This document shows, piece by piece, positions 1 through 59,395 of a stretch of 59,395 nucleotides of DNA. Under the pieces are notes generated by a model that worked only from the letters and a program-made list of their open reading frames with translations, had not been told where the DNA came from and ran no database searches. The translations under genes and the position numbers were made by a program. The stretch's first letter is position 1. Each line of letters starts with the position of its first letter. Origin of the DNA: a virus; IMG/VR virus record IMGVR_UViG_3300009285_006554, positions 1-59,395 of that record. One strand, given 5' to 3'.

Positions 1-171
1 CTCCTGACAACAAAAAAAAAATACCCCCAGCCCGCCGGCCCCCGCGCCGGCAGCTCCACCCCCAAGCGCTCCCACCAGCAGGCGCTTGCCGACGACGCCG
101 GAGATTTTATCCAGCTCATCGTGGAAGGCGGCGAGCGAGGCGCTGTAGGCGCTTTTTGATGTCAGGACCAC
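1..171 (-). CDS. Partial small virion-type protein with DELDKIS motif
   Basis: The gene runs off the left edge, so only about 57 N-terminal residues are visible. I chose a GTG start at 171 because it begins the frame that encodes AAFHDELDKISGVVG. This is the N-terminal motif also found in the small proteins at 5814-6170, 14493-14771, 28093-28479 and 38015-38869. A Gly/Ala-rich segment follows, as in those proteins, and looks like a membrane or packing helix. The frame then reads through a run of ten T residues (minus strand, near 11-21), encoding three Phe codons. The first 19 codons overlap the 3-prime end of the HNH gene in another frame. Function is unknown; a virion component is inferred from family resemblance. 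A terminator-like reading of the GC-rich stem plus T run is possible, in which case the frame would be shorter. Confidence 0.45.
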   Translation of the reverse strand, partial: MVLTSKSAYSASLAAFHDELDKISGVVGKRLLVGALGGGAAGAGAGGLGVFFFCCQE

Positions 172-946
172 CGGACACACCCTTGTTGATTAACTGCTCC
201 AGGATGACCAGTGCCCCCTCGACATCCTCGATGCGCTCGTGACCGTGCCCGTGTTCTTTGCGAGACCTCCGAAGTTGAAGATTCGCAACTCGGTTGTCTG
301 CACGATCCCCGTTCAGGTGGTGCACAACTTCTTCGGGGTGTAAATAACGCCCCAGATGATCCTCCATCACGAGCCTGTGCTCGTAGATCGATCCATCCCG
401 CCGTGCATGTGGATGCCCCTCCGGGGCGCGCACCAACAAGTACCCGGTCAGTTCCTTGCGCCAGCCTAATGGCCGTCGCCCGGGGTGCATGAGTTCCCGC
501 AGTGGGTTTCCATCCCCGTCGATGATCCCGGCGTCCCTCTGCTGCGTATGTTTGTCGCACATCCATTTGTTGACGGGCCGATTGGGGCACCCGGGCACCT
601 TGCACATAACACCCACGTAGCTTCGAGCAACCTTCCCCCCGCCCCCACACGGAACCCGCACACCGACGTTCTCCCCTTTTTTGTGCCTCTGAAGATGCTT
701 GCTGCACAGGCCCAGCCCGATAGGACTTCTGCCACACTCTGGTACCAGGCAGATCGCTCCCGGAGCGTATGAGACGACACGTCTCCGAGGTCGTAGGTCT
801 ATCCCCTCTTTGTCTATCCTCCCACGCCGGTACGCCATATAGTGGGTGCGGCAGAGGCCAAAGGCCCCTCCCCTCGCACTTCTTTCGCACCCACTGCGCT
901 TGCATTCTGGCCAGTTTTCCTTTGGTGGTCTTCCCTTTCCACCCAT
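116..946 (-). CDS. HNH homing-type endonuclease with three zinc-finger repeats
   Basis: A free-standing HNH endonuclease of about 276 residues. The C-terminal third carries the HNH core: EHRLVMEDHLGRYLHPEEVV, then HHLNGDRADNR, then NLQLRRSRKEHGH, a pattern typical of phage HNH proteins that nick or cut DNA at a recognition site. The N-terminal two thirds hold three repeats of a C-x4-C-x(8-11)-C-x2-H type (for example CLVPECGRSPIGLGLCSKH), probably zinc fingers that read DNA. A GTG at 952 is an alternative start; ATG at 946 is better placed behind GGAGAGGT. It lies between the sheath gene and the edge gene and overlaps the start of the latter, which fits a mobile endonuclease gene inserted in a late operon. 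Function from family; target unknown. Confidence 0.85.
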   Translation of the reverse strand: MGGKGRPPKENWPECKRSGCERSARGGAFGLCRTHYMAYRRGRIDKEGIDLRPRRRVVSYAPGAICLVPECGRSPIGLGLCSKHLQRHKKGENVGVRVPCGGGGKVARSYVGVMCKVPGCPNRPVNKWMCDKHTQQRDAGIIDGDGNPLRELMHPGRRPLGWRKELTGYLLVRAPEGHPHARRDGSIYEHRLVMEDHLGRYLHPEEVVHHLNGDRADNRVANLQLRRSRKEHGHGHERIEDVEGALVILEQLINKGVSGGPDIKKRLQRLARRLPR

Positions 947-989
947 GAGCACACCTCTCCGGTATGCTCCAATTTTAGGTTAACCCTCC

Positions 990-3900
990 CTATATGACAA
1001 GCGTTATACGCATGTAATTGCAGGGGTACGGAACCTTCAGGGTCACGTCCACCAGCAGGGAGTCCGGGTTGCTGGCATCCTGCTGCAGCGTGTTGACGCT
1101 GAAGCCCATGATGATCCCCGCCTCCTGCAGGAAGCTCAGCATGCCCTGCAGGACCAGCCCGATGGTGTCGAGGAAGTCCTGCGTGACGTTGAACCGCCCG
1201 ATGTAGGTGCGCAGACCGATGCGCAGGAACTTGGAGACGTAGTCGACCACCTTGGTGATCGAGAACTCCCGCTTCTCCACCGTCGTGGTGTCAGTGGTCA
1301 GCTGGTGCCGCGCGTAGATGGCCGTGCCGTTCTCGTCCTGCAGCACCCACCAGGTCCCGCCCGCCGCGCCGATTCGCATCTGCTTGTCGCTGAAGATGTC
1401 GTTGGAGCCCAGGACGCGGGTGAACCCGGAGATCGGGTAGTTGGTGAAGCCCTGCTGCGGGGGCAGCGCCGCCGACAGGCCGACGTAGGCCGCGGCCATG
1501 TAGTAGCCGGCCAGCAGCTGCTCGGTGCCGTTGATGTTGGCGGCACACTGGGCGCCACCCAGCTGCGCATGGCGCCGGGTCAGGTAGCTCTTGCCCAGAT
1601 CTGCGTAGGTCTGGGCCTGCGTGAGCCTATCCGGCAGCCCGTCAGCGGTCACCAGCGCCGCACCGCGGACGTACACGGTGAAGTCCTCGGAGATCAGCGT
1701 GGTGGGGAGGGAGGAGGTGGCGTAGAAGCTGTCGTCGTTCTCCCCCGGGGAGAAGGACGTGCGCACGTTCACCCGGGTCCCCGTCACGGAGCTCAGGTTG
1801 TAGCGGTTGCTGTCCGACGAGATGTCCAGGAACACCCCGTCATCGGCATCCAGGTTGTCGGGGTCGAGCCCCAGCGCCTGCAGCGCCTGGGTCAGGGCGG
1901 TGAGCTTGGTGTCAAACACGGCGGCCGACACGTAGTCCCCGTCGGTCCCGCTGCCGGCCAGGGAGTGCAGCTTGCGCACCGGCAGCGCGGGGCAGGAGAT
2001 CACCACGCGCTCCCCCTTCTGGTCGGGCATGCTCATCGCCTTGGCGTGGTTCACCCAGCTGTCGATGACCTCCTTGGTCTGCGACAGGGGGGCCAGCCCC
2101 CAGACCTCCTTGGACTCGAGGAAGGTCTGCGCCCGGGCATGGGCCGCCTGAGTGCCGCCCGGCTCCGAGGTGGACACGGCGTCCACACCCAGGCCGCTGA
2201 CGGTGGCACCGGTGGCGTTCAGGGCCGCGAAGTGCAGCCCCAGGCCCAGCGGGTTGTCGCTGGTCACCGGCTTCATGTACGTGGCGACCTCCGTGGTGCT
2301 CTGGTAGGTGAGCAGCCCGGGGCTGGTTGCCATCGGCGTCACGTCCAGACGCAGCGCCTTGTAGGTCAGCATCAGGAGGTTCTTGGCGCTGGACAGCGGT
2401 GCACCCTTGACGTCCCGCACCAGGTCGTGCTTGATCTCCACGTCCCCCGCGGTGTTGACCACCAGGTTCGGCTTGGGCCGGCTGGAGGGCAGCGTCGAGG
2501 GGATGTTCTGCGCCACGAGGTGGTAGTAGCGCTTGAGGAAGGTGCTGAACGTCACCTCCGTCCCCAGCCGCAGGTCGGTGCCCACACCCCCGGGGGTCAC
2601 CGTGAGCACCTCGCCGATGGCCGTGCCCTCGACGAAGACCAGGTCCCCCACCTGCGGGGCGAAGGGGGCCCCGTCGGCGGAGGTGTTGTTGGTCAGCCCC
2701 AGCTCGGCGTTGGCCGTGCCAGCCCAGCACTCCACCTTGGACTCCTCACCGACGTCCGCGGAGACCAGCTGCAGGCGCCCGCCGTAGATGGAGCCCACCA
2801 GGCTGTCCGCGATGGCGAAGCCGGCCCCCATGGTCTCGCTGATCTTCGTCAGCAGGGCCGTTAGAGGCGGGTAGTAGCGCACCCCCATGGACAGCCCCAG
2901 GGCCGTCCAGATGTTGACGTGCGTCATCTCCTCCATCGGGTAGACCACGCCCACCGTGGGGCAGGCCCCACCGTACTGGAAGGCCACGTGGGTGCCCGCG
3001 GCAGCATAGGCACCCCCCACCGTGCAGGGGAAAGCCACGATCTTGCCGGCGTCGGTGTTGATCTTGGTCGCGTACAGGGCCGTCGTGTTCTCGGTACCGG
3101 CGAAGGTTACCTGCTTGAACACCCCGTTCACCAGCAGACCCAGGGTCTCCCCGGCGGCGGGCTGCGCGAAGGTGCACACCCGCGGGGTGGCCAGGACCTG
3201 CTTGATGTCCTCCCCAACGGTGGGACCAAAACCAATCCCGATCCAGCCCCCCGCGGTGCACCCGCTGACATCGATGACGATCGACCCCCCGGAGTTGGTC
3301 GCACCCCCCACCTGGAAGGCGATGTAGTCGTGGGTCCCGGGGGTGGTGCCGGCCGCGCCAGCCACGTCCGACTGGTAGCAGACCGTCATGCCCGCCGACA
3401 GGTTGATCTGCGCCACCGCCTCCGCGATGCTCGCGTAGGCCACGCCGGCCTTGGCCAAGGTGATCACACGAACCGTGCCGTTGACGATCAGACCCAGCGT
3501 GTCCGTGATGGCCGGCTGGGTGTACTTGATCGGTGGAACGATGGGGCCACAGTCGAAGGCGATCTCCTGGTCGTACTTGCCGTCCTGGGAGACCACCAGG
3601 GTCTTGAGGTGGATGTCCGGCACACCCAGGATCTTGCTGCCGGTCAGGACGGCAGAGCCCTCCGTGGCCGCGAAGTTGTCGTAGGCGAAGCGCAGCAGGG
3701 GGCTGAGCGTGTCGCTGTCCCCGTCGTCCACGGCCACCACGCCGTAGTACTCGGTGGCCACCGCCGGGAGGCTGAGCAGGGTGTTGACCGGGTCGGTCGT
3801 CGGCAGGCCCAGCTTCAGGTAGCCGTTGCCACTCTTGAGGCGCAGCACGTCCGCGGTGACCGAGTCCTCCTCCGCCACGACAGCGTTGAAGCCGGCGTTG

Positions 3901-5060
3901 ATGGTCTCCACCAGGCCGGCCGCGACGTGGTTGGTGCCCGCCCCGAAGAACTCCTGGAATGCCGAGCCCGGGTCCACCTCATAGACCGCCACCAGCGAGG
4001 TGTCATCCTCGAAGTCGGGCTGGAAGGCCACGTAGGTTCCGGTCGCCGGGTCGAGGACGCCGGCAGCGGTGCAGATGAAGGCGCAGGGGTAGACCGCGTT
4101 GACCTGATCCACCACCTCCTGCAGCGTGGTGGGGTTGGCGAAGGTGACGGTCTTGAGCACCCCACCCACGAGCAGCTTCAGCACATCGGTGGTCAGGTTG
4201 GCCGGCGTCACAGCCCCCGTGGACACCAGCTTGTTGCCGCTGATGTTCTGGTAGGCCGTGGTGGCCGGGAAGGTCATGGTGGAGGCCGTCCCACCCTTGA
4301 CCAGGGTGAGCTCCAGCTTCTTGCCACTCAGCGTGGCCAGGGGGAAGGAGAGGGCCGCCGTGCCCGCCACGGTGGCCGTCGACCCGCGGCGCAGGAAGGA
4401 CTCGGTGCGCTTGATCTCCGCCAGGGTCGACCCGTTGTTCAGGAACGCCCGGATGGAGGTCTCGTCCACGTCCGCCTGGCCGGTGGCCACGATGCTGCGC
4501 GGGTCCGGGAAGCTGGCCTGGGCCGCCTCGATGCGGTCCTGGATGTAGGAGGACTTGCCGAAGGCGGCGTAGTTCTTGCCCCAGCCGAACACCGCGTTGG
4601 CGTCACCGTCCAGCAGCTTGACGACCTCGCCGTCACCGGAGACGGTGCTGCGAAGCTGCAGGTAGGTGTCCGAGCCGCTGGTCAGGACGTAGGGAGCCCA
4701 CCCGCTGGGCTTGGGCGTGGCCGCGTTGATCTGGTCCTTGACCTGCAGGGCACTCAGGCTGGTGCCCACGAAGGTCACCTCCCACGGGGAGCCGCCCTTG
4801 TAGCTGATCCGCAGCTTCTTCCCGCTCAGGGCGTAGGGGCCCTTGGTCGGCGCGGTGAGGATCGCCGGGAGGGAGACTTGGGAGTCGGTGTCGACGACCT
4901 GGTTGCCGGTGGCATCGGTCTTGTAGACCTCCAGCACCTGGTAGCAGGGGCCCACGACGCACGCAACGAGCGTCGGCTTGGCGATCGTCGGCGACGTCGA
5001 CTCGAACTTCTGGATGATCTGGATTCCGGGGTCTTCGAGCTCGGCGTACGTGGTAGACAT
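990..5060 (-). CDS. Tail sheath protein, double length, with repeated modules
   Basis: Forms the contractile sleeve around the tail tube. Sheath identity rests on the C-terminal part (about residues 890-1356). It has the conserved block around residue 985 (VWGLAPLSQTKEVIDSWVNH, followed by a region ending in RVVISCPALP). It also has the typical end, with LRTYIGRFNVTQDFLDTIG, a long helix, and a closing beta hairpin ending NYMRITLVI. At 1356 residues it is roughly twice the usual sheath length. The extra mass lies at about residues 80-750 and contains at least five copies of a module of form L-x-L-x-V-x-G-x-x-K-x-V-T-F followed by a helix ending in Q-I-N (near 81, 247, 293, 521 and 639). These probably decorate the outside of the tail. 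The start has good spacing behind AAGGAGAGC. Confidence 0.88.
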   Translation of the reverse strand: MSTTYAELEDPGIQIIQKFESTSPTIAKPTLVACVVGPCYQVLEVYKTDATGNQVVDTDSQVSLPAILTAPTKGPYALSGKKLRISYKGGSPWEVTFVGTSLSALQVKDQINAATPKPSGWAPYVLTSGSDTYLQLRSTVSGDGEVVKLLDGDANAVFGWGKNYAAFGKSSYIQDRIEAAQASFPDPRSIVATGQADVDETSIRAFLNNGSTLAEIKRTESFLRRGSTATVAGTAALSFPLATLSGKKLELTLVKGGTASTMTFPATTAYQNISGNKLVSTGAVTPANLTTDVLKLLVGGVLKTVTFANPTTLQEVVDQVNAVYPCAFICTAAGVLDPATGTYVAFQPDFEDDTSLVAVYEVDPGSAFQEFFGAGTNHVAAGLVETINAGFNAVVAEEDSVTADVLRLKSGNGYLKLGLPTTDPVNTLLSLPAVATEYYGVVAVDDGDSDTLSPLLRFAYDNFAATEGSAVLTGSKILGVPDIHLKTLVVSQDGKYDQEIAFDCGPIVPPIKYTQPAITDTLGLIVNGTVRVITLAKAGVAYASIAEAVAQINLSAGMTVCYQSDVAGAAGTTPGTHDYIAFQVGGATNSGGSIVIDVSGCTAGGWIGIGFGPTVGEDIKQVLATPRVCTFAQPAAGETLGLLVNGVFKQVTFAGTENTTALYATKINTDAGKIVAFPCTVGGAYAAAGTHVAFQYGGACPTVGVVYPMEEMTHVNIWTALGLSMGVRYYPPLTALLTKISETMGAGFAIADSLVGSIYGGRLQLVSADVGEESKVECWAGTANAELGLTNNTSADGAPFAPQVGDLVFVEGTAIGEVLTVTPGGVGTDLRLGTEVTFSTFLKRYYHLVAQNIPSTLPSSRPKPNLVVNTAGDVEIKHDLVRDVKGAPLSSAKNLLMLTYKALRLDVTPMATSPGLLTYQSTTEVATYMKPVTSDNPLGLGLHFAALNATGATVSGLGVDAVSTSEPGGTQAAHARAQTFLESKEVWGLAPLSQTKEVIDSWVNHAKAMSMPDQKGERVVISCPALPVRKLHSLAGSGTDGDYVSAAVFDTKLTALTQALQALGLDPDNLDADDGVFLDISSDSNRYNLSSVTGTRVNVRTSFSPGENDDSFYATSSLPTTLISEDFTVYVRGAALVTADGLPDRLTQAQTYADLGKSYLTRRHAQLGGAQCAANINGTEQLLAGYYMAAAYVGLSAALPPQQGFTNYPISGFTRVLGSNDIFSDKQMRIGAAGGTWWVLQDENGTAIYARHQLTTDTTTVEKREFSITKVVDYVSKFLRIGLRTYIGRFNVTQDFLDTIGLVLQGMLSFLQEAGIIMGFSVNTLQQDASNPDSLLVDVTLKVPYPCNYMRITLVI

Positions 5061-5070
5061 CTTGCTCTCC

Positions 5071-5817
5071 TTACCGTGTGATCTTCGTGGTCACCACCAA
5101 CCCGTCCGTGGGCGCCGCAGCGCCCGTCTCGCGAGTTGGAAGTACCGCTGTTCCTCTGGCCATATCCCGCGTCTCCGTGTGGCCCAGCCCCGAGGACTGT
5201 CCTCTCAGCGACAGCGCGATGGTATTGTACAACTTCTGGTTCCTGTCCGTCACGACTCCATACACCTGCATGTACACTGGGAGGCCAACAGCCGTGTTGA
5301 CCCAGTTGTCCCCCTGCACGATCGCACCCGCCGGGGACGGGGAACCTATCTGGGGCACATGGATGTAGTGGACGGGGGTGTCCTTGATCAGCATCTTGCG
5401 CAGCAGCCAGATGTGGTTGGCCACATACCAGGCGAGGCGCTCCGACTCGAGGTCGTTCTTCGCCAGGCAGTTCAGGCTGCAGGTGCAGCTCACCATGTCG
5501 GTGTACTTTTCCATCGAGGACAGCATGCTGCTGGACTGCCGGGTGTCGAGGGTCAGGCCGGCGAACGCCATGGGGCCCCGGACGATAGTGATTGCGGGGC
5601 GTTGGCCGACGACGGAGGCGTTGACCGGAGTCTCGTCCGTGATCACGATCTCCGTGTCCTCGATGTTCGCCATCCACTTGTAGTTGCCGCGGTCCGCGCA
5701 GGCGAACAGGCCTTGGAGGAAGGACAGGATCGCCCAACGGAGCATGATCGTGGGGGTCTCCTCCCAGGAGATCTCCGCGCGCCCTTGCGAGGGTGGTATG
5801 GGCGTTGCCGGGCTCAC
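5071..5817 (-). CDS. Virion protein upstream of tail sheath, unknown role
   Basis: A 248-residue protein with no family I can name. It is a mixed alpha/beta soluble protein without a signal peptide. It has a hydrophobic helix near residues 25-42 (MLRWAILSFLQGLFACA) and a central region with Cys residues (SCTCSLNCLAKND, about 105-120). It sits immediately upstream of the sheath gene in the leftward virion operon and overlaps the end of the preceding gene by four bases, so translation is likely coupled. In other contractile phages genes at this place encode neck or tail-completion proteins, so a tail terminator or connector role is a reasonable inference, but nothing in the sequence proves it. 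Confidence 0.6.
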   Translation of the reverse strand: MSPATPIPPSQGRAEISWEETPTIMLRWAILSFLQGLFACADRGNYKWMANIEDTEIVITDETPVNASVVGQRPAITIVRGPMAFAGLTLDTRQSSSMLSSMEKYTDMVSCTCSLNCLAKNDLESERLAWYVANHIWLLRKMLIKDTPVHYIHVPQIGSPSPAGAIVQGDNWVNTAVGLPVYMQVYGVVTDRNQKLYNTIALSLRGQSSGLGHTETRDMARGTAVLPTRETGAAAPTDGLVVTTKITR

Positions 5818-6170
5818 TGCTTCTTCACATCTCCGTGCCGCACGCGGTCGGCGAGCTTGTCCGCCCAGGACGTCTGCGCGAGGGCGGTGGCCATCGCCAG
5901 CCCCGTCCCGAGGCCGGCGGAGTACTTCAGCGCCCGGGCGGGGTTCTTCCCCACCAGGTTGCTTTTCAGCAGGGCTTTTTCCAGGGGGCGCCCCACCAGC
6001 TTGACCCCGGCGTAGCCGACCCCGGCCCCGACAGCGCCCGGGACCCCGTAGCGGACCAGCCGCGCCAGCCGCTCTCTGGTGATCCTATTGCGCTCTCCGT
6101 CGCCCTGCGCGGCCGCGGAGGAGATCTTCTCCAGCTCATCGTGGAAGGCCGCGACTAGTGTGGGGTCCAT
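5814..6170 (-). CDS. Small virion protein with N-terminal AFHDELEKIS motif
   Basis: A 118-residue basic protein starting MDPTLVAAFHDELEKISSAA. The motif AFHDELEKIS matches the one at the left edge of the window and, with changes, those at 14493-14771, 28093-28479 and 38015-38869. At DNA level the motif segment (6131-6149) is identical over 19 bases to 111-129. After a charged stretch there is a Gly/Ala/Val-rich helix (about residues 43-60, GAVGAGVGYAGVKLVG) and a second small-residue helix near 88-100, both possible membrane segments. It overlaps both neighbours in the virion operon. I do not recognise a family. A packaged inner-virion or membrane-active protein with a targeting peptide is an inference. 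Confidence 0.7.
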   Translation of the reverse strand: MDPTLVAAFHDELEKISSAAAQGDGERNRITRERLARLVRYGVPGAVGAGVGYAGVKLVGRPLEKALLKSNLVGKNPARALKYSAGLGTGLAMATALAQTSWADKLADRVRHGDVKKQ

Positions 6171-6985
6171 TCGAAGTTCCTCTCGTCGGTCATCTGCAGG
6201 GTCAGGGGGTCCTCCACCTGGATGGGGAGCTGGAACTCCACATCACCCGGGACCACGCCGACCAGGGTCATCTCCTGCCGGATCGTAGCGCGGCGTTTCT
6301 GGGTGCTGCCCACGGAATCCACGCGCCACCGCAGGTTCTCCGCCTCGACGATGATGTCCTTCGGCTTGACCGGCGGGAAGGCAGACATGCGCGCCTGCGT
6401 GGTGGAGTGCTGCACCTCCCCGGTTGGGATCTCCTGGTTACGCTTCGCGGCCGGGTCGATCTGGATGTAGCACTCAATGGGGTGCATGTAGCCGCCGGCC
6501 CACCCCGTGTCATAGCAGGTGGGGCAGTTGCCGCGGGTCCTCTTGTGCAGCACCTCATTCCAGCAGGAGGGGCAGTGCTGCCCGAAGGTGCGGGCGGGGA
6601 ACAGCCAGCACACGCGCCCGGTGAACTGGCGGTAGCCCAGCTCCTCGAGCCTGCGGATCTCCAAGGCCTCGAGGTCGGGCTCAGCGGCGACGTTGACCAC
6701 CGCGGAGTACTCGATGTCGGTGGTGTCCAGCTTCCGCACGCTCTTGAGTCGGTAGAACAGGGTGCGCCAACGGTGCAGCAGGGAGACCTGGTGGTCGATG
6801 AACAGGTAGCGGTCGCTGAAGGGCCCTGCCAGCCTGTCCCAGGGGCCGGCCGGCCCCTCCGAACGTTCCACGTACCAATCGTAGTCCCAGGGATCGAGTT
6901 CGGTCGGCTCGACCTCCCAGGCGAAGGTGAGGTGGTCCAGGGTGAAGGACCTGACCACCAGGTTATGGAACGCGAAGTTGGGCAT
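6155..6985 (-). CDS. Neck/connector-type virion protein with Fn3-like domain and zinc ribbon
   Basis: A 276-residue protein. The N-terminal about 90 residues look like a fibronectin type III-like beta sandwich (a D-x-L-T-F-A-W-E-V start, a central W-Y-V-E-R-S-E-G-P-x-G-P-W strand, and a Y-R-L-K-S-V-R end). Residues about 135-160 form a zinc ribbon, CPSCWNEVLHKRTRGNCPTC. The last 90 residues are beta-rich. It lies between capsid and tail genes, where head-to-tail connector proteins are usually encoded, so a neck role is inferred from position. Its 3-prime end overlaps the next gene by 16 bases. The zinc ribbon is unusual for a structural protein and may stabilise the fold. Confidence 0.6.
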   Translation of the reverse strand: MPNFAFHNLVVRSFTLDHLTFAWEVEPTELDPWDYDWYVERSEGPAGPWDRLAGPFSDRYLFIDHQVSLLHRWRTLFYRLKSVRKLDTTDIEYSAVVNVAAEPDLEALEIRRLEELGYRQFTGRVCWLFPARTFGQHCPSCWNEVLHKRTRGNCPTCYDTGWAGGYMHPIECYIQIDPAAKRNQEIPTGEVQHSTTQARMSAFPPVKPKDIIVEAENLRWRVDSVGSTQKRRATIRQEMTLVGVVPGDVEFQLPIQVEDPLTLQMTDERNFEWTPH

Positions 6986-6986
6986 C

Positions 6987-8006
6987 CTACATCAAGATGC
7001 CCCGGGGACCAACGTTGCCCGGAGCTGCGGCCACCAGGCGCCGCGTCGGGGCCATTCTGGAGTTCTGGATGGCCCTGGCCCCCGCGGCCTTCATGGACTT
7101 CATGGCCCCCGAGGCCTTCATGGACTTCATGGCCTCCAAGGTGGCGGACCTGCTCGCCATGTGCTTGGCAACGCCGAGGGCGCCGGCGATGGCAACCTTC
7201 GCCATCTCCTGCCCCGCCTCCGCCGCGATGGCACGCCGCGCCTCGAAGCCCAGGCCGGCAGCCTTCTCCAGGTAGGCGCTCATGACCTCGGCGCGCAGGG
7301 AGGACTCCTTATCCATCCGAGATGCCAGGTAGGCACCCCCGGCCAGCATGCCGGCGGCCCCGAGACCCGCCCCGATCGGAGCTTTGTGCTTGAGGATGGT
7401 CTTCAACACCCCCCTACCACCCTTTTCGGCGGCCTTGGTAGCACCCTCAGTGACCTTGGCAGGACCTCCGGGAGGCCTCGTGCTCATGCGGAGGATGCGC
7501 TGCTCATCTGTGGGAACAGGAGCCCCCGTGCCGTAGGCCCAGGGGGCGATTCCATCCTTGACATGCGCACGCTGTGCACGGAACTTCTTCTCGAACTTCG
7601 CAGCACCCTCCTCATCCAGCTGCTTCCCGGGGCCCGGGCGCATGGCAACCTTCTCCAGGTAGGCGCTCATGATCTCGGCACGGGCAGAGGAGGTCTTGTC
7701 GAGGTACTTTTGTGCTGCCTCGGGAGTAAGATGTGCATTTCCGAGGCCCCAGTAGGCGATCTTCCTCATCCCAGCATGCTCGCGGGCCAGCTCGCGCCCG
7801 TTGGCATCTGCCCAGGCCAGCTTCTCCTGGAAGGTGGCCTCATGCTCCGCGCCCGGCACCACCATGCCGATCTTCTCCATGAAGCTCTCCAGCTCCCCCA
7901 GCTCCATGCCGGACAGCTCGGCAGCGTAGGCGTGGGCCGCCGCGGTCTTCTCCAGCGACTCGCCCCCGTACAGCTCCTCCCTCAACAGCTCGTCGATGCT
8001 CTTCAT
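6987..8006 (-). CDS. Ala-rich virion protein with duplicated SAYLEK motif
   Basis: A 339-residue Ala/Lys/Met-rich helical protein. A nearly identical 16-residue element occurs twice (SSARAEIMSAYLEKVA near residue 110 and SSLRAEVMSAYLEKAA near 245), and a third related element, LLREELYGGESLEKTAAA, is at the N terminus. Between the copies is a small-residue hydrophobic helix (APIGAGLGAAGMLAGGAYLA) that could cross a membrane. The C-terminal part has a short MKSMKASGAMKSMKAAG repeat, visible in DNA as a direct repeat near 7090-7130. The start is preceded by AAAGGAGC. No known family. The repeated (E/D)-K-x-A elements are shared with many virion genes here, which suggests cleavage or docking sites. 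Confidence 0.65.
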   Translation of the reverse strand: MKSIDELLREELYGGESLEKTAAAHAYAAELSGMELGELESFMEKIGMVVPGAEHEATFQEKLAWADANGRELAREHAGMRKIAYWGLGNAHLTPEAAQKYLDKTSSARAEIMSAYLEKVAMRPGPGKQLDEEGAAKFEKKFRAQRAHVKDGIAPWAYGTGAPVPTDEQRILRMSTRPPGGPAKVTEGATKAAEKGGRGVLKTILKHKAPIGAGLGAAGMLAGGAYLASRMDKESSLRAEVMSAYLEKAAGLGFEARRAIAAEAGQEMAKVAIAGALGVAKHMASRSATLEAMKSMKASGAMKSMKAAGARAIQNSRMAPTRRLVAAAPGNVGPRGILM

Positions 8007-8024
8007 GTGCAGCTCCTTTCGTTG

Positions 8025-9233
8025 TTACCGGGGGTACACGTACCTCGAGTTCACAGATGCCCGCTTCGCCAGCCCCTGCACCAGCTTCAGTGACAGGTCC
8101 CTGATGGAAGGGGCGAGCATGGCCCCACCGGCCGCACCAGTCAGCCCGGCCAGGATGGCGGCCGCCTGCGGGTTCTTCCGGCTCGTCTCCGCGATGTGGG
8201 CCTGGTGCTGCAAGATCCCTTCCTTGAACTGGTCCGCCGTAGAGGGACCACCCCGGCGCTGCCTCATGTGCTCCCGCAGTCCCTCCAGACGCTGCTGCGC
8301 ATGCCTCTCGGAGAAGCTCTTGCCATCATTGCCGGTCTTCGCTGACAGACCCTGGACGCCCGCGAACGCCCCCGCCCCCAGCAGCGCTCCTACGATCCGC
8401 GCGGTCGTGTCGCTGTTCATGGCGCTGGTCTTCGTCTTCGCCCCCGCCGATACCCCCGGGGTCTTCGGCTTCGTCTTGTTGTTCAGCGCCCCCGCCGGCC
8501 CCACGGGGGGCTTCTGCGGGGCAGGCTGCGGTGCCATCTGCGGGGGGAGTGCGCCCGGAGGAGGTCCCGCCGGCGCGGGCTGCCCCCCCTGGGCAGCCAT
8601 GGGATTGACAGGCATCCCATCGGGCCCCACCTCCTGCGGCGGAGCCACGGCCGCCGGCTGCATCGGCATCGGCGGCTGATGCTGCAGGTCCGGAGGTGTC
8701 GGGTCCTGCATCGTCATGTTGATCAGGTTCTCCCGGTAGGCCTGCATGGCCTGGCGCAGCCGGACGGAGCTGTCCCGCACCGTCATGGCGTCCTCGCGAG
8801 CGGCGATGCTCTCCTGGGTGGCCTGCTCCTTGGCCATCTGCTCCTGCTGGATCTGCATCTGCAGCTGCTCTTGTGCCTGCGCCGCCTGCTCCTGGAGCTG
8901 TGTGAGCTCCTGCTGGGACTGGGAGGCCTGCTGCTCGGCGGCCTGCAGGGCGCCGGTGGCCTGCCCCAGACGCTCGTCCAGCACCTGGATGATGCGCTCC
9001 TTGGCCACCTCGTCCGCCTGAGCCTCTGTGGCCAACGCCTGCGGGTCGATCTCCGGCCGGGAGGGGCCGGGGAGCATGCTCTGCCCCCCACGCACCTTCA
9101 CGGGGGGGCCCTGCCCCTCGCCGACGTCCGGATTCACCTCGGTCACGTCCGCCGCGGATTTCTCCAGCAGCCCCGCGTAGAAGTGCACCGCGCTGGCGAG
9201 GGGGATATCGTGTCTGTCGCGAAAATCGGACAT
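8025..9233 (-). CDS. Coiled-coil, Gln- and Pro-rich virion protein
   Basis: A 402-residue protein in three parts. Residues about 60-165 are a Gln/Glu/Ala-rich coiled coil with many LQEQ and QEQ heptads. Residues about 170-260 are a Pro/Gly/Met-rich flexible linker. The C-terminal part is helical with two small-residue hydrophobic segments (IVGALLGAGAFAGVQG and AAAILAGLTGAAGGAMLAP). Near the N terminus is HFYAGLLEKSAAD, another example of the (E/D)-K-x-A element. It lies in the connector/neck part of the virion operon, four bases from the next gene. Function is not recognisable; an elongated internal virion protein is a fair inference. Confidence 0.6.
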   Translation of the reverse strand: MSDFRDRHDIPLASAVHFYAGLLEKSAADVTEVNPDVGEGQGPPVKVRGGQSMLPGPSRPEIDPQALATEAQADEVAKERIIQVLDERLGQATGALQAAEQQASQSQQELTQLQEQAAQAQEQLQMQIQQEQMAKEQATQESIAAREDAMTVRDSSVRLRQAMQAYRENLINMTMQDPTPPDLQHQPPMPMQPAAVAPPQEVGPDGMPVNPMAAQGGQPAPAGPPPGALPPQMAPQPAPQKPPVGPAGALNNKTKPKTPGVSAGAKTKTSAMNSDTTARIVGALLGAGAFAGVQGLSAKTGNDGKSFSERHAQQRLEGLREHMRQRRGGPSTADQFKEGILQHQAHIAETSRKNPQAAAILAGLTGAAGGAMLAPSIRDLSLKLVQGLAKRASVNSRYVYPR

Positions 9234-9236
9234 GGG

Positions 9237-9731
9237 CTACTCCTGGTACCCGATGGTGTAGGTGTCCCCGTTGTTCCCCTTCGTGCCGAACGTCACGATG
9301 GTTCGTACCCCTCCCGACAGCAGACACTTGTTGGCCCCCACCGTCCCACCATCCGGGAGACCCAGCAGGGGGATGGCGTCGGAGCCCCCTGCGACGTTGG
9401 CCAGCACATCGCCGTCGTAAACCAGCAGTAGACGGCTGAAGTCTCCACTGCTGAACGCAGCAATGCGCGCCGTGTTGCGTGGGATGGCAGGAGGGCCCGC
9501 GGAGCCGGTCTGCTCGTTGATCTGCTCCACGATCTGGTTGGCCAACAGACCAACCCCGTCCGGGTCGGAGAACGTCACCACCTTCGCCGGCGTGGTGAAG
9601 GTCAGCTGCATCCCATCCAGACCCTTGATGGGATCTCGGCGGGAGACGGCCAGTCGCCCAATGATGAGATCCTGCAGGAAGATCTCGGCCTCCTCACGAG
9701 AGCTGAACTCTTTCAAGTAGATCTTCGCCAT
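9237..9731 (-). CDS. Virion protein sharing the sheath repeat module
   Basis: A 164-residue beta-rich protein. Residues about 35-75 (LDGMQLTFTTPAKVVTF, then a helix ending QIVEQINEQ) match the module repeated in the tail sheath at 990-5060. This suggests that this small protein and the sheath insertions share one fold. The N terminus MAKIYLKEFSSREEAEIFLQ looks like a short alpha/beta start. It lies two bases after the preceding gene, and the start follows GGAGTCTGAG. I know of no named family; a connector or tail-tip subunit is possible. Confidence 0.6.
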   Translation of the reverse strand: MAKIYLKEFSSREEAEIFLQDLIIGRLAVSRRDPIKGLDGMQLTFTTPAKVVTFSDPDGVGLLANQIVEQINEQTGSAGPPAIPRNTARIAAFSSGDFSRLLLVYDGDVLANVAGGSDAIPLLGLPDGGTVGANKCLLSGGVRTIVTFGTKGNNGDTYTIGYQE

Positions 9732-9732
9732 C

Positions 9733-10251
9733 TCAGACTCCTGTCACGTTGACGAGGTTCTGCACCAGCCACAGCTCGGAGTGGACCCCCTCCTCCCCCA
9801 AGATCTCCTCGATGTTCATGGCCCGCTTCACGTTCTCCTTGTCCCGCTGGTACGTCTGCTGGAAGTAGGTGAGCCACTGTATAAGCTGCGGCCCCCGGTC
9901 GGACACGGAGACGGAGACCCCCCCATCGGAGTAGTTCAGCCTGTTCCGGTCCTGCAGCATAGCCAGGGATTCGAGGAGAGCGATGGTAGTGCCATACCGG
10001 CACAGCCGGCTCAGCCCCTGCTGCAGGAGCTGCTCCAGCGTGTAGTAGCCGAGGAAGGGAGGGGTCCCGCTGAAATCCGAAAGGAAGTCGACGATGGCCC
10101 AGATGATCATCCGGTCGCTGTGCTCCTCCCCCGTGATGAGCCGGTTGAGGTGTGGATGATCACGCAGGAACGTCCGCATGCCGTGCACGAACCAGATGAA
10201 CTGGTCGGACAGCCCGGACACCCCATCAAGGCTCGGCAACTGCGCTGTCAC
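9733..10251 (-). CDS. Helical virion-operon protein, candidate neck subunit
   Basis: A 172-residue mainly helical soluble protein. Visible landmarks are an aromatic N-terminal helix (SDQFIWFVHGMRTFLRDHP), a central hydrophobic helix pair, and the segment NRLNYSDGGVSVSVSDRG, a beta hairpin that could mediate subunit contact. There are no catalytic motifs, cysteines or membrane segments. It lies between capsid-side and tail-side genes, two bases upstream of the next gene, so a head-tail joining function is plausible from position only. I do not recognise the family. Confidence 0.55.
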   Translation of the reverse strand: MTAQLPSLDGVSGLSDQFIWFVHGMRTFLRDHPHLNRLITGEEHSDRMIIWAIVDFLSDFSGTPPFLGYYTLEQLLQQGLSRLCRYGTTIALLESLAMLQDRNRLNYSDGGVSVSVSDRGPQLIQWLTYFQQTYQRDKENVKRAMNIEEILGEEGVHSELWLVQNLVNVTGV

Positions 10252-10276
10252 AGGCTACTCCTCGGAAGGAACCCCC

Positions 10277-10597
10277 CTACGTGGGGGTATCCTTCTTCTT
10301 GTCCTTCTTGTCCTTGTCCTTCGTGTCCTTGTTTGGCGCTGGGGGAGCGATCTCCACGACGGCGACGGGGGCCTCCCCCACCGGAGCGGGGGCTGGCGTC
10401 GGTGCAGTCACCGCCGGAGCCGGAACGTCCGGGGGGGTCTCCACGTAGGGGATCTCCAGGGGCCCACCGTTGTCCACGGACAGTGCCAGAGCGCGGGGGC
10501 TGAGGGCCACCGAGTCCGGGACGTCCACGATGGCACCGCCGTCGATCCCATCCCGGCCGAGCGGCATCCACTCTTTTGCGCGGTTCTTGACCTTCAT
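10277..10597 (-). CDS. Small hypothetical protein with Pro/Ala linker and Lys/Asp tail
   Basis: A 106-residue protein. Residues 1-55 form a small folded region (KEWMPLGRDGIDGGAIVDVP). Residues about 56-88 are almost all Pro, Ala, Val and Thr, and the end is a highly charged KDTKDKDKKDKKKD tail. Such tails bind nucleic acid or capsid lattice in some phage proteins, but that is only an analogy. It is encoded directly downstream of the acidic-N-terminal protein in the capsid-to-connector interval; the start follows AAGGAGTAGCCG. No family recognised. Confidence 0.5.
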   Translation of the reverse strand: MKVKNRAKEWMPLGRDGIDGGAIVDVPDSVALSPRALALSVDNGGPLEIPYVETPPDVPAPAVTAPTPAPAPVGEAPVAVVEIAPPAPNKDTKDKDKKDKKKDTPT

Positions 10598-10600
10598 CGG

Positions 10601-11272
10601 CTACTCCTTGTCATCCTTGAAGCCCGTGCTTCCGGACCCCTCAGCGGGGGGGCGCCGGGGCACCCCGTGGCGCTTCACCTTGGGTGCGTTTTCTCCGGGG
10701 CTGTGCCCAATCTTTTCGGTCCCCACCCCGAAGTCGGCCTGCTTGACCTTCCCCCCCGCCCAGCGGTCCAGCAGGTCCTGAACCTGCTCATAGGTCAGGG
10801 ACCCGCGCTGATCGAGGGACGCGACGGCCGTCCCGAGGTCGATCATGTGCAGGAGCTGGGGGCCGGACTTGACCGCCAGCTCTCTGGACAGCCTGGTGCT
10901 CTGCCCCCGCAGGATCCGCCGCCCGGCGATGTACTGCTTGAAGCGGTGCGCGGTGGGGGAGACCATGCGGTGCAACCGCGTGTCCCGCCGGCGGACGACG
11001 TTCTTGACCCAGAGGCCATCCACCTCCCGGGCCTTCTCATCGTCCTCCCGTTCATCCACCGGGGGGTCCTCCTCAGCAGGGGGAGGGTCCTCCTCGACCG
11101 CGGCTTGGGGAGGGTACTCGGAGTCCTCGGGGGCCTCGAAGTTCTCCTCCTCAAACTCCTCGACCGGGAGATCTCCCTCCACAGAGGGGGGCTGGACCTC
11201 CGAGGGGTCCTGCGCCTTGGCGGCCACCGCGCTGGGGCGCAGCGGCGGGTTGGGGGAAGGTTTCCTCGCCAT
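10601..11272 (-). CDS. Virion-operon protein with acidic N-terminal tail
   Basis: A protein of about 223 residues encoded just after the major capsid gene. I chose the ATG at 11272 because CGGAGG lies six bases upstream; ATG at 11275 and a GTG at 11290 are alternatives. Residues about 25-85 are very rich in Glu, Asp and Pro. A basic helical domain follows (VKNVVRRRDTRLHRMVSPTA, then an H-R-F-K-Q-Y-I-A-G helix). The end is again disordered and basic. Genes downstream of a capsid protein often encode head-completion factors; here that remains inference. Confidence 0.55.
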   Translation of the reverse strand: MARKPSPNPPLRPSAVAAKAQDPSEVQPPSVEGDLPVEEFEEENFEAPEDSEYPPQAAVEEDPPPAEEDPPVDEREDDEKAREVDGLWVKNVVRRRDTRLHRMVSPTAHRFKQYIAGRRILRGQSTRLSRELAVKSGPQLLHMIDLGTAVASLDQRGSLTYEQVQDLLDRWAGGKVKQADFGVGTEKIGHSPGENAPKVKRHGVPRRPPAEGSGSTGFKDDKE

Positions 11273-11275
11273 CAT

Positions 11276-11402
11276 AGGCCTCCGTGTCACATCACGATGT
11301 TACAGGCGCTGTGCGCCTTCTGTGAAGCGTTAGCTTGCCCCCGCGGGCAGCGGGTGGCGGGCGCCACCAGACATACCCGCGGGGGGTTCGCGGTAGCCGA
11401 GG
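11276..11402 (-). other. Hairpin-dense leader between capsid gene and next gene
   Basis: About 127 bases without a gene. On the minus strand it holds several strong inverted repeats in a row: GGTAGCC/GGCTACC overlapping the capsid stop codon (11391-11406), GTGGCG/CGCCAC, CCCGCGG/CCGCGGG and GGCGC/GCGCC. None is followed by a T run, so it is not a standard terminator. It may be an attenuator or RNA-processing/stability element that lets capsid mRNA accumulate over downstream message. Confidence 0.45.
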
Positions 11403-12530
11403 CTACCAGGTGGAGATCTGCGGGAAGTGCAGGCCCTTGTCCACCTTGTTGTTGACGGCCCCCAGCTCCTCCTCCTCCTTGGGGATGCAGTAGCTCTTCA
11501 GGGAGTCGCTGTCGTTGACCGTGGCGTCGCAGGAGTACAGCTCCACCTTCCGGATGCCGGCGATGTTCACCAGCCCCATGGCGATGTCCTCCCAGCACTG
11601 CCAGGTGATCAAGTTCGCGATCTTGTCGATGTAGAACTTGGTCTTGTTGAGGATGTAGAAGCGGCCCAGGAACTCGGGCTTGGCGAAGCCGTAGAGGTTG
11701 CCCGGCCTCAGGATGTCGGTCTTGATGGTGCGGGTGTAGTTGCGCCCCAGCAGGGTGTTGTACTTGTAGCCGTCCACCGCGGTCTCGGACTGGAGCTTGT
11801 CGCCGAAGTCCTCGACGGTCCACTGCAGGACGTCGTCGTAGTCGACTTCGGTCATCAGCACCATCTCCATGCGGAGGTACCGCCCGTCCATCATCTTGAA
11901 CAGGTTGACCAGGTCCGGCCGCTGCATCGCGAACGGGACGTAGGTCTCGGTGGTGGCCACCCGGGCGAGCTCGCCCTTGCGGACGGAGAACTCGACCGGC
12001 GGGGTGGCGCCCTGCAGCGCGGTGGCGTTGAGTGCCGGCGCGATGCTCACGCCGTTGGCCTCGGCCTGCAGCGCCTGGACGGCGGCTTCACAGTGGCGCA
12101 GGAACTCCCGGTCCTCGATCTCCTGGATGTCCTTGCCGGAGTTCTCCTCGATGATCTTGGTGATCGGCATGTCGCCGTACACCAGGAGCTCCTGCTCGTA
12201 CTTCTCGAACTTCTCGCTGGAGATGGTGAAGAAGGGGATCTCGCACCGCGCGGCCCGGATCAGCCGGGTCTGGGGGCGCCCGCGGAAGGTCATCACCATG
12301 GCACGGCTGTTGGGCTCGATGAACTCCATCTTGACCATCGTGTCATGCTGGGTGGAGATCTGGCACTCGCTCCGGCCCACGGGCTTGGGCGGGATGATCT
12401 TGCGGGCGAAGCTCTCCTCGCGGAGGCGGTCCCGGATCCAGTCGCCAGCCAGCGAGGCGATCTTCTCCTTGCCGGCGTCGGTGTCCAGCTTCTGGGAAAA
12501 CAGCTCGATAACGTCCTGTCCTCTGGTCAT
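11403..12530 (-). CDS. Major capsid protein (HK97-type, inferred)
   Basis: A 375-residue protein that I take to be the main shell subunit. Support is the size and the order protease, scaffold-like protein, small beta-rich protein, this gene. It also has the pattern of an HK97-fold protein: a helical N-terminal arm (residues 1-50), a long segment with Arg-rich beta strands (MVMTFRGRPQTRLIRAARCE), a spine helix region (IQEIEDREFLRHCEAAVQAL), and a beta-rich C-terminal half with TKFYIDKIANLITWQCWEDI. It begins behind GGAGGCCGCC. No cleavage site is obvious, but KEKIASLAGDW near residue 22 matches the recurring K-I-A element and could mark removal of an N-terminal segment. Confidence 0.75.
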   Translation of the reverse strand: MTRGQDVIELFSQKLDTDAGKEKIASLAGDWIRDRLREESFARKIIPPKPVGRSECQISTQHDTMVKMEFIEPNSRAMVMTFRGRPQTRLIRAARCEIPFFTISSEKFEKYEQELLVYGDMPITKIIEENSGKDIQEIEDREFLRHCEAAVQALQAEANGVSIAPALNATALQGATPPVEFSVRKGELARVATTETYVPFAMQRPDLVNLFKMMDGRYLRMEMVLMTEVDYDDVLQWTVEDFGDKLQSETAVDGYKYNTLLGRNYTRTIKTDILRPGNLYGFAKPEFLGRFYILNKTKFYIDKIANLITWQCWEDIAMGLVNIAGIRKVELYSCDATVNDSDSLKSYCIPKEEEELGAVNNKVDKGLHFPQISTW

Positions 12531-12540
12531 GGCGGCCTCC

Positions 12541-13011
12541 TTAACCCAGGGTCCTGATGAAGCGGAGCCACCCGCCGTTGTTGGTGGGCGTCCGGAGCAG
12601 GCGGCCGACGACCTCGGCGGCCCCGGCGTGCACCTTGAGACCCGCCCTGGTCTTGCCGTCGTAGGTCACGCTGGCGGCCATCAGCTTGCAGCCCAGGACC
12701 CAGGCCCCCGCCGGGTCGATGATCAGGGACTCGGCGCTGTAGGGGCCCATGAAGAGGATCGGCGCCTTCTTCGCGGCCTGCATGTCGGTGCGCCCCTTCT
12801 CGCCGTACACGGCGAAGGGGATGATGGTGCCCGTGGTGGTGCGCGCCATCTTCTTGTCCTTCGACCCGGAGGTGTACTCCAGCCACTCCCCCATCAGCAG
12901 GGGGTTGGTGTCGTTCGGGTCGAAGAGCGACTCGTCCGTCAGGCTCTCATCCCGCACCTCCACCAGGCTGGCGGGGGTGATGAGCCGGAAGGTCTCAGTG
13001 TAGATTCCCAT
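12541..13011 (-). CDS. Candidate capsid decoration/stabilisation protein
   Basis: A 156-residue, all-beta-looking protein encoded ten bases upstream of the major capsid gene. Strand-rich segments include LLMGEWLEYTSGSKDKKMAR and TTGTIIPFAVYGEKGRTDMQ, and the end GGWLRFIRTLG is short and apolar. Small beta proteins encoded next to the capsid gene often trim the shell surface, as lambda gpD does, which is the basis for the call. No sequence motif proves it. Start ATG follows AAGGAGAGCAAC. Confidence 0.55.
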   Translation of the reverse strand: MGIYTETFRLITPASLVEVRDESLTDESLFDPNDTNPLLMGEWLEYTSGSKDKKMARTTTGTIIPFAVYGEKGRTDMQAAKKAPILFMGPYSAESLIIDPAGAWVLGCKLMAASVTYDGKTRAGLKVHAGAAEVVGRLLRTPTNNGGWLRFIRTLG

Positions 13012-13046
13012 GTTGCTCTCCTTGGTTCCTTGTCAGGTGTCCTTCC

Positions 13047-13445
13047 TCAGCCGAGGATGTAGCTCTCCAGTGCGTTGCCGGAGATCGCCGAGGGGCCATC
13101 ACCGCCCCTCCCGGTGCCTCCGCGCTCCTCCAGGTCCCCCAGGGAGCCGTCGGGGCCGAGCAGATGCACGGCGCTCTCCAGCGTCTCCAGGGGGGTCCCC
13201 GCCTCGACCGCCTCGTTGATGGAGGCGACCTTCTCCTCCACGGTGCGGCCGAGTGCGAAGACGTTGCGCCCGTGCGCGGCCTGGGCGACCTTCTCCACCC
13301 GCTCGTGGCGCCGGTACCGATCCAGCTCACCCTCGAGAGAGGCGATCTTCTCCAGCGCCTCGTCCCGCTCGGACGCCAGGGAGCGGAGCATGCCCGGCAT
13401 GGCCTGCAGGAGCCTCGCGACCTTCACGCCGCTGATCTTGTTCAT
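13047..13445 (-). CDS. Helical virion protein with coiled coil and EKIAS/EKVAS motifs
   Basis: A 132-residue protein starting MNKISGVKVARLLQAM; the ATG overlaps the stop of the upstream gene, so translation is probably coupled. Residues about 20-50 are a coiled coil (SERDEALEKIASLEGELDRY). The motif (E/D)-K-(I/V)-A occurs three times in 60 residues (LEKIAS, VEKVAQ, EEKVAS). It lies between the candidate scaffold and the decoration/capsid genes. It may be an inner-core or scaffold-associated protein; family unknown. Confidence 0.6.
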   Translation of the reverse strand: MNKISGVKVARLLQAMPGMLRSLASERDEALEKIASLEGELDRYRRHERVEKVAQAAHGRNVFALGRTVEEKVASINEAVEAGTPLETLESAVHLLGPDGSLGDLEERGGTGRGGDGPSAISGNALESYILG

Positions 13446-14482
13446 CACAGGCCTCCTCGCATCTGGTGTACAGCCTCGGCGCGGCTCACCACCTTCTGGG
13501 CCTTGGCGCGCTCCTCCGGGTCCGCGCTGGGGTCCATGGCGATGCTGGCGCACTTGGCCAGGTACGTCCGGAACGCCGCCCTCTGGAGCGAGGCGATCTT
13601 CGCCCCTGCGGCGTTCGTGTTGTCCAGCGCCTGGTGCAGCGTACTGTCGCCGGCCTTGCGCTGGGCGTCCTCGTGGAGCAGCCCGGCCACCGGCCCCAGG
13701 TTGACCTTGTGCTGCGCGTCCCGCTTGGTGGCGTCGATGGCGGCCTGGTTGCTGGACACCATCGCCCGCGCCGCACCGGCCACGGGGGGGACACCCGGGA
13801 CGTTCTCCCCCGTCTCCTCACCGGAGAAGGGGGCGGCGGGGCCCGCCGAGAAGCTGGCGCCGTTGTCCTCCGCGGTCTTCACGCGGCTCCCGAGGATGCG
13901 AGAGAAGCGGAGGGTGGCCTGGACCTCCTTGCCGGAAGCGGTGTCAGAGACCCCCTCCTGGAGGTTGGCCAGGACAGAACCGGCGCCAGCAGCGTCGTTC
14001 AGGTCGTTGGCCATCAGGGTGCGCTTGGAGCCCGGCGCGGACGAGTCCATGCCGGGGTTCATGGGCAGCTGCTGCTTGGCCTGCCCCTGGTTGGTGCCGG
14101 GGGCGGACCCCGCGGCGCTTGTTTCGTGGATGGGGAGGGTGCCCGGCCCCATGGCCGGACCGGCGGTCTGGGCGCCACCAGCAGCAGTCATCTCCGACGC
14201 GACCTTGTCCCAGTCGACGTCGGCGCTGTTGTTGATGATGTAGTCCAGAGCGGAAGCCACCTTCTCCGCCACTTCCGTCGGGGGACCCTTCGTCTCGCCG
14301 TCCTTCTTCTTCTCCTTCTCGGCAGGGTCCTCCTTCTTCGGCGGCGTGCCCTTGCGCTCTTCCGGCGGGGTTCCCTTCCCGTCGGCGGCGCTGGCCGCGG
14401 CCTCCTCCGCCAGCTTGGTCCGCTCGAGCCCCTCGTTCAGGGCCCCGCGGATGATCTCGGTAAGCGTGGGCGGATGGCGCAT
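13445..14482 (-). CDS. Low-complexity candidate scaffold or internal head protein
   Basis: A 345-residue, largely disordered protein rich in Ala, Gly, Lys, Glu and Pro. Residues about 35-70 are a Lys/Glu/Pro stretch with a repeated KGTPPEERKGTPPKK pattern. EKVASALDY and DKVASEM follow near residues 73-100. The C-terminal part is helical (KIASLQRAAFRTYLAKCASI). Position between the prohead protease and the capsid protein, and the charged low-complexity composition, fit a scaffold or core protein degraded during maturation. That is inference from gene order. Start ATG follows AAAGGAGAGAAC. Confidence 0.55.
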   Translation of the reverse strand: MRHPPTLTEIIRGALNEGLERTKLAEEAAASAADGKGTPPEERKGTPPKKEDPAEKEKKKDGETKGPPTEVAEKVASALDYIINNSADVDWDKVASEMTAAGGAQTAGPAMGPGTLPIHETSAAGSAPGTNQGQAKQQLPMNPGMDSSAPGSKRTLMANDLNDAAGAGSVLANLQEGVSDTASGKEVQATLRFSRILGSRVKTAEDNGASFSAGPAAPFSGEETGENVPGVPPVAGAARAMVSSNQAAIDATKRDAQHKVNLGPVAGLLHEDAQRKAGDSTLHQALDNTNAAGAKIASLQRAAFRTYLAKCASIAMDPSADPEERAKAQKVVSRAEAVHQMRGGL

Positions 14483-14492
14483 GTTCTCTCCT

Positions 14493-14771
14493 TTACGACG
14501 ACACAGTGGGTGGGGGCGTCGCCGACTTCTGCCCGTTGGTGATCTTTCCCGCGCCGGAGTTGTACTTCACCGGCGCGGGGGCCGCTGCGGCCGTCATCCC
14601 CGGGGGCTTGAGGCCCCCACCCAGGTTGACCGGTTTGGCTGCTGCTATCCTCGTCGTGGGCACGGAGACCTTCCCGGCGAACGCCTTGACGTTGAACGCC
14701 TGGGGGCCAATGAGCCCCCCGATCTTGGCGAGCTCGTCTTGGAAGGCCTTCCGTGCCACAGCGAAGTTCAC
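14493..14771 (-). CDS. Small virion protein with N-terminal AFQDELAKIG motif
   Basis: A 92-residue protein starting MNFAVARKAFQDELAKIGGL. The motif has the same spacing as AFHDELEKIS at 5814-6170 and AFRDELEKQA at 38015-38869. The remaining 70 residues are Ala/Pro/Gly/Lys-rich and look unstructured (for example KPPGMTAAAAPAPVKYNSGA). It is encoded one base after the preceding gene in the prehead part of the virion operon. A very short protein that is little more than the motif plus a tail is useful evidence that the motif itself is functional, perhaps as a capsid-targeting signal. Confidence 0.6.
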   Translation of the reverse strand: MNFAVARKAFQDELAKIGGLIGPQAFNVKAFAGKVSVPTTRIAAAKPVNLGGGLKPPGMTAAAAPAPVKYNSGAGKITNGQKSATPPPTVSS

Positions 14772-14772
14772 A

Positions 14773-15570
14773 TCAGCCTCCGATGATCTGGTAACCGGCC
14801 GCCTCCAGCATGTCCAGGGCCGCCTCGTCGAGCCCCGCGGTCTTGTCCAGCTCGAGGTCGTACCCGGCCTCCTCCAGCATCTCCAGCGCGCGGAGAGCCA
14901 CAGCGTCCTCGTTGAGGGAGCTCTCCTTCCTCAGCGCGCGGTAGCCACCGTAGCCGGCCCCACCGAGGGCGGCGGCGCCGCCGCCCACGATGCCGGCACC
15001 CTTCAGGGCACCCACGATGCCCGCGCGGCGCTCGCGGCGCGCGTTGTTCGCCACTGCGTTGCCCTGGCGCATCAAGGATACACCCTCACCGGAGCTCATG
15101 TTCGCACTCATCTTCGCGGCACCCTTGGCGATCCGCTTCTTGGCCTTGGACAGGGCACCCTGAGCGCGTGCAGACTGCGCCATGCGGGACGGGGCCTCCC
15201 GGACCAGCTGTGCAGCACGGCCCGGGGCGTTCTTCAGGGACTGGATGAGGCTGCCCACGGTGCGATCCTTGATGCCGGCCTGCTTCTGGATCTCGGTCAT
15301 CTCGGCCACGTAGGCGTGGGCCATGGCCCGGCCCATCATGTCGGCCTCGGCCAGCTTGTCCATGCCCCCATCGCCAGCCTGCTCGGGGCTGGTGATGTAG
15401 TTGTAGATCTCCACGACGTCGTCGTCGGACAGGGTGTTGGGGTCGACGTTGGCTTCCTTGCAGAAGTCCATGACCAGCTCGGCGGCAGCCAGCTTGTCCA
15501 TGGACTCCTCGTCCGCGTTGATGCCCAGGTTGTCGGCGGTGTTGTACAGCTCGGCCAGGTACGGATCCAT
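14773..15570 (-). CDS. Helical virion protein with repeated MDKLA and EAGY elements
   Basis: A 265-residue protein. The N-terminal 100 residues contain ESMDKLAAAELVMDFCKEA and GGMDKLAEADMMGRAMAHAY, two copies of an M-D-K-L-A element before a helix. The middle is strongly basic (SKAKKRIAKGAAKMSANMSS). A Gly/Ala-rich hydrophobic helix follows (IVGALKGAGIVGGGAAALGG). The C terminus carries two copies of a LEMLEEAGYDLEL-like unit (LDMLEAAGYQIIGG is the second). It is encoded just downstream of the prohead protease. No family recognised; an internal capsid protein is plausible. Confidence 0.6.
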   Translation of the reverse strand: MDPYLAELYNTADNLGINADEESMDKLAAAELVMDFCKEANVDPNTLSDDDVVEIYNYITSPEQAGDGGMDKLAEADMMGRAMAHAYVAEMTEIQKQAGIKDRTVGSLIQSLKNAPGRAAQLVREAPSRMAQSARAQGALSKAKKRIAKGAAKMSANMSSGEGVSLMRQGNAVANNARRERRAGIVGALKGAGIVGGGAAALGGAGYGGYRALRKESSLNEDAVALRALEMLEEAGYDLELDKTAGLDEAALDMLEAAGYQIIGG

Positions 15571-15642
15571 AGTTCTCTCCTCTTCTTTTGGGTGGGGGCC
15601 GCGTCTTCGGGGCGGGGAAGGCCCCTGGCAGGCACCTAGATG

Positions 15643-17238
15643 TTAGTGTCGAGCCAGATCAGCGAGGTAGGTGCTGGGGATCGACCCGAGTAGTACTGCC
15701 GGATCGAGCGAGGCCCACTTCTCTGGGCCCGCGAACAGGTCGTGGAGACCTATTCCCATCACTTCCGCCGCCGCATCTGGATGACCGTGGAGTCCCATCG
15801 AGAGCTCCGCAATCTTCTCGATCACCCGATTGCAATAGCCATTGTACGCGGCTCCGATCTTTTTGAGAAGGGGTGAAATGCACTCCTGCTCATGATCGTC
15901 CACGTCGTTGAGCCCTGTGATCCTGATCTGGATCATCCGGCGCCGCAGTGGTGGGCCGAAACAAGATCTGCCGGCGAGGAAGGGGGACAGAGCACGGATC
16001 AGTTCCGGGATGACACTTTCCCTGGACAATCCAATGCTTCGGTCCACTTCCGGCCCACGCTGGAACACCATCCGGCTGTCATCCATGTCGTCAGCCACCT
16101 CGGGAAGCCCGAGGCGGATCAACACTACACGCTGGAACTCCCGCGGCTTGAGGACCACGCCAAGGGTGGTCGTGGAGCTCATCGAGTCCCCCAGGGGGTA
16201 GCTCCCCAGCGTGTTGAGGATGTTGCGTGGCAGGTCCTTCTCCTGGCCGCGGACGATGGGGATCGCCCGGGACTCGAAGGGTGGGGGCCCGTGCTTCTCC
16301 TTGATCGCCTGCTTGATCTTGGCGGCCGTCTTCATGCTGGCGGTCTTGTCCATGCCGTTCGCACCCCATGTTGGCCACCCTCCGTGCGGGGGCGGGTAGA
16401 TGGTTGCCCCCCCGTCGCGCCCTTCCGCCAGCTTCGCCATCATCTTGGCTTGGCGCTCGGCGCCGATGAACACCAGGCTGAGGTCGAAGAACCGCATCCA
16501 GTGGTTCCACACGAAGATCTTCGCGCCGTTGTGCAGGATGTGATTCATCCGGCCCTTGACGTGCGAGCAGTACTCCTCCTGCAGCACGGACAGGCCCCGG
16601 ATGGGGCGGATCTGCTTGTGGTACATCAGCACAGCGATGCCGGGGTGGCGATGCCGGAAGGGGTCGAAGGTGCGCAGGGCGGTGTTGTAGGCGTCCCAGT
16701 CGGTACACACGGAGCACATGTCGAACGGAACCTTCATGCCCATGGACACGTCGGGCAGCTCCCCGGCGTCGATGCGCTGCATGAAGCGGGAGGCGGCGGG
16801 GGTGTTGCACTTGTCCCGATCGAGGCGCACGACGACCTCGACGCGGTGCATGGTCTTGTTGTAGGCGCTCAGCTCGATGGCGCCCAGGCTCTTGGCCGGG
16901 TCCTTGTTGACGTGGTGGGTGAACGGGTTCGCCCCGAGAAACGTCTGGTACCCCCAGATGGGGCCCTCATGGATGAGCTGGTCGTAGACGGCATGGCCGG
17001 CGTCGTACCGCTCGGGGGCGGCGTCCCCGTTGATGTTGGAGGACCAGAACTCGTAGGCGCCGATGGCGTTGACCAAGGCGTAGACACTACCCGCCCGCGG
17101 CCGGAGGTTACGGACGTACTGCTGCACCTCGGGCAGGTAGGGGGTCGCCAACTTGACCATGGAGTTCCCCGGGTCGAGCATCTCGACCACTGGGATCCCC
17201 TGCTCGTTGACGGAGGGGTAGTGGCATACCTTTATCAT
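15643..17238 (-). CDS. Prohead maturation protease
   Basis: A 531-residue protein; the N-terminal half looks like a phage prohead protease, the serine protease that trims capsid proteins before DNA packaging. Seen in order: EFWSSNINGDAAPE (near residue 63), GANPFTHHVNKDPAKSLGAI with candidate catalytic His (near 103-120), and PDVSMGMKVPFDMCSVC with candidate nucleophile Ser (near 165). The C-terminal half has no recognised domain and includes ANGMDKTASMKTAAKIK, which resembles the (E/D)-K-x-A elements of its neighbours. It lies upstream of candidate scaffold and capsid genes, the usual order. Confidence is good for the fold, moderate for exact catalytic residues. Confidence 0.75.
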   Translation of the reverse strand: MIKVCHYPSVNEQGIPVVEMLDPGNSMVKLATPYLPEVQQYVRNLRPRAGSVYALVNAIGAYEFWSSNINGDAAPERYDAGHAVYDQLIHEGPIWGYQTFLGANPFTHHVNKDPAKSLGAIELSAYNKTMHRVEVVVRLDRDKCNTPAASRFMQRIDAGELPDVSMGMKVPFDMCSVCTDWDAYNTALRTFDPFRHRHPGIAVLMYHKQIRPIRGLSVLQEEYCSHVKGRMNHILHNGAKIFVWNHWMRFFDLSLVFIGAERQAKMMAKLAEGRDGGATIYPPPHGGWPTWGANGMDKTASMKTAAKIKQAIKEKHGPPPFESRAIPIVRGQEKDLPRNILNTLGSYPLGDSMSSTTTLGVVLKPREFQRVVLIRLGLPEVADDMDDSRMVFQRGPEVDRSIGLSRESVIPELIRALSPFLAGRSCFGPPLRRRMIQIRITGLNDVDDHEQECISPLLKKIGAAYNGYCNRVIEKIAELSMGLHGHPDAAAEVMGIGLHDLFAGPEKWASLDPAVLLGSIPSTYLADLARH

Positions 17239-17241
17239 GAC

Positions 17242-17985
17242 TCACGGCTGAAAGTCGGGGGGTGCTTTCCGCACCATGTCTTTTCCGTGCCCTTGGGTAG
17301 GCTGCTCCACCTCGGGAAAGTTAACCTTATGCCCGTGTTGCTGTTCCCACAGCTTGACCTTGACGCCGATCTGCGCCTTCCCCCGCTCCCTCTCCATCGT
17401 AAGGCGATGTTCGTGCTCCTTGAGGGTCAGGGCCTGGCGCTGCCGTAGGTCGGCCTGCCCCTGCCAGTCCACAGGCGCCGACTGGGTCCCGGCGAGGAAC
17501 TGCTGGGTGATGGTGCCGGGGCGCCCATCGTCGCGGGCGGCGATGGTGCGGACCGTGTTGGGGTCGATGTAGCCCCCGCCGAGGCCGAGGGTCTCGTGGT
17601 CGCCGTACTGCATGGTCTTGGCGACGAAACCTCCGGAGATCAGGGGGTCTCGTGCCACTCCGGGGTTCATGTTGTGCAGGGAGTTGTAGGTGGCCTGCAC
17701 CTTCTTGGCGTCCAGCCGGCCCAGTCCCGGGTTCAGCTCCATCATGGCCTTGAACCCCCGGGCGCGAGACCGGCCGTCGAGGAGCTTGTTGGCAAGCAGG
17801 CTGGTCCCATGAATGGTGGCACCCGTTGCCCCGACGGCGAGGGCCCCCACAGCCGCATCCCCCAGGCGGCGTGCGATGGCCCCGCCGTTAAAGGAGGACT
17901 TCAGGGCGTTCCAGAAGCCGGCCTCCTTCTTGAGGCGGTGCATGCGGAACTCGCGGTCCAGTTCATCGAGGAGCTCGTAGCTCAT
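17242..17985 (-). CDS. Virion protein of unknown function upstream of the protease
   Basis: A 247-residue protein. I chose ATG 17985 (MSYELLDELDREFRMHRLKK) because GGAGG lies just upstream; it overlaps the end of the preceding gene. The N terminus has LLDELDREF then LKKEAGFW, a looser version of the DEL...K-x-A pattern. A small-residue hydrophobic stretch follows (GDAAVGALAVGATGATIHGT). The central block with KVQATYNSLHNMNPGVARDP and GGGYIDPNTVRTIAA looks conserved and folded. The C-terminal 60 residues are a charged helix. Family not named; virion role from context. Confidence 0.6.
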   Translation of the reverse strand: MSYELLDELDREFRMHRLKKEAGFWNALKSSFNGGAIARRLGDAAVGALAVGATGATIHGTSLLANKLLDGRSRARGFKAMMELNPGLGRLDAKKVQATYNSLHNMNPGVARDPLISGGFVAKTMQYGDHETLGLGGGYIDPNTVRTIAARDDGRPGTITQQFLAGTQSAPVDWQGQADLRQRQALTLKEHEHRLTMERERGKAQIGVKVKLWEQQHGHKVNFPEVEQPTQGHGKDMVRKAPPDFQP

Positions 17986-18353
17986 CCCTGACCTCCACGG
18001 AGCTGCGCCAGCTGCTGAGCCATGGACTCGCGCTGGCGCTGCTTCATGAGCCTGCTGGCGCGGAAGTTGAACACCTTCTGCCGGAGTGAATCCGCCGCGT
18101 CGCTGTTGTAGGCGGAGTTCACCCCCACGGCGGCCGCTGCGTGCGGGGACCACCTGGCGGCACCGCGGGCGAGGGAGTTCTTCACACCCATGGCACCCAG
18201 TCCTGTCTCGAGATTTCTTCCCGCGGTGTTAAGGGCACGCACACCCTGGCCGACCGCGCGGAACGCGTCCCCGGCCAGCTTGTCCATGGTCTCCCCCAGT
18301 TGAGCCCCATCCCGGTTGACCCGGATGAGGCGGATGAGCTGCGCAGTTGTCAC
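17982..18353 (-). CDS. Small basic virion-operon protein with MDKLAGDA element
   Basis: A 123-residue basic protein. It starts MTTAQLIRLIRVNRDGAQLG and then carries ETMDKLAGDAFRAVG near residue 22, the same M-D-K-L-A element as the protein at 14773-15570. The rest is Ala/Arg-rich helix. It overlaps genes on both sides by four bases, so it is translated as part of a tight operon. Function unknown; the element suggests it follows the same route into the capsid as its neighbours. Confidence 0.6.
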   Translation of the reverse strand: MTTAQLIRLIRVNRDGAQLGETMDKLAGDAFRAVGQGVRALNTAGRNLETGLGAMGVKNSLARGAARWSPHAAAAVGVNSAYNSDAADSLRQKVFNFRASRLMKQRQRESMAQQLAQLRGGQG

Positions 18354-19183
18354 GGGGAGACCTCCAGTGCGTGGAGCTGCTCCAGGACGGAGTCCAGGGC
18401 GCTCTGGTTGACCTTGGTGGCGTGACCCACCTTGCAGAGCCGGCGGTAGCTGACCACCAGCGGGTGGTCGGGGTTGGGGATCGCACCGGCGGTCTTGATG
18501 GAGGTTGGCATGTGAGCCAGCCGCAGTGGCTCGATCGCAGGAGTGACCAGATCCATGGCCTCCCGGGCGAAGGCGGGGTGGATCGCCTCAAACACCTGAG
18601 CGATCTTCGTCAGCGGATATCCGTCCACCGCGAAGGCCCCCCGCGCTGCCTGCTGCAGGAGGTGCCCCACGTCGTGCACCTCCAGGCGGAGCGTGGACAG
18701 CTTCTCGCGGAAGTGCCCTTCCGCCTTGCGCAGGTCGGAGATCACCGAGGTGCGGTGGTTAGGGGAGGCGGTCTTCTCCTCCGGGGCTGCCTCCGACTTG
18801 CCAAAGATGATCTTCAGCAGGTCCTTGATGTCGTCTCCGCGCTTGGAGGGGGCACTGTCGAAGTCCGACAGGTCGGTCTTGGGGGCCGGCGTGGCACTGG
18901 TTGCCCTGATCACAGCTTCCGGGTCGGCGGGCCCATCCTGGAAGGTGACGTTGCGCACGTCTCCTCCGCGCTCCCAGGCCTTGGAGTAGGCGGCCTGGTT
19001 GGCGTGCTCGCACACCCGGCGGACGTGCTCCGCGTTCAGGTCGTGCTCGCGCACTACGCTCAGGACGGCCTGCGTGAGGGGAACCCCCCCGTCGTGCATC
19101 TCCGCCGCCCGGGCGCCGAATGCCTTCAGGCGGTCGGGATCAACCCCGGAACCACCAACATCCATTTCAAGGGATTCCGCCAT
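18350..19183 (-). CDS. First gene of leftward virion operon, unknown helical protein
   Basis: A 277-residue protein with a helical N-terminal domain (LTQAVLSVVREHDLNAEHVR and VCEHANQAAYSKAWERGGD, residues about 38-75), a flexible region with EEKTASP, and a helical C-terminal domain containing LTKIAQVFEAIHPAF. The start ATG follows GAGGTGAGC. It is the promoter-proximal gene of the 19183-to-1 operon and diverges from the helix-turn-helix regulator at 19227. No family recognised; the regular (E/D/T)-K-x-A elements place it with the virion proteins. Confidence 0.6.
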   Translation of the reverse strand: MAESLEMDVGGSGVDPDRLKAFGARAAEMHDGGVPLTQAVLSVVREHDLNAEHVRRVCEHANQAAYSKAWERGGDVRNVTFQDGPADPEAVIRATSATPAPKTDLSDFDSAPSKRGDDIKDLLKIIFGKSEAAPEEKTASPNHRTSVISDLRKAEGHFREKLSTLRLEVHDVGHLLQQAARGAFAVDGYPLTKIAQVFEAIHPAFAREAMDLVTPAIEPLRLAHMPTSIKTAGAIPNPDHPLVVSYRRLCKVGHATKVNQSALDSVLEQLHALEVSP

Positions 19184-19233
19184 GCGCTCACCTCTGTTAC
19201 CGTGAGGGTATCATACAGGGATTCCCATGGGAA
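19184..19233. promoter_or_regulatory. Divergent control region with overlapping -10 boxes and a palindrome
   Basis: The short gap between the divergent genes at 19183 and 19227. The sequence TATCATA at 19209-19215 can serve as a -10 box on both strands (TATCAT plus, TATGAT minus). A perfect 12-bp palindrome, TTCCCATGGGAA (19222-19233), overlaps the plus-strand start codon and is a candidate operator. -35 boxes are weak. The plus gene has almost no leader and no clear Shine-Dalgarno site. Confidence 0.4.
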
Positions 19234-19922
19234 GATGGCTAAATATGGAACAAACTGCCAAGGCGCTGGGGAAGAGTAAGAAGTCTATCCAGCGCCTGGT
19301 TCAGGGTGGAATGCTTACCCCGGAACGAGAGGGGCGGCGATTCTACTTCCCGAAAGAACAGGTAGATCGGCTAATAAAAGAGGGACTCGCAGATCCAATC
19401 AGGGAGCTGAAGGATCTCCGCACCCGGGTTGTGGCGTTGGAGGAGCGCGTCGCCTACCTGACCTACGTGGCAGGAGTGGACGTGACCGCCCTGCGTGCTG
19501 CTACCGATGAGCAGCTCGTTGCACTGGTGCAGGAGGCTTCCCGCGCCAGGAACATGGTGGGGGCCTCCCCGCCGGGGAACATGCGCAAGTGGGGTGAGCT
19601 GTTCATCCAGGTCTCGGAGGTAGAGCTGCTGCGCATCTCCCACCTGATCAAAACTCCCAGGCCTTGGGAGCCCTTGTACGTTCTCTGCGTGGAGATGATG
19701 ACCGAGATGCGGCGCCGGAAGTGGCTGCAGCGAAGCCCGTCCGGCCAAGACCTGTACCGACTACTGGAGAAGGGGAGGAAGACCCTGGGGCAGGCTGCCA
19801 TCATGACCATGGAGGCTTTGGCCGCCGAGATTGGGACCTCCGCCACGCGACGATTACTGCTGCAAGATTCTATGGATGATGCCCTCATGCGGATCATCGA
19901 GGAAGACCGTCTATCCTCCTGA
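19227..19922 (+). CDS. Helix-turn-helix (MerR/excisionase-like) regulator
   Basis: A 231-residue protein. Residues about 7-55 (MEQTAKALGKSKKSIQRLVQ, then P-E-R-E-G-R-R-F-Y-F-P-K-E-Q-V-D) form a winged helix-turn-helix of the MerR/excisionase type, which binds DNA. A short coiled coil follows (IRELKDLRTRVVALEERVAY) for dimerisation, then a helical domain of unknown role. The ATG at 19227 lies inside a perfect palindrome and ATG 19245 is an alternative start. It is divergently placed at the head of the leftward virion operon, so control of late gene expression or of itself is a natural inference. Its target is not shown by the sequence. Confidence 0.75.
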   Translation: MGRWLNMEQTAKALGKSKKSIQRLVQGGMLTPEREGRRFYFPKEQVDRLIKEGLADPIRELKDLRTRVVALEERVAYLTYVAGVDVTALRAATDEQLVALVQEASRARNMVGASPPGNMRKWGELFIQVSEVELLRISHLIKTPRPWEPLYVLCVEMMTEMRRRKWLQRSPSGQDLYRLLEKGRKTLGQAAIMTMEALAAEIGTSATRRLLLQDSMDDALMRIIEEDRLSS

Positions 19923-19939
19923 AAATATGTCCGGTTCCC

Positions 19940-19971
19940 GGGCATAAGTTAAGTACACACTCACAAGGAGG
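19940..19971 (+). promoter_or_regulatory. Leader cassette: CATAAG box plus AAGGAGG ribosome site
   Basis: The sequence from GGGCATAAG to CACAAGGAGG closely matches the leader at 34821-34851 (GGGTATAAG to CACAAGGAGG), with AAGTACA conserved in the middle. CATAAG (19943-19948) is in the place of a -10 box, and AAGGAGG (19965-19971) sits six bases before the TTG start at 19978. Confidence 0.5.
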
Positions 19972-19977
19972 AATACT

Positions 19978-20397
19978 TTGGCCGCAACACAGAAAAAGGA
20001 AGAGGAAGCGAAGGTCACCCCCATCACCAAGGAGGACAAGAACGAGATCGCGGAGGCTATCCTGGCGCACCTCCGCGCCGAAGGAATCGTCGGGGAGGGG
20101 ACGAAGCTGGGTACCGTGGCGGAGGCCAGCAGCAAGGATTTCATCAAGCTGTTGCGTGACCCGGCCGTCCGGACGGCCGCCGTACAGGCCGTCCGCGAGG
20201 TGCGGGAGATCTACTCCGAGGGCACCCCCGGCTGGGTGGTGTCCCGGGCCTGGCGCTCCGGCGCCGGCGGCAAGACCCTCGTGGCCCTGGGGGCCGTGGG
20301 GGGAGTCACCGTCCTGGCCGTGGTGGTCGAGGGCGGCTGCCGGATCTTCGGGGTCACCGGGCCGCTCAGCATGCTGTTCGGGGGCAGCCAGGCCTAG
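19978..20397 (+). CDS. Small single-span membrane protein
   Basis: A 139-residue protein beginning at TTG 19978, chosen because a full AAGGAGG lies six bases upstream. The N-terminal 40 residues are charged and helical (KKEEEAKVTPITKEDKNEIA). The middle is soluble, and residues about 100-125 form one hydrophobic segment (TLVALGAVGGVTVLAVVVEG). The protein ends soon after. It stands alone between the regulator and a terminator and has a strong ribosome site, so it is probably made in quantity. A role at the cell membrane is likely; a holin or superinfection function is possible but unproved. Confidence 0.65.
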   Translation: MAATQKKEEEAKVTPITKEDKNEIAEAILAHLRAEGIVGEGTKLGTVAEASSKDFIKLLRDPAVRTAAVQAVREVREIYSEGTPGWVVSRAWRSGAGGKTLVALGAVGGVTVLAVVVEGGCRIFGVTGPLSMLFGGSQA

Positions 20398-20412
20398 CCA
20401 GGCGGTAGCACA

Positions 20413-20444
20413 CCCCGCGCCCTAACCGGCGCGGGGGTTTTTTT
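20413..20444 (+). terminator. Rho-independent terminator
   Basis: A 9-bp perfect stem, CCCCGCGCC (20413-20421) with GGCGCGGGG (20428-20436), a six-base loop, and seven T residues at 20438-20444. It ends the plus-strand transcript of 19978-20397. On the minus strand the hairpin has no T run, so it is not clearly a terminator for the terminase message. Confidence 0.9.
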
Positions 20445-23361
20445 AGTATCCATCCGCGTAGGGGGGGTCGTCGTTGTCCGTAAAGCCGTCTTCGCGCTCC
20501 TCCATCGGGGTGATGATGTCAGGACGGGGGTGCCTGATCATACTGACGAGGAAGCAGAGCAGGATGGAGTGGAAGGTGTCATCGGTGGTGCCCGGACTCC
20601 TGTGGTACTGGATCATGCGGGTCCGGGCGTTGAACTCGGCGAAGATGTTGAGAATGTCGGCGCCATAGGGGTCGTGGAAGTCTTCCCAGTGGGGGAGGTC
20701 GATCTGGCGGTTGCGCAGCGCGGCGAAGATGTCGCTCATCACCTCGGAGCGGTGCACCATGAAGCGCCCCATCAGGTCCTCGTAGTAGATCTTCCCCTTC
20801 CTCTGTTGGTTGTTGTACTGGTACTTGAGAACGCGCCCGGGCCCGAAGGAGCGGATCAACGCCTTGTTGCGGTCGAAGCCCCCGCCGTAGTCACAGCCCA
20901 CCTGCACCACATTGAAGCGCGCGATGATGTTCCGGATGGTGTCGAGCTGATACTCCGGCTCCAGCTCGCGGCCGGTGAATCGGTGCACCCAGAAGATGGT
21001 GAAGTTGCCCGTCCCCAGATACCCCCCGAGGGTCATGACGGTGAACGAGTTCTCCCCGGTATTTCCTTGGTAGGCGACACACCCGTTTCTCTCCGTGACG
21101 ATGTATCCAGATGGGACCTTGCAGCAGTACACCTTGCCCACGTATGGCACCTGCTCAACATGCTTTTTGGGGGTGTTGAGCTGGAAGTCACGGCCATGGG
21201 ACCACAATGCCCTCCAGCGTGCCTTTCTATTCCCCTCTTCCGGCTTGTGGAGGCGTACCACGCAGCGTTTGCCGAGACGTATGCACAGCTCTTGGAAGTC
21301 CTCACAGAGGCCCTTGGATGTTGAGTAGTAGGCACCATTGTTGTTGCCCTCACGCGGATCCTCGTATCCGTCACCGAGAGACATGGCATCAAACAGGATT
21401 TGAAGCTGTCTGCGCGACAGGTCGAAAAACTCGCGGGGGATGCGCTTCACATCGCCGGTCAGGCCCACATTCCTGGAAAACCAGTGCCAGTACTGTTTCC
21501 CATTGATTGACCAGTTTAGATCACCTGTCTCTGGATTCGGAAATTCGGAGTAAGGGATCCGCAGGCGATCCATGCAGTTCTTGATCTTCTTTGCGTTCTC
21601 GGGGGATACCGACTCACGCTGGGACATCCTCAGATGGTAGGGGACCAGATCACCTACCCTGTTTCTTTTAAGACAGACACCACCCTCCGCGAGCATGTAC
21701 CCGAGGAACTCCAGCCAATCATCCATTCGAAGTGTTCTACCGGTGCAACCAGAGTATCCCGGACTGGTGGGCAGCCCGGGGAGCAGGAAGTGTGCGCGTT
21801 CCTCCCCCACCCATCGGAGGTGTCCAACGAATTTGATGTTCCCACCCCGTTTGGAAGTCTTCTCCGATCTCTCCGTGACCCACGACTTCCCCTGCCGCCT
21901 GCCCACTCGCATGCGGTGCGTGTGTGTGAGTGCCATGTCCAATCCCTTGGCACGGTAGTGGTGGAGTGGTTGATCCCAGTTGCGGACGGTTCGTGCGATT
22001 GGGCGTACTAGGGACATTTCACGGGAGATAGGATCCCACTGGGCGACAAGGTCCCCGTCAGTTAGATCTCGGAAGTATTTCCACCCATCCTGAGTCAGGA
22101 TGCGCGTCTCCTCATCATGGCATCCCCAATCAAGCCCCGCCCAGATGGGGGTGTTCTGGGCGAACTGGAAGTAGTGCTCCAGGTCTCCGAGGTGGATCTC
22201 TTCGCGGCAGCAGGCCTGGAGCTGTACCTTACTGATGGGGCGCTGCCCGCTGTCGTAGCTCCGGCCGAGCACCTCGTTGTAGAACTGGGCACGCCCATAC
22301 CTCTGCTGCTTGCGGTGGATGTCATCCCACTCGTTGTTCAGGATCCACGGCACCATGATCTGCGGAAGGCGGTACCCCTCGTAGATGACCCGGTGCCTGT
22401 TCTCCTCGGTCTGTGGGTTGAGCTGCGCCCAGCGAGCCTCCGGGCAGTAGGGGTCGATGGGCCTGCCACACACGTCGCAGATCAACCCGTCCTTGCCGAT
22501 GTTGTTCTCGCCGAGGATGTTCCAGTGCCAGGACGACGGGTTCTTGGGGGTGCCATGGTGGAAGCAGGGGACGACCCACTCATTTTGGGTACTGTAGTTG
22601 CTCCAGTAGTGCTCGATGGTGTTGTCCACACTCTTGGGCGTCCCGGAGTAGACGAACTCCTTGAATGCGGAGTGGGAGGCACACTCCTCGATGACCGGGA
22701 GGTTGTCGGTGAGGATGTCCTGAAGCTCATCGACGAGGACCAGATCAGCCATGATTCCGCGGACCCGGTCAGCAGTGAGGTAGGCGTAGCGCAGCCGGAT
22801 GACGGAGTGGTTGACGAACTTCTTCTCCGCCATGGCGTTGGTCAGCTTGGAGTTGGTGTAGGCCTGGAGCGTCGGGCTGACATCGATCGGCTCCTGGATG
22901 CGATCCTTGCTGAAGTTGCGGCTTTGCTCAGCGGTGGGTGCCACATACAGTGCGCGGAACGCGGGGGTGATGCACATGCTGCCAAGGCAGAGGTTTCCCA
23001 GTGTGGTAGATTTTTCAACCTGCCTCCCAGCCATGAGCAGCTTGCGCTTGGCGGGGCTGTCGTAGATGCGCGGTAAGTAGGGTCGGCCCTCGAAGGAGAA
23101 CTGGGTGACCTGTCCCTTGATCGGGATGCGGATTGCAGTCGCGGCGAAGTCCGACGGGGACAGGCTGTAGTACTCCCCCAGCTCGAACCCGGGGTGATCA
23201 AGCACCGTCTCGTCGAACCCGAAGTCCTCGGGGATGCCGGCGTCGTTGTAGTCCCACCAGGGCTCAACGTACTCGACACCCTCCACGACCTGGGTGACGT
23301 ACCGGACCGGAACCAGGAGGCCCGAGTTGGTCTCCTGGAAGCTGTTGATGTCAACCAGCAA
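20443..23361 (-). CDS. Terminase large subunit interrupted by an intein
   Basis: The packaging motor: an ATPase that pumps DNA into the prohead and a nuclease that cuts it. The precursor is 972 residues; removal of the intein (residues 414-767) leaves 618, a normal length. ATPase motifs are AGRQVEKSTT (Walker A, about 111-120), ADLVLVDELQD (Walker B, about 205-215) and the SGTPKSVDN coupling motif. The nuclease domain has GLDWG (first Asp), GCDYGGGFDRNK and TDDTFHS. A CDVCG...C segment before the nuclease may bind zinc. The start is a TTG with no clear Shine-Dalgarno, overlapping the upstream gene by 11 bases, so coupling is likely. The small terminase subunit is not evident. Confidence 0.92.
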   Translation of the reverse strand: MLVDINSFQETNSGLLVPVRYVTQVVEGVEYVEPWWDYNDAGIPEDFGFDETVLDHPGFELGEYYSLSPSDFAATAIRIPIKGQVTQFSFEGRPYLPRIYDSPAKRKLLMAGRQVEKSTTLGNLCLGSMCITPAFRALYVAPTAEQSRNFSKDRIQEPIDVSPTLQAYTNSKLTNAMAEKKFVNHSVIRLRYAYLTADRVRGIMADLVLVDELQDILTDNLPVIEECASHSAFKEFVYSGTPKSVDNTIEHYWSNYSTQNEWVVPCFHHGTPKNPSSWHWNILGENNIGKDGLICDVCGRPIDPYCPEARWAQLNPQTEENRHRVIYEGYRLPQIMVPWILNNEWDDIHRKQQRYGRAQFYNEVLGRSYDSGQRPISKVQLQACCREEIHLGDLEHYFQFAQNTPIWAGLDWGCHDEETRILTQDGWKYFRDLTDGDLVAQWDPISREMSLVRPIARTVRNWDQPLHHYRAKGLDMALTHTHRMRVGRRQGKSWVTERSEKTSKRGGNIKFVGHLRWVGEERAHFLLPGLPTSPGYSGCTGRTLRMDDWLEFLGYMLAEGGVCLKRNRVGDLVPYHLRMSQRESVSPENAKKIKNCMDRLRIPYSEFPNPETGDLNWSINGKQYWHWFSRNVGLTGDVKRIPREFFDLSRRQLQILFDAMSLGDGYEDPREGNNNGAYYSTSKGLCEDFQELCIRLGKRCVVRLHKPEEGNRKARWRALWSHGRDFQLNTPKKHVEQVPYVGKVYCCKVPSGYIVTERNGCVAYQGNTGENSFTVMTLGGYLGTGNFTIFWVHRFTGRELEPEYQLDTIRNIIARFNVVQVGCDYGGGFDRNKALIRSFGPGRVLKYQYNNQQRKGKIYYEDLMGRFMVHRSEVMSDIFAALRNRQIDLPHWEDFHDPYGADILNIFAEFNARTRMIQYHRSPGTTDDTFHSILLCFLVSMIRHPRPDIITPMEEREDGFTDNDDPPYADGY
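21061..22122 (-). mobile_element. LAGLIDADG intein in the terminase nuclease site
   Basis: A 354-residue in-frame insertion that splices itself out of the terminase. It begins with Cys (CHDEETRILTQDGWKYFRDL) and has a block B T-x-x-H (MALTHTHRMRVG). It carries the two LAGLIDADG helices of a homing endonuclease (WLEFLGYMLAEGG and QILFDAMSLGDGYE). It ends with block F (VPYVGKVYCCKVPSGYIVTE) and NGCVAYQGN, followed by Thr as the first C-extein residue. The residue before the terminal Asn is Gly rather than the usual His. The insertion point is directly after GLDWG, the first catalytic Asp motif of the nuclease. All splicing blocks are present, so it looks active. Confidence 0.92.
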
Positions 23362-23797
23362 GGATGGCAGTCAGGTGGCCCCGCATCGCATCCGGTATCT
23401 GCCGGATCCGCTCGGTGTCGGGCCGGCGCGGCTTGAGGCCGGCGTTCGGGATGACACAGAAGTAGCTGTCCACCTCCCCCACGTACTCGAAGGTCGGCTT
23501 GTCCATCGGGAACACGTGTGTGACCGCTTCTCGGAGGCAGATGTAGAAGCGCCCATCCCCCCAGACGGAGTCGGGGATGCCCTCCCCGCGCCACACGTGG
23601 AGGAACAGGTGCTGATCGTGCCACAGGTAGGTGACCCGCATCAGGCTGTCCGATATGAGCTCCTCCTCCCCTGGAACATGCCTTGCGATCTGCTCCTCGT
23701 TTGGCAGATCCTCGTCCTTGACGATGTAGGGCATGGCCCCCAAGGTCTTGCGCTCGTCACTCGTGAGCTCCCGTTCACCCAAGTAGTTTCCGTCCAT
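23351..23797 (-). CDS. Hypothetical protein encoded just upstream of terminase
   Basis: A 148-residue protein; ATG 23797 was chosen because GGGAGGAAGCG precedes it, and it overlaps the previous gene by 23 bases. It is a mixed alpha/beta soluble protein with aromatic-rich strands (TYLWHDQHLFLHVWRGEGIP) and no metal or nucleotide motif. Its stop overlaps the terminase start. Genes here sometimes encode a small terminase subunit or adaptor, but there is no helix-turn-helix that I can see, so I leave it unassigned. Confidence 0.6.
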   Translation of the reverse strand: MDGNYLGERELTSDERKTLGAMPYIVKDEDLPNEEQIARHVPGEEELISDSLMRVTYLWHDQHLFLHVWRGEGIPDSVWGDGRFYICLREAVTHVFPMDKPTFEYVGEVDSYFCVIPNAGLKPRRPDTERIRQIPDAMRGHLTAILAG

Positions 23798-24701
23798 CGC
23801 TTCCTCCCGATAGTGCTCGTTCCTTGTCACCTGAACCAGTTCCAGATCCACTATAGTTACCACCGGATAACTTGTCGAGGTCCACGACCGGCAGCTCCTC
23901 CTTGCGGATGCGGAATTTCTGGAAGGTGCGGATGGCCTCCTCGATGGCGTTGCCACTCCTCTGCAGCATCTCGTCCCCCTTGAAGAGCACGTCCATGTAG
24001 GACTTCATCATCTGTGCGTCAGCAGTGCTTGGGGGGCGGTGCTCGATCTGCAGGAGCTTGTTGTAGGCGTTCTGCATCACCCGGCGGACGGCGTCGGCGC
24101 CGTGCCAGGTGGGGGGGCCGGACAGGGACAGCACGTGGGGGAGGTGCTTCTCGGCAAGATCTGCAGGAGACGTCAGCCCCGCGTAGAGCAGGTGCCCCTT
24201 CCCCTGCAGATACCAGGACCACTCGTCCTGCCCCATGATCTGCCGGTTCCAATAGAAGTGCTGGTACACTTGGAGATTTGCCACCGTCAGACGCAAGTGG
24301 GCTCGACCCTGCAGCCGCTTGGCGATGAAGGACAGCGGGATGGTGGACAGAAGCAGCGGGTTCAGCGCCTCGAGGAGGTAGGCGTTATTACGGATCGACA
24401 TCGCGTCCTGCACGGCCGGTGTGATCGCCCACATGTCGAGGATGCGCTGCTCCTTCAGCCAGCTGTAGGTTGGGCCGTGGTCCAGATTGGTGGGCTGGTA
24501 GTCGGGGGGGAAGTCGAGATCCGCCTCTATGGAGCGCAGGTAGCCAAATCGCAGTGGGTCATTGGCTTCGCGGCTGACGTCCTCGAGGACGTCGATGCCC
24601 TCGGTGAGAAGCCGCACGCACGCCTCCCGAAAACCAAGCTGCTCATCAGAGAGAACAAACTTGATGTAGAATTTCGAGGGGCTTTCAATGCGAGCTCTCA
24701 T
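23775..24701 (-). CDS. Hypothetical helical protein in the packaging operon
   Basis: A 308-residue soluble protein, mainly helical. It starts MRARIESPSKFYIKFVLSDE, has a central aromatic helix (RLTVANLQVYQHFYWNRQIM), and ends in a Gly/Ser-rich tail (GGNYSGSGTGSGDKERALSG) that is probably flexible. It overlaps genes on both sides (four bases with the upstream one). No known family is recognised. Position between a large virion protein and the terminase suggests a role in assembly or packaging. Confidence 0.6.
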   Translation of the reverse strand: MRARIESPSKFYIKFVLSDEQLGFREACVRLLTEGIDVLEDVSREANDPLRFGYLRSIEADLDFPPDYQPTNLDHGPTYSWLKEQRILDMWAITPAVQDAMSIRNNAYLLEALNPLLLSTIPLSFIAKRLQGRAHLRLTVANLQVYQHFYWNRQIMGQDEWSWYLQGKGHLLYAGLTSPADLAEKHLPHVLSLSGPPTWHGADAVRRVMQNAYNKLLQIEHRPPSTADAQMMKSYMDVLFKGDEMLQRSGNAIEEAIRTFQKFRIRKEELPVVDLDKLSGGNYSGSGTGSGDKERALSGGSDGRKLLG

Positions 24702-26629
24702 GCATCGGGGCTGTTCGCCAACGCCTTGAGCTCTGTGATCACTCTGTTCAGGTGAACAACCCCGCGCTCCAGTGAGGAGTCGTCCACGGACAGCCCCACC
24801 CTGGAGGCGAACAGCAGCTCACACAGACGGCTCAAGGTGTTCTCCAGCTCCGGGATGGCATCGAGGAAGATGTCCACGTTCTCGGGGTTGAGGAACCCCA
24901 GGGACAGGATGTGGTCCACCGCCACGGGGTCCTGGACCATCGCCGCAAACTTGACCATGAAGGGCAGCTTGGTGGGGAAGGACCACATCTTCTTGCGCGC
25001 GGCGGTCTTGGCACGCGTGAGTCGCTCGGCCAGCAGGATCGGGGGGGTCCCGACGTCCCAGATCTCATGGCAGCGCCGCACCTCGGCCAGCTTCTCCCGG
25101 GCCTTGTTGGGGGTGTTCCCCAGGACCACGAGGTTGAAAATGGCCTCGTCCGCGTTGACCCACTCCGTGGGAAGAACCTGCGCCAGCTTCACCACCGCCG
25201 GGCCCTTGAAGCTGAAGGACCTCCCGTCGCAGATGATGTGGAGCTGCCGGCCGATGTCGTTGACCTCCGCCTGCTTGATGAAGCCGTCCGGGGACTCCAC
25301 CAGCTTGGTGTCCCCCCGCAGCGGGATGAACCCCATGTCGTCGGGGATGGCATACTTGCCGGTGGCGAGCTGGGACACCGACTTGATGTCGCTGGTGGGG
25401 TACAGGGCCACGTTCTCCCCCATGATGGTGGAGCAGTGGAACACCTTGACGCCACCCGGATCCTCCCCCTCGTGGTGTACCTCCACAGGCACAAGAGCTA
25501 CCGCACTCCCCTGCCGCGCCAGGTAGAACACCCCCAGACCCTTGGGGGGCTCGTCGATCAGCGCCGTCTCCTTCCCCACCAGGCTCCCGGCGATCTGCTC
25601 CTGCAGCGCCGACTCACTCCCGTTGCTGAACACCGCCTGGGGGAGCTGCACCCCATCCAGGTCGACCACCCGCGGGAACACCCACCCCACGAGCTCACGA
25701 CCGTCCACCGTCTTGACCCGGTACAGACCCCACGTGTCAATGGTGGAGATCTCCGCGTCGAACAGAGACTCCTTCTTGGCCACATCCGTCGATACCGTGA
25801 CGGTGTCCCCATTCTCCACGGTGCGAACCACGTCCTGCCCGACCGTTGCCACCGCCTCCGGGCGGGACAGCTCCAGCTCCTGAGCAGCGAGCGCGGCGGG
25901 GTTGGCATACTTGACCTTGAAGCTCCCCCCCACCTTGGACACCTGCACCACCGTGGGCTTAACCGCATGGGCAGCCTTGGACAGCATCGACTCCCCCACG
26001 GCGTCGGGAGGAGATCCCAGATCCCGCACGAAGGCGAGGACACCTGCGTTCTTCCGCATCTCCGGCCACACCGTCACGTTGTCGGCCATCACCTTCTCGA
26101 AGCGGACGTAGTCCTCTCGGTTCAGGGTCCCGGCGACTCGGTCGAGCAGCGAGGACGAGGCGGCCTTCCCGAACCCTCCCCCATCCCGGTCCGGGGGCAT
26201 CAGGGTGCTGACCAAGCTCCCATCCTCCCCCCCGCGGCGGGCCACCTCGAAAGTGGCCGGGCGGAACAGCGCCATGCGCAGACGGTCCTTGGTGAGGGGC
26301 CAGGCGCGCTTGTTGCTGACGAAGATGTCCAACGGAGCCAGGCGACCCTCCTTGACGACGATTGGGATGGTGGCCCGGTTCATCTGGCGCGCGTCCTCGT
26401 CCCGCGGGTTGACCGCCGTGTTGTTGGTGACCTCCAGGCCCCCCAGCGCGTAGCGCTTCTCGGGGTCCAGCTCCTTCATCACCACCCGCACCCGGTACTC
26501 CCCCAGAAATGGGTTCTGCTTGTGGGCCTCGTTGACGATCTCGGACTGCCAGTCGTTGGCGTTCTCCGACAGGCGCGCATGGGGGGCCGCCACCTTCGTG
26601 ATCGGGGTCTCGTCCAGGAAAAGGTCCAT
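24698..26629 (-). CDS. Large virion-type protein of unknown function
   Basis: A 643-residue protein. It starts MDLFLDETPITKVAAPHARL, with I-T-K-V-A close to the N terminus in the same style as other virion genes here. The middle (about residues 210-470) is beta-rich with repeated V-x-V-x-T and G-x-V-F-P-R-V-V type strands. The C-terminal 150 residues are helical (NKAREKLAEVRRCHEIWDVG). No catalytic motif or membrane span is seen. It is encoded between the baseplate spike genes and the packaging genes. A baseplate or capsid-inner component is possible; I do not recognise the family. Confidence 0.6.
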   Translation of the reverse strand: MDLFLDETPITKVAAPHARLSENANDWQSEIVNEAHKQNPFLGEYRVRVVMKELDPEKRYALGGLEVTNNTAVNPRDEDARQMNRATIPIVVKEGRLAPLDIFVSNKRAWPLTKDRLRMALFRPATFEVARRGGEDGSLVSTLMPPDRDGGGFGKAASSSLLDRVAGTLNREDYVRFEKVMADNVTVWPEMRKNAGVLAFVRDLGSPPDAVGESMLSKAAHAVKPTVVQVSKVGGSFKVKYANPAALAAQELELSRPEAVATVGQDVVRTVENGDTVTVSTDVAKKESLFDAEISTIDTWGLYRVKTVDGRELVGWVFPRVVDLDGVQLPQAVFSNGSESALQEQIAGSLVGKETALIDEPPKGLGVFYLARQGSAVALVPVEVHHEGEDPGGVKVFHCSTIMGENVALYPTSDIKSVSQLATGKYAIPDDMGFIPLRGDTKLVESPDGFIKQAEVNDIGRQLHIICDGRSFSFKGPAVVKLAQVLPTEWVNADEAIFNLVVLGNTPNKAREKLAEVRRCHEIWDVGTPPILLAERLTRAKTAARKKMWSFPTKLPFMVKFAAMVQDPVAVDHILSLGFLNPENVDIFLDAIPELENTLSRLCELLFASRVGLSVDDSSLERGVVHLNRVITELKALANSPDA

Positions 26630-26638
26630 CAGATCCTC

Positions 26639-26902
26639 CTACTTGATCAAATCGCCGGACGACGTTTCGGCCGACGACGTCAGGTGCTCTATTACGGCCT
26701 CCGCCACCGCCTCGCTGATGACTTCTGCCATTTTTGTGGGCATGTAAATAGCACCCATGGTGGTAACCACCTCCGACTTGACGGAGCCGTCCGGCTGTGT
26801 CGTCGGCACCATGGTAGCCCCGGTCACCCCATTGCTGTCCAGCGGTTTGGTAGTCAGCTTATTGAGGATGGCTGCCTTCAACCCCTTTTTACTCATCGCC
26901 AT
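26639..26902 (-). CDS. Small hypothetical protein next to the baseplate spike
   Basis: An 87-residue protein. The ATG at 26902 overlaps the TGA of the spike gene by one base (TGATG), so it is translationally coupled. It starts MAMSKKGLKAAILNKLTTKP, and the second half has an amphipathic helix (AEVISEAVAEAVIEHLTSSA). It is too short and plain for a family call. Tight coupling to the spike gene suggests a partner in baseplate assembly. Confidence 0.55.
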   Translation of the reverse strand: MAMSKKGLKAAILNKLTTKPLDSNGVTGATMVPTTQPDGSVKSEVVTTMGAIYMPTKMAEVISEAVAEAVIEHLTSSAETSSGDLIK

Positions 26903-28092
26903 CAGGGACCTACCAGTATGGTCTTGGAGACGATCTTGGCCAGCTCTGCCGCCATCTCTGCCTTCTTCGAGGGGTCGAGGTACATGACGTTAATGAGGTT
27001 CTTCAGCAGCCACGTCGTGAGCTGCACCCCGAGCACAGCCGGCTCTGTGGCGTTGATCCCGATGTTGACGGAGGGCGCCTTGAGTGTGTAGGCGCCCTTG
27101 ACCACAGTAGTGCTCACCCCGGAAACATCAACAGTCTGAGCGCCCTTAATGGTCTTAGTCTCCGCCCCGGATATCTCCACGGTGCGCGCGCCCCGCACGG
27201 TCAACTTGTCCAACCCTGTGACCTCCACCGTGCGCCCCATCTTGATGGTAACCGTTGTCGATCCCTGCACATCTTCGATGACGTTGCCGGACGCGGAGAT
27301 GCGCATCCGGTACTTGGGGGTCACGGAGAAGGTGCCCGCCGTGGGGTCTACGTTCGTCGGGTCGACCACCAGCTCGTAGAGGCTGGAGCTGTCCACATGC
27401 CCCAGTGCCAGCTGCACAGAGGCCTTCTTGTCGTCCACCTTGTCCCGCAGGGAGAGGCGGTAGCTGGTCCCCGCGGCCGTACCCCCCGACGTCTCTTGGC
27501 GGTCTACGGTCCAGAACAGCTCCCCGCCAGGGGTGGAGGCCCTCAAGTTCTCGGCGACGTCTCGGATCATGTTCATCACCGGGATGTAGAAGCGCTGACA
27601 CATCGCCGTGGAGCCGATCTCCAGTACCCCGCCGCGGTGTAGAACCACCCGGTTCCCGTCGCGACCGTATAGCGCGATGGACCCGGGGGTTAGCAGTCTC
27701 CGGCCACCCCGGTGGCTGGCAAACGACGTGTTCCCACCTGCTACGGTCGGGGAGGCTTCCGAGGCCTCGGCTGTGTCGTCCCCGATGAACAGCTTGGGAT
27801 CTTCCTCGGCCTTCTGCCCCTCCTTCTCCGGGACACCGACGAACCCGATGATGAAGGGGGGGTCGTTGTCCGAGGGGTAGCAGACCAGGGCCTGGGCGCC
27901 CACCTCTGGCAGGGCGTAGATGCCCTCCCCCGAGTGGTAGTGAAAATATGGTGCTGCTATCTGGAGGTTGGCGATGTCCTTTCCGTCGTACTCCGTCCTG
28001 ACGGTACACGTCCAGGCGCGGAGGTCCACGTCGATGATGGTCCCCTTCTCGATCCATGCGGACGAGTAACTATGTGTGACCGGTGGCTCCAC
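26902..28092 (-). CDS. Baseplate central spike protein (gp5/VgrG/gpV-like)
   Basis: A 396-residue protein that should form the trimeric membrane-piercing spike at the tail tip. Residues about 12-85 form an OB-fold domain (KGTIIDVDLRAWTCTVRTEY, then HYHSGEGIYALPEVGAQALV and PSDNDPPFIIGFVG), as in gp5 and Mu gp45-type spikes. A linker and a middle domain follow. Residues about 285-350 are a run of short repeats (VEVTGLDKLTVRGARTVEIS and so on), the mark of an intertwined beta-helix needle. The C-terminal 45 residues are helical rather than a PAAR-type tip. No lysozyme domain is inserted. Confidence 0.88.
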   Translation of the reverse strand: MEPPVTHSYSSAWIEKGTIIDVDLRAWTCTVRTEYDGKDIANLQIAAPYFHYHSGEGIYALPEVGAQALVCYPSDNDPPFIIGFVGVPEKEGQKAEEDPKLFIGDDTAEASEASPTVAGGNTSFASHRGGRRLLTPGSIALYGRDGNRVVLHRGGVLEIGSTAMCQRFYIPVMNMIRDVAENLRASTPGGELFWTVDRQETSGGTAAGTSYRLSLRDKVDDKKASVQLALGHVDSSSLYELVVDPTNVDPTAGTFSVTPKYRMRISASGNVIEDVQGSTTVTIKMGRTVEVTGLDKLTVRGARTVEISGAETKTIKGAQTVDVSGVSTTVVKGAYTLKAPSVNIGINATEPAVLGVQLTTWLLKNLINVMYLDPSKKAEMAAELAKIVSKTILVGP

Positions 28093-28479
28093 CTACCGGT
28101 TGTAGTACTTGTCCCCGCCGAACATCACACCGCCGGCGGCAACGGGAGCAGCCGCGGTGGCGGCCATGCCCGTAATGGGGGTCTGCTTGTGCACCTCCTT
28201 GAGGCCCGACCACGCCCGGCTGATACCCCCGGCCTCCTCCCCTGCCGCCTTGGCAGCATCGTCCGCCGCCTTGGCCCCCACCCCGTAGTGGTGCTTGAGC
28301 GTGTTGAAGAACCCGCCCTTGTTAGCGGCACCGAAGACTCGTTCACCGGCCGTCGCGGCCTCGGTGCCCGCACCGGCCAACCGAGACCAGGCGGTGAGAC
28401 CCTCCCGGACAAGGGCAGTCTTTTCAATATCCGTAAGCTCCTCGTAGAAGGCGGCCTTCATGTGTTCCCGCAGGCTCAT
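28093..28479 (-). CDS. Small virion protein with N-terminal AFYEELTDIEKTA motif
   Basis: A 128-residue protein. ATG 28479 is preferred because GAGGAGAATGCA precedes it. It begins MSLREHMKAAFYEELTDIEK, a variant of the A-F-x-D-E-L-x-K motif, followed at once by T-A. The rest is Ala/Gly-rich and ends with a hydrophobic segment (ITGMAATAAAPVAAGGVMFG) that may be a membrane anchor. It lies ten bases downstream of the RNA polymerase gene and directly before the spike gene. If the motif is a capsid-targeting signal, this places a packaged protein beside the polymerase. Confidence 0.65.
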   Translation of the reverse strand: MSLREHMKAAFYEELTDIEKTALVREGLTAWSRLAGAGTEAATAGERVFGAANKGGFFNTLKHHYGVGAKAADDAAKAAGEEAGGISRAWSGLKEVHKQTPITGMAATAAAPVAAGGVMFGGDKYYNR

Positions 28480-28489
28480 TGCATTCTCC

Positions 28490-31400
28490 TCAGTACGGTG
28501 TTTCCTTGCCGAACTCCGCCCCGTAGGCAATGCCGGGGATCGGATGTGTGCCGTGGATATTACTTGACCAGTTTCGGGCCGCGGCGTCCATCACAGTCTC
28601 GTGCAGGCGCTCCCGGTTGAGGCGGGCCATCCAGTCCGACCGCACCTCCTTCGGCATGATGTTGATGCCACGGAGGAGTGGCCTCACCTGCGCCGGAGTC
28701 TTCCCTGCCTTGGACAGGGCACGGTTGGCCTCTCGGGTCTTGGACATGGGGACGAGATCCCCGCGGATAAGATCGTGGTTATCTCCAGGGTTTTGGATCT
28801 GCCCGACGTCCGTGATCGATCGAACCACGGTCTCCACGTTGCGGCGGCGCACACCACTGGAGCCATACAGACCATATAGCGAGTCCGCCAAATAGTTCTG
28901 CACCCGGTCGAGCCCCCCCAGGGGGAGCAGCTCGTGTGGGTTGATGGGCCCTGCCGACAGGGGGTCGCCCTTCCCGACGCCGACCCCAGCGTGCAGGGGC
29001 ACCAGATTACCACTCTTGGACATGATGGATGGCACCCCGCGGCTGTGAGGTACATAGTGCTTCACCCCCGCGATGACCACGTCATGGCCGCCGGCCGGGT
29101 TCTTCACGATGGAGCCAACCTTCCCCCCGACGGTGCTCAGTGTAGCCGACCCTGGGATCTTGTCGTACATGTGGATCAACTGCTTGACCCGAACGAAGTC
29201 GTCCGTCAGCGCGGCACCCTTCCTCCCGGCGGCACCCACAGGGGCGACACCACCCTCGTGAAAGACGCGCATGGACATCTGTGTGGCCGGCTCCCCCAAA
29301 GCCTGCCCAGAGATGATGCCCACGTTGGTCCCCTTGGAGGCCTTCTCCCCATTCTCATCCAGCCCGTAGCAGGTGGCACAGATGCTGCGCCCGTGCCGGC
29401 ACTTCAGTGGGCTGCGCACCAGCACCTGAGACACCTTGTTGTTCCTCAAGCTGTCCCGCACACCAGGGGTCACGAGTGTACCTGCCGCGTAGGTTCGGCG
29501 CCCCGACTTCACAGGAGCCGCCAGGAACCGGTCCAACACCTCCTTGTCCTGGACGGGAAGGGTGATCCCCTTGCTGGTCCCACAATCGTCAGACCCGATT
29601 GTGACATCCATGATGGCGTTGTTGATCTGCTTGGAAACGTAGCCGGGCTGGCTGACGGACTGGACCTTTTGTACCACACCCTTGCGGGCGCCAGACATCG
29701 AGGTCCAGTAGTCACCCACGTCCAAGCCCTCCGAATAGGATTTCCTGATCGGCTCGGGGATGATCTCACCCTTGGCGTTCATCATGAGCATGGGGGCCGC
29801 CCGGATCTGCCGGTAGACTGGCATGGTGGGCTTGATCCCTGCATTCATCATGTGCACCAGGTTGTTGTCCTTGCCCGTGAGACCCTTCCGCAACTCTGCT
29901 TCCATCTTCTGGCTGGCCGCATCGTAGATCTGTACAATCTTCGCATCGCGCTGCTCGGCGGTGAGCCCCTGTGTTGCACGCACGGCGTCGACGGCTCGAT
30001 CTGCCGCGCGCACATGCTTGTCGCGCATCTTCTTGTCGGCCGTGATGTCCGCGAGGCCGAGAGAGAACACCGTGTTGGTGGCGTGCCTGTTGCCGATGTC
30101 CTTGAGCTTGTTGGCCACGTCGGAAAACTGATCTTTATGCTTCCGCCCTATCTCCGAGAGAAGAGAGGACTGCCTCTTCTTGTCCAGGGGGTCCCCGAAC
30201 AGGATGTCGTCTCGGAGAGGGGCCGGGACGTTGTTGGCGACCATGTGTCGCCCCACGGTAGTCCTCTTCCCCCCTATGGTGGCCACCGCGTCAACGGCCA
30301 GAGATCCGGCCGCAACCGCCTTCGCCGCCTCTGCGACCGAGGTGAAGGTCTTCTTCGTCTCCTCCCCCATGCGGGTGGCCATGTAGAGCCCCAGCCTGGA
30401 CTCCTGCGCAGGGGTGTACATCACAGCCCCCGTCGCCGGGTGGAACAGGTTGTTCGAGGGGTGCATCTTGCGCGCCTCGAGCACCGCGTCCTCCGACAGG
30501 GGGATGTAGGCGTTCATCTGGTCCCCGTCGAAGTCGGCGTTGTACCCGCTGGTGACGAGAGGGTGCACCTTGATCGCCTTCCCGCTGATGAGGCGCGGCT
30601 TGAAGGCCTGGACACCGTACTTGTGCAGGACGGGGTCCCTCTTCAACAGCATCGGCCGCTGCTCAACAACCCTCTCGAGGGCACGCATGGCCAGGGGGTC
30701 CCCATCCTTGACAGCCTGCTGGGCCTGAAGGGGGGACATCCCGCTGATGTTGCGCAGTTCGCGAACGACGAATGGCTTGTAGACCTCCATGGCTGCCCCG
30801 CGCGGGAACCCAACCTCGTCCATCCCCATCTCGGGCTCAGGAACAATAACCCCGCGGGCACTGAGGTCCTGCCGGCGCTTTATCACCTTCTTCTGGAAGA
30901 AGCCCTCGGCGGGCTTCCCACCCTTGTCCTGCCCGCGCACCACCGTCTTGCCCCGAATGACGTCCAAGATCCCTCGGTAGTCCCGGTTCAGGTAGCCCCC
31001 CAGCCCGGACAAGCTCTTGGCGGCGTCGTACATCATGGCGCGCCGCTTATCCATCTCCTCCTTCGGCAGCAGGCGGGGGTTAGCTTCTCGCATCTTCTTC
31101 GCCGCCAGGCCGAGGCCCTTGTACATCCCATTCAGGTCATCCAGGTTGATGCCCCTGTCTGGCATCAAGGACAGCGGACGCATGGAAGGGGGCATGACGG
31201 GGATTTCTTTCGCCATGTAGGCGTCGGTGGGGGTCATGCCATGTGCGTCAAGCACCCGCAGGTAGCGTACCCGGCGGTTGGCCTGGTCCAGACGGTTGCC
31301 CGTGAGGCCCGGCTTGTTGAGGGCCACCTCGGCCGCGGCCAGGTCCTTTTTCACATCGATGCGCCCCAGAAGGTGCTCGATGGCCTGGCCGAACGCTAGA

Positions 31401-34400
31401 GATCCTTTGAGCTTGCCGTCCACGATGGTCCCCGTCTTGGGGTCCACCCCCAACGACCCATCCATGATCCCCGTGAACTCCTTGTTCTTGATGCCAGCGA
31501 CCCCTACGATGGCCTGCTCGAAGATCGGGTTGGGGATGCGCTCGGGGAGGGAGATGTGTGCCCACTTCGTCCCCTCCATCCCCCCCGTCACCTTCTTGTC
31601 GAACAGCCCATGGTCCTCCTCAAGGTCCGTCCTGCCAACGATCATGCGCCCCGGGTCGCGAAGCTCCCCGTTGCTCATCTCGAGGACCTGCTTGTCCGTC
31701 ATGGGCAGCAGCGAGATCTGGTTGCCGGACTTGGTCGTGTTGATCCCCAGCCCCTTGAGGTACCCCATGAACTTGTCGTAGGCGAAGGTGGGGCGCGGGG
31801 GAGGTAGGGGGGACCCGGACTGGATTGCCGACCACAGCTCATCGTTCATGTCGGCATTGCTCTTGTAGGTCTGCATGTCCCGAATGTTGTGCGTAGCCCC
31901 GTGGGCAAGCATCGCGTACAGCCCCAGGGCATCCATGCTCTGCGCACTCGTCTTGCCACCGGATCTGGGCATCCTGTCCCGGTCATAAGCGTACCCGGGG
32001 CCCCCAGATCGTGCCGTCAGCTTCCGGCCAACCTGATGCTTCAGCTTGTGGATGTACTGCTGCCCAGCCAACGCCTGCCCAGCATTGCGCATGGTGACTG
32101 CGCCCGTGGTGGGGTCCTTCTCGGGGATGAGGATGTCCTCCTTGTCCGTCAGCCCGTGTGCCTTGAGCTCGCGCTGGATCCTCGCGGTGATGTCCTGGGT
32201 TCCGTCGAAGTTCTGCACCCGGTAGGGCTTGCCCGTCTTCTCTGCAATCTTGGAGGCCGCGGTCTCCAGCATCTGACTCAGGTTCACGCGACCAGGCACC
32301 CCCGTGGGGTTCAGTACGATGTCGAGTATCTTGCCATCCGTGGTGCGGGGCATCTCGTCATCGGGGAAGATTCCAGTCACAATACCCTTGTTCCCGTGGC
32401 GCCCGGCGACCTTGTCCCCTATCTCCGCGGGCTCTGCCGTCTTGACGTGCACCTCGGCGCGCTTACCGCGGTGTATCACGTTGGTGACCACTCCAGGGTG
32501 GTCACTCTCCCAGCGCACCGCTACGTCGTCGAAGGGCTTGATGAGGCTCTTGTGCATGCGCCCCATCATCCGAGACTCATCATCGTCCTTCTTGCGCTTT
32601 CGAAGGGCGGCGATCAGCGTATCTCCAGGCTTTACAACCTGCCCAACACGGATCACACCGTTGGGGTCCAGCTTGTCTACCTGATCTCCGGTGAGCCTGG
32701 TTCCGTAGTGGGCCACATACTTCTTCTTGTCCAGAGCGTGGTCCTCGTCCAGGTCGACGCCCTTCCGGTGCATGTGAGTGCTCGCCAGCTTCTGCGCCGC
32801 GGACTCGCTGATCACCACCCCATCCTCATAGTTGTAGCCCTTGAAGGGGAAGTATCCGGCCCGGAGATTCGTACCCAGGGCCAACTGCCCACCCCGGGTG
32901 AAGTTCGTGTCCGCTACCACCTGCTTGGCCGCGACCCGGTCCCCCACCCTCACGAGGGGCTCTGAGTGCAGGAAGCTCTTCTCGTCGTTGAGGGGGAAGT
33001 GATCGTACGTCTGGACCTCGTGCCGCTTGCCCTTGCTGTCGCGGATCACTACTGCATCGTTTTTGACGGCCACAACCTCTCCCGAGACCGGAGACCGCTG
33101 GTGGCTCTGGGCCCCCAGAAGCTCATTGAACGTCTTGGAATTGGTGGACTTGTCGATAGTGGTTTGCACCAGGGGCACCTCGCGGTGCACCAACGGGATG
33201 GCTTGCTCCATGTGACGACCGGCCATGGTGGAGCGATTGCCCGAAGTGCTCTGCATGAACGGGATGAGGTTGGAGGCGGCAGAGAAGAGCTGCGTGGGGG
33301 AGCGCATGGCATAGTCCGCGTCGGCCAGGCTGACTTGCCCCACGTCGTTTCCGGGCATGGAGGCCTTGACCTTCCCGGACGCCGTGGGGCGCCCACCCTT
33401 CCAGCGGACCTGATCCGGCATCACCACAGTGGTCTTGTGGATCTGCTCGGGGGTCACCATCTCCATCTTCCCCTTCTTCAGGTTGAACAGCGGGACGGCG
33501 ACGGTATCCCCCCGCTTCTGGGCACCCATGGCCATCTGGAGGGACACGCCGGTCTTGTCCCCCTCCGGTGTGTGCATGGGGTCCAGAACGCCGAAGTGGG
33601 AGGGGTCCACCAACTTGGCATCCTCGGAGATCCTATGCGCCGAAGTGATTCCTTTCTCCCCGGTGATGGTGGTCTTCATGGCCCCACCCAACATCTCGAG
33701 CGGGTTGACCTGATCAGGGGTGCTGGACAAAGACGTCTTGGTGAACACCACGTGGATTGGCCTGTTCAGGATGTCCGGCTGCAGGACGTCGCGCACGTTG
33801 CGCTTCCTGTCGATGTTGTTGCCTATCCTGCGCATGATCTCCTTGGAGCGGTCCGTCAGACCCTCGGAGACGTAGTCTTCCACCGCGCGGAACCGCTTGA
33901 ACATCAGGGCATCGCGCGCGTCGGGCTTCGCCTCACCCCGGCTAATCCCCAACAGTTTGCCTGCCGCGGCACTCATGGCGTGCCCGTTAACGGTGTTGAA
34001 CTTCTGCCCGAGAGTCAGCTCTGTGACGCCGGGGTCCAGCTCGGCGGTCCTCATGAACTCACGGAGGCTCTCCCGCGCCGCGTGGACATCCTCCACCTTC
34101 GAGCCGACAACAGACTTGCTGAAGGCCATCAAGGCCTTCTCCCGGTCACCCCCCTGGTTGGCCCGCAGAATTTCCGGCCCCCACTGCTTCTCCAGGTCCT
34201 TGTCCGAGACCCCCATCTCCTGGAGGAGTGGGTACAGGGGGATGCTGGCTCCAGAGGAGGACTTCCGCACGTTGAACTTCGCCGTCTTCGGGTCGAAATC
34301 CATCCGGAATCCGCCGCCCTTGAAGTTGAATTGGGACTCCAGGTCGCCGCTGTCCGTGACGCGGGAGTAGACCCCCGGGCGCAAGACCCACTGGTTGTCG

Positions 34401-34726
34401 AGCTGGTACTCGGTGCCCCCCACGATATAGGAGTAGCGCCCAGTGGTCTTGGGCAGGTTCATGATCCGCATCTTCTTGCGGTCGATGACCCTCCCGTCCG
34501 GGCCGGTCAGGGAGACGTCCGCGTTGACTGGTATCTCCCAGCTCCGCCCCGCCTCCTTGGCCTTCTTCTGGGACCTGATGTCTCCGACCGGGAGGTTGTC
34601 TCGAATCTCCACGCTGTTGAGGACCAGGGAGTTCTTGCGCCCCTTGATGGGGAACATGCCCTCCAGGGTCTCCTGCACACGCCCCTTCAGGACGTCGAAG
34701 CCTTCTTGCGGTCTCAGATGTGCCAT
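28490..34726 (-). CDS. Single-chain multisubunit-type RNA polymerase (beta/beta-prime fusion)
   Basis: A DNA-dependent RNA polymerase of 2078 residues in which beta and beta-prime catalytic regions are one chain. Beta part (1 to about 1000): HTPEGDKTGVSLQ (near 385), NYEDGVVISE (632-641), GDKVAGRHGNKGIV (770-783) with catalytic Lys772 and Lys780, NPTGVPGRVNLSQMLE (806-821). Beta-prime part: clamp-helix region (about 1195-1240), NADFDGDQM (1396-1404) whose Asp1398, Asp1400 and Asp1402 bind the active-site magnesium, bridge helix (about 1675-1700), zinc ligands Cys1715, Cys1776, Cys1783 and Cys1786, trigger loop with GQALGEPATQMSMR (1807-1820). The N-terminal beta-prime zinc finger is absent and no linker separates the halves. 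No alpha, omega or sigma gene lies in the window. Start ATG follows GGGAGATCTGA. It heads a virion-gene operon. Confidence 0.96.
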   Translation of the reverse strand: MAHLRPQEGFDVLKGRVQETLEGMFPIKGRKNSLVLNSVEIRDNLPVGDIRSQKKAKEAGRSWEIPVNADVSLTGPDGRVIDRKKMRIMNLPKTTGRYSYIVGGTEYQLDNQWVLRPGVYSRVTDSGDLESQFNFKGGGFRMDFDPKTAKFNVRKSSSGASIPLYPLLQEMGVSDKDLEKQWGPEILRANQGGDREKALMAFSKSVVGSKVEDVHAARESLREFMRTAELDPGVTELTLGQKFNTVNGHAMSAAAGKLLGISRGEAKPDARDALMFKRFRAVEDYVSEGLTDRSKEIMRRIGNNIDRKRNVRDVLQPDILNRPIHVVFTKTSLSSTPDQVNPLEMLGGAMKTTITGEKGITSAHRISEDAKLVDPSHFGVLDPMHTPEGDKTGVSLQMAMGAQKRGDTVAVPLFNLKKGKMEMVTPEQIHKTTVVMPDQVRWKGGRPTASGKVKASMPGNDVGQVSLADADYAMRSPTQLFSAASNLIPFMQSTSGNRSTMAGRHMEQAIPLVHREVPLVQTTIDKSTNSKTFNELLGAQSHQRSPVSGEVVAVKNDAVVIRDSKGKRHEVQTYDHFPLNDEKSFLHSEPLVRVGDRVAAKQVVADTNFTRGGQLALGTNLRAGYFPFKGYNYEDGVVISESAAQKLASTHMHRKGVDLDEDHALDKKKYVAHYGTRLTGDQVDKLDPNGVIRVGQVVKPGDTLIAALRKRKKDDDESRMMGRMHKSLIKPFDDVAVRWESDHPGVVTNVIHRGKRAEVHVKTAEPAEIGDKVAGRHGNKGIVTGIFPDDEMPRTTDGKILDIVLNPTGVPGRVNLSQMLETAASKIAEKTGKPYRVQNFDGTQDITARIQRELKAHGLTDKEDILIPEKDPTTGAVTMRNAGQALAGQQYIHKLKHQVGRKLTARSGGPGYAYDRDRMPRSGGKTSAQSMDALGLYAMLAHGATHNIRDMQTYKSNADMNDELWSAIQSGSPLPPPRPTFAYDKFMGYLKGLGINTTKSGNQISLLPMTDKQVLEMSNGELRDPGRMIVGRTDLEEDHGLFDKKVTGGMEGTKWAHISLPERIPNPIFEQAIVGVAGIKNKEFTGIMDGSLGVDPKTGTIVDGKLKGSLAFGQAIEHLLGRIDVKKDLAAAEVALNKPGLTGNRLDQANRRVRYLRVLDAHGMTPTDAYMAKEIPVMPPSMRPLSLMPDRGINLDDLNGMYKGLGLAAKKMREANPRLLPKEEMDKRRAMMYDAAKSLSGLGGYLNRDYRGILDVIRGKTVVRGQDKGGKPAEGFFQKKVIKRRQDLSARGVIVPEPEMGMDEVGFPRGAAMEVYKPFVVRELRNISGMSPLQAQQAVKDGDPLAMRALERVVEQRPMLLKRDPVLHKYGVQAFKPRLISGKAIKVHPLVTSGYNADFDGDQMNAYIPLSEDAVLEARKMHPSNNLFHPATGAVMYTPAQESRLGLYMATRMGEETKKTFTSVAEAAKAVAAGSLAVDAVATIGGKRTTVGRHMVANNVPAPLRDDILFGDPLDKKRQSSLLSEIGRKHKDQFSDVANKLKDIGNRHATNTVFSLGLADITADKKMRDKHVRAADRAVDAVRATQGLTAEQRDAKIVQIYDAASQKMEAELRKGLTGKDNNLVHMMNAGIKPTMPVYRQIRAAPMLMMNAKGEIIPEPIRKSYSEGLDVGDYWTSMSGARKGVVQKVQSVSQPGYVSKQINNAIMDVTIGSDDCGTSKGITLPVQDKEVLDRFLAAPVKSGRRTYAAGTLVTPGVRDSLRNNKVSQVLVRSPLKCRHGRSICATCYGLDENGEKASKGTNVGIISGQALGEPATQMSMRVFHEGGVAPVGAAGRKGAALTDDFVRVKQLIHMYDKIPGSATLSTVGGKVGSIVKNPAGGHDVVIAGVKHYVPHSRGVPSIMSKSGNLVPLHAGVGVGKGDPLSAGPINPHELLPLGGLDRVQNYLADSLYGLYGSSGVRRRNVETVVRSITDVGQIQNPGDNHDLIRGDLVPMSKTREANRALSKAGKTPAQVRPLLRGINIMPKEVRSDWMARLNRERLHETVMDAAARNWSSNIHGTHPIPGIAYGAEFGKETPY

Positions 34727-34856
34727 TCAGATCTCCCTCTACCCGGTGTAGATTACCAGAACATCGGGGAAAAGATGAAGGGGCAACGCTATAAGCTACT
34801 CGAATACCCCCCACCAACGAGGGTATAAGACAAGTACAACCCACAAGGAGGCAGTA
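34727..34856. promoter_or_regulatory. Divergent promoter region between RNA polymerase and acidic-protein genes
   Basis: 130 bases without a gene. The plus strand has two TATAAG -10 boxes (34790-34795 and 34824-34829). The second begins a leader matching 19940-19971, with AAGGAGG (34845-34851) before ATG 34857. A short inverted repeat, ATACCC/GGGTAT, overlaps the second box. On the minus strand TTGGTG, a 17-base spacer and TTATAG could drive the polymerase gene; this is weaker. Confidence 0.45.
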
Positions 34857-35057
34857 ATGTTCATGCAGATCTGGCTCGATCCCCCCAACCCCCACCGCTC
34901 TCACCGTCCCCGGCCCATCCTGAAGCTGCAGGAGGATGGGGACGACGACGGCTTCGGGGGGGATGTCGAGGACGCCTACAACGGCGTCCCCGACGACGAC
35001 GAGGGCCCCGAGGACGAGGACTACGACTCGGATGACGAGGACGAGGACGAGGACTAG
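34857..35057 (+). CDS. Small, extremely acidic protein
   Basis: A 66-residue protein. The first 25 residues contain several Pro, His and Arg (MFMQIWLDPPNPHRSHRPRP). The rest is almost all Asp, Glu and Gly (for example DDDEGPEDEDYDSDDEDEDE). It has an ideal AAGGAGG ribosome site and shares its leader with 19978-20397, so strong expression is likely. Highly acidic small phage proteins can mimic DNA or bind basic surfaces of host enzymes; that is a possibility only. It is divergent from the RNA polymerase gene. Confidence 0.65.
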   Translation: MFMQIWLDPPNPHRSHRPRPILKLQEDGDDDGFGGDVEDAYNGVPDDDEGPEDEDYDSDDEDEDED

Positions 35058-35069
35058 TTAGGAGAGGAG

Positions 35070-35168
35070 GTGTTTTGGGTAGGTTTTCTCGTGGGCGTCC
35101 TATGGGGCGCCCACGAGATTAACTCCAGCTTCCAGCGGGAGTTAAAGGCCCAAATCCCGCATGTCTGA
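35070..35168 (+). CDS. Possible 32-residue single-span membrane protein
   Basis: A short frame from GTG 35070, five bases after AGGAG, to TGA 35166-35168. It encodes a start of form M-F-W-V-G-F-L-V-G-V-L-W-G-A, a plausible membrane span, followed by a charged helix of about 18 residues. Its stop overlaps the ATG of the next gene at 35161, whose own ribosome site is weak, so coupled translation would make sense. Against it, two strong inverted repeats lie inside the frame, and the region could instead be a non-coding regulatory RNA. Confidence 0.35.
   Translation: MFWVGFLVGVLWGAHEINSSFQRELKAQIPHV
35088..35145 (+). other. Two consecutive perfect inverted repeats
   Basis: First hairpin: CTCGTGGGCG (35088-35097) with CGCCCACGAG (35108-35117), ten perfect pairs and a ten-base loop. 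Second: TTAACTCC (35119-35126) with GGAGTTAA (35138-35145), eight perfect pairs. Neither is followed by a T run, so these look like RNA processing, attenuation or protein-binding hairpins rather than a simple terminator. Confidence 0.6.
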
Positions 35169-35628
35169 CCCTGACCGTCTTCCATTATGTTCTTTATGTG
35201 AGGAGCCAATCGGGGTGGGGGAGGCTCTGGTTGTTCTCACAGATCTGACCGTCCAGCAGGAGGGTGATTCGGAGGAGGACATCGTCGTCGAGCAGGCCCA
35301 CTTTGACGATGGTGATGATGAGAAGTACCTCCACGAGGAGTGCCTCGAGAACTGCTTCGCTGCTCCCGCTACCACCTCCAGGTACCGCTGTGCATACTGC
35401 ACCTGCGGGCTCGATGAGTTCCCAGAAGTGTACGGGTTCCAGCAGGGTGTTGTTGCGAGTACACATGAGGGGCTGGAGCTGGTGATGTCCACCACGCGGA
35501 CAGTCTTCGTGTGCCCGGCCTGCACCGAGGAGGGGCTGGCCAGCTACATGGATGACGGGTGTGGGGAGGGGCTTGTCACAGCACACCGCGTTCTGGGCAC
35601 CGGCGTCTACGCGGAGTATGGAGAATGA
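35161..35628 (+). CDS. Zinc-finger protein, first of a tandem paralogous pair
   Basis: A 155-residue protein with metal-binding pairs in a fixed order: CSLC near residue 10, H-E-E-C near 60, C-A-Y-C-x-C near 77, and CPAC near 117. The protein encoded next (35625-36029) has the same order and similar spacing, so the two are diverged duplicates. The layout resembles double LIM- or treble-clef-type fingers, used for protein or nucleic-acid contacts. No enzyme motif is present. The ribosome site is weak (AAAGG, 12 bases upstream), which favours coupling to the frame before it. Confidence 0.65.
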   Translation: MSDPDRLPLCSLCEEPIGVGEALVVLTDLTVQQEGDSEEDIVVEQAHFDDGDDEKYLHEECLENCFAAPATTSRYRCAYCTCGLDEFPEVYGFQQGVVASTHEGLELVMSTTRTVFVCPACTEEGLASYMDDGCGEGLVTAHRVLGTGVYAEYGE

Positions 35629-36029
35629 TGATACCGTGCATGTTCTGCAGTGGACCCCTCTACCAGGGGGACGATGTCGTCAAGGTCTCCGTTGGCTCCT
35701 TCGTCGGGGGAAGTGGGTTTGAGCCCGCATTGTTCCCGGATGGGGCCGGTGAGAAGTTCGGTCATACCAAGTGCCTCGCCGTGAAGTTCTCCCCGGTAGG
35801 GGATGCTGCCAACAACGAGTTCTGCCCGTACTGTAACTGCCGCCTTGTGGGGGCAGCCTTCGCCTTCATCCTGGGCACGGTGATCGACGGCGCCTACTTC
35901 AGCCGACGCCTACCCGTGTTCGTCTGTGCCCGCTGCGGCATCGACTCTCTGGGTGAAGGAAGGATGGAGGAGGCCGAGAAGATCCTCGGCTTCCGTCAAC
36001 CAGGTGCCTTCGAGCTAGATCAGAGCTGA
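35625..36029 (+). CDS. Zinc-finger protein, second of the tandem pair
   Basis: A 134-residue protein starting MMIPCMFC; ATG 35625 overlaps the TGA of its paralogue, and ATG 35628 is an alternative. Metal pairs are CMFC (near 5), H-T-K-C (near 48), C-P-Y-C-x-C (near 66) and C-A-R-C (near 103). The segment after the third pair is more hydrophobic than in the first copy. Its 3-prime end overlaps the convergent portal gene by 15 bases, so the two transcripts run into each other with no terminator between them. Function unknown. Confidence 0.65.
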   Translation: MMIPCMFCSGPLYQGDDVVKVSVGSFVGGSGFEPALFPDGAGEKFGHTKCLAVKFSPVGDAANNEFCPYCNCRLVGAAFAFILGTVIDGAYFSRRLPVFVCARCGIDSLGEGRMEEAEKILGFRQPGAFELDQS

Positions 36030-38015
36030 TCCAGGGCCCCTGCGGGGCGGCCGCTGCTCCGGAAGGGGCTTGCCGGCCGCCCCATTTTTAGCCCCGCCAC
36101 CACCACCACCGAACAGCATGGACAGGACGACGCTGTAGAGCTCCCTGCTCTGCGACCGCAGATTCATCAGGGCCGCATCACGCGACTCTGAGTCCATCTG
36201 GCCGAGCTGGGTAGCGAGATACTGCGCCTGGGAGATCAAGTCCAGATTGGCATGCCCCATCATATCACTCGGCCCAGCTGGGGTGGGCAGCGCATTACCC
36301 AACCCCAGGCGGCTTCCCATCATCTCGTTGGGGGTGTCCATGCGCGCCCTGGGTACCTGGGGAGGTGGGTTCATCTGGGCCTGGGCGCGCATCATCTGCG
36401 GATCGGGATGGGGGGACATCGAGTCTCCCTGGACCCCTTCCGCCTCCGCCCCGGGCTCTCCGGGGGTGGGGGTTGCTGTGGCGGCGTGCTCTGCCATTTC
36501 CCGCTGCGCGCGCGCTTGGAAGCGGGCCATGACAAGACTCTGCTCCCCCTGGATCTCGGCCTGGCGTATCTGCGCCTTCTTGAGGGCGTCGGCGCGCTGG
36601 TTGGTCTCGCGCTGGATGGTCAGGTCCTCCTTGTCCGCATCGAGATCCGCGTAGGAGAGCAGGGTGCTGTCCGAGATCTTCCCGGCCTGGGACAACTGGA
36701 AGTAGTAGGCCTGCCGCTGCAGGTCATCGGCCATCTTGAAAGGCTTGTAGCTGGCCCCGATTAGGGGCCAGTCCATATAGATGCCCACGCTGCGGATGAT
36801 CCACTTGAGGAGGCGCAGGTGCCCCTGCAGGTAGCCAATGAAGAAGTTCTCCAGCATGCGGAGGGAGACGTTGCTACCCGAATAGCTCACACCACCGAAG
36901 ATCAACTCTGAGGGGACCCCCATGCCCGCCAGGATCTGCTCACTCCAGATGCGCACCTCCTGCCCCAAGAGTAGGGCTCTGCCCTCCCCACCAATGCTCT
37001 GGGTGCCCACGGGGAGGGGGAGGATCGGGATGTAGTTGTTGTCCCGACGCCACCGGTTGATCTCCATGGCGATCTGGTCCTTCCACCGCCCCAGGTTGAC
37101 CGAGTTGTAGGCTGCGGCCGTCGACGTGTCCTGGGGAAAGATCGTGCGCAGGGGCACGATGTGCTCCATGGCGATGGTCTCTTGCGCCTTCTTCAGGATC
37201 TGCAGGTAGAAGGTGTCCTTGAGCACTGGCAGGACCAGCGGCATGCCCCATCCCTGATCCTTCCCCGCCAGGGTGGGTCTCTTGAAGTGAAACAGGGCCC
37301 CGTCCGCAAACACCACCGAGCGGCGGTTCTTCATGGCGTCGATGAAGAGCTGTGGCACCTCCTCGAGGATGTGCTTCTTGCCCATCATCACGTCATTCCG
37401 CAGCGCCGTGGGGATCCTGTAGAAGTAGGTCAGGCGTCCCGTGGCCTCACTCTTGGTGATGTCCACATCCTCAGGGTTCCAGCGCACAAGCCTGATGTCG
37501 CTGGAGGCCCGAACGTACTCGTCGCGCGCGCGGGCCGGCCCATGCGTTCCACATGAGGGGCACTGCCAGTAGAACTCGAAGCCGCGGAAATCGTACTTGG
37601 CATCGCGAGCTGCTCTCGTGTGCTTACACGCGGCGCAGGTGAGCTTCTTGACGAAGGGGAAGGAGAGACTTACCAGGCAGTTCCCGTAGGTGAAGAAGTC
37701 CAGCCCGGCCTCCTCCATGAAGGAGCGGTACTGGAGATGGTCCTCCATGAACGTGGACCACCGCAACTTCAGCCCCTGATCCTCAGTGTGGTAGACAACG
37801 TCGCGGATCGGGTACTGCGAGAGCTTGAAGACGGTCGCGTTGATCAGCGGGTGCACCATGAAGAAGTAGCGGCACCACTCGAACAGGCTCTTGATCGTCT
37901 TCGGGAGGTATGTCTGGCTGACGTCGAAGAACGGGTTGGGGTACAGAACCCCCCGGGAGAAGGTCCCGTCGCGCCCTCTGGTCCTGGAGAATCGCGTGGA
38001 GGAGAGGGATTCCAT
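36015..38015 (-). CDS. Portal protein with inserted zinc finger
   Basis: A 666-residue protein assigned as the dodecameric portal through which DNA enters the head. Support: typical size, a wing/stem pattern with a long C-terminal helical region, the GMGVPSELIFGGVSYSGSNV segment (near residue 365, common to portals), and a Gln/Pro-rich disordered tail. Residues about 127-160 hold CAACKH...CPSCG, a zinc finger inserted in the N-terminal wing, which most portals lack. The ATG overlaps the upstream TAA by one base (TAATG) behind GGTGGAG. The terminase is some 13 kb away in another operon, not adjacent as in many phages. Confidence 0.8.
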   Translation of the reverse strand: MESLSSTRFSRTRGRDGTFSRGVLYPNPFFDVSQTYLPKTIKSLFEWCRYFFMVHPLINATVFKLSQYPIRDVVYHTEDQGLKLRWSTFMEDHLQYRSFMEEAGLDFFTYGNCLVSLSFPFVKKLTCAACKHTRAARDAKYDFRGFEFYWQCPSCGTHGPARARDEYVRASSDIRLVRWNPEDVDITKSEATGRLTYFYRIPTALRNDVMMGKKHILEEVPQLFIDAMKNRRSVVFADGALFHFKRPTLAGKDQGWGMPLVLPVLKDTFYLQILKKAQETIAMEHIVPLRTIFPQDTSTAAAYNSVNLGRWKDQIAMEINRWRRDNNYIPILPLPVGTQSIGGEGRALLLGQEVRIWSEQILAGMGVPSELIFGGVSYSGSNVSLRMLENFFIGYLQGHLRLLKWIIRSVGIYMDWPLIGASYKPFKMADDLQRQAYYFQLSQAGKISDSTLLSYADLDADKEDLTIQRETNQRADALKKAQIRQAEIQGEQSLVMARFQARAQREMAEHAATATPTPGEPGAEAEGVQGDSMSPHPDPQMMRAQAQMNPPPQVPRARMDTPNEMMGSRLGLGNALPTPAGPSDMMGHANLDLISQAQYLATQLGQMDSESRDAALMNLRSQSRELYSVVLSMLFGGGGGGAKNGAAGKPLPEQRPPRRGPGSALI

Positions 38016-38869
38016 TACTCCACCGGGGCCGGTGCGAGTTGCCGCGGAGGTGGCGCAAGCTGTCGTTGATCTGGCGGCTTGTACCCGCGCAACTTGTCAA
38101 TCCCCCTGCCAGCATACCCGCCAAGAGCACTTCCTCCCATCATCCCGACCATGGCCGGGACGAAGCCCATACGGCTCGTGAGCATCCAGGCTGGGGTTCC
38201 GACTGCCATACGCCCAGCCTTTTCCCCCGCCCCCTCTTCTGTGTTCTTGTTGACGAGGTTGGCCCCTTCCATCCCGGTGAACCCCACGATCATGGCCTTG
38301 TCCAGCCCACCCATCGATTTCCAGCCAGCCTTGAGTGTGGCAGCGGGGTCGCTTTTAACAGCCCGGTACAGACCGGGGACGTTCGTCAGGCCGGCCTTGT
38401 TGGCGGCAAGATACCGCCCCTGTTCCTTTTCGGCAGAGGCAATACCTGCGGCTCGGACATCACCGGAACTGCGCCCACGGAGTCTGGCCATGCGCCCGGG
38501 CTCCTCCAGTGGGGCTGCCTTTGCCTTGGAGACAGCGTCGGCGAGTTTTCTCTCGGCGGGGTTCACACCCTTCCCGGTGATGGCGTACTTCTGCTGTTGG
38601 TAGACCCCACTCGCCCACTTCCCGGCGCCGGCGCGCCCACTTCTGGTGAGCAGGGGGGCGGCCAACCCGGCACCCGCACCGAGAAGACCACCCCGAATAG
38701 CACCCCCCTTCCTGTCGTCCGGGGAGGTCAGGGCACCCACCCCGGCCCCCACTGCGCTGCCTGCCGCGGTGCGCCCCAGGGAGCTCTTCCACAACGCGGA
38801 TGTGGCAGACCCGAGCAGGGCCTGCTTCTCCAACTCGTCGCGGAACGCGAGTGCCGTCGCCATCCTCAT
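38015..38869 (-). CDS. Membrane-type virion protein with N-terminal AFRDELEKQA motif
   Basis: A 284-residue protein starting MRMATALAFRDELEKQALLG, a clear member of the A-F-x-D-E-L-x-K set. Gly/Ala-rich hydrophobic segments follow (TAAGSAVGAGVGALTSPDDR, GGLLGAGAGLAAPLLTRSGR and, near the C terminus, VPAMVGMMGGSALGGYAGRG). They resemble those of phage proteins that are ejected with DNA and enter the membrane. The end is Pro/Gln-rich. It is encoded directly upstream of the portal gene with a one-base overlap. An internal ejection protein is a reasonable inference. Confidence 0.65.
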   Translation of the reverse strand: MRMATALAFRDELEKQALLGSATSALWKSSLGRTAAGSAVGAGVGALTSPDDRKGGAIRGGLLGAGAGLAAPLLTRSGRAGAGKWASGVYQQQKYAITGKGVNPAERKLADAVSKAKAAPLEEPGRMARLRGRSSGDVRAAGIASAEKEQGRYLAANKAGLTNVPGLYRAVKSDPAATLKAGWKSMGGLDKAMIVGFTGMEGANLVNKNTEEGAGEKAGRMAVGTPAWMLTSRMGFVPAMVGMMGGSALGGYAGRGIDKLRGYKPPDQRQLAPPPRQLAPAPVE

Positions 38870-39606
38870 TTCATACTCTCCAGCTGCACCTTCAACTGTG
38901 ATCTTCGCATCTTCAAGTAGTCGCGTGCAATGAGTAGCTTGGCCACCTGGACGTCAACGACATCTTCCCGAAGCTCCACCTCCTCCACGGGGGTGCCCTC
39001 CACCTCCCGGAGACGCTTGCCAACATCCTGAGGCACCGCCGGGATCTTGTTCTCTACCAGGTACCGGTCGATCTCATCCTGGCAGAACTCGATGGGGGGC
39101 GGGGCGTACGTGATCCCCCGCTCCAAGAGGGACGAGGCGCAGAACCCCTGGACTTCGTCGCTGTACTCCTCGTCGTCCCGGACCTGCTTCAAGATATCCA
39201 CGGTCACCATGATCTGCCCCGGCTCTGGCTTCCTCATGATGGCGAAGTCGGGGATGTTGTTGTTCAGCGCCTGGACCACGGGGCAGAACACCTCCCACTT
39301 CGTCCACACCCAGTCGCTGATCAGCGCCGTGCGGATCGCCTGGACCTTCTGCTTGGTGTGATCGGAGATCTTGTCTGTGTGAAATTCCCGAGAGATCTCC
39401 ATCCACAGTGTGTCGTAGTGCCACGGCAGCCAGTTGGGGCCGAACCGTTCGAACAGGATGGTGGCCAGAGCCAGCGGGTGGGCGTCGTGGTGACGGAAGA
39501 TGTTGCTGCGCAGGACAGGCGAAACTCGCCGGTGCCGAGGAGAGCGATCCTCGGTGGTATCCAGGCTCTTCAGGGCCCGGACGAGTTCCGCTTCCCGCTC
39601 ATTCAC
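38866..39606 (-). CDS. Hypothetical helical protein upstream of portal
   Basis: A 246-residue soluble helical protein. The middle is rich in aromatic residues (FERFGPNWLPWHYDTLWMEI) and looks folded. The C-terminal third is charged, with VPQDVGKRLREVEGTPVEEV, and ends in a helix. No metal, nucleotide or membrane motif is visible. The stop overlaps the next start by four bases. I see no Shine-Dalgarno site before the ATG. It sits in the portal operon, so an assembly role is likely, but the family is not recognised. Confidence 0.55.
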   Translation of the reverse strand: MNEREAELVRALKSLDTTEDRSPRHRRVSPVLRSNIFRHHDAHPLALATILFERFGPNWLPWHYDTLWMEISREFHTDKISDHTKQKVQAIRTALISDWVWTKWEVFCPVVQALNNNIPDFAIMRKPEPGQIMVTVDILKQVRDDEEYSDEVQGFCASSLLERGITYAPPPIEFCQDEIDRYLVENKIPAVPQDVGKRLREVEGTPVEEVELREDVVDVQVAKLLIARDYLKMRRSQLKVQLESMK

Positions 39607-39622
39607 GGCGCGCCGCTGCGGA

Positions 39623-41122
39623 CTACGCCAGCGTGACCGAGAGCTGCTGTGTGAACACCCCGCCGGCCTCGATGACCACTGCTGCGACGTCGGAAGCCGC
39701 CATCCCGGAAGCGGTCAGGTCGGGGACGTCCACGTTGACCCCCGTGTTGGACCACGCCGCAGAGACCGCGGTACCCGTGGCATGCGCCGGAAGGGCCTCC
39801 ACGCCACCGACCAGCACCTGCTCCTCACCGTAGGTGCCCAGACCGCCCGCCAGCGGAGCCTCCACCGCCGCGGCCGGGGTGCCCGCACCGGCCACTCCGT
39901 CGTCGTTGCAGCACATCACACCCTTCATGGTGCCGCCCGCCTTGTTGAACTCCGTGGCGATCTGCGCGGCGGTCGTGACACCCGCGTCGATGTTGACCGT
40001 GACCTTCTTCACCGCCAGGGCCACACTCAGCGCCCCCGTGTCCACGATCTCCACGCTGTACCCGGAGACCCCCGGCTTGAGCATGGTGAAGGTCAGCTCC
40101 GCCGTGGTGCCCACCGCCGTCACCAGCTCGTCGAAGAGCTTGGTGCCCAGCAGGTTGCGCCCCTTGAGGACGACTCCGGCGGCGCCGGCCGCCGCGAAGG
40201 CCCCCCCATCGATGAAGTCCAGCTCGGGGAAGCTGGTGCGCTTCTTGAGCGCCGGGACCACGGCGGCCGCCGCGATGGCGGAGTTGGCTGCGTTGGTCTC
40301 GGACACAGCGGCCGCAGCCTCAGAGAGGCCCGCGTTGGTCTCGGACACGAGGGCAGCGGCGGCAGAAGCCGCGGCAGCGGACACATCAAGGGCGGTCTGC
40401 CCGCAGTCCGCCGCGAGCGCCTTGCACTGGATGCCGTCGCAGGCCAGCTCGACCACCACCCGGTCGATGGCAGCCTTGCCGGTCAGGGCAGGGACGGTCA
40501 GGGCGACCTGGGTATCCCCCCAGGTCGCCGCCGGGGTCTCGCCGGTCGCATGGGAGGGCAGACACGCCACACCACCCACCTTGGCCCAGAAGCCGTCGTA
40601 CTCCCCGACCCCGCCGGCCAGGTCGGCCTCGGCAGCCTCCGCGGGGGTGCCGGCGCCGGCCACGCCGTCGTCCACGCAGCGCATGATGCCCTTCATCGTC
40701 CCGCCGGCCTTGTTGAACTCGGTGGCCACCTGAGCCGCGGTGGTCACACCGGCGTTGACGTTGACGGTGACCTTCTTGGTGGTCAGGACGATGGACAGGG
40801 CGCCGTCATCCACGATCTCCACGCTGTAGCCGGACTTGCCGGGCTTGAGCATGGTGAAGGTCAGCAGGGCGGTGCCCGTCCCCACGGCCAGGGAGTCGAA
40901 GGTCCTCCCCTGGAGCAGGTTGCGCCCCTTGAGGACGATGTCCCCGCCGGCGACCACGGGGCCGGCCCCGTCGAGCCAGTCCAGCTCCGGGTAGCCCGCG
41001 CGGGCCTCGGCGGCGATGAAGCCCTGGTCCACGTCCTCGCGCAGGTCCGCGATCTCCTTCTTGTTCAGGTGGGGGATGTGGGCGACCTGCGCCCCGAACG
41101 CCTTGCTGTCGTGCTTGCTCAT
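39623..41122 (-). CDS. Virion protein made of two tandem about 170-residue repeats
   Basis: A 499-residue protein with a clear internal duplication. Copy one (about residues 41-210) and copy two (about 290-470) share VVLKGRNLL / IVLKGRNLL, LLTFTMLKPGKSGYSVEIVD / ELTFTMLKPGVSGYSVEIVD, a T-T-A-A-Q-(V/I)-A-T-E-F-N-K-A-G-G-T-M-K-G core and DDGVAGAGTP. They are joined by an Ala-rich linker with repeated SETNA. The beta-rich unit with a following E-F-N helix resembles the module in the tail sheath. Start ATG follows AGGAGTGTGAG. A fibre, decoration or baseplate surface protein is likely; the exact role is unknown. Confidence 0.7.
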   Translation of the reverse strand: MSKHDSKAFGAQVAHIPHLNKKEIADLREDVDQGFIAAEARAGYPELDWLDGAGPVVAGGDIVLKGRNLLQGRTFDSLAVGTGTALLTFTMLKPGKSGYSVEIVDDGALSIVLTTKKVTVNVNAGVTTAAQVATEFNKAGGTMKGIMRCVDDGVAGAGTPAEAAEADLAGGVGEYDGFWAKVGGVACLPSHATGETPAATWGDTQVALTVPALTGKAAIDRVVVELACDGIQCKALAADCGQTALDVSAAAASAAAALVSETNAGLSEAAAAVSETNAANSAIAAAAVVPALKKRTSFPELDFIDGGAFAAAGAAGVVLKGRNLLGTKLFDELVTAVGTTAELTFTMLKPGVSGYSVEIVDTGALSVALAVKKVTVNIDAGVTTAAQIATEFNKAGGTMKGVMCCNDDGVAGAGTPAAAVEAPLAGGLGTYGEEQVLVGGVEALPAHATGTAVSAAWSNTGVNVDVPDLTASGMAASDVAAVVIEAGGVFTQQLSVTLA

Positions 41123-41123
41123 C

Positions 41124-42188
41124 TCACACTCCTGCCATGCTCATGATGATCAGTTTGTGGGGTGTGGGCAGGGAGTCGAAGGTCTCCACCGGGCTCTCCG
41201 CGAGACCCCCGGCGACATCCGGACCCAGAACCTCCTTCACCCGTTCCTTGTCCTTTACGGCTCCCTGCAGCTCCTCCTCGGTGATCGTGCGCCCTTGATG
41301 GGAGAACGACCAGCTGGCCACCTTCTCCACAGCGAACACGGAAGCGTAGGGGTCCATCACGGCCCCATCCCAGCGGTTGTGCAACCCCGTCTCCCGATCG
41401 AACTTCTCCAACGTCGCGGCCAGCACCTCGGGAGGGAGGAAGGAGGCCTGCTTGACGAGCCCCTCGAGCACGTCCCGCTCGGCGGCGTCTTCCGGGAAGG
41501 CGCTGCGGCGGGACAGTACGGCCACCTTGATGTGCCCCGCGGGGGCCCTGGTGGTGGCGGCATAGTCCCGCATCATCTGGGAGACATGTCGCCCCAGACC
41601 CAGGCTGTCCGCGGCGGAGGCCACTTTGATGCAGTACATGCGCCTGTCGAAGGGGTCGAAGTCGCGGTAGTTGTCCACGAAGTATGCGATGGCCCGGCTC
41701 ACCGACTCAACGTCGTCAATCGGGTAGCGGGCCTCCCCCTCCTTGACCAGGGCGTGCTTCTTGGCCTTCAGCACGGGGCGCGGGGGCTTCTTGCCAGCGA
41801 CATCTACCATCCTCTGCCCGGAGCCTCTGGAACACCCGGCGAGCTTCTCCAGGGGAGCTGGAACCGCCAAGTCGTAGGCAGCGCAAGACTCAACCAGGTT
41901 GAGGGCTGCCACCTTCTGCGCTTCCTCTGGCAAGTGGTGGGCGTTCTCGAGGAAGTAGATCACAGACAGCGCAGTGTTGCCCTTGTCGAAGCAGGCGAAC
42001 TTGCGCATGACCCTGCCGCGGTCATTGAGGATCAGGGCGAAGACGTCGTCCGGGAGCTGCTCATGGGTGGGGCCCACGGCCATCTCGGCGGTCTTGATGA
42101 AGTCCGGGAGGTCCTGTGGGTTGGGGATCTTGCGACGGAGGACTTCCCCGTGGGGATCGTCATAGAAATCAACGTCGTACTTGCCCAT
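41124..42188 (-). CDS. First gene of the portal operon, unknown virion-type protein
   Basis: A 354-residue protein. The N-terminal 120 residues include LPDDVFALILNDRGRVMRKF and DKGNTALSVIYFLENAHHLP, a compact alpha/beta region that looks conserved. Later parts contain LEKLAGC, VKQASFLPPEV and VEKVASW, more of the (E/D)-K-x-A elements typical of virion genes here. The start ATG follows GGAGGAACC, and a good promoter lies just upstream (42214-42243). Family not recognised. Confidence 0.6.
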   Translation of the reverse strand: MGKYDVDFYDDPHGEVLRRKIPNPQDLPDFIKTAEMAVGPTHEQLPDDVFALILNDRGRVMRKFACFDKGNTALSVIYFLENAHHLPEEAQKVAALNLVESCAAYDLAVPAPLEKLAGCSRGSGQRMVDVAGKKPPRPVLKAKKHALVKEGEARYPIDDVESVSRAIAYFVDNYRDFDPFDRRMYCIKVASAADSLGLGRHVSQMMRDYAATTRAPAGHIKVAVLSRRSAFPEDAAERDVLEGLVKQASFLPPEVLAATLEKFDRETGLHNRWDGAVMDPYASVFAVEKVASWSFSHQGRTITEEELQGAVKDKERVKEVLGPDVAGGLAESPVETFDSLPTPHKLIIMSMAGV

Positions 42189-42213
42189 GGTTCCTCCGAG
42201 GGAGACTGGGGCA

Positions 42214-42243
42214 ATACTATCCAGCCCCCACTGGGGGTGTCAA
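42214..42243 (-). promoter_or_regulatory. Sigma70-like promoter for the portal operon
   Basis: On the minus strand: TTGACA (42243-42238), an 18-base spacer, and TAGTAT (42219-42214), about 25 bases before the start codon at 42188. The spacer contains CCCCCA-C-TGGGGG (42225-42237, plus strand), a palindrome between the -35 and -10 boxes that could be an operator. Confidence 0.75.
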
Positions 42244-42244
42244 G

Positions 42245-42274
42245 GTGACAAAATCTCGGAACCATCGCTATAAG
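42245..42274 (+). promoter_or_regulatory. Sigma70-like promoter for the replication module
   Basis: GTGACA (42245-42250), an 18-base spacer and TATAAG (42269-42274). It lies back to back with the minus-strand promoter, the two -35 boxes being one base apart. The first plus-strand gene starts 45 bases later at 42319 behind GAGGAGG. Confidence 0.7.
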
Positions 42275-42318
42275 CCGTTTAGTTATGAGCCACCCGCAAC
42301 TTAACCAGTTCGAGGAGG

Positions 42319-42702
42319 ATGGAATTGTTCAGCAAAAGATACGAAGGACGGGACACGGCAAGGAAGGGGTGTTTCGGGAAGAGCCAGTACTTCAAAGCAT
42401 CCGACTTCACCTGCCAGAACTGCCCCGACTACAGTGACTGCGGGAGAGTTGTCACGGGGGCGGCAACTTCACCGGTCTCCAGGTCGGCGATGTACAGTGA
42501 CCGGGGGTACCACGGGAGACCGCTTGGGGGTGTTGAGTCTTCTGAGGTTCCTGCCGGCGTCGTCAGGGAGGGGGAGACCGCCTTCGAGAGGTTCGGGTAC
42601 GACGTGCTGACCGGGATGTGCCGGGGTGGCATGTGGGAGGGGTACTCCTTCTTCACGGTCTTCCGGTTTGGGCGAAAGCCTCCAAGTACCGGCGGGGAGT
42701 AG
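42319..42702 (+). CDS. Small protein with Cys knuckle, first gene of the replication module
   Basis: A 127-residue protein. The N-terminal third has FKASDFTCQNCPDYSDCGRV, a C-x2-C-x5-C group that could bind zinc or iron-sulphur with the upstream Cys at residue 18. The rest is Gly/Arg-rich without a recognisable fold. It is promoter-proximal in the rightward early/middle operon and ends directly before the helicase start, with coupled translation likely. Family unknown; early phage genes of this size often modify the host. Confidence 0.55.
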   Translation: MELFSKRYEGRDTARKGCFGKSQYFKASDFTCQNCPDYSDCGRVVTGAATSPVSRSAMYSDRGYHGRPLGGVESSEVPAGVVREGETAFERFGYDVLTGMCRGGMWEGYSFFTVFRFGRKPPSTGGE

Positions 42703-44607
42703 ATGCCGACCTTTCACACCAGGGAGCCCGGTGTTGCCTACACCGGGACATCCCTCTACCTCCCCAAAGAGGGAAGGAACGTCCGGGCGATCAAGAATGC
42801 GCTGGAGTTCCTGGTGAACGTCAACGGGGAGCAAGACACGCTGACCCTGTGGAAAGAGACGAGACACCACATCGTCGTGCCGCGATCTTTCCTTACGGAT
42901 GATCAGTTTGCAACCCTGCGCTGCCCTGTCGTAGATCTGGCACCGAAGGAGTACCCGCGGATCCTGTTTCACAGCAAGGTGGTCCCCGACAAGCTGTGGC
43001 CAGACAAGACAATCCAGAGGGACGCCCTCGCCGCATGGGAGCAGCACGCGCGTGGGCGGGGCGGAATCCTGAATCTGGCATGCATCTCCGGCGAAACAGA
43101 ACTTCGACTCCACCGGGCGGGAAAGGGGTTCCGGATGGATGCGGCCACTGCCCACGATCGTTTTAATGACTTGGGAAACCGCTATCGGTGGGATCCAAGA
43201 ATCCCGACATTCATCCGCAGCAACCAGGGGGGGCTTGTGGGGCTGCAGGAGGTTATCGGCATCTCCTTCAATGGATTTCGCTGCACGGAAGAGATGCGGT
43301 TGGAGAACGGGATGGTTCTCCGGGTCACCGACGATCACGAGATCCTAACTCCGGGTGGGTGGGTTCAGCGGGGGGTTCTGGGGGCCGGAGACTACGTCAT
43401 GGTGGAGGGGTCGGGAAGCGCGGTGGTCCCCGCCAAGATCGTGAGCATGGGGGGAAGACGCCGAGAGCGCGTCTTCGACGTGGCATGCCGTGGTCCTAAT
43501 CACAACTACGTGGCTGGGGGTGTCGTAGTCCACAATTGTGGGAAGGGTAAGACGGTAGTGGCCCTGGAATGCATTTCCAGGCTCGCGATGCCGGCGCTGA
43601 TCATCGTGGGGCAGTCCACCATCATGAATCAGTGGCGGGACAGGATCAAGGAGCTACTCGGGTTCGATGGGGGGATCGGAGTCATCCAGGGGGATCCGCG
43701 GGGGTGGGACTGGGAGCGCCCGATCACCGTCGCGATGCTCCAGACCCTGGCTAGGTACGCGGACGCCATATCTCCCGCCATGCGGCGCCACTTCGGCAGC
43801 ATCTGGTGGGACGAGGTGCACCACCTCTCCGCTCCCACCTTCTGCATCACCTCGGACATGTTCCCCGGGCAGCGCTACGGCCTGTCCGCCACCCTGGGCA
43901 GGGAAGATGGTCTGGAGCCGATCTACTACTACCACATTGGCAGACCCTTCCACACCAACCTGCTGCAGGAGATCGCGCCCACTGTCTACTTCCGCCGGAC
44001 GCCATTCACGGTGGACATGCACGACCCGACCGTCTTTGCGGCGGTGACGGACAAGACCGGGAACCTCAACCTGTCCCGGCTCCGCACATATATGGGTACC
44101 AGACCAGATCGCATAGCCTACCAGTGCCGAGACATCCGCCGGTGTCTGAATGCCGGGCGAAAGATCCTGGCCCTGAGCCACAGCAGGGAGCAGTTGGAGC
44201 TCATGCACCAGATCTTCGGTGAGGAGATCTCGGGCCTATGCACCGGGAAGCAGAGCGTGATCAAGCGCTGGGACGCCCTGCGCCACAAGCAGCTCATCTT
44301 CGGCACCCACCAGTTGGTGCTGGAGGCCATCGATGAGAAGACCCTCGACTTTTTAATCTGGCTCACCCCCTACGGCAGCTCTCACCCGGACGGGGGGGTC
44401 AACGCCCTGCAGCAGGGTATGGGGCGCATCCAGAGACACTACGAGGGAAAGCCCACCCCCAAGGTGTTGATCTACGACGACATGCACGTTCGGGATTTCA
44501 ACCGGATGTGCAACAGGCTCCGCCACCAGCTGCTGAACTGGCCGGCACACAAGGGTGGGCCTTACCGCCCCATCAACCTGCCATTGCTGGAGGACTTCGA
44601 TGTCTGA
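42703..44607 (+). CDS. SF2 DNA helicase (UvsW/XPB-like) interrupted by a mini-intein
   Basis: A DNA-dependent ATPase/helicase. The precursor is 634 residues and the spliced form 482. After splicing, Walker A is formed by LNLA joined to CGKGKT. Walker B is WWDEVHHL, motif III is GLSATLGRE, and motif VI is QQGMGRIQRH. The architecture resembles T4 UvsW and XPB-type branch-migration or repair helicases, with a separate N-terminal domain (residues 1-100). It is second in the rightward operon; UvsW-like enzymes act in recombination-dependent replication, which matches the RecA-like and RusA-like genes downstream. Confidence 0.9.
   Translation: MPTFHTREPGVAYTGTSLYLPKEGRNVRAIKNALEFLVNVNGEQDTLTLWKETRHHIVVPRSFLTDDQFATLRCPVVDLAPKEYPRILFHSKVVPDKLWPDKTIQRDALAAWEQHARGRGGILNLACISGETELRLHRAGKGFRMDAATAHDRFNDLGNRYRWDPRIPTFIRSNQGGLVGLQEVIGISFNGFRCTEEMRLENGMVLRVTDDHEILTPGGWVQRGVLGAGDYVMVEGSGSAVVPAKIVSMGGRRRERVFDVACRGPNHNYVAGGVVVHNCGKGKTVVALECISRLAMPALIIVGQSTIMNQWRDRIKELLGFDGGIGVIQGDPRGWDWERPITVAMLQTLARYADAISPAMRRHFGSIWWDEVHHLSAPTFCITSDMFPGQRYGLSATLGREDGLEPIYYYHIGRPFHTNLLQEIAPTVYFRRTPFTVDMHDPTVFAAVTDKTGNLNLSRLRTYMGTRPDRIAYQCRDIRRCLNAGRKILALSHSREQLELMHQIFGEEISGLCTGKQSVIKRWDALRHKQLIFGTHQLVLEAIDEKTLDFLIWLTPYGSSHPDGGVNALQQGMGRIQRHYEGKPTPKVLIYDDMHVRDFNRMCNRLRHQLLNWPAHKGGPYRPINLPLLEDFDV
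43081..43536 (+). mobile_element. Mini-intein in the helicase Walker A motif
   Basis: A 152-residue in-frame insertion (precursor residues 127-278). It starts CISGETELRLHRAG, has a block B T-x-x-H (LRVTDDHEILTPGGW), and ends with ERVFDVACRGPNHNYVAGG and VVVHN followed by Cys. Splicing residues Cys1, His and Asn at the end, and Cys+1 are all present. There is no endonuclease domain. It splits the P loop between Ala and Cys-Gly-Lys-Gly-Lys-Thr, so the helicase cannot bind ATP until splicing occurs. Confidence 0.92.
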
Positions 44608-45331
44608 TGAATATGTTCTGACCCCCTCGGAGGCCTACCTAGAGGAGGTCTACAGGAAGTGGTACAGGTGTCAGAAGTGTGAGGAGTTGGCCCGCACCAG
44701 AACGCACATCGTCTTCGGTGTGGGCAACCCGGAGGCTGACATTGTCACCATTGGCACCGCCCCGGGAAAGGATGAGGATGCGGCCGGGGAGCCCCACGTG
44801 GGGGAAGGGGGGGCGGTTCAGGACGACCTCCTCGCCCAGGTAGGACTCACCAAGGATGACATCTACTCCATGAACCTGGTCTGCTGCCGGCCCTACACGC
44901 GGGTTCGGGACTTCAAGTCAGGGATCATCCGGGACGAGCAGCGGGACCCCACGAAGGAGGAGAGGGACAACTGCCGTCCTCTCTTACTGGAGATCCTCTA
45001 CAGGATCGACCCCCTGCTCATCGTCGCCTACGGGAACGTCGTGTGCACCGACATGCTGAACCTGCGGGGGGTGAAGATCACCAAGATCATGGGGGAGATG
45101 CTGGAGCTGACCATCCCCGGGCGTGCGATGCCCATCCGCTACCCCGTGATCCCCATGTTTCAGCCCGCCTACCTGGCGCGGAACAAGGACATGACCCCTG
45201 GCAGCCCCATGCGGAAGGCGGAAGAGGCTTGGAAGAGGGCGGTCCTGTACGTGGACGCTCTCAACATGATGTTGAAGGGTAAGACCCCGATCAAGGAACG
45301 CAACTTCGACAAGCTGGACGTTTTCAAGTAG
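44600..45331 (+). CDS. Family 4-like uracil-DNA glycosylase
   Basis: A 243-residue protein that should remove uracil (or related bases) from DNA. ATG 44600, behind TGGAGG, overlaps the helicase stop. Motifs: RCQKC near residue 23, [20 protein letters not shown] (the family GEAPGxxEDxxGxPFVGxAG region, about 52-72), NLVCCRP and [24 protein letters not shown] matches the HPAYLLR-type motif. The four Cys expected to hold a 4Fe-4S cluster (two in RCQKC, one in VCCRP, one in DNCRP) are all there. Thr replaces the usual Glu in the GEAPG motif. It may act in repair or in handling a modified base. Confidence 0.82.
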
Positions 45332-45343
45332 GAGGAGGAGAGG

Positions 45344-45817
45344 ATGACACCCAAAGAAAGAGCGCAGGAGGCAGTCGCTGAGTTCGAGCGGGCCAACGAG
45401 GAGCTGTTCGAGTTCATGGATGCCAACGAGGAGCTGTTCGCCGAACTCGCTGACATGATGCAGGAGTACAACGACACACTGGCCCACGCGCAGAAGGCTG
45501 TGCAGTCTGCGCTGGATGCCGACCCGGACGCTGCTCGTGTGTCCTTCGGCATCATCGGGTTCCGCCGGGAGGCCCGCAAGGACTACAAGGGAGATCTCCT
45601 GTATGACCTGCTGTCCGCCGCCCCCGATGTTCGCAACCTGGTGGTCACCCCACACGTGACCTACAAGGTTGACGCCAAGGCGCTGACCCGCCTTGAGCGG
45701 CAGGGCGAGATCAGCCCGTACGTCGTGGCCCAGGTGACCATTCCCGCTCCGCGCATCGTGGCCATGCCGGGGGGGCCCAAGGAGCTGGCGTTCAAGCCAG
45801 TGCGGGCTGGCCGATGA
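45344..45817 (+). CDS. Coiled-coil protein of unknown function
   Basis: A 157-residue protein. Residues about 5-60 form a Glu-rich coiled coil (EFERANEELFEFMDANEELF), and the remaining 95 residues are alpha/beta (FGIIGFRREARKDYKGDLLY). The layout recalls Gam-type nuclease inhibitors that coat DNA ends, but sequence alone does not establish that. It has a strong GGAGGAGAGG ribosome site. It lies between the glycosylase and two small genes, in the replication operon. Confidence 0.55.
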   Translation: MTPKERAQEAVAEFERANEELFEFMDANEELFAELADMMQEYNDTLAHAQKAVQSALDADPDAARVSFGIIGFRREARKDYKGDLLYDLLSAAPDVRNLVVTPHVTYKVDAKALTRLERQGEISPYVVAQVTIPAPRIVAMPGGPKELAFKPVRAGR

Positions 45818-46200
45818 GCCGCCGCCCGCCGCCAAACCCCGCCCGGGGGACACGGGCGACGACCAACTTCGGGAAGGCCTACACGAAGGAAGAGGGAACT
45901 GTCGCCGACGCCCCGGCCCAGACCAGGACCGAGTACTTCTCCGTGGACGACATGCCCATGGGGCCCGCCACCGTCCGGTTTGGGCATGACAAGAAGATCT
46001 GGGGCCAGCACGCCCACCTGGACACTGGGTTGTCCATGGGTGCCAACTGCGAGGTCACCATCTGCTGCGCCCAGGACGAGGTGACGCTGGTCCGTGCCCA
46101 TGAGATCGCCAAGAAGATGTCCAAGGAGTTCGCCTGGCGCGCCGTGGAGGATGTCAAGGGGGAGCTGATTGAGTTCCTCGAGAACAGGAGTCGCCGATGA
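45814..46200 (+). CDS. Small hypothetical protein in the replication operon
   Basis: A 128-residue protein with a basic disordered start (MSRRPPPNPARGTRATTNFG), a central part with FSVDDMPMGPATVRFGHDKK and a helical end (AHEIAKKMSKEFAWRAVEDV). Two adjacent Cys (TICCAQDE) are in a strand. It overlaps both neighbours by four bases, consistent with co-translation. No known domain. Confidence 0.55.
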   Translation: MSRRPPPNPARGTRATTNFGKAYTKEEGTVADAPAQTRTEYFSVDDMPMGPATVRFGHDKKIWGQHAHLDTGLSMGANCEVTICCAQDEVTLVRAHEIAKKMSKEFAWRAVEDVKGELIEFLENRSRR

Positions 46201-46517
46201 AGACTGCCAAGAGCAGCGGAGTTGTGTTTGACTCCGTCGTGTTGCGAGAGGTAACGCTTGAGGCACACCTGGAGATCCTCGAGGCGAACTTCGCGCAGGT
46301 CGATTCCAAGTCCGACGTCAGTTATGGCAAGCTGACACTTCGCGGGATGGAGCACTTCCGCGACACAACGCAGGAGGCGATCCGCCGCGCGATCGCCGCG
46401 ATGGAAGAAGACGCACTTCAACTACTTTTCCCCAACAACACCCGAACGGAGGAAGCACATGGAGAAGAAGGATCCCTTGGCGATACTGAGGACGCAGAGG
46501 AAGGTTCTCAGCTTTGA
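46197..46517 (+). CDS. Small acidic hypothetical protein overlapping the next gene
   Basis: A 106-residue protein. The first 75 residues look folded (VVLREVTLEAHLEILEANFA); the end is an acidic tail (HGEEGSLGDTEDAEEGSQL). Its last 59 bases overlap the start of the DUF932-like gene in another frame, the longest gene overlap in this module. Family unknown. Confidence 0.5.
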   Translation: MKTAKSSGVVFDSVVLREVTLEAHLEILEANFAQVDSKSDVSYGKLTLRGMEHFRDTTQEAIRRAIAAMEEDALQLLFPNNTRTEEAHGEEGSLGDTEDAEEGSQL

Positions 46518-47649
46518 TCAGATGATGCAGGAGGTGCAGGCCCGCGCCGACCGAAACCTGCCGGACGCCGTGGTGGACGGGGACAAGCTGGTCATCCCCC
46601 CGGACTCCGGTGCCCACGGCCTCGTGCTGGATGTCCCCTACCCCGTCAAGAAGCGTGGGGAGGATGACAAGCTGATCGAGTTCACGGAGCCCATGCGCCT
46701 GAAGGTCACCCCCTGGGCCACCGCACAGCTCGGGCGCAAGATGGGGGTTGCCTGGAACAAGTTCTTCAACCCCCAGCACATCAAGGTCGAGGAGACGCAG
46801 GAGATGGTGCAGCGCTGGCTCAAGCGCAACGGCATGGCCTTCCGCATCCGCGCCTCGAAGTTCAAGACGGCCCAGGATGAGTTCGACGGGTACATCCGCG
46901 GCTTCCTGAACCCCGGGACCAGCACCATCGACGACGTCAAGATCTTCGACGCCCTGGGGCAGAACTTCAATGACATGATGGCGGACTTCCACTTCATGCA
47001 GGACCACATGGGGGGCGACATCGCCAACGATCACTCCAGCCACTACTCGGTGGCCGGGGAGCCCTTCGAGATGGGGCCGCTCGACATCAAGAACGCTCCT
47101 GCTGACCTGCGCCGGATCTACGAGATGGCCGCACGGGAGGGGCAGCTCCCCGATGCGGACTACGGGTTCCAGGGCTTCCACATGCACAACAGCGAGGTGG
47201 GGGGCTCCGCCTGGTCCATCGGGTCCTTCATGTACCGGCTGCTCTGCCTCAACGGCTACATCGTCCGCTCCAAGAAGGGCAGCGGTGGCCGCGGGGGTGG
47301 CCAGCTGCTGTACCGGACCCACGTCAACATCGACTCCGCGGGCATCTACAAGCTGCTGCGGGACGCCCTGCTGCGGATGGAGCAGAGCTGGGAAGATCAG
47401 CGCGCGCTGCTCACGAAGCTGCACACAGTCACCCTCCAGGACCCCAAGGAGGAGATCCGCCAGTACGTCAAGAGGGTCAAGCTGTCCGCCGACTTCGCGG
47501 ACAAGGCCGTCTCGGCCTACGATGATGAGCCCATCCCCACACGCATCGGGGTGCTGCACGCCCTGAGCCGCGCCGCCCAGACCTTCACGGACATGGACGA
47601 CCGCTTCCGGATCGAGACCGCGGCCGGCGACTACATGCACCACGCGTAG
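46459..47649 (+). CDS. DUF932-like protein
   Basis: A 396-residue protein resembling the DUF932 / phage-plasmid family, whose members are common in phage and plasmid replication regions and have no settled function. The tell-tale block is FHMHNSEVGGSAWSIGSFMY followed by RLLCLNGYIVR (near residues 235-270). A Gly-rich loop (KKGSGGRGGGQLLYRTHVN) comes next. It starts behind GGAGGAAGCAC. It stands just before the DnaB-like helicase and primase, consistent with a part in replication or recombination. Confidence 0.7.
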   Translation: MEKKDPLAILRTQRKVLSFDQMMQEVQARADRNLPDAVVDGDKLVIPPDSGAHGLVLDVPYPVKKRGEDDKLIEFTEPMRLKVTPWATAQLGRKMGVAWNKFFNPQHIKVEETQEMVQRWLKRNGMAFRIRASKFKTAQDEFDGYIRGFLNPGTSTIDDVKIFDALGQNFNDMMADFHFMQDHMGGDIANDHSSHYSVAGEPFEMGPLDIKNAPADLRRIYEMAAREGQLPDADYGFQGFHMHNSEVGGSAWSIGSFMYRLLCLNGYIVRSKKGSGGRGGGQLLYRTHVNIDSAGIYKLLRDALLRMEQSWEDQRALLTKLHTVTLQDPKEEIRQYVKRVKLSADFADKAVSAYDDEPIPTRIGVLHALSRAAQTFTDMDDRFRIETAAGDYMHHA

Positions 47650-47652
47650 TGC

Positions 47653-49149
47653 ATGCCACCCAACCCGGAACTGCAGCTCATCTCTCTCATCGCTGAGACG
47701 GGTGAGCTGCGCCCCGTCCTCCGCGCCGGTCTCCGCAAGGAGATGATGTCCGGCGCGGAGGCACGGGCGATGTTCAAATACATCATGGACTACTTCCGCG
47801 GGACGGACACACGCAACCTCGTCCCCACCAGGGATCAACTCCTTGCACGCTTCCCAAGCGTGGACATCCCACCAGCACCGATCAAGAGGACAACACTGGC
47901 AGCGCTGGTGAAAGAGGTGCGCAACTTTTGGGTTGGCAAGCAGGTGGTGAAGATACTGGAGGACGGTCGGGAGACACTGGAGTTCGACCCGGACGCCTCC
48001 GTGTCCTTCATGCTCCACGACCTGCGCAACCTGGTGATGGGGTCACGCCCGGGTGGGGACATCATCCTGGCGGATGGGGCGCCGGATGCGTGGGAACGCT
48101 ACATGGCGGCCAAGTCGTCAGACGTCCTCCAGGGGATACCGTACCCGCAAGGTTGGGGCCGGTTCAACGACGATGGACGCCCACGGATATTGGACAGCAC
48201 AGGCCGGCAGGATCATCCACTCAACGAGCAGACGCGCGGGCTGATAGGGGGGCAACTGATCATCTTCTACGGCCGCCCAAAGAGCATGAAGACCTGGTCC
48301 GTTGTGGACATAGCCGCCGACGCCCACGCCAGGTACAACTGCCGGGTCCTGTTCTACACCAAGGAGCTTCGCCCCGAGCAGGTGGAAGACCGCATCCTCG
48401 CCCGCGAGGCCGAAGTGCTCTACAGCGCCATGCGCATGGGCACTCTGGACCCCTTTCAGGAAGCCGTTCTCCGCGACATCTCCCTGCGCATGGCGGAGGA
48501 GGAGACAAGGTTCAACAACGGGGGGCGGGCTCCTAGCCTGCTGATCACATCCGGATGGGGTGAGAGGGGTTCCAACGACATCGACTGCCTATACGCCAAG
48601 GCCGAGGAGTTCGAACCAGATCTGATCATCGCCGACGCTGCCTACCTCATGGAGGAGCACACCGGGGGGAAGAAGCAGATCTGGGAATCGATGACCAACG
48701 TGTCCCGGGCCCTGAAAAGGTGCGCCAACGACCTTGGGGTCCCCGTCGTCGCCACTACACAGGCGAACCGCTCCGGCGAGGACGGGAAGGGGCAGAACGT
48801 GTCTGAGATCGCCTACTCCGATGCCCTGGGGCAGGACTGCGACATGGCTGTCCGTGTCATCAAGCAGGAGCGGGACGGAGGTGACGGTGTGCACCTCGAC
48901 CTGGTCATTCCTGCCGCCCGCGAGATCACCCTGGCCGGACTTCGCCTGCATGTGATCCCAGCCACCACGATGAGGCTGGTCCACACCTATGAGAGCCAGC
49001 GGAGGATCCAGCAGATATTGCAGGGGGAGGCCATGGCCTACGCCGAGGAGCAGGATAGGGCCTCTAAGCGCGTTGCCGCCGCCCAATCCCGTTCCAAGAC
49101 ACAAGCTGCGCGCCGCCAGATGGATGGTGGCGATGGGAGGGAGCCATGA
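47653..49149 (+). CDS. DnaB-like replicative helicase
   Basis: A 498-residue hexameric-type helicase that should unwind the fork. The N-terminal 180 residues are helical. The RecA-like motor has IIFYGRPKSMKTWSVVD (Walker A, near residue 205-220, with Met where the second Gly usually is), FEPDLIIADAAYLMEE (Walker B), and VPVVATTQANRSGE (sensor/H3 motif). The C terminus is a basic tail. It overlaps the primase gene by four bases, as helicase-primase pairs often do. There is no clear Shine-Dalgarno before ATG 47653; coupling to the preceding gene four bases away is likely. Confidence 0.88.
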   Translation: MPPNPELQLISLIAETGELRPVLRAGLRKEMMSGAEARAMFKYIMDYFRGTDTRNLVPTRDQLLARFPSVDIPPAPIKRTTLAALVKEVRNFWVGKQVVKILEDGRETLEFDPDASVSFMLHDLRNLVMGSRPGGDIILADGAPDAWERYMAAKSSDVLQGIPYPQGWGRFNDDGRPRILDSTGRQDHPLNEQTRGLIGGQLIIFYGRPKSMKTWSVVDIAADAHARYNCRVLFYTKELRPEQVEDRILAREAEVLYSAMRMGTLDPFQEAVLRDISLRMAEEETRFNNGGRAPSLLITSGWGERGSNDIDCLYAKAEEFEPDLIIADAAYLMEEHTGGKKQIWESMTNVSRALKRCANDLGVPVVATTQANRSGEDGKGQNVSEIAYSDALGQDCDMAVRVIKQERDGGDGVHLDLVIPAAREITLAGLRLHVIPATTMRLVHTYESQRRIQQILQGEAMAYAEEQDRASKRVAAAQSRSKTQAARRQMDGGDGREP

Positions 49150-50096
49150 CCGTTGTGGCTCAACTTGCCGATCGATACCTCCCCGGGTGGCGCCAAGCAA
49201 CTGACGATCAGATAACTGCCCCATGCCCATTCCACCAGGAGAAGACGCCCGGCGGCTTCTACATCAACACCCGCAGTGGACTGTACTTCTGCCACGGGTG
49301 CCGGGCCGCCGGGAATTTCATCTCCCTGATGCGCGAGCTGGATGTCCCTCTACGGCTTCGCGCGGAGCTTGCTGAAGGGCTGGAAGAGGACCAACCAAAG
49401 AAGCGGCAGGAGATATTCCTGTTCTCAGAGCAGTTCGTGCTCAACGAGCAGCTCCTGGGGGTCTTCGACTACTGCCCCACGGACTTGCTGGAGGCCGGAT
49501 TTAGCAGGGAGCTGCTGCGCACCCATGATGTGGGATACGACCGGGAGCTTGAGAGGATCACATTTCCTCTGCGGGACATCCACGGGCGCCTTGTCGGAAT
49601 CTCCGGGCGGACCACGGTGGGGGACCGCCCGAAGTACCAGATGTACAAAGCCAAGCACCTGGTTCGCTTCAATGGTGCCTACCGGGGCTACACGATCAAG
49701 AAGAGCAACTACTTGTGGAGGATGGACAGGGTCTACCCGCGTCTATTCTTCGGGGAGGCCCAGAAGATCTACCTGGTGGAGGGGTACAAAGCCTGCCTGT
49801 GGTTGGTGCAGCATGGGTGGCAGAACACGGTAGCCCTCCAGGGGGTCTACCTGTCAAACGTGCAACTACTCCAACTGCAACGCCTTTCCGCGGAGGTCGT
49901 CATCCTGCTTGACAACACGGAGGACGCCCGCAAGGCTGCTCTTGACGCTGCTGAGCGCCTCTATGAAACAAACAAGGTTCGGATTTGTAGCTACCCGTCT
50001 GGCATGTTCGACGGGGCGCAGCCGGACGATCTGGACGAAGAACCGTTGAAACAAACACTGGATCAAGCACAACGCTACTACTGGAGAAAGAGATGA
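49146..50096 (+). CDS. DnaG-like primase
   Basis: A 316-residue primase that makes RNA primers for replication. The N terminus has a CHC2 zinc finger (CPFHQEKTPGGF then LYFCHGCRAAGN, about residues 27-56). The TOPRIM core has IYLVEGYKACLWL (catalytic Glu) and VVILLDNTEDARKA. In the last motif the usual D-x-D is D-x-T, so one metal ligand may be changed. The enzyme is short compared with cellular DnaG and lacks the C-terminal helicase-binding domain. It sits between the DnaB-like helicase and the zinc-rich protein, overlapping both. Confidence 0.85.
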   Translation: MTVVAQLADRYLPGWRQATDDQITAPCPFHQEKTPGGFYINTRSGLYFCHGCRAAGNFISLMRELDVPLRLRAELAEGLEEDQPKKRQEIFLFSEQFVLNEQLLGVFDYCPTDLLEAGFSRELLRTHDVGYDRELERITFPLRDIHGRLVGISGRTTVGDRPKYQMYKAKHLVRFNGAYRGYTIKKSNYLWRMDRVYPRLFFGEAQKIYLVEGYKACLWLVQHGWQNTVALQGVYLSNVQLLQLQRLSAEVVILLDNTEDARKAALDAAERLYETNKVRICSYPSGMFDGAQPDDLDEEPLKQTLDQAQRYYWRKR

Positions 50097-51244
50097 ACAG
50101 ATCACTTCCTGGCTTTAACCGGCGCTTGCGCCACACCGTCAACAAGCGCTCCTCCGGCCGCGGCGGCCGCCCAATGATGGGCATGCGTGTCGGACACCGC
50201 TTCAACCCCACCACCAAGTCCTCCTGGATCCGCCTGATCGCGGAGGAGCACACCTCCTACGATGGCAGCTTCGTGCCCTACTTCGAGTACACGGAGCACT
50301 TCGCCAAGACCCGCACCAACAAGGGGTTCATCTGCTCCCGCACCTGGGAGGAGGACTTCAAGGGGGACCTCAAGAGCAACGGTAACTGCATCGGCTGCCT
50401 CGAGCTGGGCATCCCGCAGGGCAGCGGGGAGAAGGCGCGCGATGCAGCGCGCGACGTCAGCATCCGCCGCATGTCCGCCTTCCTGGCACTCCATCTGGCG
50501 GACTACCACGACGTGGAGGCGCACGACGATCGTGGGCGCCCCCTGACCTACCGGGAGGAAAACAAGTGGCACAAGAAGGGTGACCCCATCATGCGCCGGG
50601 TTGAGTGCACGGGCCGCGGGTGCCGGGAGTGTCTCGCCCGGCGGCCGAAGGTCTTCGGCAAGCTCGTGCACTGGAGCGTGGGTGGTGGGCACCTCGGGCA
50701 GATCAGCGCCTTCGCCGACTCCCTGGAGATGAAGTGCAAGAACTGCAACGGCAAGCTCGAGGCGGTCATGTTCTGCTGCCCCGCGTGCAACGAGATACTG
50801 CTCGACCTGACCGACTCCCGCAACGACACGATGACCGACGAGGACATCCTGGCGGTGGTGGGCAAGCCGGTGAACTGCCGCCACTGCCGCCACCTCGACT
50901 TCCCCAAGCCGCTGTTCGAGTGCGACTCCTGCCAGAACCCCCGCTCCACGTCGCTGTTCGACGTGTCCTTCTGCATCAAGAAGACCTCCGACCAGATCCC
51001 CAAGCTGTTCTTCGAGGATCACAGGCTGGAGGATATCCCCAAGGACCTGGCCGCGATGCTCCCCGTCGACAAGGACGGCAACCCGCGCAACATCCTGCAC
51101 CGCATCTTCACCCCCGACGACATGCGCCGGCAGTGTGACGTCCTGCAGGTCAGGAACCCCTTCGGGGATGACCCCAGCCAGGAGCGCTACACGGGGTACG
51201 ACGACCCCGGCGCCGATGAGGGCGACGACCTGGACGTCCACTAG
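50093..51244 (+). CDS. Four-zinc-site protein with acidic tail, candidate single-strand DNA-binding protein
   Basis: A 383-residue protein with a basic N terminus (FNRRLRHTVNKRSSGRGGRP) and four Cys clusters: C-x18-CIGC (near 82-103), CTGRGCREC, CKNCNGKLEAVMFCCPAC, and CRHCRHLDFPKPLFECDSC. It ends in an acidic tail (DPGADEGDDLDVH), as many phage and bacterial single-strand DNA-binding proteins do to recruit partners. No other candidate for such a protein is visible in the module, and this gene lies between primase and DNA polymerase. The role is therefore inferred from architecture and place; no standard OB-fold signature was recognised. Confidence 0.55.
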   Translation: MNRSLPGFNRRLRHTVNKRSSGRGGRPMMGMRVGHRFNPTTKSSWIRLIAEEHTSYDGSFVPYFEYTEHFAKTRTNKGFICSRTWEEDFKGDLKSNGNCIGCLELGIPQGSGEKARDAARDVSIRRMSAFLALHLADYHDVEAHDDRGRPLTYREENKWHKKGDPIMRRVECTGRGCRECLARRPKVFGKLVHWSVGGGHLGQISAFADSLEMKCKNCNGKLEAVMFCCPACNEILLDLTDSRNDTMTDEDILAVVGKPVNCRHCRHLDFPKPLFECDSCQNPRSTSLFDVSFCIKKTSDQIPKLFFEDHRLEDIPKDLAAMLPVDKDGNPRNILHRIFTPDDMRRQCDVLQVRNPFGDDPSQERYTGYDDPGADEGDDLDVH

Positions 51245-51249
51245 CCGTC

Positions 51250-52665
51250 ATGTGGCAGCAACTCCCTGAGCCGGAGTGGGTATCCACTCCGGAACGGACG
51301 CTCCAGGTCTGCCGGGAGATCCGGGACTGGAGGCAGTGCGCGATAGACACCGAGACCACCGGGTTGGATCGGCAGAAGGACTTCGTCAAGTTCTGGTCCC
51401 TCTGCCCCCACCCGGGGGTTCGGTACTGTCTGCCTGCCTCCATGCTCCCGGTCTTTTCCGCGGAGCTCGTCGCGAACCCGTACATCACCTGGATTCTCAC
51501 AAATGCGACATTCGATACGGCCATGCTCGAGAACAGCGGTGTGCCCCTGTTCGCGGGGCCCATCCGCTGCACCATCGTCATGGACTGGATGTTCGACGAG
51601 AACCGAGTGGGGCGTCATGGATTGAAGCAGTCCGCCAAGGACCACCTGCAGTTGACCATGAAGGAGTTCACAGAGGTGTTCCCGAAGGACCGCGGCGAGT
51701 CCATATCGGACGCCATGGATCGCCTTATGGAGATGGACCCCGCGGCAGGGATCGACTACGCCTCCATGGATGCCTGGGCCTCGCTGGGTGTGCACAACTT
51801 CCTGGAGGCTGAACTGTCCCGGCAGTACACCTACTACGGGGCCTCCCTCTTGGATGTCTTCCGGGAGATTGAGGTGCCCTACACCAAGCTCCTGCACATC
51901 ATGCAACGCCGCGGCGTTCCGGCATCAGAGCAGTACCTTCTCACCCTGAAGGAGCCTCTGGAGCGCGATGTGGCTCTTGCCCGCCGGGAGTTCACCCGGA
52001 TCGTAGGTAGGGAGGTCAACCTCAACAGCCCCAAGCAGCTGCAGAAGGTGTTCCTCGATGACCTGGGGCTCCCACCACTCAAGTGGACGAAGGGGGGCGC
52101 GAGCGGAAAGCGTCAGCCGTCGGTGGACGAAGACGTCCTGGTAAGGTACGCCGCCGACGGTGTGGAAGCAGCGATTGTCCTGATGAAGCACCGCAAGCTG
52201 GACAAGATGCTGGGCACCTACGTCATTGGCTTGCTCTCCCGCCTGGGTGCAGATTCGCGCATCTACACCAGCATCCTCCAGCACGGAACGCGCACAGGGC
52301 GCATCTCCTCCAGGGAGCCCAACCTGACGAACCTCCCGCGCCCCGACAGTGACGAGTATGCACTGCGCGGAGCGATAGTGGCCCCCAACGGGCGCCGGCT
52401 AAAGGCGGCCGACTACGGCCAGATGGAACAACGGGTTCTGGCCGATCTGTCTGGCGACGAGAACATGTGCTCTGTGATCAGTCGCGGGTGGGACATCCAC
52501 ATGGGCACCGCGAGTGTCATGTACGACGTGCCCTACGAGGAACTTGTCGCGGCCAAGAAGCAGGCCGGTAAGATGGAGCACGACAAGATCCCGAAGGACC
52601 GATGGCCTCAAAGGGTCACCTATCTGATGCTGCTGCGGCAAATCGCCAAGGCAATTGGCTTCGGT
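51250..52665 (+). CDS. DNA polymerase I-family polymerase, exon 1 (residues 1-472)
   Basis: First exon of the replicative DNA polymerase; spliced to 53306-53920 it gives 676 residues. The 3-prime-5-prime proofreading exonuclease is intact: IDTETTGLD (Exo I), TNATFDTAML (Exo II) and YASMD (Exo III). There is no 5-prime nuclease domain. The palm begins with HGTRTGRISSREPNLTNLPR, and motif A is AADYGQMEQRVLADLSGD with the metal-binding Asp. The exon ends inside motif B, at RQIAKAIGFG, exactly after a GGT codon. Without splicing the frame runs only to a stop shortly downstream and lacks motif C. The gene follows the zinc-rich protein by five bases. Confidence 0.93.
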
Positions 52666-53305
52666 CAACACACAGGCCGAAGAGAAACCTGCTCAAAACG
52701 GGGAAACCTAAGTGCCACGGCATAAGGCAATCCCGTGCTGCGCCGCCAGGCGTAGTGTATCGACTTGTGATCGCTACTCAGCGATCCTCAATGACGTACC
52801 TGTGTTCAGCAGGTCGGGTAGTCAACCCCGCAAACCGTCATTGACACGGCAGGCGAGGAGCGTAGTATTTGGACTATGGCAACGGCAACCATCGTGTGCA
52901 TCGACTGCAGGAAGAGGACTGTTCGCACTGGGCAGAATCAAAAGCGCTGCCCTAAGTGCCGACGATCCAACCACTTGCGGAAGTGCAAAGAACGATGGCA
53001 CCAGAACTACGAGAAGAAGGGGTACAACCAGAAGGGGCCAAACAACAACCACTGGAAAGGTGGTTGCTCTCCTGACTACTACCGGGAGATCGCAAAAGAA
53101 GCACATGGCCAACTCTGTATGCTCTGTGGCAATCCGGCAGTCCTTGTTCACCACAAGGATGCAGATCGCCGCAACAGCGACCCCTCCAACTTGGAGGTCC
53201 TGTGCAAGCGTTGTCATCAGGTTCTGGTGCATGACTGCACGCAGAACCTGCCCCAGTTCAAATCCTCGAAGGTATAGTCAGTCCCCTGGGAAACCAGGGA
53301 TTCAG
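52666..53305 (+). mobile_element. Group I intron carrying an HNH gene
   Basis: A 640-base self-splicing intron in DNA polymerase motif B. P1: exon end CTTCGGT pairs with GCCGAAG (52675-52681 region), leaving the diagnostic U.G pair at the splice site. P7: GACTAT (52872-52877) pairs with ATAGTC (53274-53279). P9: CCCTGG-GAAA-CCAGGG (53284-53299), a GNRA tetraloop. The intron ends in G (53305), and the joined frame reads GFG-TLNYGEG, restoring motif B. The HNH frame lies wholly between the two P7 strands. The P4-P6 core is plausible but I have not folded it fully. Confidence 0.92.
52876..53277 (+). CDS. Intron-encoded HNH homing endonuclease
   Basis: A 133-residue HNH endonuclease that should cut intronless copies of the polymerase gene. 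The N terminus has a zinc pair set (CIDC, CPKC) and a GPNNNHWKGG element of the NUMOD3-type DNA-binding motif. The HNH core is GQLCMLCGNPAVLVHHKDAD then NSDPSNLEVLCKRCHQ. The ATG overlaps the 5-prime strand of P7 and the TAG overlaps the 3-prime strand, so coding sequence and ribozyme core are interlocked. Confidence 0.9.
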   Translation: MATATIVCIDCRKRTVRTGQNQKRCPKCRRSNHLRKCKERWHQNYEKKGYNQKGPNNNHWKGGCSPDYYREIAKEAHGQLCMLCGNPAVLVHHKDADRRNSDPSNLEVLCKRCHQVLVHDCTQNLPQFKSSKV

Positions 53306-53920
53306 ACGCTGAACTACGGAGAGGGCACTGCAGCCCTGGCCCTGAAATTGGGTATCACCAAGGAAGAGGCCGAATCACGCATCGAGGACTACTTCCGTCC
53401 CTACCCCGGCGTCCGCGCCTTCATCGACGACACACATGACTCTGTGGCCGAGATAGGGGAAGTCTACACCATAGTGGGGCGCAAACGCCGACTGCCAGAA
53501 GCTGTCTCGGACTGGCGCGAGGGGTTTTACGGGGCGAACTGCAGGTGGGTCGAGCGTCGCCCGGGCCCCTACGGGGCGCAGGCTATGCGGCAGTCAGTCA
53601 ACTCCAGGATACAGGGATCTGTTGGAGACATCCTCAAACTGGCACAGCTCCGGATTGAGGGTATCGAGGGTTTCGAGAACGAGCATGCGGAGCGGCTGCG
53701 CGAGCTGGGGTACCAGCAGCTACTGCAGATTCACGACGAGGTCCTGGGGGAGGAGCCTGATGAACCCGGGGTGGATGAAGAAGTCAACCGCCACCTGCTT
53801 GCCGTGATGGAGAACCCTCTCGTGGACATGCCCGAGCGCCTCGGCATGCCCATGAGAAAGTTGAAGGTTCCTCTGACGGTGGATATTGGCAGTGGGCGTA
53901 CCTGGATAGAGGCGCACTAA
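53306..53920 (+). CDS. DNA polymerase I-family polymerase, exon 2 (residues 473-676)
   Basis: Second exon, 204 residues plus stop. It resumes motif B with TLNYGEGTAALALKLGITKE and contains the fingers/palm helices (SRIEDYFRPYPGVRAFIDDT), a G-R-K-R-R-L-P element and motif C, LLQIHDEVLGEE, whose His-Asp-Glu is catalytic. It ends with WIEAH. Read alone it is in frame with sequence inside the intron, but no sensible start exists there; it is expressed by splicing to 51250-52665. Confidence 0.93.
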   Translation, partial: TLNYGEGTAALALKLGITKEEAESRIEDYFRPYPGVRAFIDDTHDSVAEIGEVYTIVGRKRRLPEAVSDWREGFYGANCRWVERRPGPYGAQAMRQSVNSRIQGSVGDILKLAQLRIEGIEGFENEHAERLRELGYQQLLQIHDEVLGEEPDEPGVDEEVNRHLLAVMENPLVDMPERLGMPMRKLKVPLTVDIGSGRTWIEAH

Positions 53921-53932
53921 GGAGAAGCACCC

Positions 53933-54115
53933 ATGTGTGACGAGATGGAGAAGTACGGCGTGGATGTGGACGCCGATGGCAAGACCAAGACCGCCGGGGA
54001 GGGTCCGACCCGCTGCCCGAGCTGTGGTGGTGTCGTGAAGTACCACGGCCGCATCCCCCGCTGCGAGAACTGCGGTACGGAGCCGTTCGAGAAGGAGGTG
54101 AGGCAGGATGGCTAG
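53933..54115 (+). CDS. Small zinc-ribbon protein
   Basis: A 60-residue protein: a charged N-terminal half and one zinc ribbon, CPSCGG...CENCG (residues about 28-47). It starts behind GGAGAAGCACCC and overlaps the RecA-like gene by eight bases. Single-ribbon proteins often bind nucleic acid or polymerases. No specific function can be assigned. Confidence 0.6.
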   Translation: MCDEMEKYGVDVDADGKTKTAGEGPTRCPSCGGVVKYHGRIPRCENCGTEPFEKEVRQDG

Positions 54116-55508
54116 GAAAGCTCCTGCGAAGAAGGAGGCCGGGAAGCGCGCGGCCGCCAAGAATCTGGGAACTCCAACTGTGGCTGCACGGGAGGTGGGG
54201 CAGGGCATCATTGTGCACCCGGTGAGCAGCTTCGCGCGGAAGTCGCCGCGGGAAGTGATGAACTACATCAACATGGAGTTTGGCACGACCGGCCCCGTGG
54301 TGCGCCCCGCATCCGCTTCCTGGAACTCCTTCGATCTGCGGAGGCCCTCCGGGATCACCTCTCTGGACCTGGCAGTGGGGGGCGGTCTCCCCGCTGGGGG
54401 GATCAGCCAGTTGGACGGTCCGGAGAGCACTGGCAAGAACTTCCTGCTGTTCTTGCACATGGCGGAGTGCCAGAGGATCTACGGCAAAGCATCCTGCCTG
54501 GCCATGGTGAGCCTCGAGACCGCCATGGACAAGCGCTTCGCGCAGAAGTGTGGTGTGCAGGTTGCCATGAGCCCCTACGACATCGTGGTTGAGAACCGCT
54601 CCCGGGCGCGGCGCAACCAACCGCCGATGAGCGACTCGGAGGTTCGGGAAGCGACGGAGACGCCCACCATCGGCGAGTTCATGATCCTCGACCAGGGGCC
54701 TGTGGAGCGCATCCTTGAGGGGCTAGTGGAGGTGATCAAGTCCAACACGTGTCAGATCGTGGGTGTGGACTCCTGGGATGCTGTTCTGACCCACCAGGAG
54801 CGGGAGACGCGTTTCGGCGAGTTCGCCCAGCGTGCCTCGGGGGCCACCCTGGAGACGCAGTTCACGAAGAAGATGGACGACGCTCTGTCGGCTATCTACA
54901 GGTGCCCCGCATGTGGTGCGGCGCCGCTGTCCAACAGGGCCACAGACAAGGCGACGAACCGCTACAAGTACTACTGCCCCAGCGGCACCTGCGGGTGGGG
55001 TGGCCTGGACCCTGCCGTGGAGGTCAACGAGACCACCATCATCGGCATCCGGCAGGTGCGCGCCAAGCAGGCGCAGGGAGGGATGCCCGCCTTCGGTCGT
55101 AAGTACCAGTCGGTAGGGTCCCACGCGATGAAGCACGCGAACCTGATCAAGCTGTCCCTGCACCCCGGGGCGCGACTGCCGAAGGAGACCGACAAGCCGA
55201 AGATCGGCAAGGAGGTGAACTGGGAGGTGGAGAAGGCCAAGTGCGGCTGCCACGAGGGGGCCCGTGGAACGTTCAGCATGTTCTTTGACACGATGAGCGT
55301 CGACGTCTACTCCGATCTGGTGACCACCGCCGCCCGGCTGGGTGTGATCACTCAGGGGGGCGCCTACTACAGAATCCCCCACCTCGACATGAAGGTGAAT
55401 GGGAAGCCCAAGCTGATCGAGCTAATCGAGGAGCAGCCGGATCTCTGGAATGAGATCCGAGACCGCTGCTACGTTGAGGGTGGGTGGCCCGGGGTGAGGT
55501 TCAAGTGA
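54108..55508 (+). CDS. RecA-like recombinase with zinc insertion
   Basis: A 466-residue strand-exchange ATPase. A basic Lys/Ala N terminus precedes the core: SGITSLDLAVGGGLPAGGIS (ATPase entry, about 81-100), QLDGPESTGKNFLLFL (Walker A, with Asn111 where RecA has Thr), AMVSLETAMD (catalytic Glu region) and CQIVGVDSWDAVL (Walker B, about 215-227). Residues about 266-298 are an insertion with CPAC...CPSGTC, likely a zinc ribbon, between ATPase motifs where bacterial RecA has loop L1/L2 region. It is larger than bacterial RecA (about 350 residues). Context with Cas4-like nuclease, RusA-like resolvase and UvsW-like helicase makes a complete recombination set. Confidence 0.82.
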   Translation: MARKAPAKKEAGKRAAAKNLGTPTVAAREVGQGIIVHPVSSFARKSPREVMNYINMEFGTTGPVVRPASASWNSFDLRRPSGITSLDLAVGGGLPAGGISQLDGPESTGKNFLLFLHMAECQRIYGKASCLAMVSLETAMDKRFAQKCGVQVAMSPYDIVVENRSRARRNQPPMSDSEVREATETPTIGEFMILDQGPVERILEGLVEVIKSNTCQIVGVDSWDAVLTHQERETRFGEFAQRASGATLETQFTKKMDDALSAIYRCPACGAAPLSNRATDKATNRYKYYCPSGTCGWGGLDPAVEVNETTIIGIRQVRAKQAQGGMPAFGRKYQSVGSHAMKHANLIKLSLHPGARLPKETDKPKIGKEVNWEVEKAKCGCHEGARGTFSMFFDTMSVDVYSDLVTTAARLGVITQGGAYYRIPHLDMKVNGKPKLIELIEEQPDLWNEIRDRCYVEGGWPGVRFK

Positions 55509-56047
55509 GCGCCGTTAGCTTCACGATGGTGCTCTCGGAGAAGCCCGTCCGGTTGGTCTGCGATGTGTGCCGGCAGTCCCGCATCTGCATGTCCTACTCC
55601 CTGCAGCACGCGGGGCATCCCGTCCGAGAGTCCCACATCTGCCACGACTGCGGTACACAGGGGGTGCGTGTATCCTTCGAGGTCCCTGTCGCCATCCAGG
55701 ATGCGCGGGGTCGTGCCATCGTGCACGAGTCTCGTCGGCTGGAGCAGGTCTTGGCCGACGATATGAAGGCACGCACACAGCCGGCTTCCGGGGCCACCCG
55801 TTCTGGGAGCTACAAGGGGGACGTGCGCAAGCTGGGGGGTTGGTTGGTGCAGCACAAGTTCACGGACTCCCTGAGCACGTGGACCCTACGCCTCGCCGAC
55901 GTCACCCAGGTCATCCGAGAAGCAACCGATGTACATGAACTGCCCCTGCTGGTGGTGGAGTTCCGCCGCCTGCGGGAGCGCCTGGCAATCCTGCCATTCA
56001 ACATCCTTGAGGAGCTAACCGATGGGTTCACTGTACCGCATAGCTGA
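55505..56047 (+). CDS. Cys-rich hypothetical protein between recombinase and nuclease
   Basis: A 180-residue protein from GTG 55505, which overlaps the RecA-like stop (GTGA). The N-terminal 60 residues have CDVCRQSRICMSYSLQHAGH and then HICHDCG, suggesting one or two zinc sites. The C-terminal half is helical (LPLLVVEFRRLRERLAILPF). It overlaps the nuclease gene by 26 bases. Family not recognised; recombination partner inferred from context. Confidence 0.55.
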   Translation: MSAVSFTMVLSEKPVRLVCDVCRQSRICMSYSLQHAGHPVRESHICHDCGTQGVRVSFEVPVAIQDARGRAIVHESRRLEQVLADDMKARTQPASGATRSGSYKGDVRKLGGWLVQHKFTDSLSTWTLRLADVTQVIREATDVHELPLLVVEFRRLRERLAILPFNILEELTDGFTVPHS

Positions 56048-56840
56048 CCTGCAAGACCCGTCCCACGAGGAGCTCCTACAGCACGTCACCGTGCTGGGTA
56101 GGCTGGATGCCTACCTGGAGAGCCTCAACGGGCCCAGAACACCTCAGAAGGGGACGTTCGTTGCCTCCGACCTGGGAAGCCGCAGCGGGAAGTCCCTCTG
56201 TGGCAAGTACATGGTCGGGTGCGGGCGCCTGCTGTACTACCGCGCAATAGGAGTGGAGCAGCGCTCCATCATCAACCCCCGGCTGCGCCGCATCTTTGAC
56301 ACGGGTAGTGCCATCCACGGGCAGCTCGACACCTACTTTCGCGGGATGGCCGAGCGCACTGGGCGGGTGGAGGTGTTCGAGCCGGAGGTCCAGATCGGTC
56401 CGGGGGACACGGAGGAGACTCTGGAGTGGGGGATCATCGTCCGGGTTGATGGAACCTACATCATCTCCCTGGATGACGATCGCATGGTGCGCATCTGCCT
56501 GGAGTTCAAGTCCATCCGCAGCGAGGATTTCAGAAAGCTGCGCCGCCCGAAGGAGGAGCACATCACCCAGCTGCAGGTGGGCATGGGTGCCATGGACATT
56601 CCCGTCGGGCTGCTGATCTACTACGACAAGGACACCTCCAACATGGTCGAGTTCCGCGTCATCTTCAGCCACGACCACTGGGGTGCCATCACGGGCAAGA
56701 TCCACATGGTTCGGAGGGGGGTAGTTCTTCGAGAGGCCCCCCCACGGGAGGAGGGTTTCCACTGTAAGACCTGCAAGTACAGCTGGTACTGTCTGCCGCC
56801 GAAGTACTCCAAGCGGCGCAACATCAGAGTCCCGGGGTGA
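56022..56840 (+). CDS. Cas4/RecB-like PD-(D/E)XK exonuclease with Fe-S cysteines
   Basis: A 272-residue nuclease. Motifs: TGSAIHGQLDTYF (conserved helix), IIVRVDGTYIISL (metal Asp), ICLEFKSIRSEDF (E-x-K) and EEHITQLQVGMGAM (Q motif). An N-terminal Cys pair (SLCGKYMVGCGR) and a C-terminal HCKTCKYSWYCLP group look like the Fe-S cluster ligands of Cas4/AddB-type nucleases. It starts behind GAGGAG. Such phage exonucleases resect ends for recombination. There is no CRISPR array or other cas gene here. Confidence 0.82.
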   Translation: MGSLYRIADLQDPSHEELLQHVTVLGRLDAYLESLNGPRTPQKGTFVASDLGSRSGKSLCGKYMVGCGRLLYYRAIGVEQRSIINPRLRRIFDTGSAIHGQLDTYFRGMAERTGRVEVFEPEVQIGPGDTEETLEWGIIVRVDGTYIISLDDDRMVRICLEFKSIRSEDFRKLRRPKEEHITQLQVGMGAMDIPVGLLIYYDKDTSNMVEFRVIFSHDHWGAITGKIHMVRRGVVLREAPPREEGFHCKTCKYSWYCLPPKYSKRRNIRVPG

Positions 56841-56844
56841 GGCC

Positions 56845-57567
56845 ATGGATGACGGGCAGAGAAGATTGCTGGATGGTGACGGCATCGAGATGAGCCTTGA
56901 GGAGGCCCAGCGCTTCTACGAATCTGTAGGGCCAGCCTCCGACAAAATCGTGGCAGAGATGGGTCTCCGCGCGCTGGACCACCCCACGATGGGGTTCCGG
57001 GCTGGAGACGACTACCCATGCCTCCCAACGAACCTGATGGACCTGAGCGACCGGGAGTTGGGGGAGCTTCACACGCGCTTCGAGGCGTGGCAGACATACC
57101 TCGGTCCCTTGATTGCCGACCTGGAGACCCGCACGTCTGCAGCGAAGGATTGGATGGAGCACATCGAGGCCTCCCTTCGCGAGGGGCTCAGCGGGACCGA
57201 TGATAAGAGGCGGCGCAAGGCACGGCTGGACCGGCGCTACGTGATCGCCAAGACGGATTGGCGCGTTCTGGACACGGCGCTGATCAAGGCCCTGGCACAC
57301 TACAAGACGTTCGCCGGGGGGGAGAAGGTTGTGTCCCGGAACATTACGCTCCGGCAGCAGCAGAACCAGACATTCAACCGCAGCGACAACATCCAGAGCG
57401 CCCGCAATATTTTCCGAAGATCTGCCATGGCCCGGGGGTCAGAGACCCTGCCCTACCGGGAGGAGCGCGACCCCACGAGGGCCCAGCAGATGCGGAGTCG
57501 GCCATCCCGGCCTGCCACAAGTACAGGGAGGCCACCAATCCGGCCCGGGAGGCGCGTGGATGAGTAG
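56845..57567 (+). CDS. Hypothetical helical basic protein
   Basis: A 240-residue protein. The first 150 residues are helical and charged (MSLEEAQRFYESVGPASDKI, GELHTRFEAWQTYLGPLIAD); the last 50 are basic and unstructured (EERDPTRAQQMRSRPSRPAT). It overlaps the RusA-like gene by eight bases. The basic tail suggests nucleic-acid contact. No domain recognised. Confidence 0.55.
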   Translation: MDDGQRRLLDGDGIEMSLEEAQRFYESVGPASDKIVAEMGLRALDHPTMGFRAGDDYPCLPTNLMDLSDRELGELHTRFEAWQTYLGPLIADLETRTSAAKDWMEHIEASLREGLSGTDDKRRRKARLDRRYVIAKTDWRVLDTALIKALAHYKTFAGGEKVVSRNITLRQQQNQTFNRSDNIQSARNIFRRSAMARGSETLPYREERDPTRAQQMRSRPSRPATSTGRPPIRPGRRVDE

Positions 57568-58093
57568 CCTGCACGTTGTCCTGCCACTCCCCCCATCCCT
57601 CAACCATCTGTACTTCAACCACCCCAAGGGGGGTCGGAGGCTGTCCACCGCCGGGGAGCAGTACAAGAACCTGGCGAAGGCTCAGATCTCCGCAGAGACA
57701 GGTGTACTGTCGGGGCCCGAGTGGGACCCCAACGCACGATACCGCCTAGAGATCCTCCTCTACTTCCCTGAGCTGGAGAATGCTGGGTGGTACGAGTTCC
57801 ACGACCACGATGAGTCCCCCGTCTACCTGCAGGGGGCACAGAAGGGGGAGCCCAAGCGCCACACAAGCGGACCCCTCGCCGGAAAGCTCCGGACGTCTTT
57901 CTACAAGAAGGGTGACCGGAAGGCCCAAACCAGGTGGAAGGCCTACGACACCGGGAACTTCGAGAAGTGCATCGGCGACGCCCTGAAAGACCTCCTGGGT
58001 GTTGACGACCGAGCGACATTCGTCGTGCACCTGGAGAAGGATGAAGATCGAGACAACCCACGCGCCGTGGTGTGGCTGAAGGAGATCACATGA
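57560..58093 (+). CDS. RusA-like Holliday junction resolvase
   Basis: A 177-residue endonuclease. ATG 57560 overlaps the preceding stop. The N terminus is a RusA-like start (VVLPLPPSLNHLYFNHPKGG). The key block is KAYDTGNFEKCIGDALKDLL followed by GVDD; the Asp residues of D-x-x-x-x-x-K-x-x-x-D-A-L and the V-D-D pair bind metal in RusA. The end is a beta strand (NPRAVVWLKEIT). An extra charged loop (KGEPKRHTSGPLAGKLRTSF) makes it longer than RusA (120 residues). It resolves junctions in recombination or before packaging. Confidence 0.82.
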   Translation: MSSLHVVLPLPPSLNHLYFNHPKGGRRLSTAGEQYKNLAKAQISAETGVLSGPEWDPNARYRLEILLYFPELENAGWYEFHDHDESPVYLQGAQKGEPKRHTSGPLAGKLRTSFYKKGDRKAQTRWKAYDTGNFEKCIGDALKDLLGVDDRATFVVHLEKDEDRDNPRAVVWLKEIT

Positions 58094-58512
58094 AGCACAC
58101 GGACACCCACTACTACTTCGAGACAACTCGGAAGGAGGGCAAGAGGAGGGTCACCGACACACACCAGGTGCCCTGGGAAGAGTTCAACAAGACAGAGCTG
58201 ATGGCGCTGGCCATCCGGGACCATGATGGGACGACCCTTGGCCACAAGATCTGGGATCGAATCCATGTAGGGCTCCGCCGACAAGACCTCATCCGCATGG
58301 TGTGCGGGGAGCTACCAGAGAATCTCGACACCAACCCGATACACCGCCTTCGGGAAGCGATCCACGGGGGACTCCGTGACAACTGGCGGTTCATCAACAC
58401 GCAGGTCCGGTGCAGCACAAACTGCGCCGAGTGCCCCGACGCACAGCCGGTATCCTGCTACCTGATCAACGAAAGAAGCATCATCCGTCCCAAGGACAGG
58501 GACATACTGTAA
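58090..58512 (+). CDS. Small protein with C-terminal Cys cluster
   Basis: A 140-residue protein; ATG 58090 overlaps the RusA-like stop (ATGA) and follows AAGGAGATCAC. The N-terminal 100 residues are helical (TELMALAIRDHDGTTLGHKI), and the end has VRCSTNCAECPDAQPVSCYL, four Cys that could hold zinc or Fe-S. No family named. It is one of at least ten proteins in the window with such clusters. Confidence 0.6.
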   Translation: MKHTDTHYYFETTRKEGKRRVTDTHQVPWEEFNKTELMALAIRDHDGTTLGHKIWDRIHVGLRRQDLIRMVCGELPENLDTNPIHRLREAIHGGLRDNWRFINTQVRCSTNCAECPDAQPVSCYLINERSIIRPKDRDIL

Positions 58513-58525
58513 GGAGGAAGTTCAA

Positions 58526-59140
58526 ATGAGCGATAGCGCAGCCGTTTTCACCCGTGGACAGCTTGGCGAGATGCGCCGCAGCGCCATCTTCAAGGAGGCC
58601 GTCAAGCTGGGCCTGACCGTGGAGCAGTACCAGGCCATGGACTTCCCCGAGGTGGTCGAGTGGTACCTGGCACACCAGGAGGGGGGACCCGAGCACGGGA
58701 CCTCCGTGGCCTCGGTGGACAAGAGCAAGGCGGACCCCAGCACCGACAAGAGCAAGGAGGAGCCCAAGAAGCGTGGCGCCCCGCGGGGTGCCCGGGGGCG
58801 CGGGAGCCGCGCCGCGGAGGAGAAGGCCCCGGAGGAGAAGGCCCCGGAGGAGAAGGCCGCAGAGCCGCCCGCCGCGGGCGGGGGGGGCTGTGACCTGCAC
58901 CCCCTGCTGGACCGGATCTCGGACCTCATCAAGGAGCAGGCGGCACAGGCTGAGCAGCTGAGGGTCTTCGCCGCCACCGAGAACGACAACAACGCCAAGC
59001 TGTTCGACGAGATCGGGGAGCTGCGGGCGGACATGTTCATCGTCAAGGAGATCGTCAAGGCGATCTACGAGGCGGTGGAGAACCCGGCCGCCGCCGGCAA
59101 GCACATCGCGGAGCTGGAGGCCCAGGTCTCGGGAAACTGA
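58526..59140 (+). CDS. Protein with EEKAP repeats and coiled-coil C terminus
   Basis: A 204-residue protein with one of the best ribosome sites in the window (TAAGGAGGAAG). Residues 5-52 are a small helical domain (LGEMRRSAIFKEAVKLGLTV). Residues about 60-120 are Lys/Glu/Ala/Pro-rich with tandem EEKAP units (exact 15-base DNA repeats near 58819-58858). Residues about 125-200 form a coiled coil (ELRADMFIVKEIVKAIYEAV). It may be an oligomeric adaptor. Function unknown. Confidence 0.6.
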   Translation: MSDSAAVFTRGQLGEMRRSAIFKEAVKLGLTVEQYQAMDFPEVVEWYLAHQEGGPEHGTSVASVDKSKADPSTDKSKEEPKKRGAPRGARGRGSRAAEEKAPEEKAPEEKAAEPPAAGGGGCDLHPLLDRISDLIKEQAAQAEQLRVFAATENDNNAKLFDEIGELRADMFIVKEIVKAIYEAVENPAAAGKHIAELEAQVSGN

Positions 59141-59151
59141 CCAACAGGGGG

Positions 59152-59292
59152 GTGCTCCACATCCACGACTGGGAGTTCTACGCGATGACACTCCCGGAGC
59201 TACACGCACTGTGTGGGCTGGTAGGCATCAGCATCCAGGGGCTGGACACTGGTGAGAAGACCCGCACAGCCCTCCTCAACGACGCACTGTAA
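59152..59292 (+). CDS. Possible 46-residue SAP/HeH-like protein
   Basis: A short frame from GTG 59152 to TAA 59290-59292. The core reads MTLPELHALCGLVGISIQGL followed by D-T-G-E-K-T-R-T-A-L-L-N-D-A-L. This matches the helix-extended-loop-helix form L-x-x-L-x-x-x-L-G-I-x-x-x-G-x-K-x-x-L-I of SAP or HeH motifs that bind nucleic acid. The start is uncertain (AGGGGG directly precedes the GTG), and initiation may be coupled to the stop at 59138-59140. Confidence 0.5.
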   Translation: MLHIHDWEFYAMTLPELHALCGLVGISIQGLDTGEKTRTALLNDAL

Positions 59293-59293
59293 A

Positions 59294-59338
59294 CCTCCTC
59301 CGGGCATCGTTATAAGATGTGTGGATGCCCGGAGGAGG
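59294..59338 (+). promoter_or_regulatory. Hairpin that hides a ribosome site, with a promoter -10 box in its loop
   Basis: A perfect 14-bp inverted repeat: CCTCCTCCGGGCAT (59294-59307) and ATGCCCGGAGGAGG (59325-59338), with a 17-base loop. The 3-prime arm is the ribosome site of the gene at 59346. The loop contains TATAAG (59311-59316). A transcript started from that box would begin near 59322-59324 and lack the 5-prime arm. Confidence 0.7.
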
Positions 59339-59345
59339 AATTTCT

Positions 59346-59395
59346 ATGCCGAAAGAACGTATGCTGGACGGCGACCTGCTGAAGAAGCAGGTCGC
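59346..59395 (+). CDS. Partial gene at right edge
   Basis: Only 16 complete codons are visible, starting MPKERMLDGDLLKKQV. The ATG follows GGAGGAGG with seven bases between, an excellent site that is part of the hairpin just upstream. Too little is present to suggest a function. Confidence 0.6.
   Translation, partial: MPKERMLDGDLLKKQV

Follow-up and report, generated by a model that had tools for sequence, protein, structure and literature searches.

Can a tailed phage transcribe its genes with an RNA polymerase (RNAP) whose beta and beta' subunits have become one chain, and, if so, with what partners and from which promoters would such an enzyme work? The question is raised by a 59,395-base metagenomic virus record fragment (IMGVR_UViG_3300009285_006554), hereafter "the window," in which a single long open reading frame (ORF) carries the motifs of both subunits.

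What surrounds the gene?

The window holds a myophage gene set, arranged as follows.

990-5060, minus strand: sheath
11403-12530, minus strand: major capsid
15643-17238, minus strand: protease
20443..23361, minus strand: large terminase with an intein-like insert
26902..28092, minus strand: gp5-like baseplate hub/tail lysozyme, downstream of the RNAP gene and a conserved neighbour
36015..38015, minus strand: portal protein, upstream of the RNAP gene
42319..59140, plus strand: replication module (DnaB-like helicase, primase, split Pol A, UvsX-like protein, resolvase, Cas4-like nuclease)

The sheath, terminase, portal, capsid, and hub genes around it confirm that the polymerase is phage-encoded, as a preliminary description of this DNA had proposed. 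Of the 160 family loci with enough flank, 112 have a portal gene upstream of RNAP and in its orientation. In the window itself divergent plus-strand genes part the two, and the RNAP gene may have a promoter of its own.

Does the chain contain a complete catalytic core?

The gene begins with an ATG at 34726 and runs for 2078 codons without an internal stop. The uninterrupted frame previously described, with beta motifs followed by beta' motifs, is thus present, but on the minus strand. Along the chain lie Pfam Rpb2 domains 3 and 6 and Rpb1 domains 2, 3, and 5 (E-values of 6e-56 for Rpb2_6, 4e-28 for Rpb1_2, and 6e-22 for Rpb1_5), and a PDB sequence search matches it to bacterial beta' chains at E~1e-100.

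28490..34726, minus strand: fused beta-beta' RNA polymerase (ORF translation, Pfam, PDB sequence search, motif positions)
32384..32419, minus strand: beta double-psi-barrel motif GDKVAGRHGNKG, residues 770-781, with K772 and K780 (translation, RpoB/RpoC alignment, family conservation)
30521..30541, minus strand: catalytic NADFDGD, residues 1396-1402 (translation, family alignment)
29369..29584, minus strand: second zinc site, Cys1715/1776/1783/1786 (translation, family alignment)
29177..29296, minus strand: trigger-loop region beginning GEPATQMSMRVFHEGG, residues 1811-1850, without an SI3-type insert (translation; H1823 conserved)

Both barrels of the cell-type enzyme can be recognised, DPBB-A with NADFDGD and DPBB-B with its two catalytic lysines. 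In the family alignment (196 rows), K772, K780, D1398, and D1400 are invariant in every row with a residue there, and D1402 is kept in all rows but one; the trigger-loop histidine is likewise kept, and most of the family also has the second zinc site. The positions given earlier for the two lysines, for NADFDGD at 1396, and for the four cysteines all agree with the translation. These cysteines, the only four in the chain, nevertheless belong to the second zinc site only, because the N-terminal zinc ribbon of beta' (Zn1) is missing. From these motifs, we infer that the gene encodes an RNA polymerase core with a complete set of active-site motifs in one chain, which would be catalytically active.

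How widespread is the fusion?

Alignment-guided scans of IMG/VR returned hundreds of relatives, and together with isolates these gave 195 distinct loci. A single ORF spans the beta/beta' junction in 193 of them. The chain is full and single in 104 of the 195, and in 73 beta' is divided again at about residues 1484-1490. A frameshift or stop between the halves was looked for and none was found; the 193 loci that read through the junction in one ORF, 104 of them full single chains, rule out both a frameshift and an error of assembly. The fused chain is consequently real, as first described, but it is no singular case: fusion is a trait common to hundreds of related phage contigs.

30263..30277, minus strand: point at which beta' is split into N and C proteins in split-class relatives, residues 1484-1488, intact in the window (family alignment)

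In window residue numbering, this break falls directly after the NADFDGD barrel. Isolates with the split form include Salmonella phage Arash, where the two proteins are gp206 and gp216, and Vibrio phage D69; in Vibrio phage D181 beta is interrupted once more, near residue 495, with a homing endonuclease next to the break. Group I and II introns, considered as a source of long RNAP genes, gave no Rfam matches; the inserts keep the reading frame and resemble inteins.

Our trees hold the phage family and bacteria, with archaeal, Helicobacter-fusion, and named mReC rows left out. Phages and bacteria form the two sides of one fully supported branch (FastTree 1.0, UFBoot 100, SH-aLRT 100), and the phage chain lies at much the same distance (26-31%) from the RNAPs of many bacterial phyla. 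Cobetia phage Carin-5 and Yersinia phage YerA41, which have separate beta' and beta genes, are placed outside the family. The split class is one clade. We make no claim that the full fusion came first and gave rise to the 1486 split, because the AU test does not reject the fused forms as a clade (p=0.496).

How are the two halves joined?

The anatomy of the chain was read by aligning it to Salmonella RpoB/RpoC.

31712..31774, minus strand: beta/beta' junction, residues ~985-1005 (alignment to Salmonella RpoB/RpoC)
31562..31585, minus strand: site of the deleted beta' N-terminal zinc ribbon (Zn1), residues ~1048-1055 (RpoB/RpoC and family alignments)

Beta is complete to its last helix, where PESFNVLLKEIRSLGIN of the window pairs with Salmonella TFAYDKFMGYLKGLGIN, and this helix passes almost without a linker into the first strand of beta', much as the earlier account of halves with neither gap nor linker had it. 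Beyond the junction, the deletion of Zn1 removes ~30 residues relative to bacteria, and 192 of 193 family rows have no cysteine there. The start of the clamp helices (DLN.LY) is kept in the window chain, and the residues that in bacterial clamp helices contact sigma are changed.

Structure prediction, which the preliminary description had named as a check, gives halves that resemble bacterial beta and beta'. The AlphaFold model of residues 449-1490, covering both barrels and the junction, reaches a pLDDT of 89.3 and a pTM of 0.80 and matches bacterial beta chains in Foldseek at E~1e-39. The model of the beta' half (residues 985-2078; pLDDT 89.0, pTM 0.84) matches bacterial beta' chains over their length, with TM scores of 0.81-0.87 for most matches.

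Does the enzyme have partners?

Alpha (PF01000) was found in none of 21 family records, although 13 of 14 control genomes were positive, and omega (PF01192) likewise in none of 21, with 14 of 14 controls positive. There is one set of RNAP genes per genome (19 records).

Sigma is another matter. After weak initial matches, a sigma profile (A6) was built from 12 phage proteins; it matches SigA at E=7e-38 in a PDB search. With this profile, 24 of 32 family records are seen to encode a factor of the sigma-70 family; among the 24 records of 130 kb or more, 22 have one. Salmonella phage Arash (gp10, gp196) and Vibrio phage D181 are among the carriers, and Pfam Sigma70_r3 scored above cut-off in the seven scanned. 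Each of the 24 sigma-bearing records has at least one sigma gene on the RNAP strand. No sigma gene was found in the 59,395-base window or in its 51-kb relatives, all of them fragments; a close relative whose RNAP is 56-59% identical to that of the window does carry one, and the window phage would be expected to have its own elsewhere in the genome.

The suggestion of a "minimal self-contained" enzyme therefore stands for the absence of alpha and omega, but the enzyme is probably not self-contained, since the genomes of most relatives supply both a sigma-70 family factor and a promoter of their own. As the sigma-contact residues of the clamp helices are changed, the pairing of this core with the phage sigma is assumed here.

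Which promoter, and on which strand?

The hexamer CTTATA occurs upstream of RNAP genes in 51 of 103 regions, against 4.8 expected, and belongs to a 20-base motif seen in 99 of 104 such regions. Read in reverse, the motif becomes GGTATAAG-N5-T-R, that is, an extended -10 followed by T at -1 and a purine at +1, with a weak CAA/CC (a -35 trace) ~17-20 bases upstream of the GG. We considered the forward reading, in which the motif (CTTATACC) would be the promoter of the RNAP gene itself, and rejected it: the strand counts, the SD-led ORFs, and the -1 T/+1 purine all show that the motif points away from RNAP.

Outside the training region, there are 92 copies on one strand versus 4 on the other. The strict form, GGTATAAG-N5-T[GA], is found 71 times on the non-RNAP strand versus 0 on the RNAP strand (2.18 Mb), and 3 times in 1.29 Mb of bacterial DNA. 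Genome-wide, Arash has 35 copies on one strand versus 1 on the other, and by its annotation these sites lie largely upstream of minus-strand non-structural genes. An SD-led ORF follows 118 of 166 promoter sites (33 of 36 in Arash), compared with 21% of random positions. In the window, the motif and its variants lie as follows.

34822..34836, plus strand: promoter GGTATAAG-N5-TA, between RNAP and the divergent plus-strand genes
34857..35057, plus strand: 66-aa acidic ORF behind the 34822 promoter, with its ATG at 34857 preceded by AAGGAGG
19941..19955, plus strand: promoter GGCATAAG-N5-TA, before a plus-strand ORF at 19978
59309..59323, plus strand: promoter variant CGTTATAAG-N5-TG at the right end of the window, with GGAGGAGG and an ATG behind it
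42267..42281, plus strand: weak promoter match (score 10.9), before the replication module (42319-)

On sequence grounds, GGTATAAG-N5-TR is a candidate family-wide promoter for the strand opposite RNAP, the non-structural one. A motif search for a corresponding promoter on the structural strand found none.

Who reads the promoter?

On balance, we favour a phage holoenzyme, consisting of the single-chain core and a phage sigma, which would transcribe the non-structural genes and may be packaged. In this proposal, the joining of beta to beta' would take over from the alpha dimer, and from omega, the job of holding the catalytic subunits together, so that neither is encoded. Promoter choice would fall to the phage sigma-70 family factor encoded elsewhere on the polymerase strand, and the resulting holoenzyme would read (-35-like CAA/CC)...GGTATAAG-N5-T(-1)R(+1) before the non-structural and replication genes of the opposite strand.

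RNAP and sigma lie on the strand of the virion genes, and RNAP lies between portal and hub; late synthesis together with the virion proteins is for this reason probable, and packaging of the holoenzyme, which would then start the next infection, is possible. Should this enzyme be the one that uses the promoter, a late-made polymerase would serve the other strand; this points to packaging, for which crAss-like phages (PMC7886860) and P23-45 (PMC10770324) are precedents. Packaging is the weakest step, argued from gene position and strand, and we put it at somewhat less than even. Many relatives share the joined enzyme, their own sigma, and their own promoter, so the transcription apparatus of these viruses is probably a pared-down form of the bacterial one. 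The proposal at its fullest, a widespread lineage in which a two-protein holoenzyme (single-chain beta-beta' plus its own sigma-70) is packaged, injected, and starts early transcription at GGTATAAG, is more tentative still.

Early genes of many phages are transcribed by host RNAP, and the GGTATAAG sites could be early promoters of this kind, with the phage enzyme later transcribing the structural strand, like the non-virion RNAP of phiKZ. A TATA-type -10 with a weak -35 does resemble sigma-70 promoters, and the position of the RNAP and sigma genes on the structural strand would suit such a division of labour. However, the last base of the -10 is a G (TATAAG), which is unfavourable for host sigma-70; the GG before the -10 hardly varies, even between phages that differ widely in G+C; the motif is scarcely present in bacterial loci; and no motif emerged on the structural strand that the phage enzyme would have to read. 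We consider this explanation unlikely, though deserving of real weight.

Alternatively, the single chain might fall short of a whole core, take alpha, omega, or sigma from the host, and redirect host transcription factors, for which one may cite the missing alpha and omega genes (21 records) and a predicted fold very near that of bacterial beta'. Yet the phiKZ and AR9 polymerases also manage without alpha and omega (PMC7598289), the clamp-helix positions that host sigma would contact differ, Zn1 is missing, and most relatives have a phage sigma; we find this reading improbable. The window is a metagenomic fragment, but an assembly artefact, contaminating bacterial DNA, or a dead gene is hardly credible given a junction read through in 193 of 195 loci (isolates Arash and the Vibrio phages among them), phage neighbour genes, invariant catalytic residues, and a clade apart from bacteria.

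Why does it matter?

To our knowledge, every cellular multisubunit RNA polymerase depends on a platform of the alpha type. If the phage holoenzyme is real, no smaller sigma-dependent relative of bacterial RNAP would be known: its catalytic subunits are joined, and it does without alpha, omega, and the first zinc ribbon. The phiKZ and crAss enzymes are strongly diverged, whereas this one has near-bacterial catalytic subunits with a recognisable sigma and promoter. It offers an expressible model for a fusion standing in for an assembly platform, with the isolate Arash available on a Salmonella host, and potentially an orthogonal promoter-sigma-polymerase set. The RNAP lineage was probably described before, as mReC (2020), in a main text silent on the fusion; it is the holoenzyme with its promoters that adds interest. 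Our literature search returned nothing relevant on a phage rpoB-rpoC fusion of this type, on Arash, or on GGTATAAG in phages.

How does it compare with known systems?

Bacterial rpoB-rpoC fusions, as in Helicobacter and Wolbachia, also place beta before beta' in one chain, and their genomes retain alpha and omega. They share the order of the window chain, compared here by description only, but are bacterial.

Weinheimer and Aylward (2020) described 97 contigs with a deeply branching RNAP as mReC, multimeric-RNAP-encoding Caudovirales (PMC7481178). In the main text of that paper, beta and beta' figure as subunits, fusion comes up for crAss-like phages only, and neither sigma nor promoter is mentioned (PMC7481178). 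The likenesses are these: tailed phages, cell-like beta and beta', a clade apart from bacteria, and the same collection. The window chain would also pass the mReC rules (beta- and beta'-type matches, NADxDGD, >800 aa), with Pfam models replacing COG0085/COG0086. All 8 capsids detected among the 97 mReC contigs are PF07068, and 17 of 31 mReC TerL match PF03237 (PMC7481178). PF07068 gave no match to the window capsid or across 53 of our records, in a search without a positive control, and the window TerL matches PF05876 (GpA_ATPase) rather than PF03237; a TerL family is, however, no definition of an RNAP lineage. One family member (L291) was assembled from metagenome 3300017989, which also yielded mReC1 and mReC3, and we therefore take the window RNAP family to be probably the lineage reported in 2020.

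The phiKZ and AR9 polymerases are likewise two-barrel phage enzymes without alpha and omega, and their beta' is split where our split class splits, a site shared by jumbo phages and cyanobacteria (PMC7598289). Theirs, however, comprise 4-5 diverged polypeptides with beta unjoined to beta', and their type of promoter subunit (gp68) has no recognisable sigma sequence (PMC8287921). The window family has neither the splitting of both beta and beta' nor the two RNAPs per genome of the phiKZ type, and sequence searches uphold the early impression that its chain is nearer to cellular enzymes than the phiKZ/AR9 subunits are. CrAss-like phages and P23-45 also carry both barrels in one chain, and some of these single-chain RNAPs are virion enzymes (PMC7886860, PMC10770324); they are extremely diverged, on another branch, with no readable similarity to bacterial subunits.

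Homologues in isolates are those of Arash, D69, and D181, in which fused beta and beta'N adjoin the portal. Arash shares the promoter motif of the window family, although in Arash and D69 beta' is split again at ~1486, whereas the window chain is whole. Measured against the bacterial holoenzyme, the family differs in lacking alpha and omega (21 records) and resembles it in the sigma-70 family factor that 24 of 32 records carry, outside the window fragment.

Intein-like inserts in the RNA polymerase genes

Within the family of related phages, 28 RNA polymerase genes carry 36 intein-like inserts, all of them in frame (loci L006, L012, L144, L171, L173, L185, L187, L204, L267, L311, L315, L324, L325, L330, L337, L340, L358, L359, L367, and others). 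The inserts cluster at active-site motifs, and LAGLIDADG was found in three of the four that were tested. The sites, in residues of the window chain, are as follows:

773, after GDK
1402, in NADFDGD
1823, trigger loop
~583 and ~388, two further sites

In the window itself, intein-like inserts are seen in two other genes, where matches to LAGLIDADG and Intein_splicing are sub-threshold:

20443-23361, terminase, 972 aa
42703-44607, helicase

Broken and divided loci

At three loci (L357, L363, and L322), the breaks in the polymerase ORF coincide exactly with intein sites (774, 927), and additional residues are present on one or both halves; these may be split inteins. A sub-group (L009, L010, L011, L015, and L367) has beta divided as well, at ~450-456, which leaves a middle gene that encodes betaC-beta'N (~1010-1030 aa in L009, L010, L011, and L015), and its polymerase pieces are separated by other genes. 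The nine ORFs that make up the broken region of L283 represent either a decayed gene or poor assembly. As for L213 (OR844998, “Staphylococcus phage SA 1306 Kay,” a GenBank phage record from wastewater), its beta and beta' lie on separate ORFs, and this rpoB/rpoC pair is probably contaminating DNA, because it looks bacterial.

Other genes of the window

Between the polymerase and portal genes, within the structural block, lies a short divergent operon comprising a 66-aa acidic ORF and two apparently Cys-rich ones:

34857-36029 (+), divergent operon

The sheath match of the tail sheath protein is confined to its last ~180 residues:

990-5060, tail sheath protein, 1356 aa

The family A DNA polymerase is split across two adjoining ORFs, in an order identical in the related records G001 and G002:

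51250-52725 and 52712-53920, the two polymerase ORFs

Follow-up and report, generated by a model that had tools for sequence, protein, structure and literature searches.

At the extreme end of its plus-strand operon, the window, i.e., the whole stretch of 59,395 bases analysed here and recorded as a virus in IMG/VR, carries a perfect hairpin that is wrapped around a promoter and contains the Shine-Dalgarno sequence of the next gene in its 3' arm. We somewhat favor the reading that this hairpin hides the ribosome site in read-through RNA of the upstream operon, its likely role being the insulation of the last gene. The arms, the promoter boxes, their spacing, the conservation of the promoter, and the lack of a good terminator were read directly from the sequence. 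The elements of the site are as follows:

59287-59294, plus strand: -35 box of the internal promoter, CTGTAAAC
59294-59308, plus strand: 5' arm of the hairpin, CCTCCTCCGGGCATC, situated in the promoter spacer and the perfect 15-bp complement of 59324-59338
59309-59323: hairpin loop of 15 nt, GTTATAAGATGTGTG
59311-59316, plus strand: -10 box TATAAG, in the hairpin loop
59322-59324, plus strand: predicted transcription start, placed by the usual distance from the -10 box
59324-59338, plus strand: 3' arm of the hairpin, GATGCCCGGAGGAGG, pairing perfectly with 59294-59308
59331-59338, plus strand: Shine-Dalgarno sequence GGAGGAGG, wholly within the 3' arm and 7 nt before the ATG at 59346
59346-59395, plus strand: first 16 codons of the edge gene, MPKERMLDGDLLKKQV, cut off by the contig end

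The inverted repeat is perfect, lacks any G-U pair, and is centered near the -10 box; within the 5' arm, CCTCCTCC is complementary to the Shine-Dalgarno sequence. The initial annotation had described a perfect 14-bp hairpin that buries the ribosome site of the edge gene in read-through RNA. The hairpin was confirmed with 15 perfect pairs, one more than had been counted, and the masking fold is supported by the calculated opening costs given below. This is the longest perfect stem in all 59,395 bases when loops of up to 40 nt are allowed, with a runner-up of 12 pairs, and the longest stem in the simulated controls (20 first-order sequences, loops up to 20 nt) also had 12 pairs. Computed folding gave -32.4 kcal/mol for the stem-loop alone. 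The 116-nt end piece reached -55.6 kcal/mol, compared to -32.1 +/- 3.7 in shuffles (z = -6.4), a value to which a second, unrelated 10-bp stem (59371-59395) contributes part.

Assuming that transcription of the upstream operon reads through into the hairpin region, the two RNAs would differ in the state of the ribosome site. The read-through RNA would contain both arms and fold, so that the next gene would be poorly translated, while RNA starting at the internal promoter (from about 59323) would carry the 3' arm only, leaving GGAGGAGG open for translation. According to the calculations, opening GGAGGAGG costs 20.9-22.1 kcal/mol in the read-through RNA vs. 3.7-4.5 kcal/mol in the internal RNA, and the predicted mean unpaired probability of the Shine-Dalgarno sequence is <0.001 vs. 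about 0.55, respectively. The ribosome site is thus predicted to be closed in the former and largely open in the latter. The spacer between the promoter boxes is exactly complementary to the ribosome-site region of the gene that follows; in this arrangement, the last gene would rely on its own promoter instead of the roughly 17-kb upstream operon, which is the job of a terminator in the relatives described below. The edge gene is recognized as coding only by its Shine-Dalgarno sequence, its ATG, and 16 open codons, and no convincing homologue was found among the fetched loci.

The same repeat could act as DNA, i.e., as an operator at which a repressor or activator controls the promoter, with a half-site on either side of the -10 box. 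Its perfection without G-U pairs and its center near the -10 box would suit such a role; an operator, however, would not need the exact Shine-Dalgarno complement that is included, the half-sites of 15 bp with centers 30 bp apart would be unusual for a dimer, and no further copy of the inverted repeat was found elsewhere in the window or in IMG/VR, so we judge this reading to be quite improbable. Slightly less probable still is a functionless repeat that arose by chance, by recent inverted duplication, or as an assembly product near the contig end. The hairpin is known from one contig only, 57 nt from its end, and in none of the relatives (hence there is no covariation), and a second perfect inverted repeat makes up the contig end itself. 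An artefact, however, would have no reason to keep either the 16-nt box spacing or the normal spacing between the Shine-Dalgarno sequence and the ATG, both of which are intact across the hairpin. Because the spacing of the promoter boxes is conserved and that from the Shine-Dalgarno sequence to the ATG is normal, we argue that the stretch 59287-59348 is genuine. An exact search of IMG/VR for both arms returned no match; Rfam gave no covariance-model match in 57000-59395 (L001) and a lone weak match elsewhere (L021), far under the gathering score. The perfect, mismatch-free stem could reflect a recent inverted duplication. Regarding the contig end, the terminal perfect 10-bp inverted repeat at 59371-59395 (GCGACCTGCT-GAAGA-AGCAGGTCGC) may have arisen either by chance within the coding frame or through a fold-back during assembly.

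From about 42.3 kb onward to its end, the plus strand bears replication and recombination genes, including those for a helicase, a RecA/UvsX-like protein, a Holliday junction resolvase, a Cas4-like exonuclease, and RusA. On the minus strand, a 2,078-aa protein (28490-34726) combines the beta and beta' RNA polymerase regions in a single chain with the DFDGD active-site motif, and its relatives in IMG/VR show 57-58% and about 30% identity. The fused polymerase is reminiscent of the RNAP-encoding Caudovirales (PMC7481178). Among other features of the window, the DNA polymerase A-type gene (52083-53920) is split, with the N-terminal part stopping near 52725 and the C-terminal part resuming in a different frame; an HNH-like frame (52876-53277) is located between the two parts, and the interruption is possibly an intron with a homing endonuclease. 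Likewise, the terminase-like (20443-23361, minus strand) and helicase (42703-44607, plus strand) proteins bear long insertions resembling inteins, with, for example, 'GCHDEETRILTQDG' and 'CISGETELRLHRAG' near the start and N at the end, before the motif resumes.

The search with the RNA polymerase retrieved contigs whose polymerase is 57-58% identical, two of which (G003 and G007) share the gene order around the hairpin site, and alignments of two neighboring genes added further relatives. Searches with single proteins of the neighboring genes found no relatives, whereas the polymerase and the small alignments did retrieve them; no relative was found among the GTDB genome contigs. At the homologous place, five relatives possess a stem-loop terminator followed by a promoter with a 16-nt spacer, and the window promoter, CTGTAAAC-16-TATAAG, has the same place and spacing:

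L030: CTACAAAC-16-CATAAG
L139: CTGCAAAA-16-GATAAG
L143: CTGCAAAC-16-TATAAG
G003: GTAAAAAA-16-CATAAG
G007: GTGAAAAA-16-CTTAAG

These sites are located at 15455 in L030, 13556 in L139, 13249 in L143, and near 12130 (minus strand) in both G003 and G007. Three other relatives (L144, L147, and L151) are without a promoter at the homologous site and have the terminator directly next.

A standard sigma-70 scan reported no promoter at the hairpin because the -35 box is A-rich and not TTGACA. A matrix was taken from the relatives only, using ten of their promoters and none from the window; the training sites were chosen by eye, and the matrix tests the transfer to the window, not promoter function. With both strands ranked, the four top sites of the window were 42269, 19943, 59311, and 34790, all of them on the plus strand, intergenic, and upstream of plus-strand genes. 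The score of the third-ranked site, 59311, was attained 0.05 times on average in simulations. When the training set was split, 59311 ranked second with the operon-end promoters only and third with the operon-head promoters only. Additionally, the motif WCGYTATAAG has three copies in the window (34786, 42265, and 59307), all intergenic and on the plus strand, and the sites orthologous to 34786 and 42265 have TATAAG in G003 and G007 as well. The best matrix site heads the operon in which the hairpin is found:

42269-42274, plus strand: -10 box of the same promoter class as 59311, heading the operon from which read-through RNA would reach the hairpin; the orthologous site in G003 and G007 likewise has TATAAG

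Another high-scoring promoter of this class (CTGAAAAT, 16 nt, CATAAG; -10 box at 19943-19948, plus strand) is situated between the genes 19227-19922 and 19978-20397. Taken from sequence comparison, the internal promoter at 59311 is strongly supported. The claim of the initial annotation that TATAAG in the loop belongs to a promoter is thereby backed by five related contigs and the relatives-only matrix, and its proposed start at about 59322-59324, which would remove the 5' arm, is likewise supported, with the start deduced from the -10 box distance. The spacer (59295-59310) is almost wholly occupied by the 5' arm, and the predicted +1 coincides with the first bases of the 3' arm; therefore, the internal transcript would be without the entire 5' arm.

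The main difference between the window and its relatives concerns what accompanies this promoter. No hairpin surrounds it in the five relatives, where the fold around the promoter amounts to -0.7 to -4.2 kcal/mol vs. -33.5 kcal/mol in the window, and a terminator scan of the window gave no recognizable terminator at the hairpin site. Because the relatives combine a terminator with a weak fold, and the window a strong fold with no terminator, the simplest reading is that the hairpin acts as a translational insulator replacing the terminator. Tentatively, and with less confidence than in the masking itself, we propose that in this lineage the hairpin around the promoter took over from the terminator that set the last, variable unit apart, so that the separation would now be translational, and that the freely varying spacer was co-opted as the masking strand. 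The hairpin could instead be a degenerate or bidirectional transcription terminator in place of those of the relatives, its overlap with the ribosome site being incidental. Its stem is highly stable and, like the intrinsic terminators of L030, L139, L143, G003, and G007, forms a strong G+C-rich structure placed after the same gene and before the variable last unit. However, the terminators of the relatives precede the promoter rather than enclose it, the 15-nt loop is long for a terminator, and the stem is followed by AATTTCT (plus strand) or TTTACAG (minus strand) instead of a T-run, in line with the silence of the terminator scan. An intrinsic terminator, with its G+C-rich stem, short loop, and T-run, was rejected as a candidate given the loop and the AATTTCT tail, and the terminator reading as a whole appears improbable to us.

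The early operon ends in a conserved promoter, and the unit driven by it differs in every relative, with 127 aa in G003, 67 aa in G007, 101 aa in L143, and no clear frame in L139. From the sequences compared, this operon end looks like a variable cargo site.

The main rival to insulation is translational coupling, which involves the frame that precedes the hairpin:

59137-59292, plus strand: preceding open frame, a possible -1 frameshift extension of the gene 58526-59140, with homologues in G003, G007, L030, L139, and L144

The stop codon of this frame, TAA at 59290-59292, lies 1 nt before the 5' arm. A ribosome stopping there, which the initial annotation overlooked, would cover CCTCCTCC and could open the stem, allowing the next gene to start. 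The edge gene in the read-through RNA would then depend on ribosomes finishing the preceding frame, and the internal promoter would be a second, independent supply. In constrained folding, the stop is indeed placed such that a stopped ribosome disrupts the mask, since, with pairing barred under it, the ribosome site is calculated to open for about 4 instead of about 22 kcal/mol. On the other hand, the preceding frame is without a clear start of its own and is apparently entered through a -1 frameshift at GGGAAAC, which would bring few ribosomes to its stop, and the terminator found here in the relatives argues for separation. Coupling is therefore unlikely in our assessment, although it deserves more weight than any other rival. 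As to the frame itself, the coiled-coil-like early gene 58526-59140 has the slippery heptamer GGGAAAC (59131-59137), correctly phased, shortly upstream of its stop, and the -1 frame continues into a conserved domain and ends at 59292. The heptamer is also present in six relatives (G003, G007, L139, L143, L147, and L151). A programmed -1 frameshift is probable on these sequence features, and, because the -1 frame lies behind the slippery GGGAAAC, the ribosomes entering the preceding frame are probably a minority.

Masked ribosome sites through which translation is coupled are known, for example, from the replicase genes of RNA phages. The window resembles such systems in having a masked ribosome site that could be opened by ribosomes of the upstream frame; it differs in that the masking arm closely follows the upstream stop codon instead of lying inside the upstream coding frame, and in that an internal promoter would supply unmasked RNA.

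The reading in which the hairpin insulates the last gene is closer to phage T4. The ribosome site of T4 gene e is hidden in long early RNAs, late promoters within the DNA encoding the 5' strand produce open RNAs, and lysozyme output from the hidden form is lower by about 100-fold; ribosome-site hairpins bypassed by downstream late promoters are also listed for soc, gene 49, and the I-TevI gene (PMC3014915). In both gene e and the predicted structure of the window, the ribosome site lies in a helix in the longer RNA, and a promoter within the DNA encoding the 5' strand would give a shorter RNA without that strand. The stem of the window is longer and perfect, and its relatives have a terminator in the place of the hairpin. 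The T4 hairpin is a time gate, since the long RNAs are made early and the bypass promoters act late, whereas the bypass promoter of the window (59311), judged by sequence, shares its class with the promoter heading the upstream operon (42269) and does not fall into a later one. The parallel with gene e and soc drawn in the initial annotation thus holds for the predicted sequestration of the Shine-Dalgarno sequence and for the promoter that bypasses the 5' strand, but not for a later promoter class. Its further suggestion that the edge gene is restricted to the time when this promoter fires was rejected, as an early/late time gate is unsupported when the head of the read-through operon has the same promoter class, so that the two RNAs need not differ in phase. 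The operon-head promoters carry an extra upstream GTCAA element that is absent from the operon-end promoters; given this difference, the two may be regulated differently.

A scan of IMG/VR for CCTCCT, TATAAG, and AGGAGG in this order found 57 stretches vs. 47 for a control with GAATAT, with long stems before genes about equally many, and we make no claim that the arrangement of hairpin and promoter recurs across IMG/VR. The logic of T4 gene e is already known, and, judged by its sequence, the hairpin of the window would be an additional case. If our reading is true, this trick would operate in a very different phage, one with its own large fused RNA polymerase, and would separate two transcription units, not two infection phases. 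The comparison also yields a usable promoter consensus for a little-studied phage group (roughly CTGYAAAM, 16 nt, TATAAG), and the terminator in the relatives versus the hairpin here would offer a natural contrast for studying the evolution of insulation.
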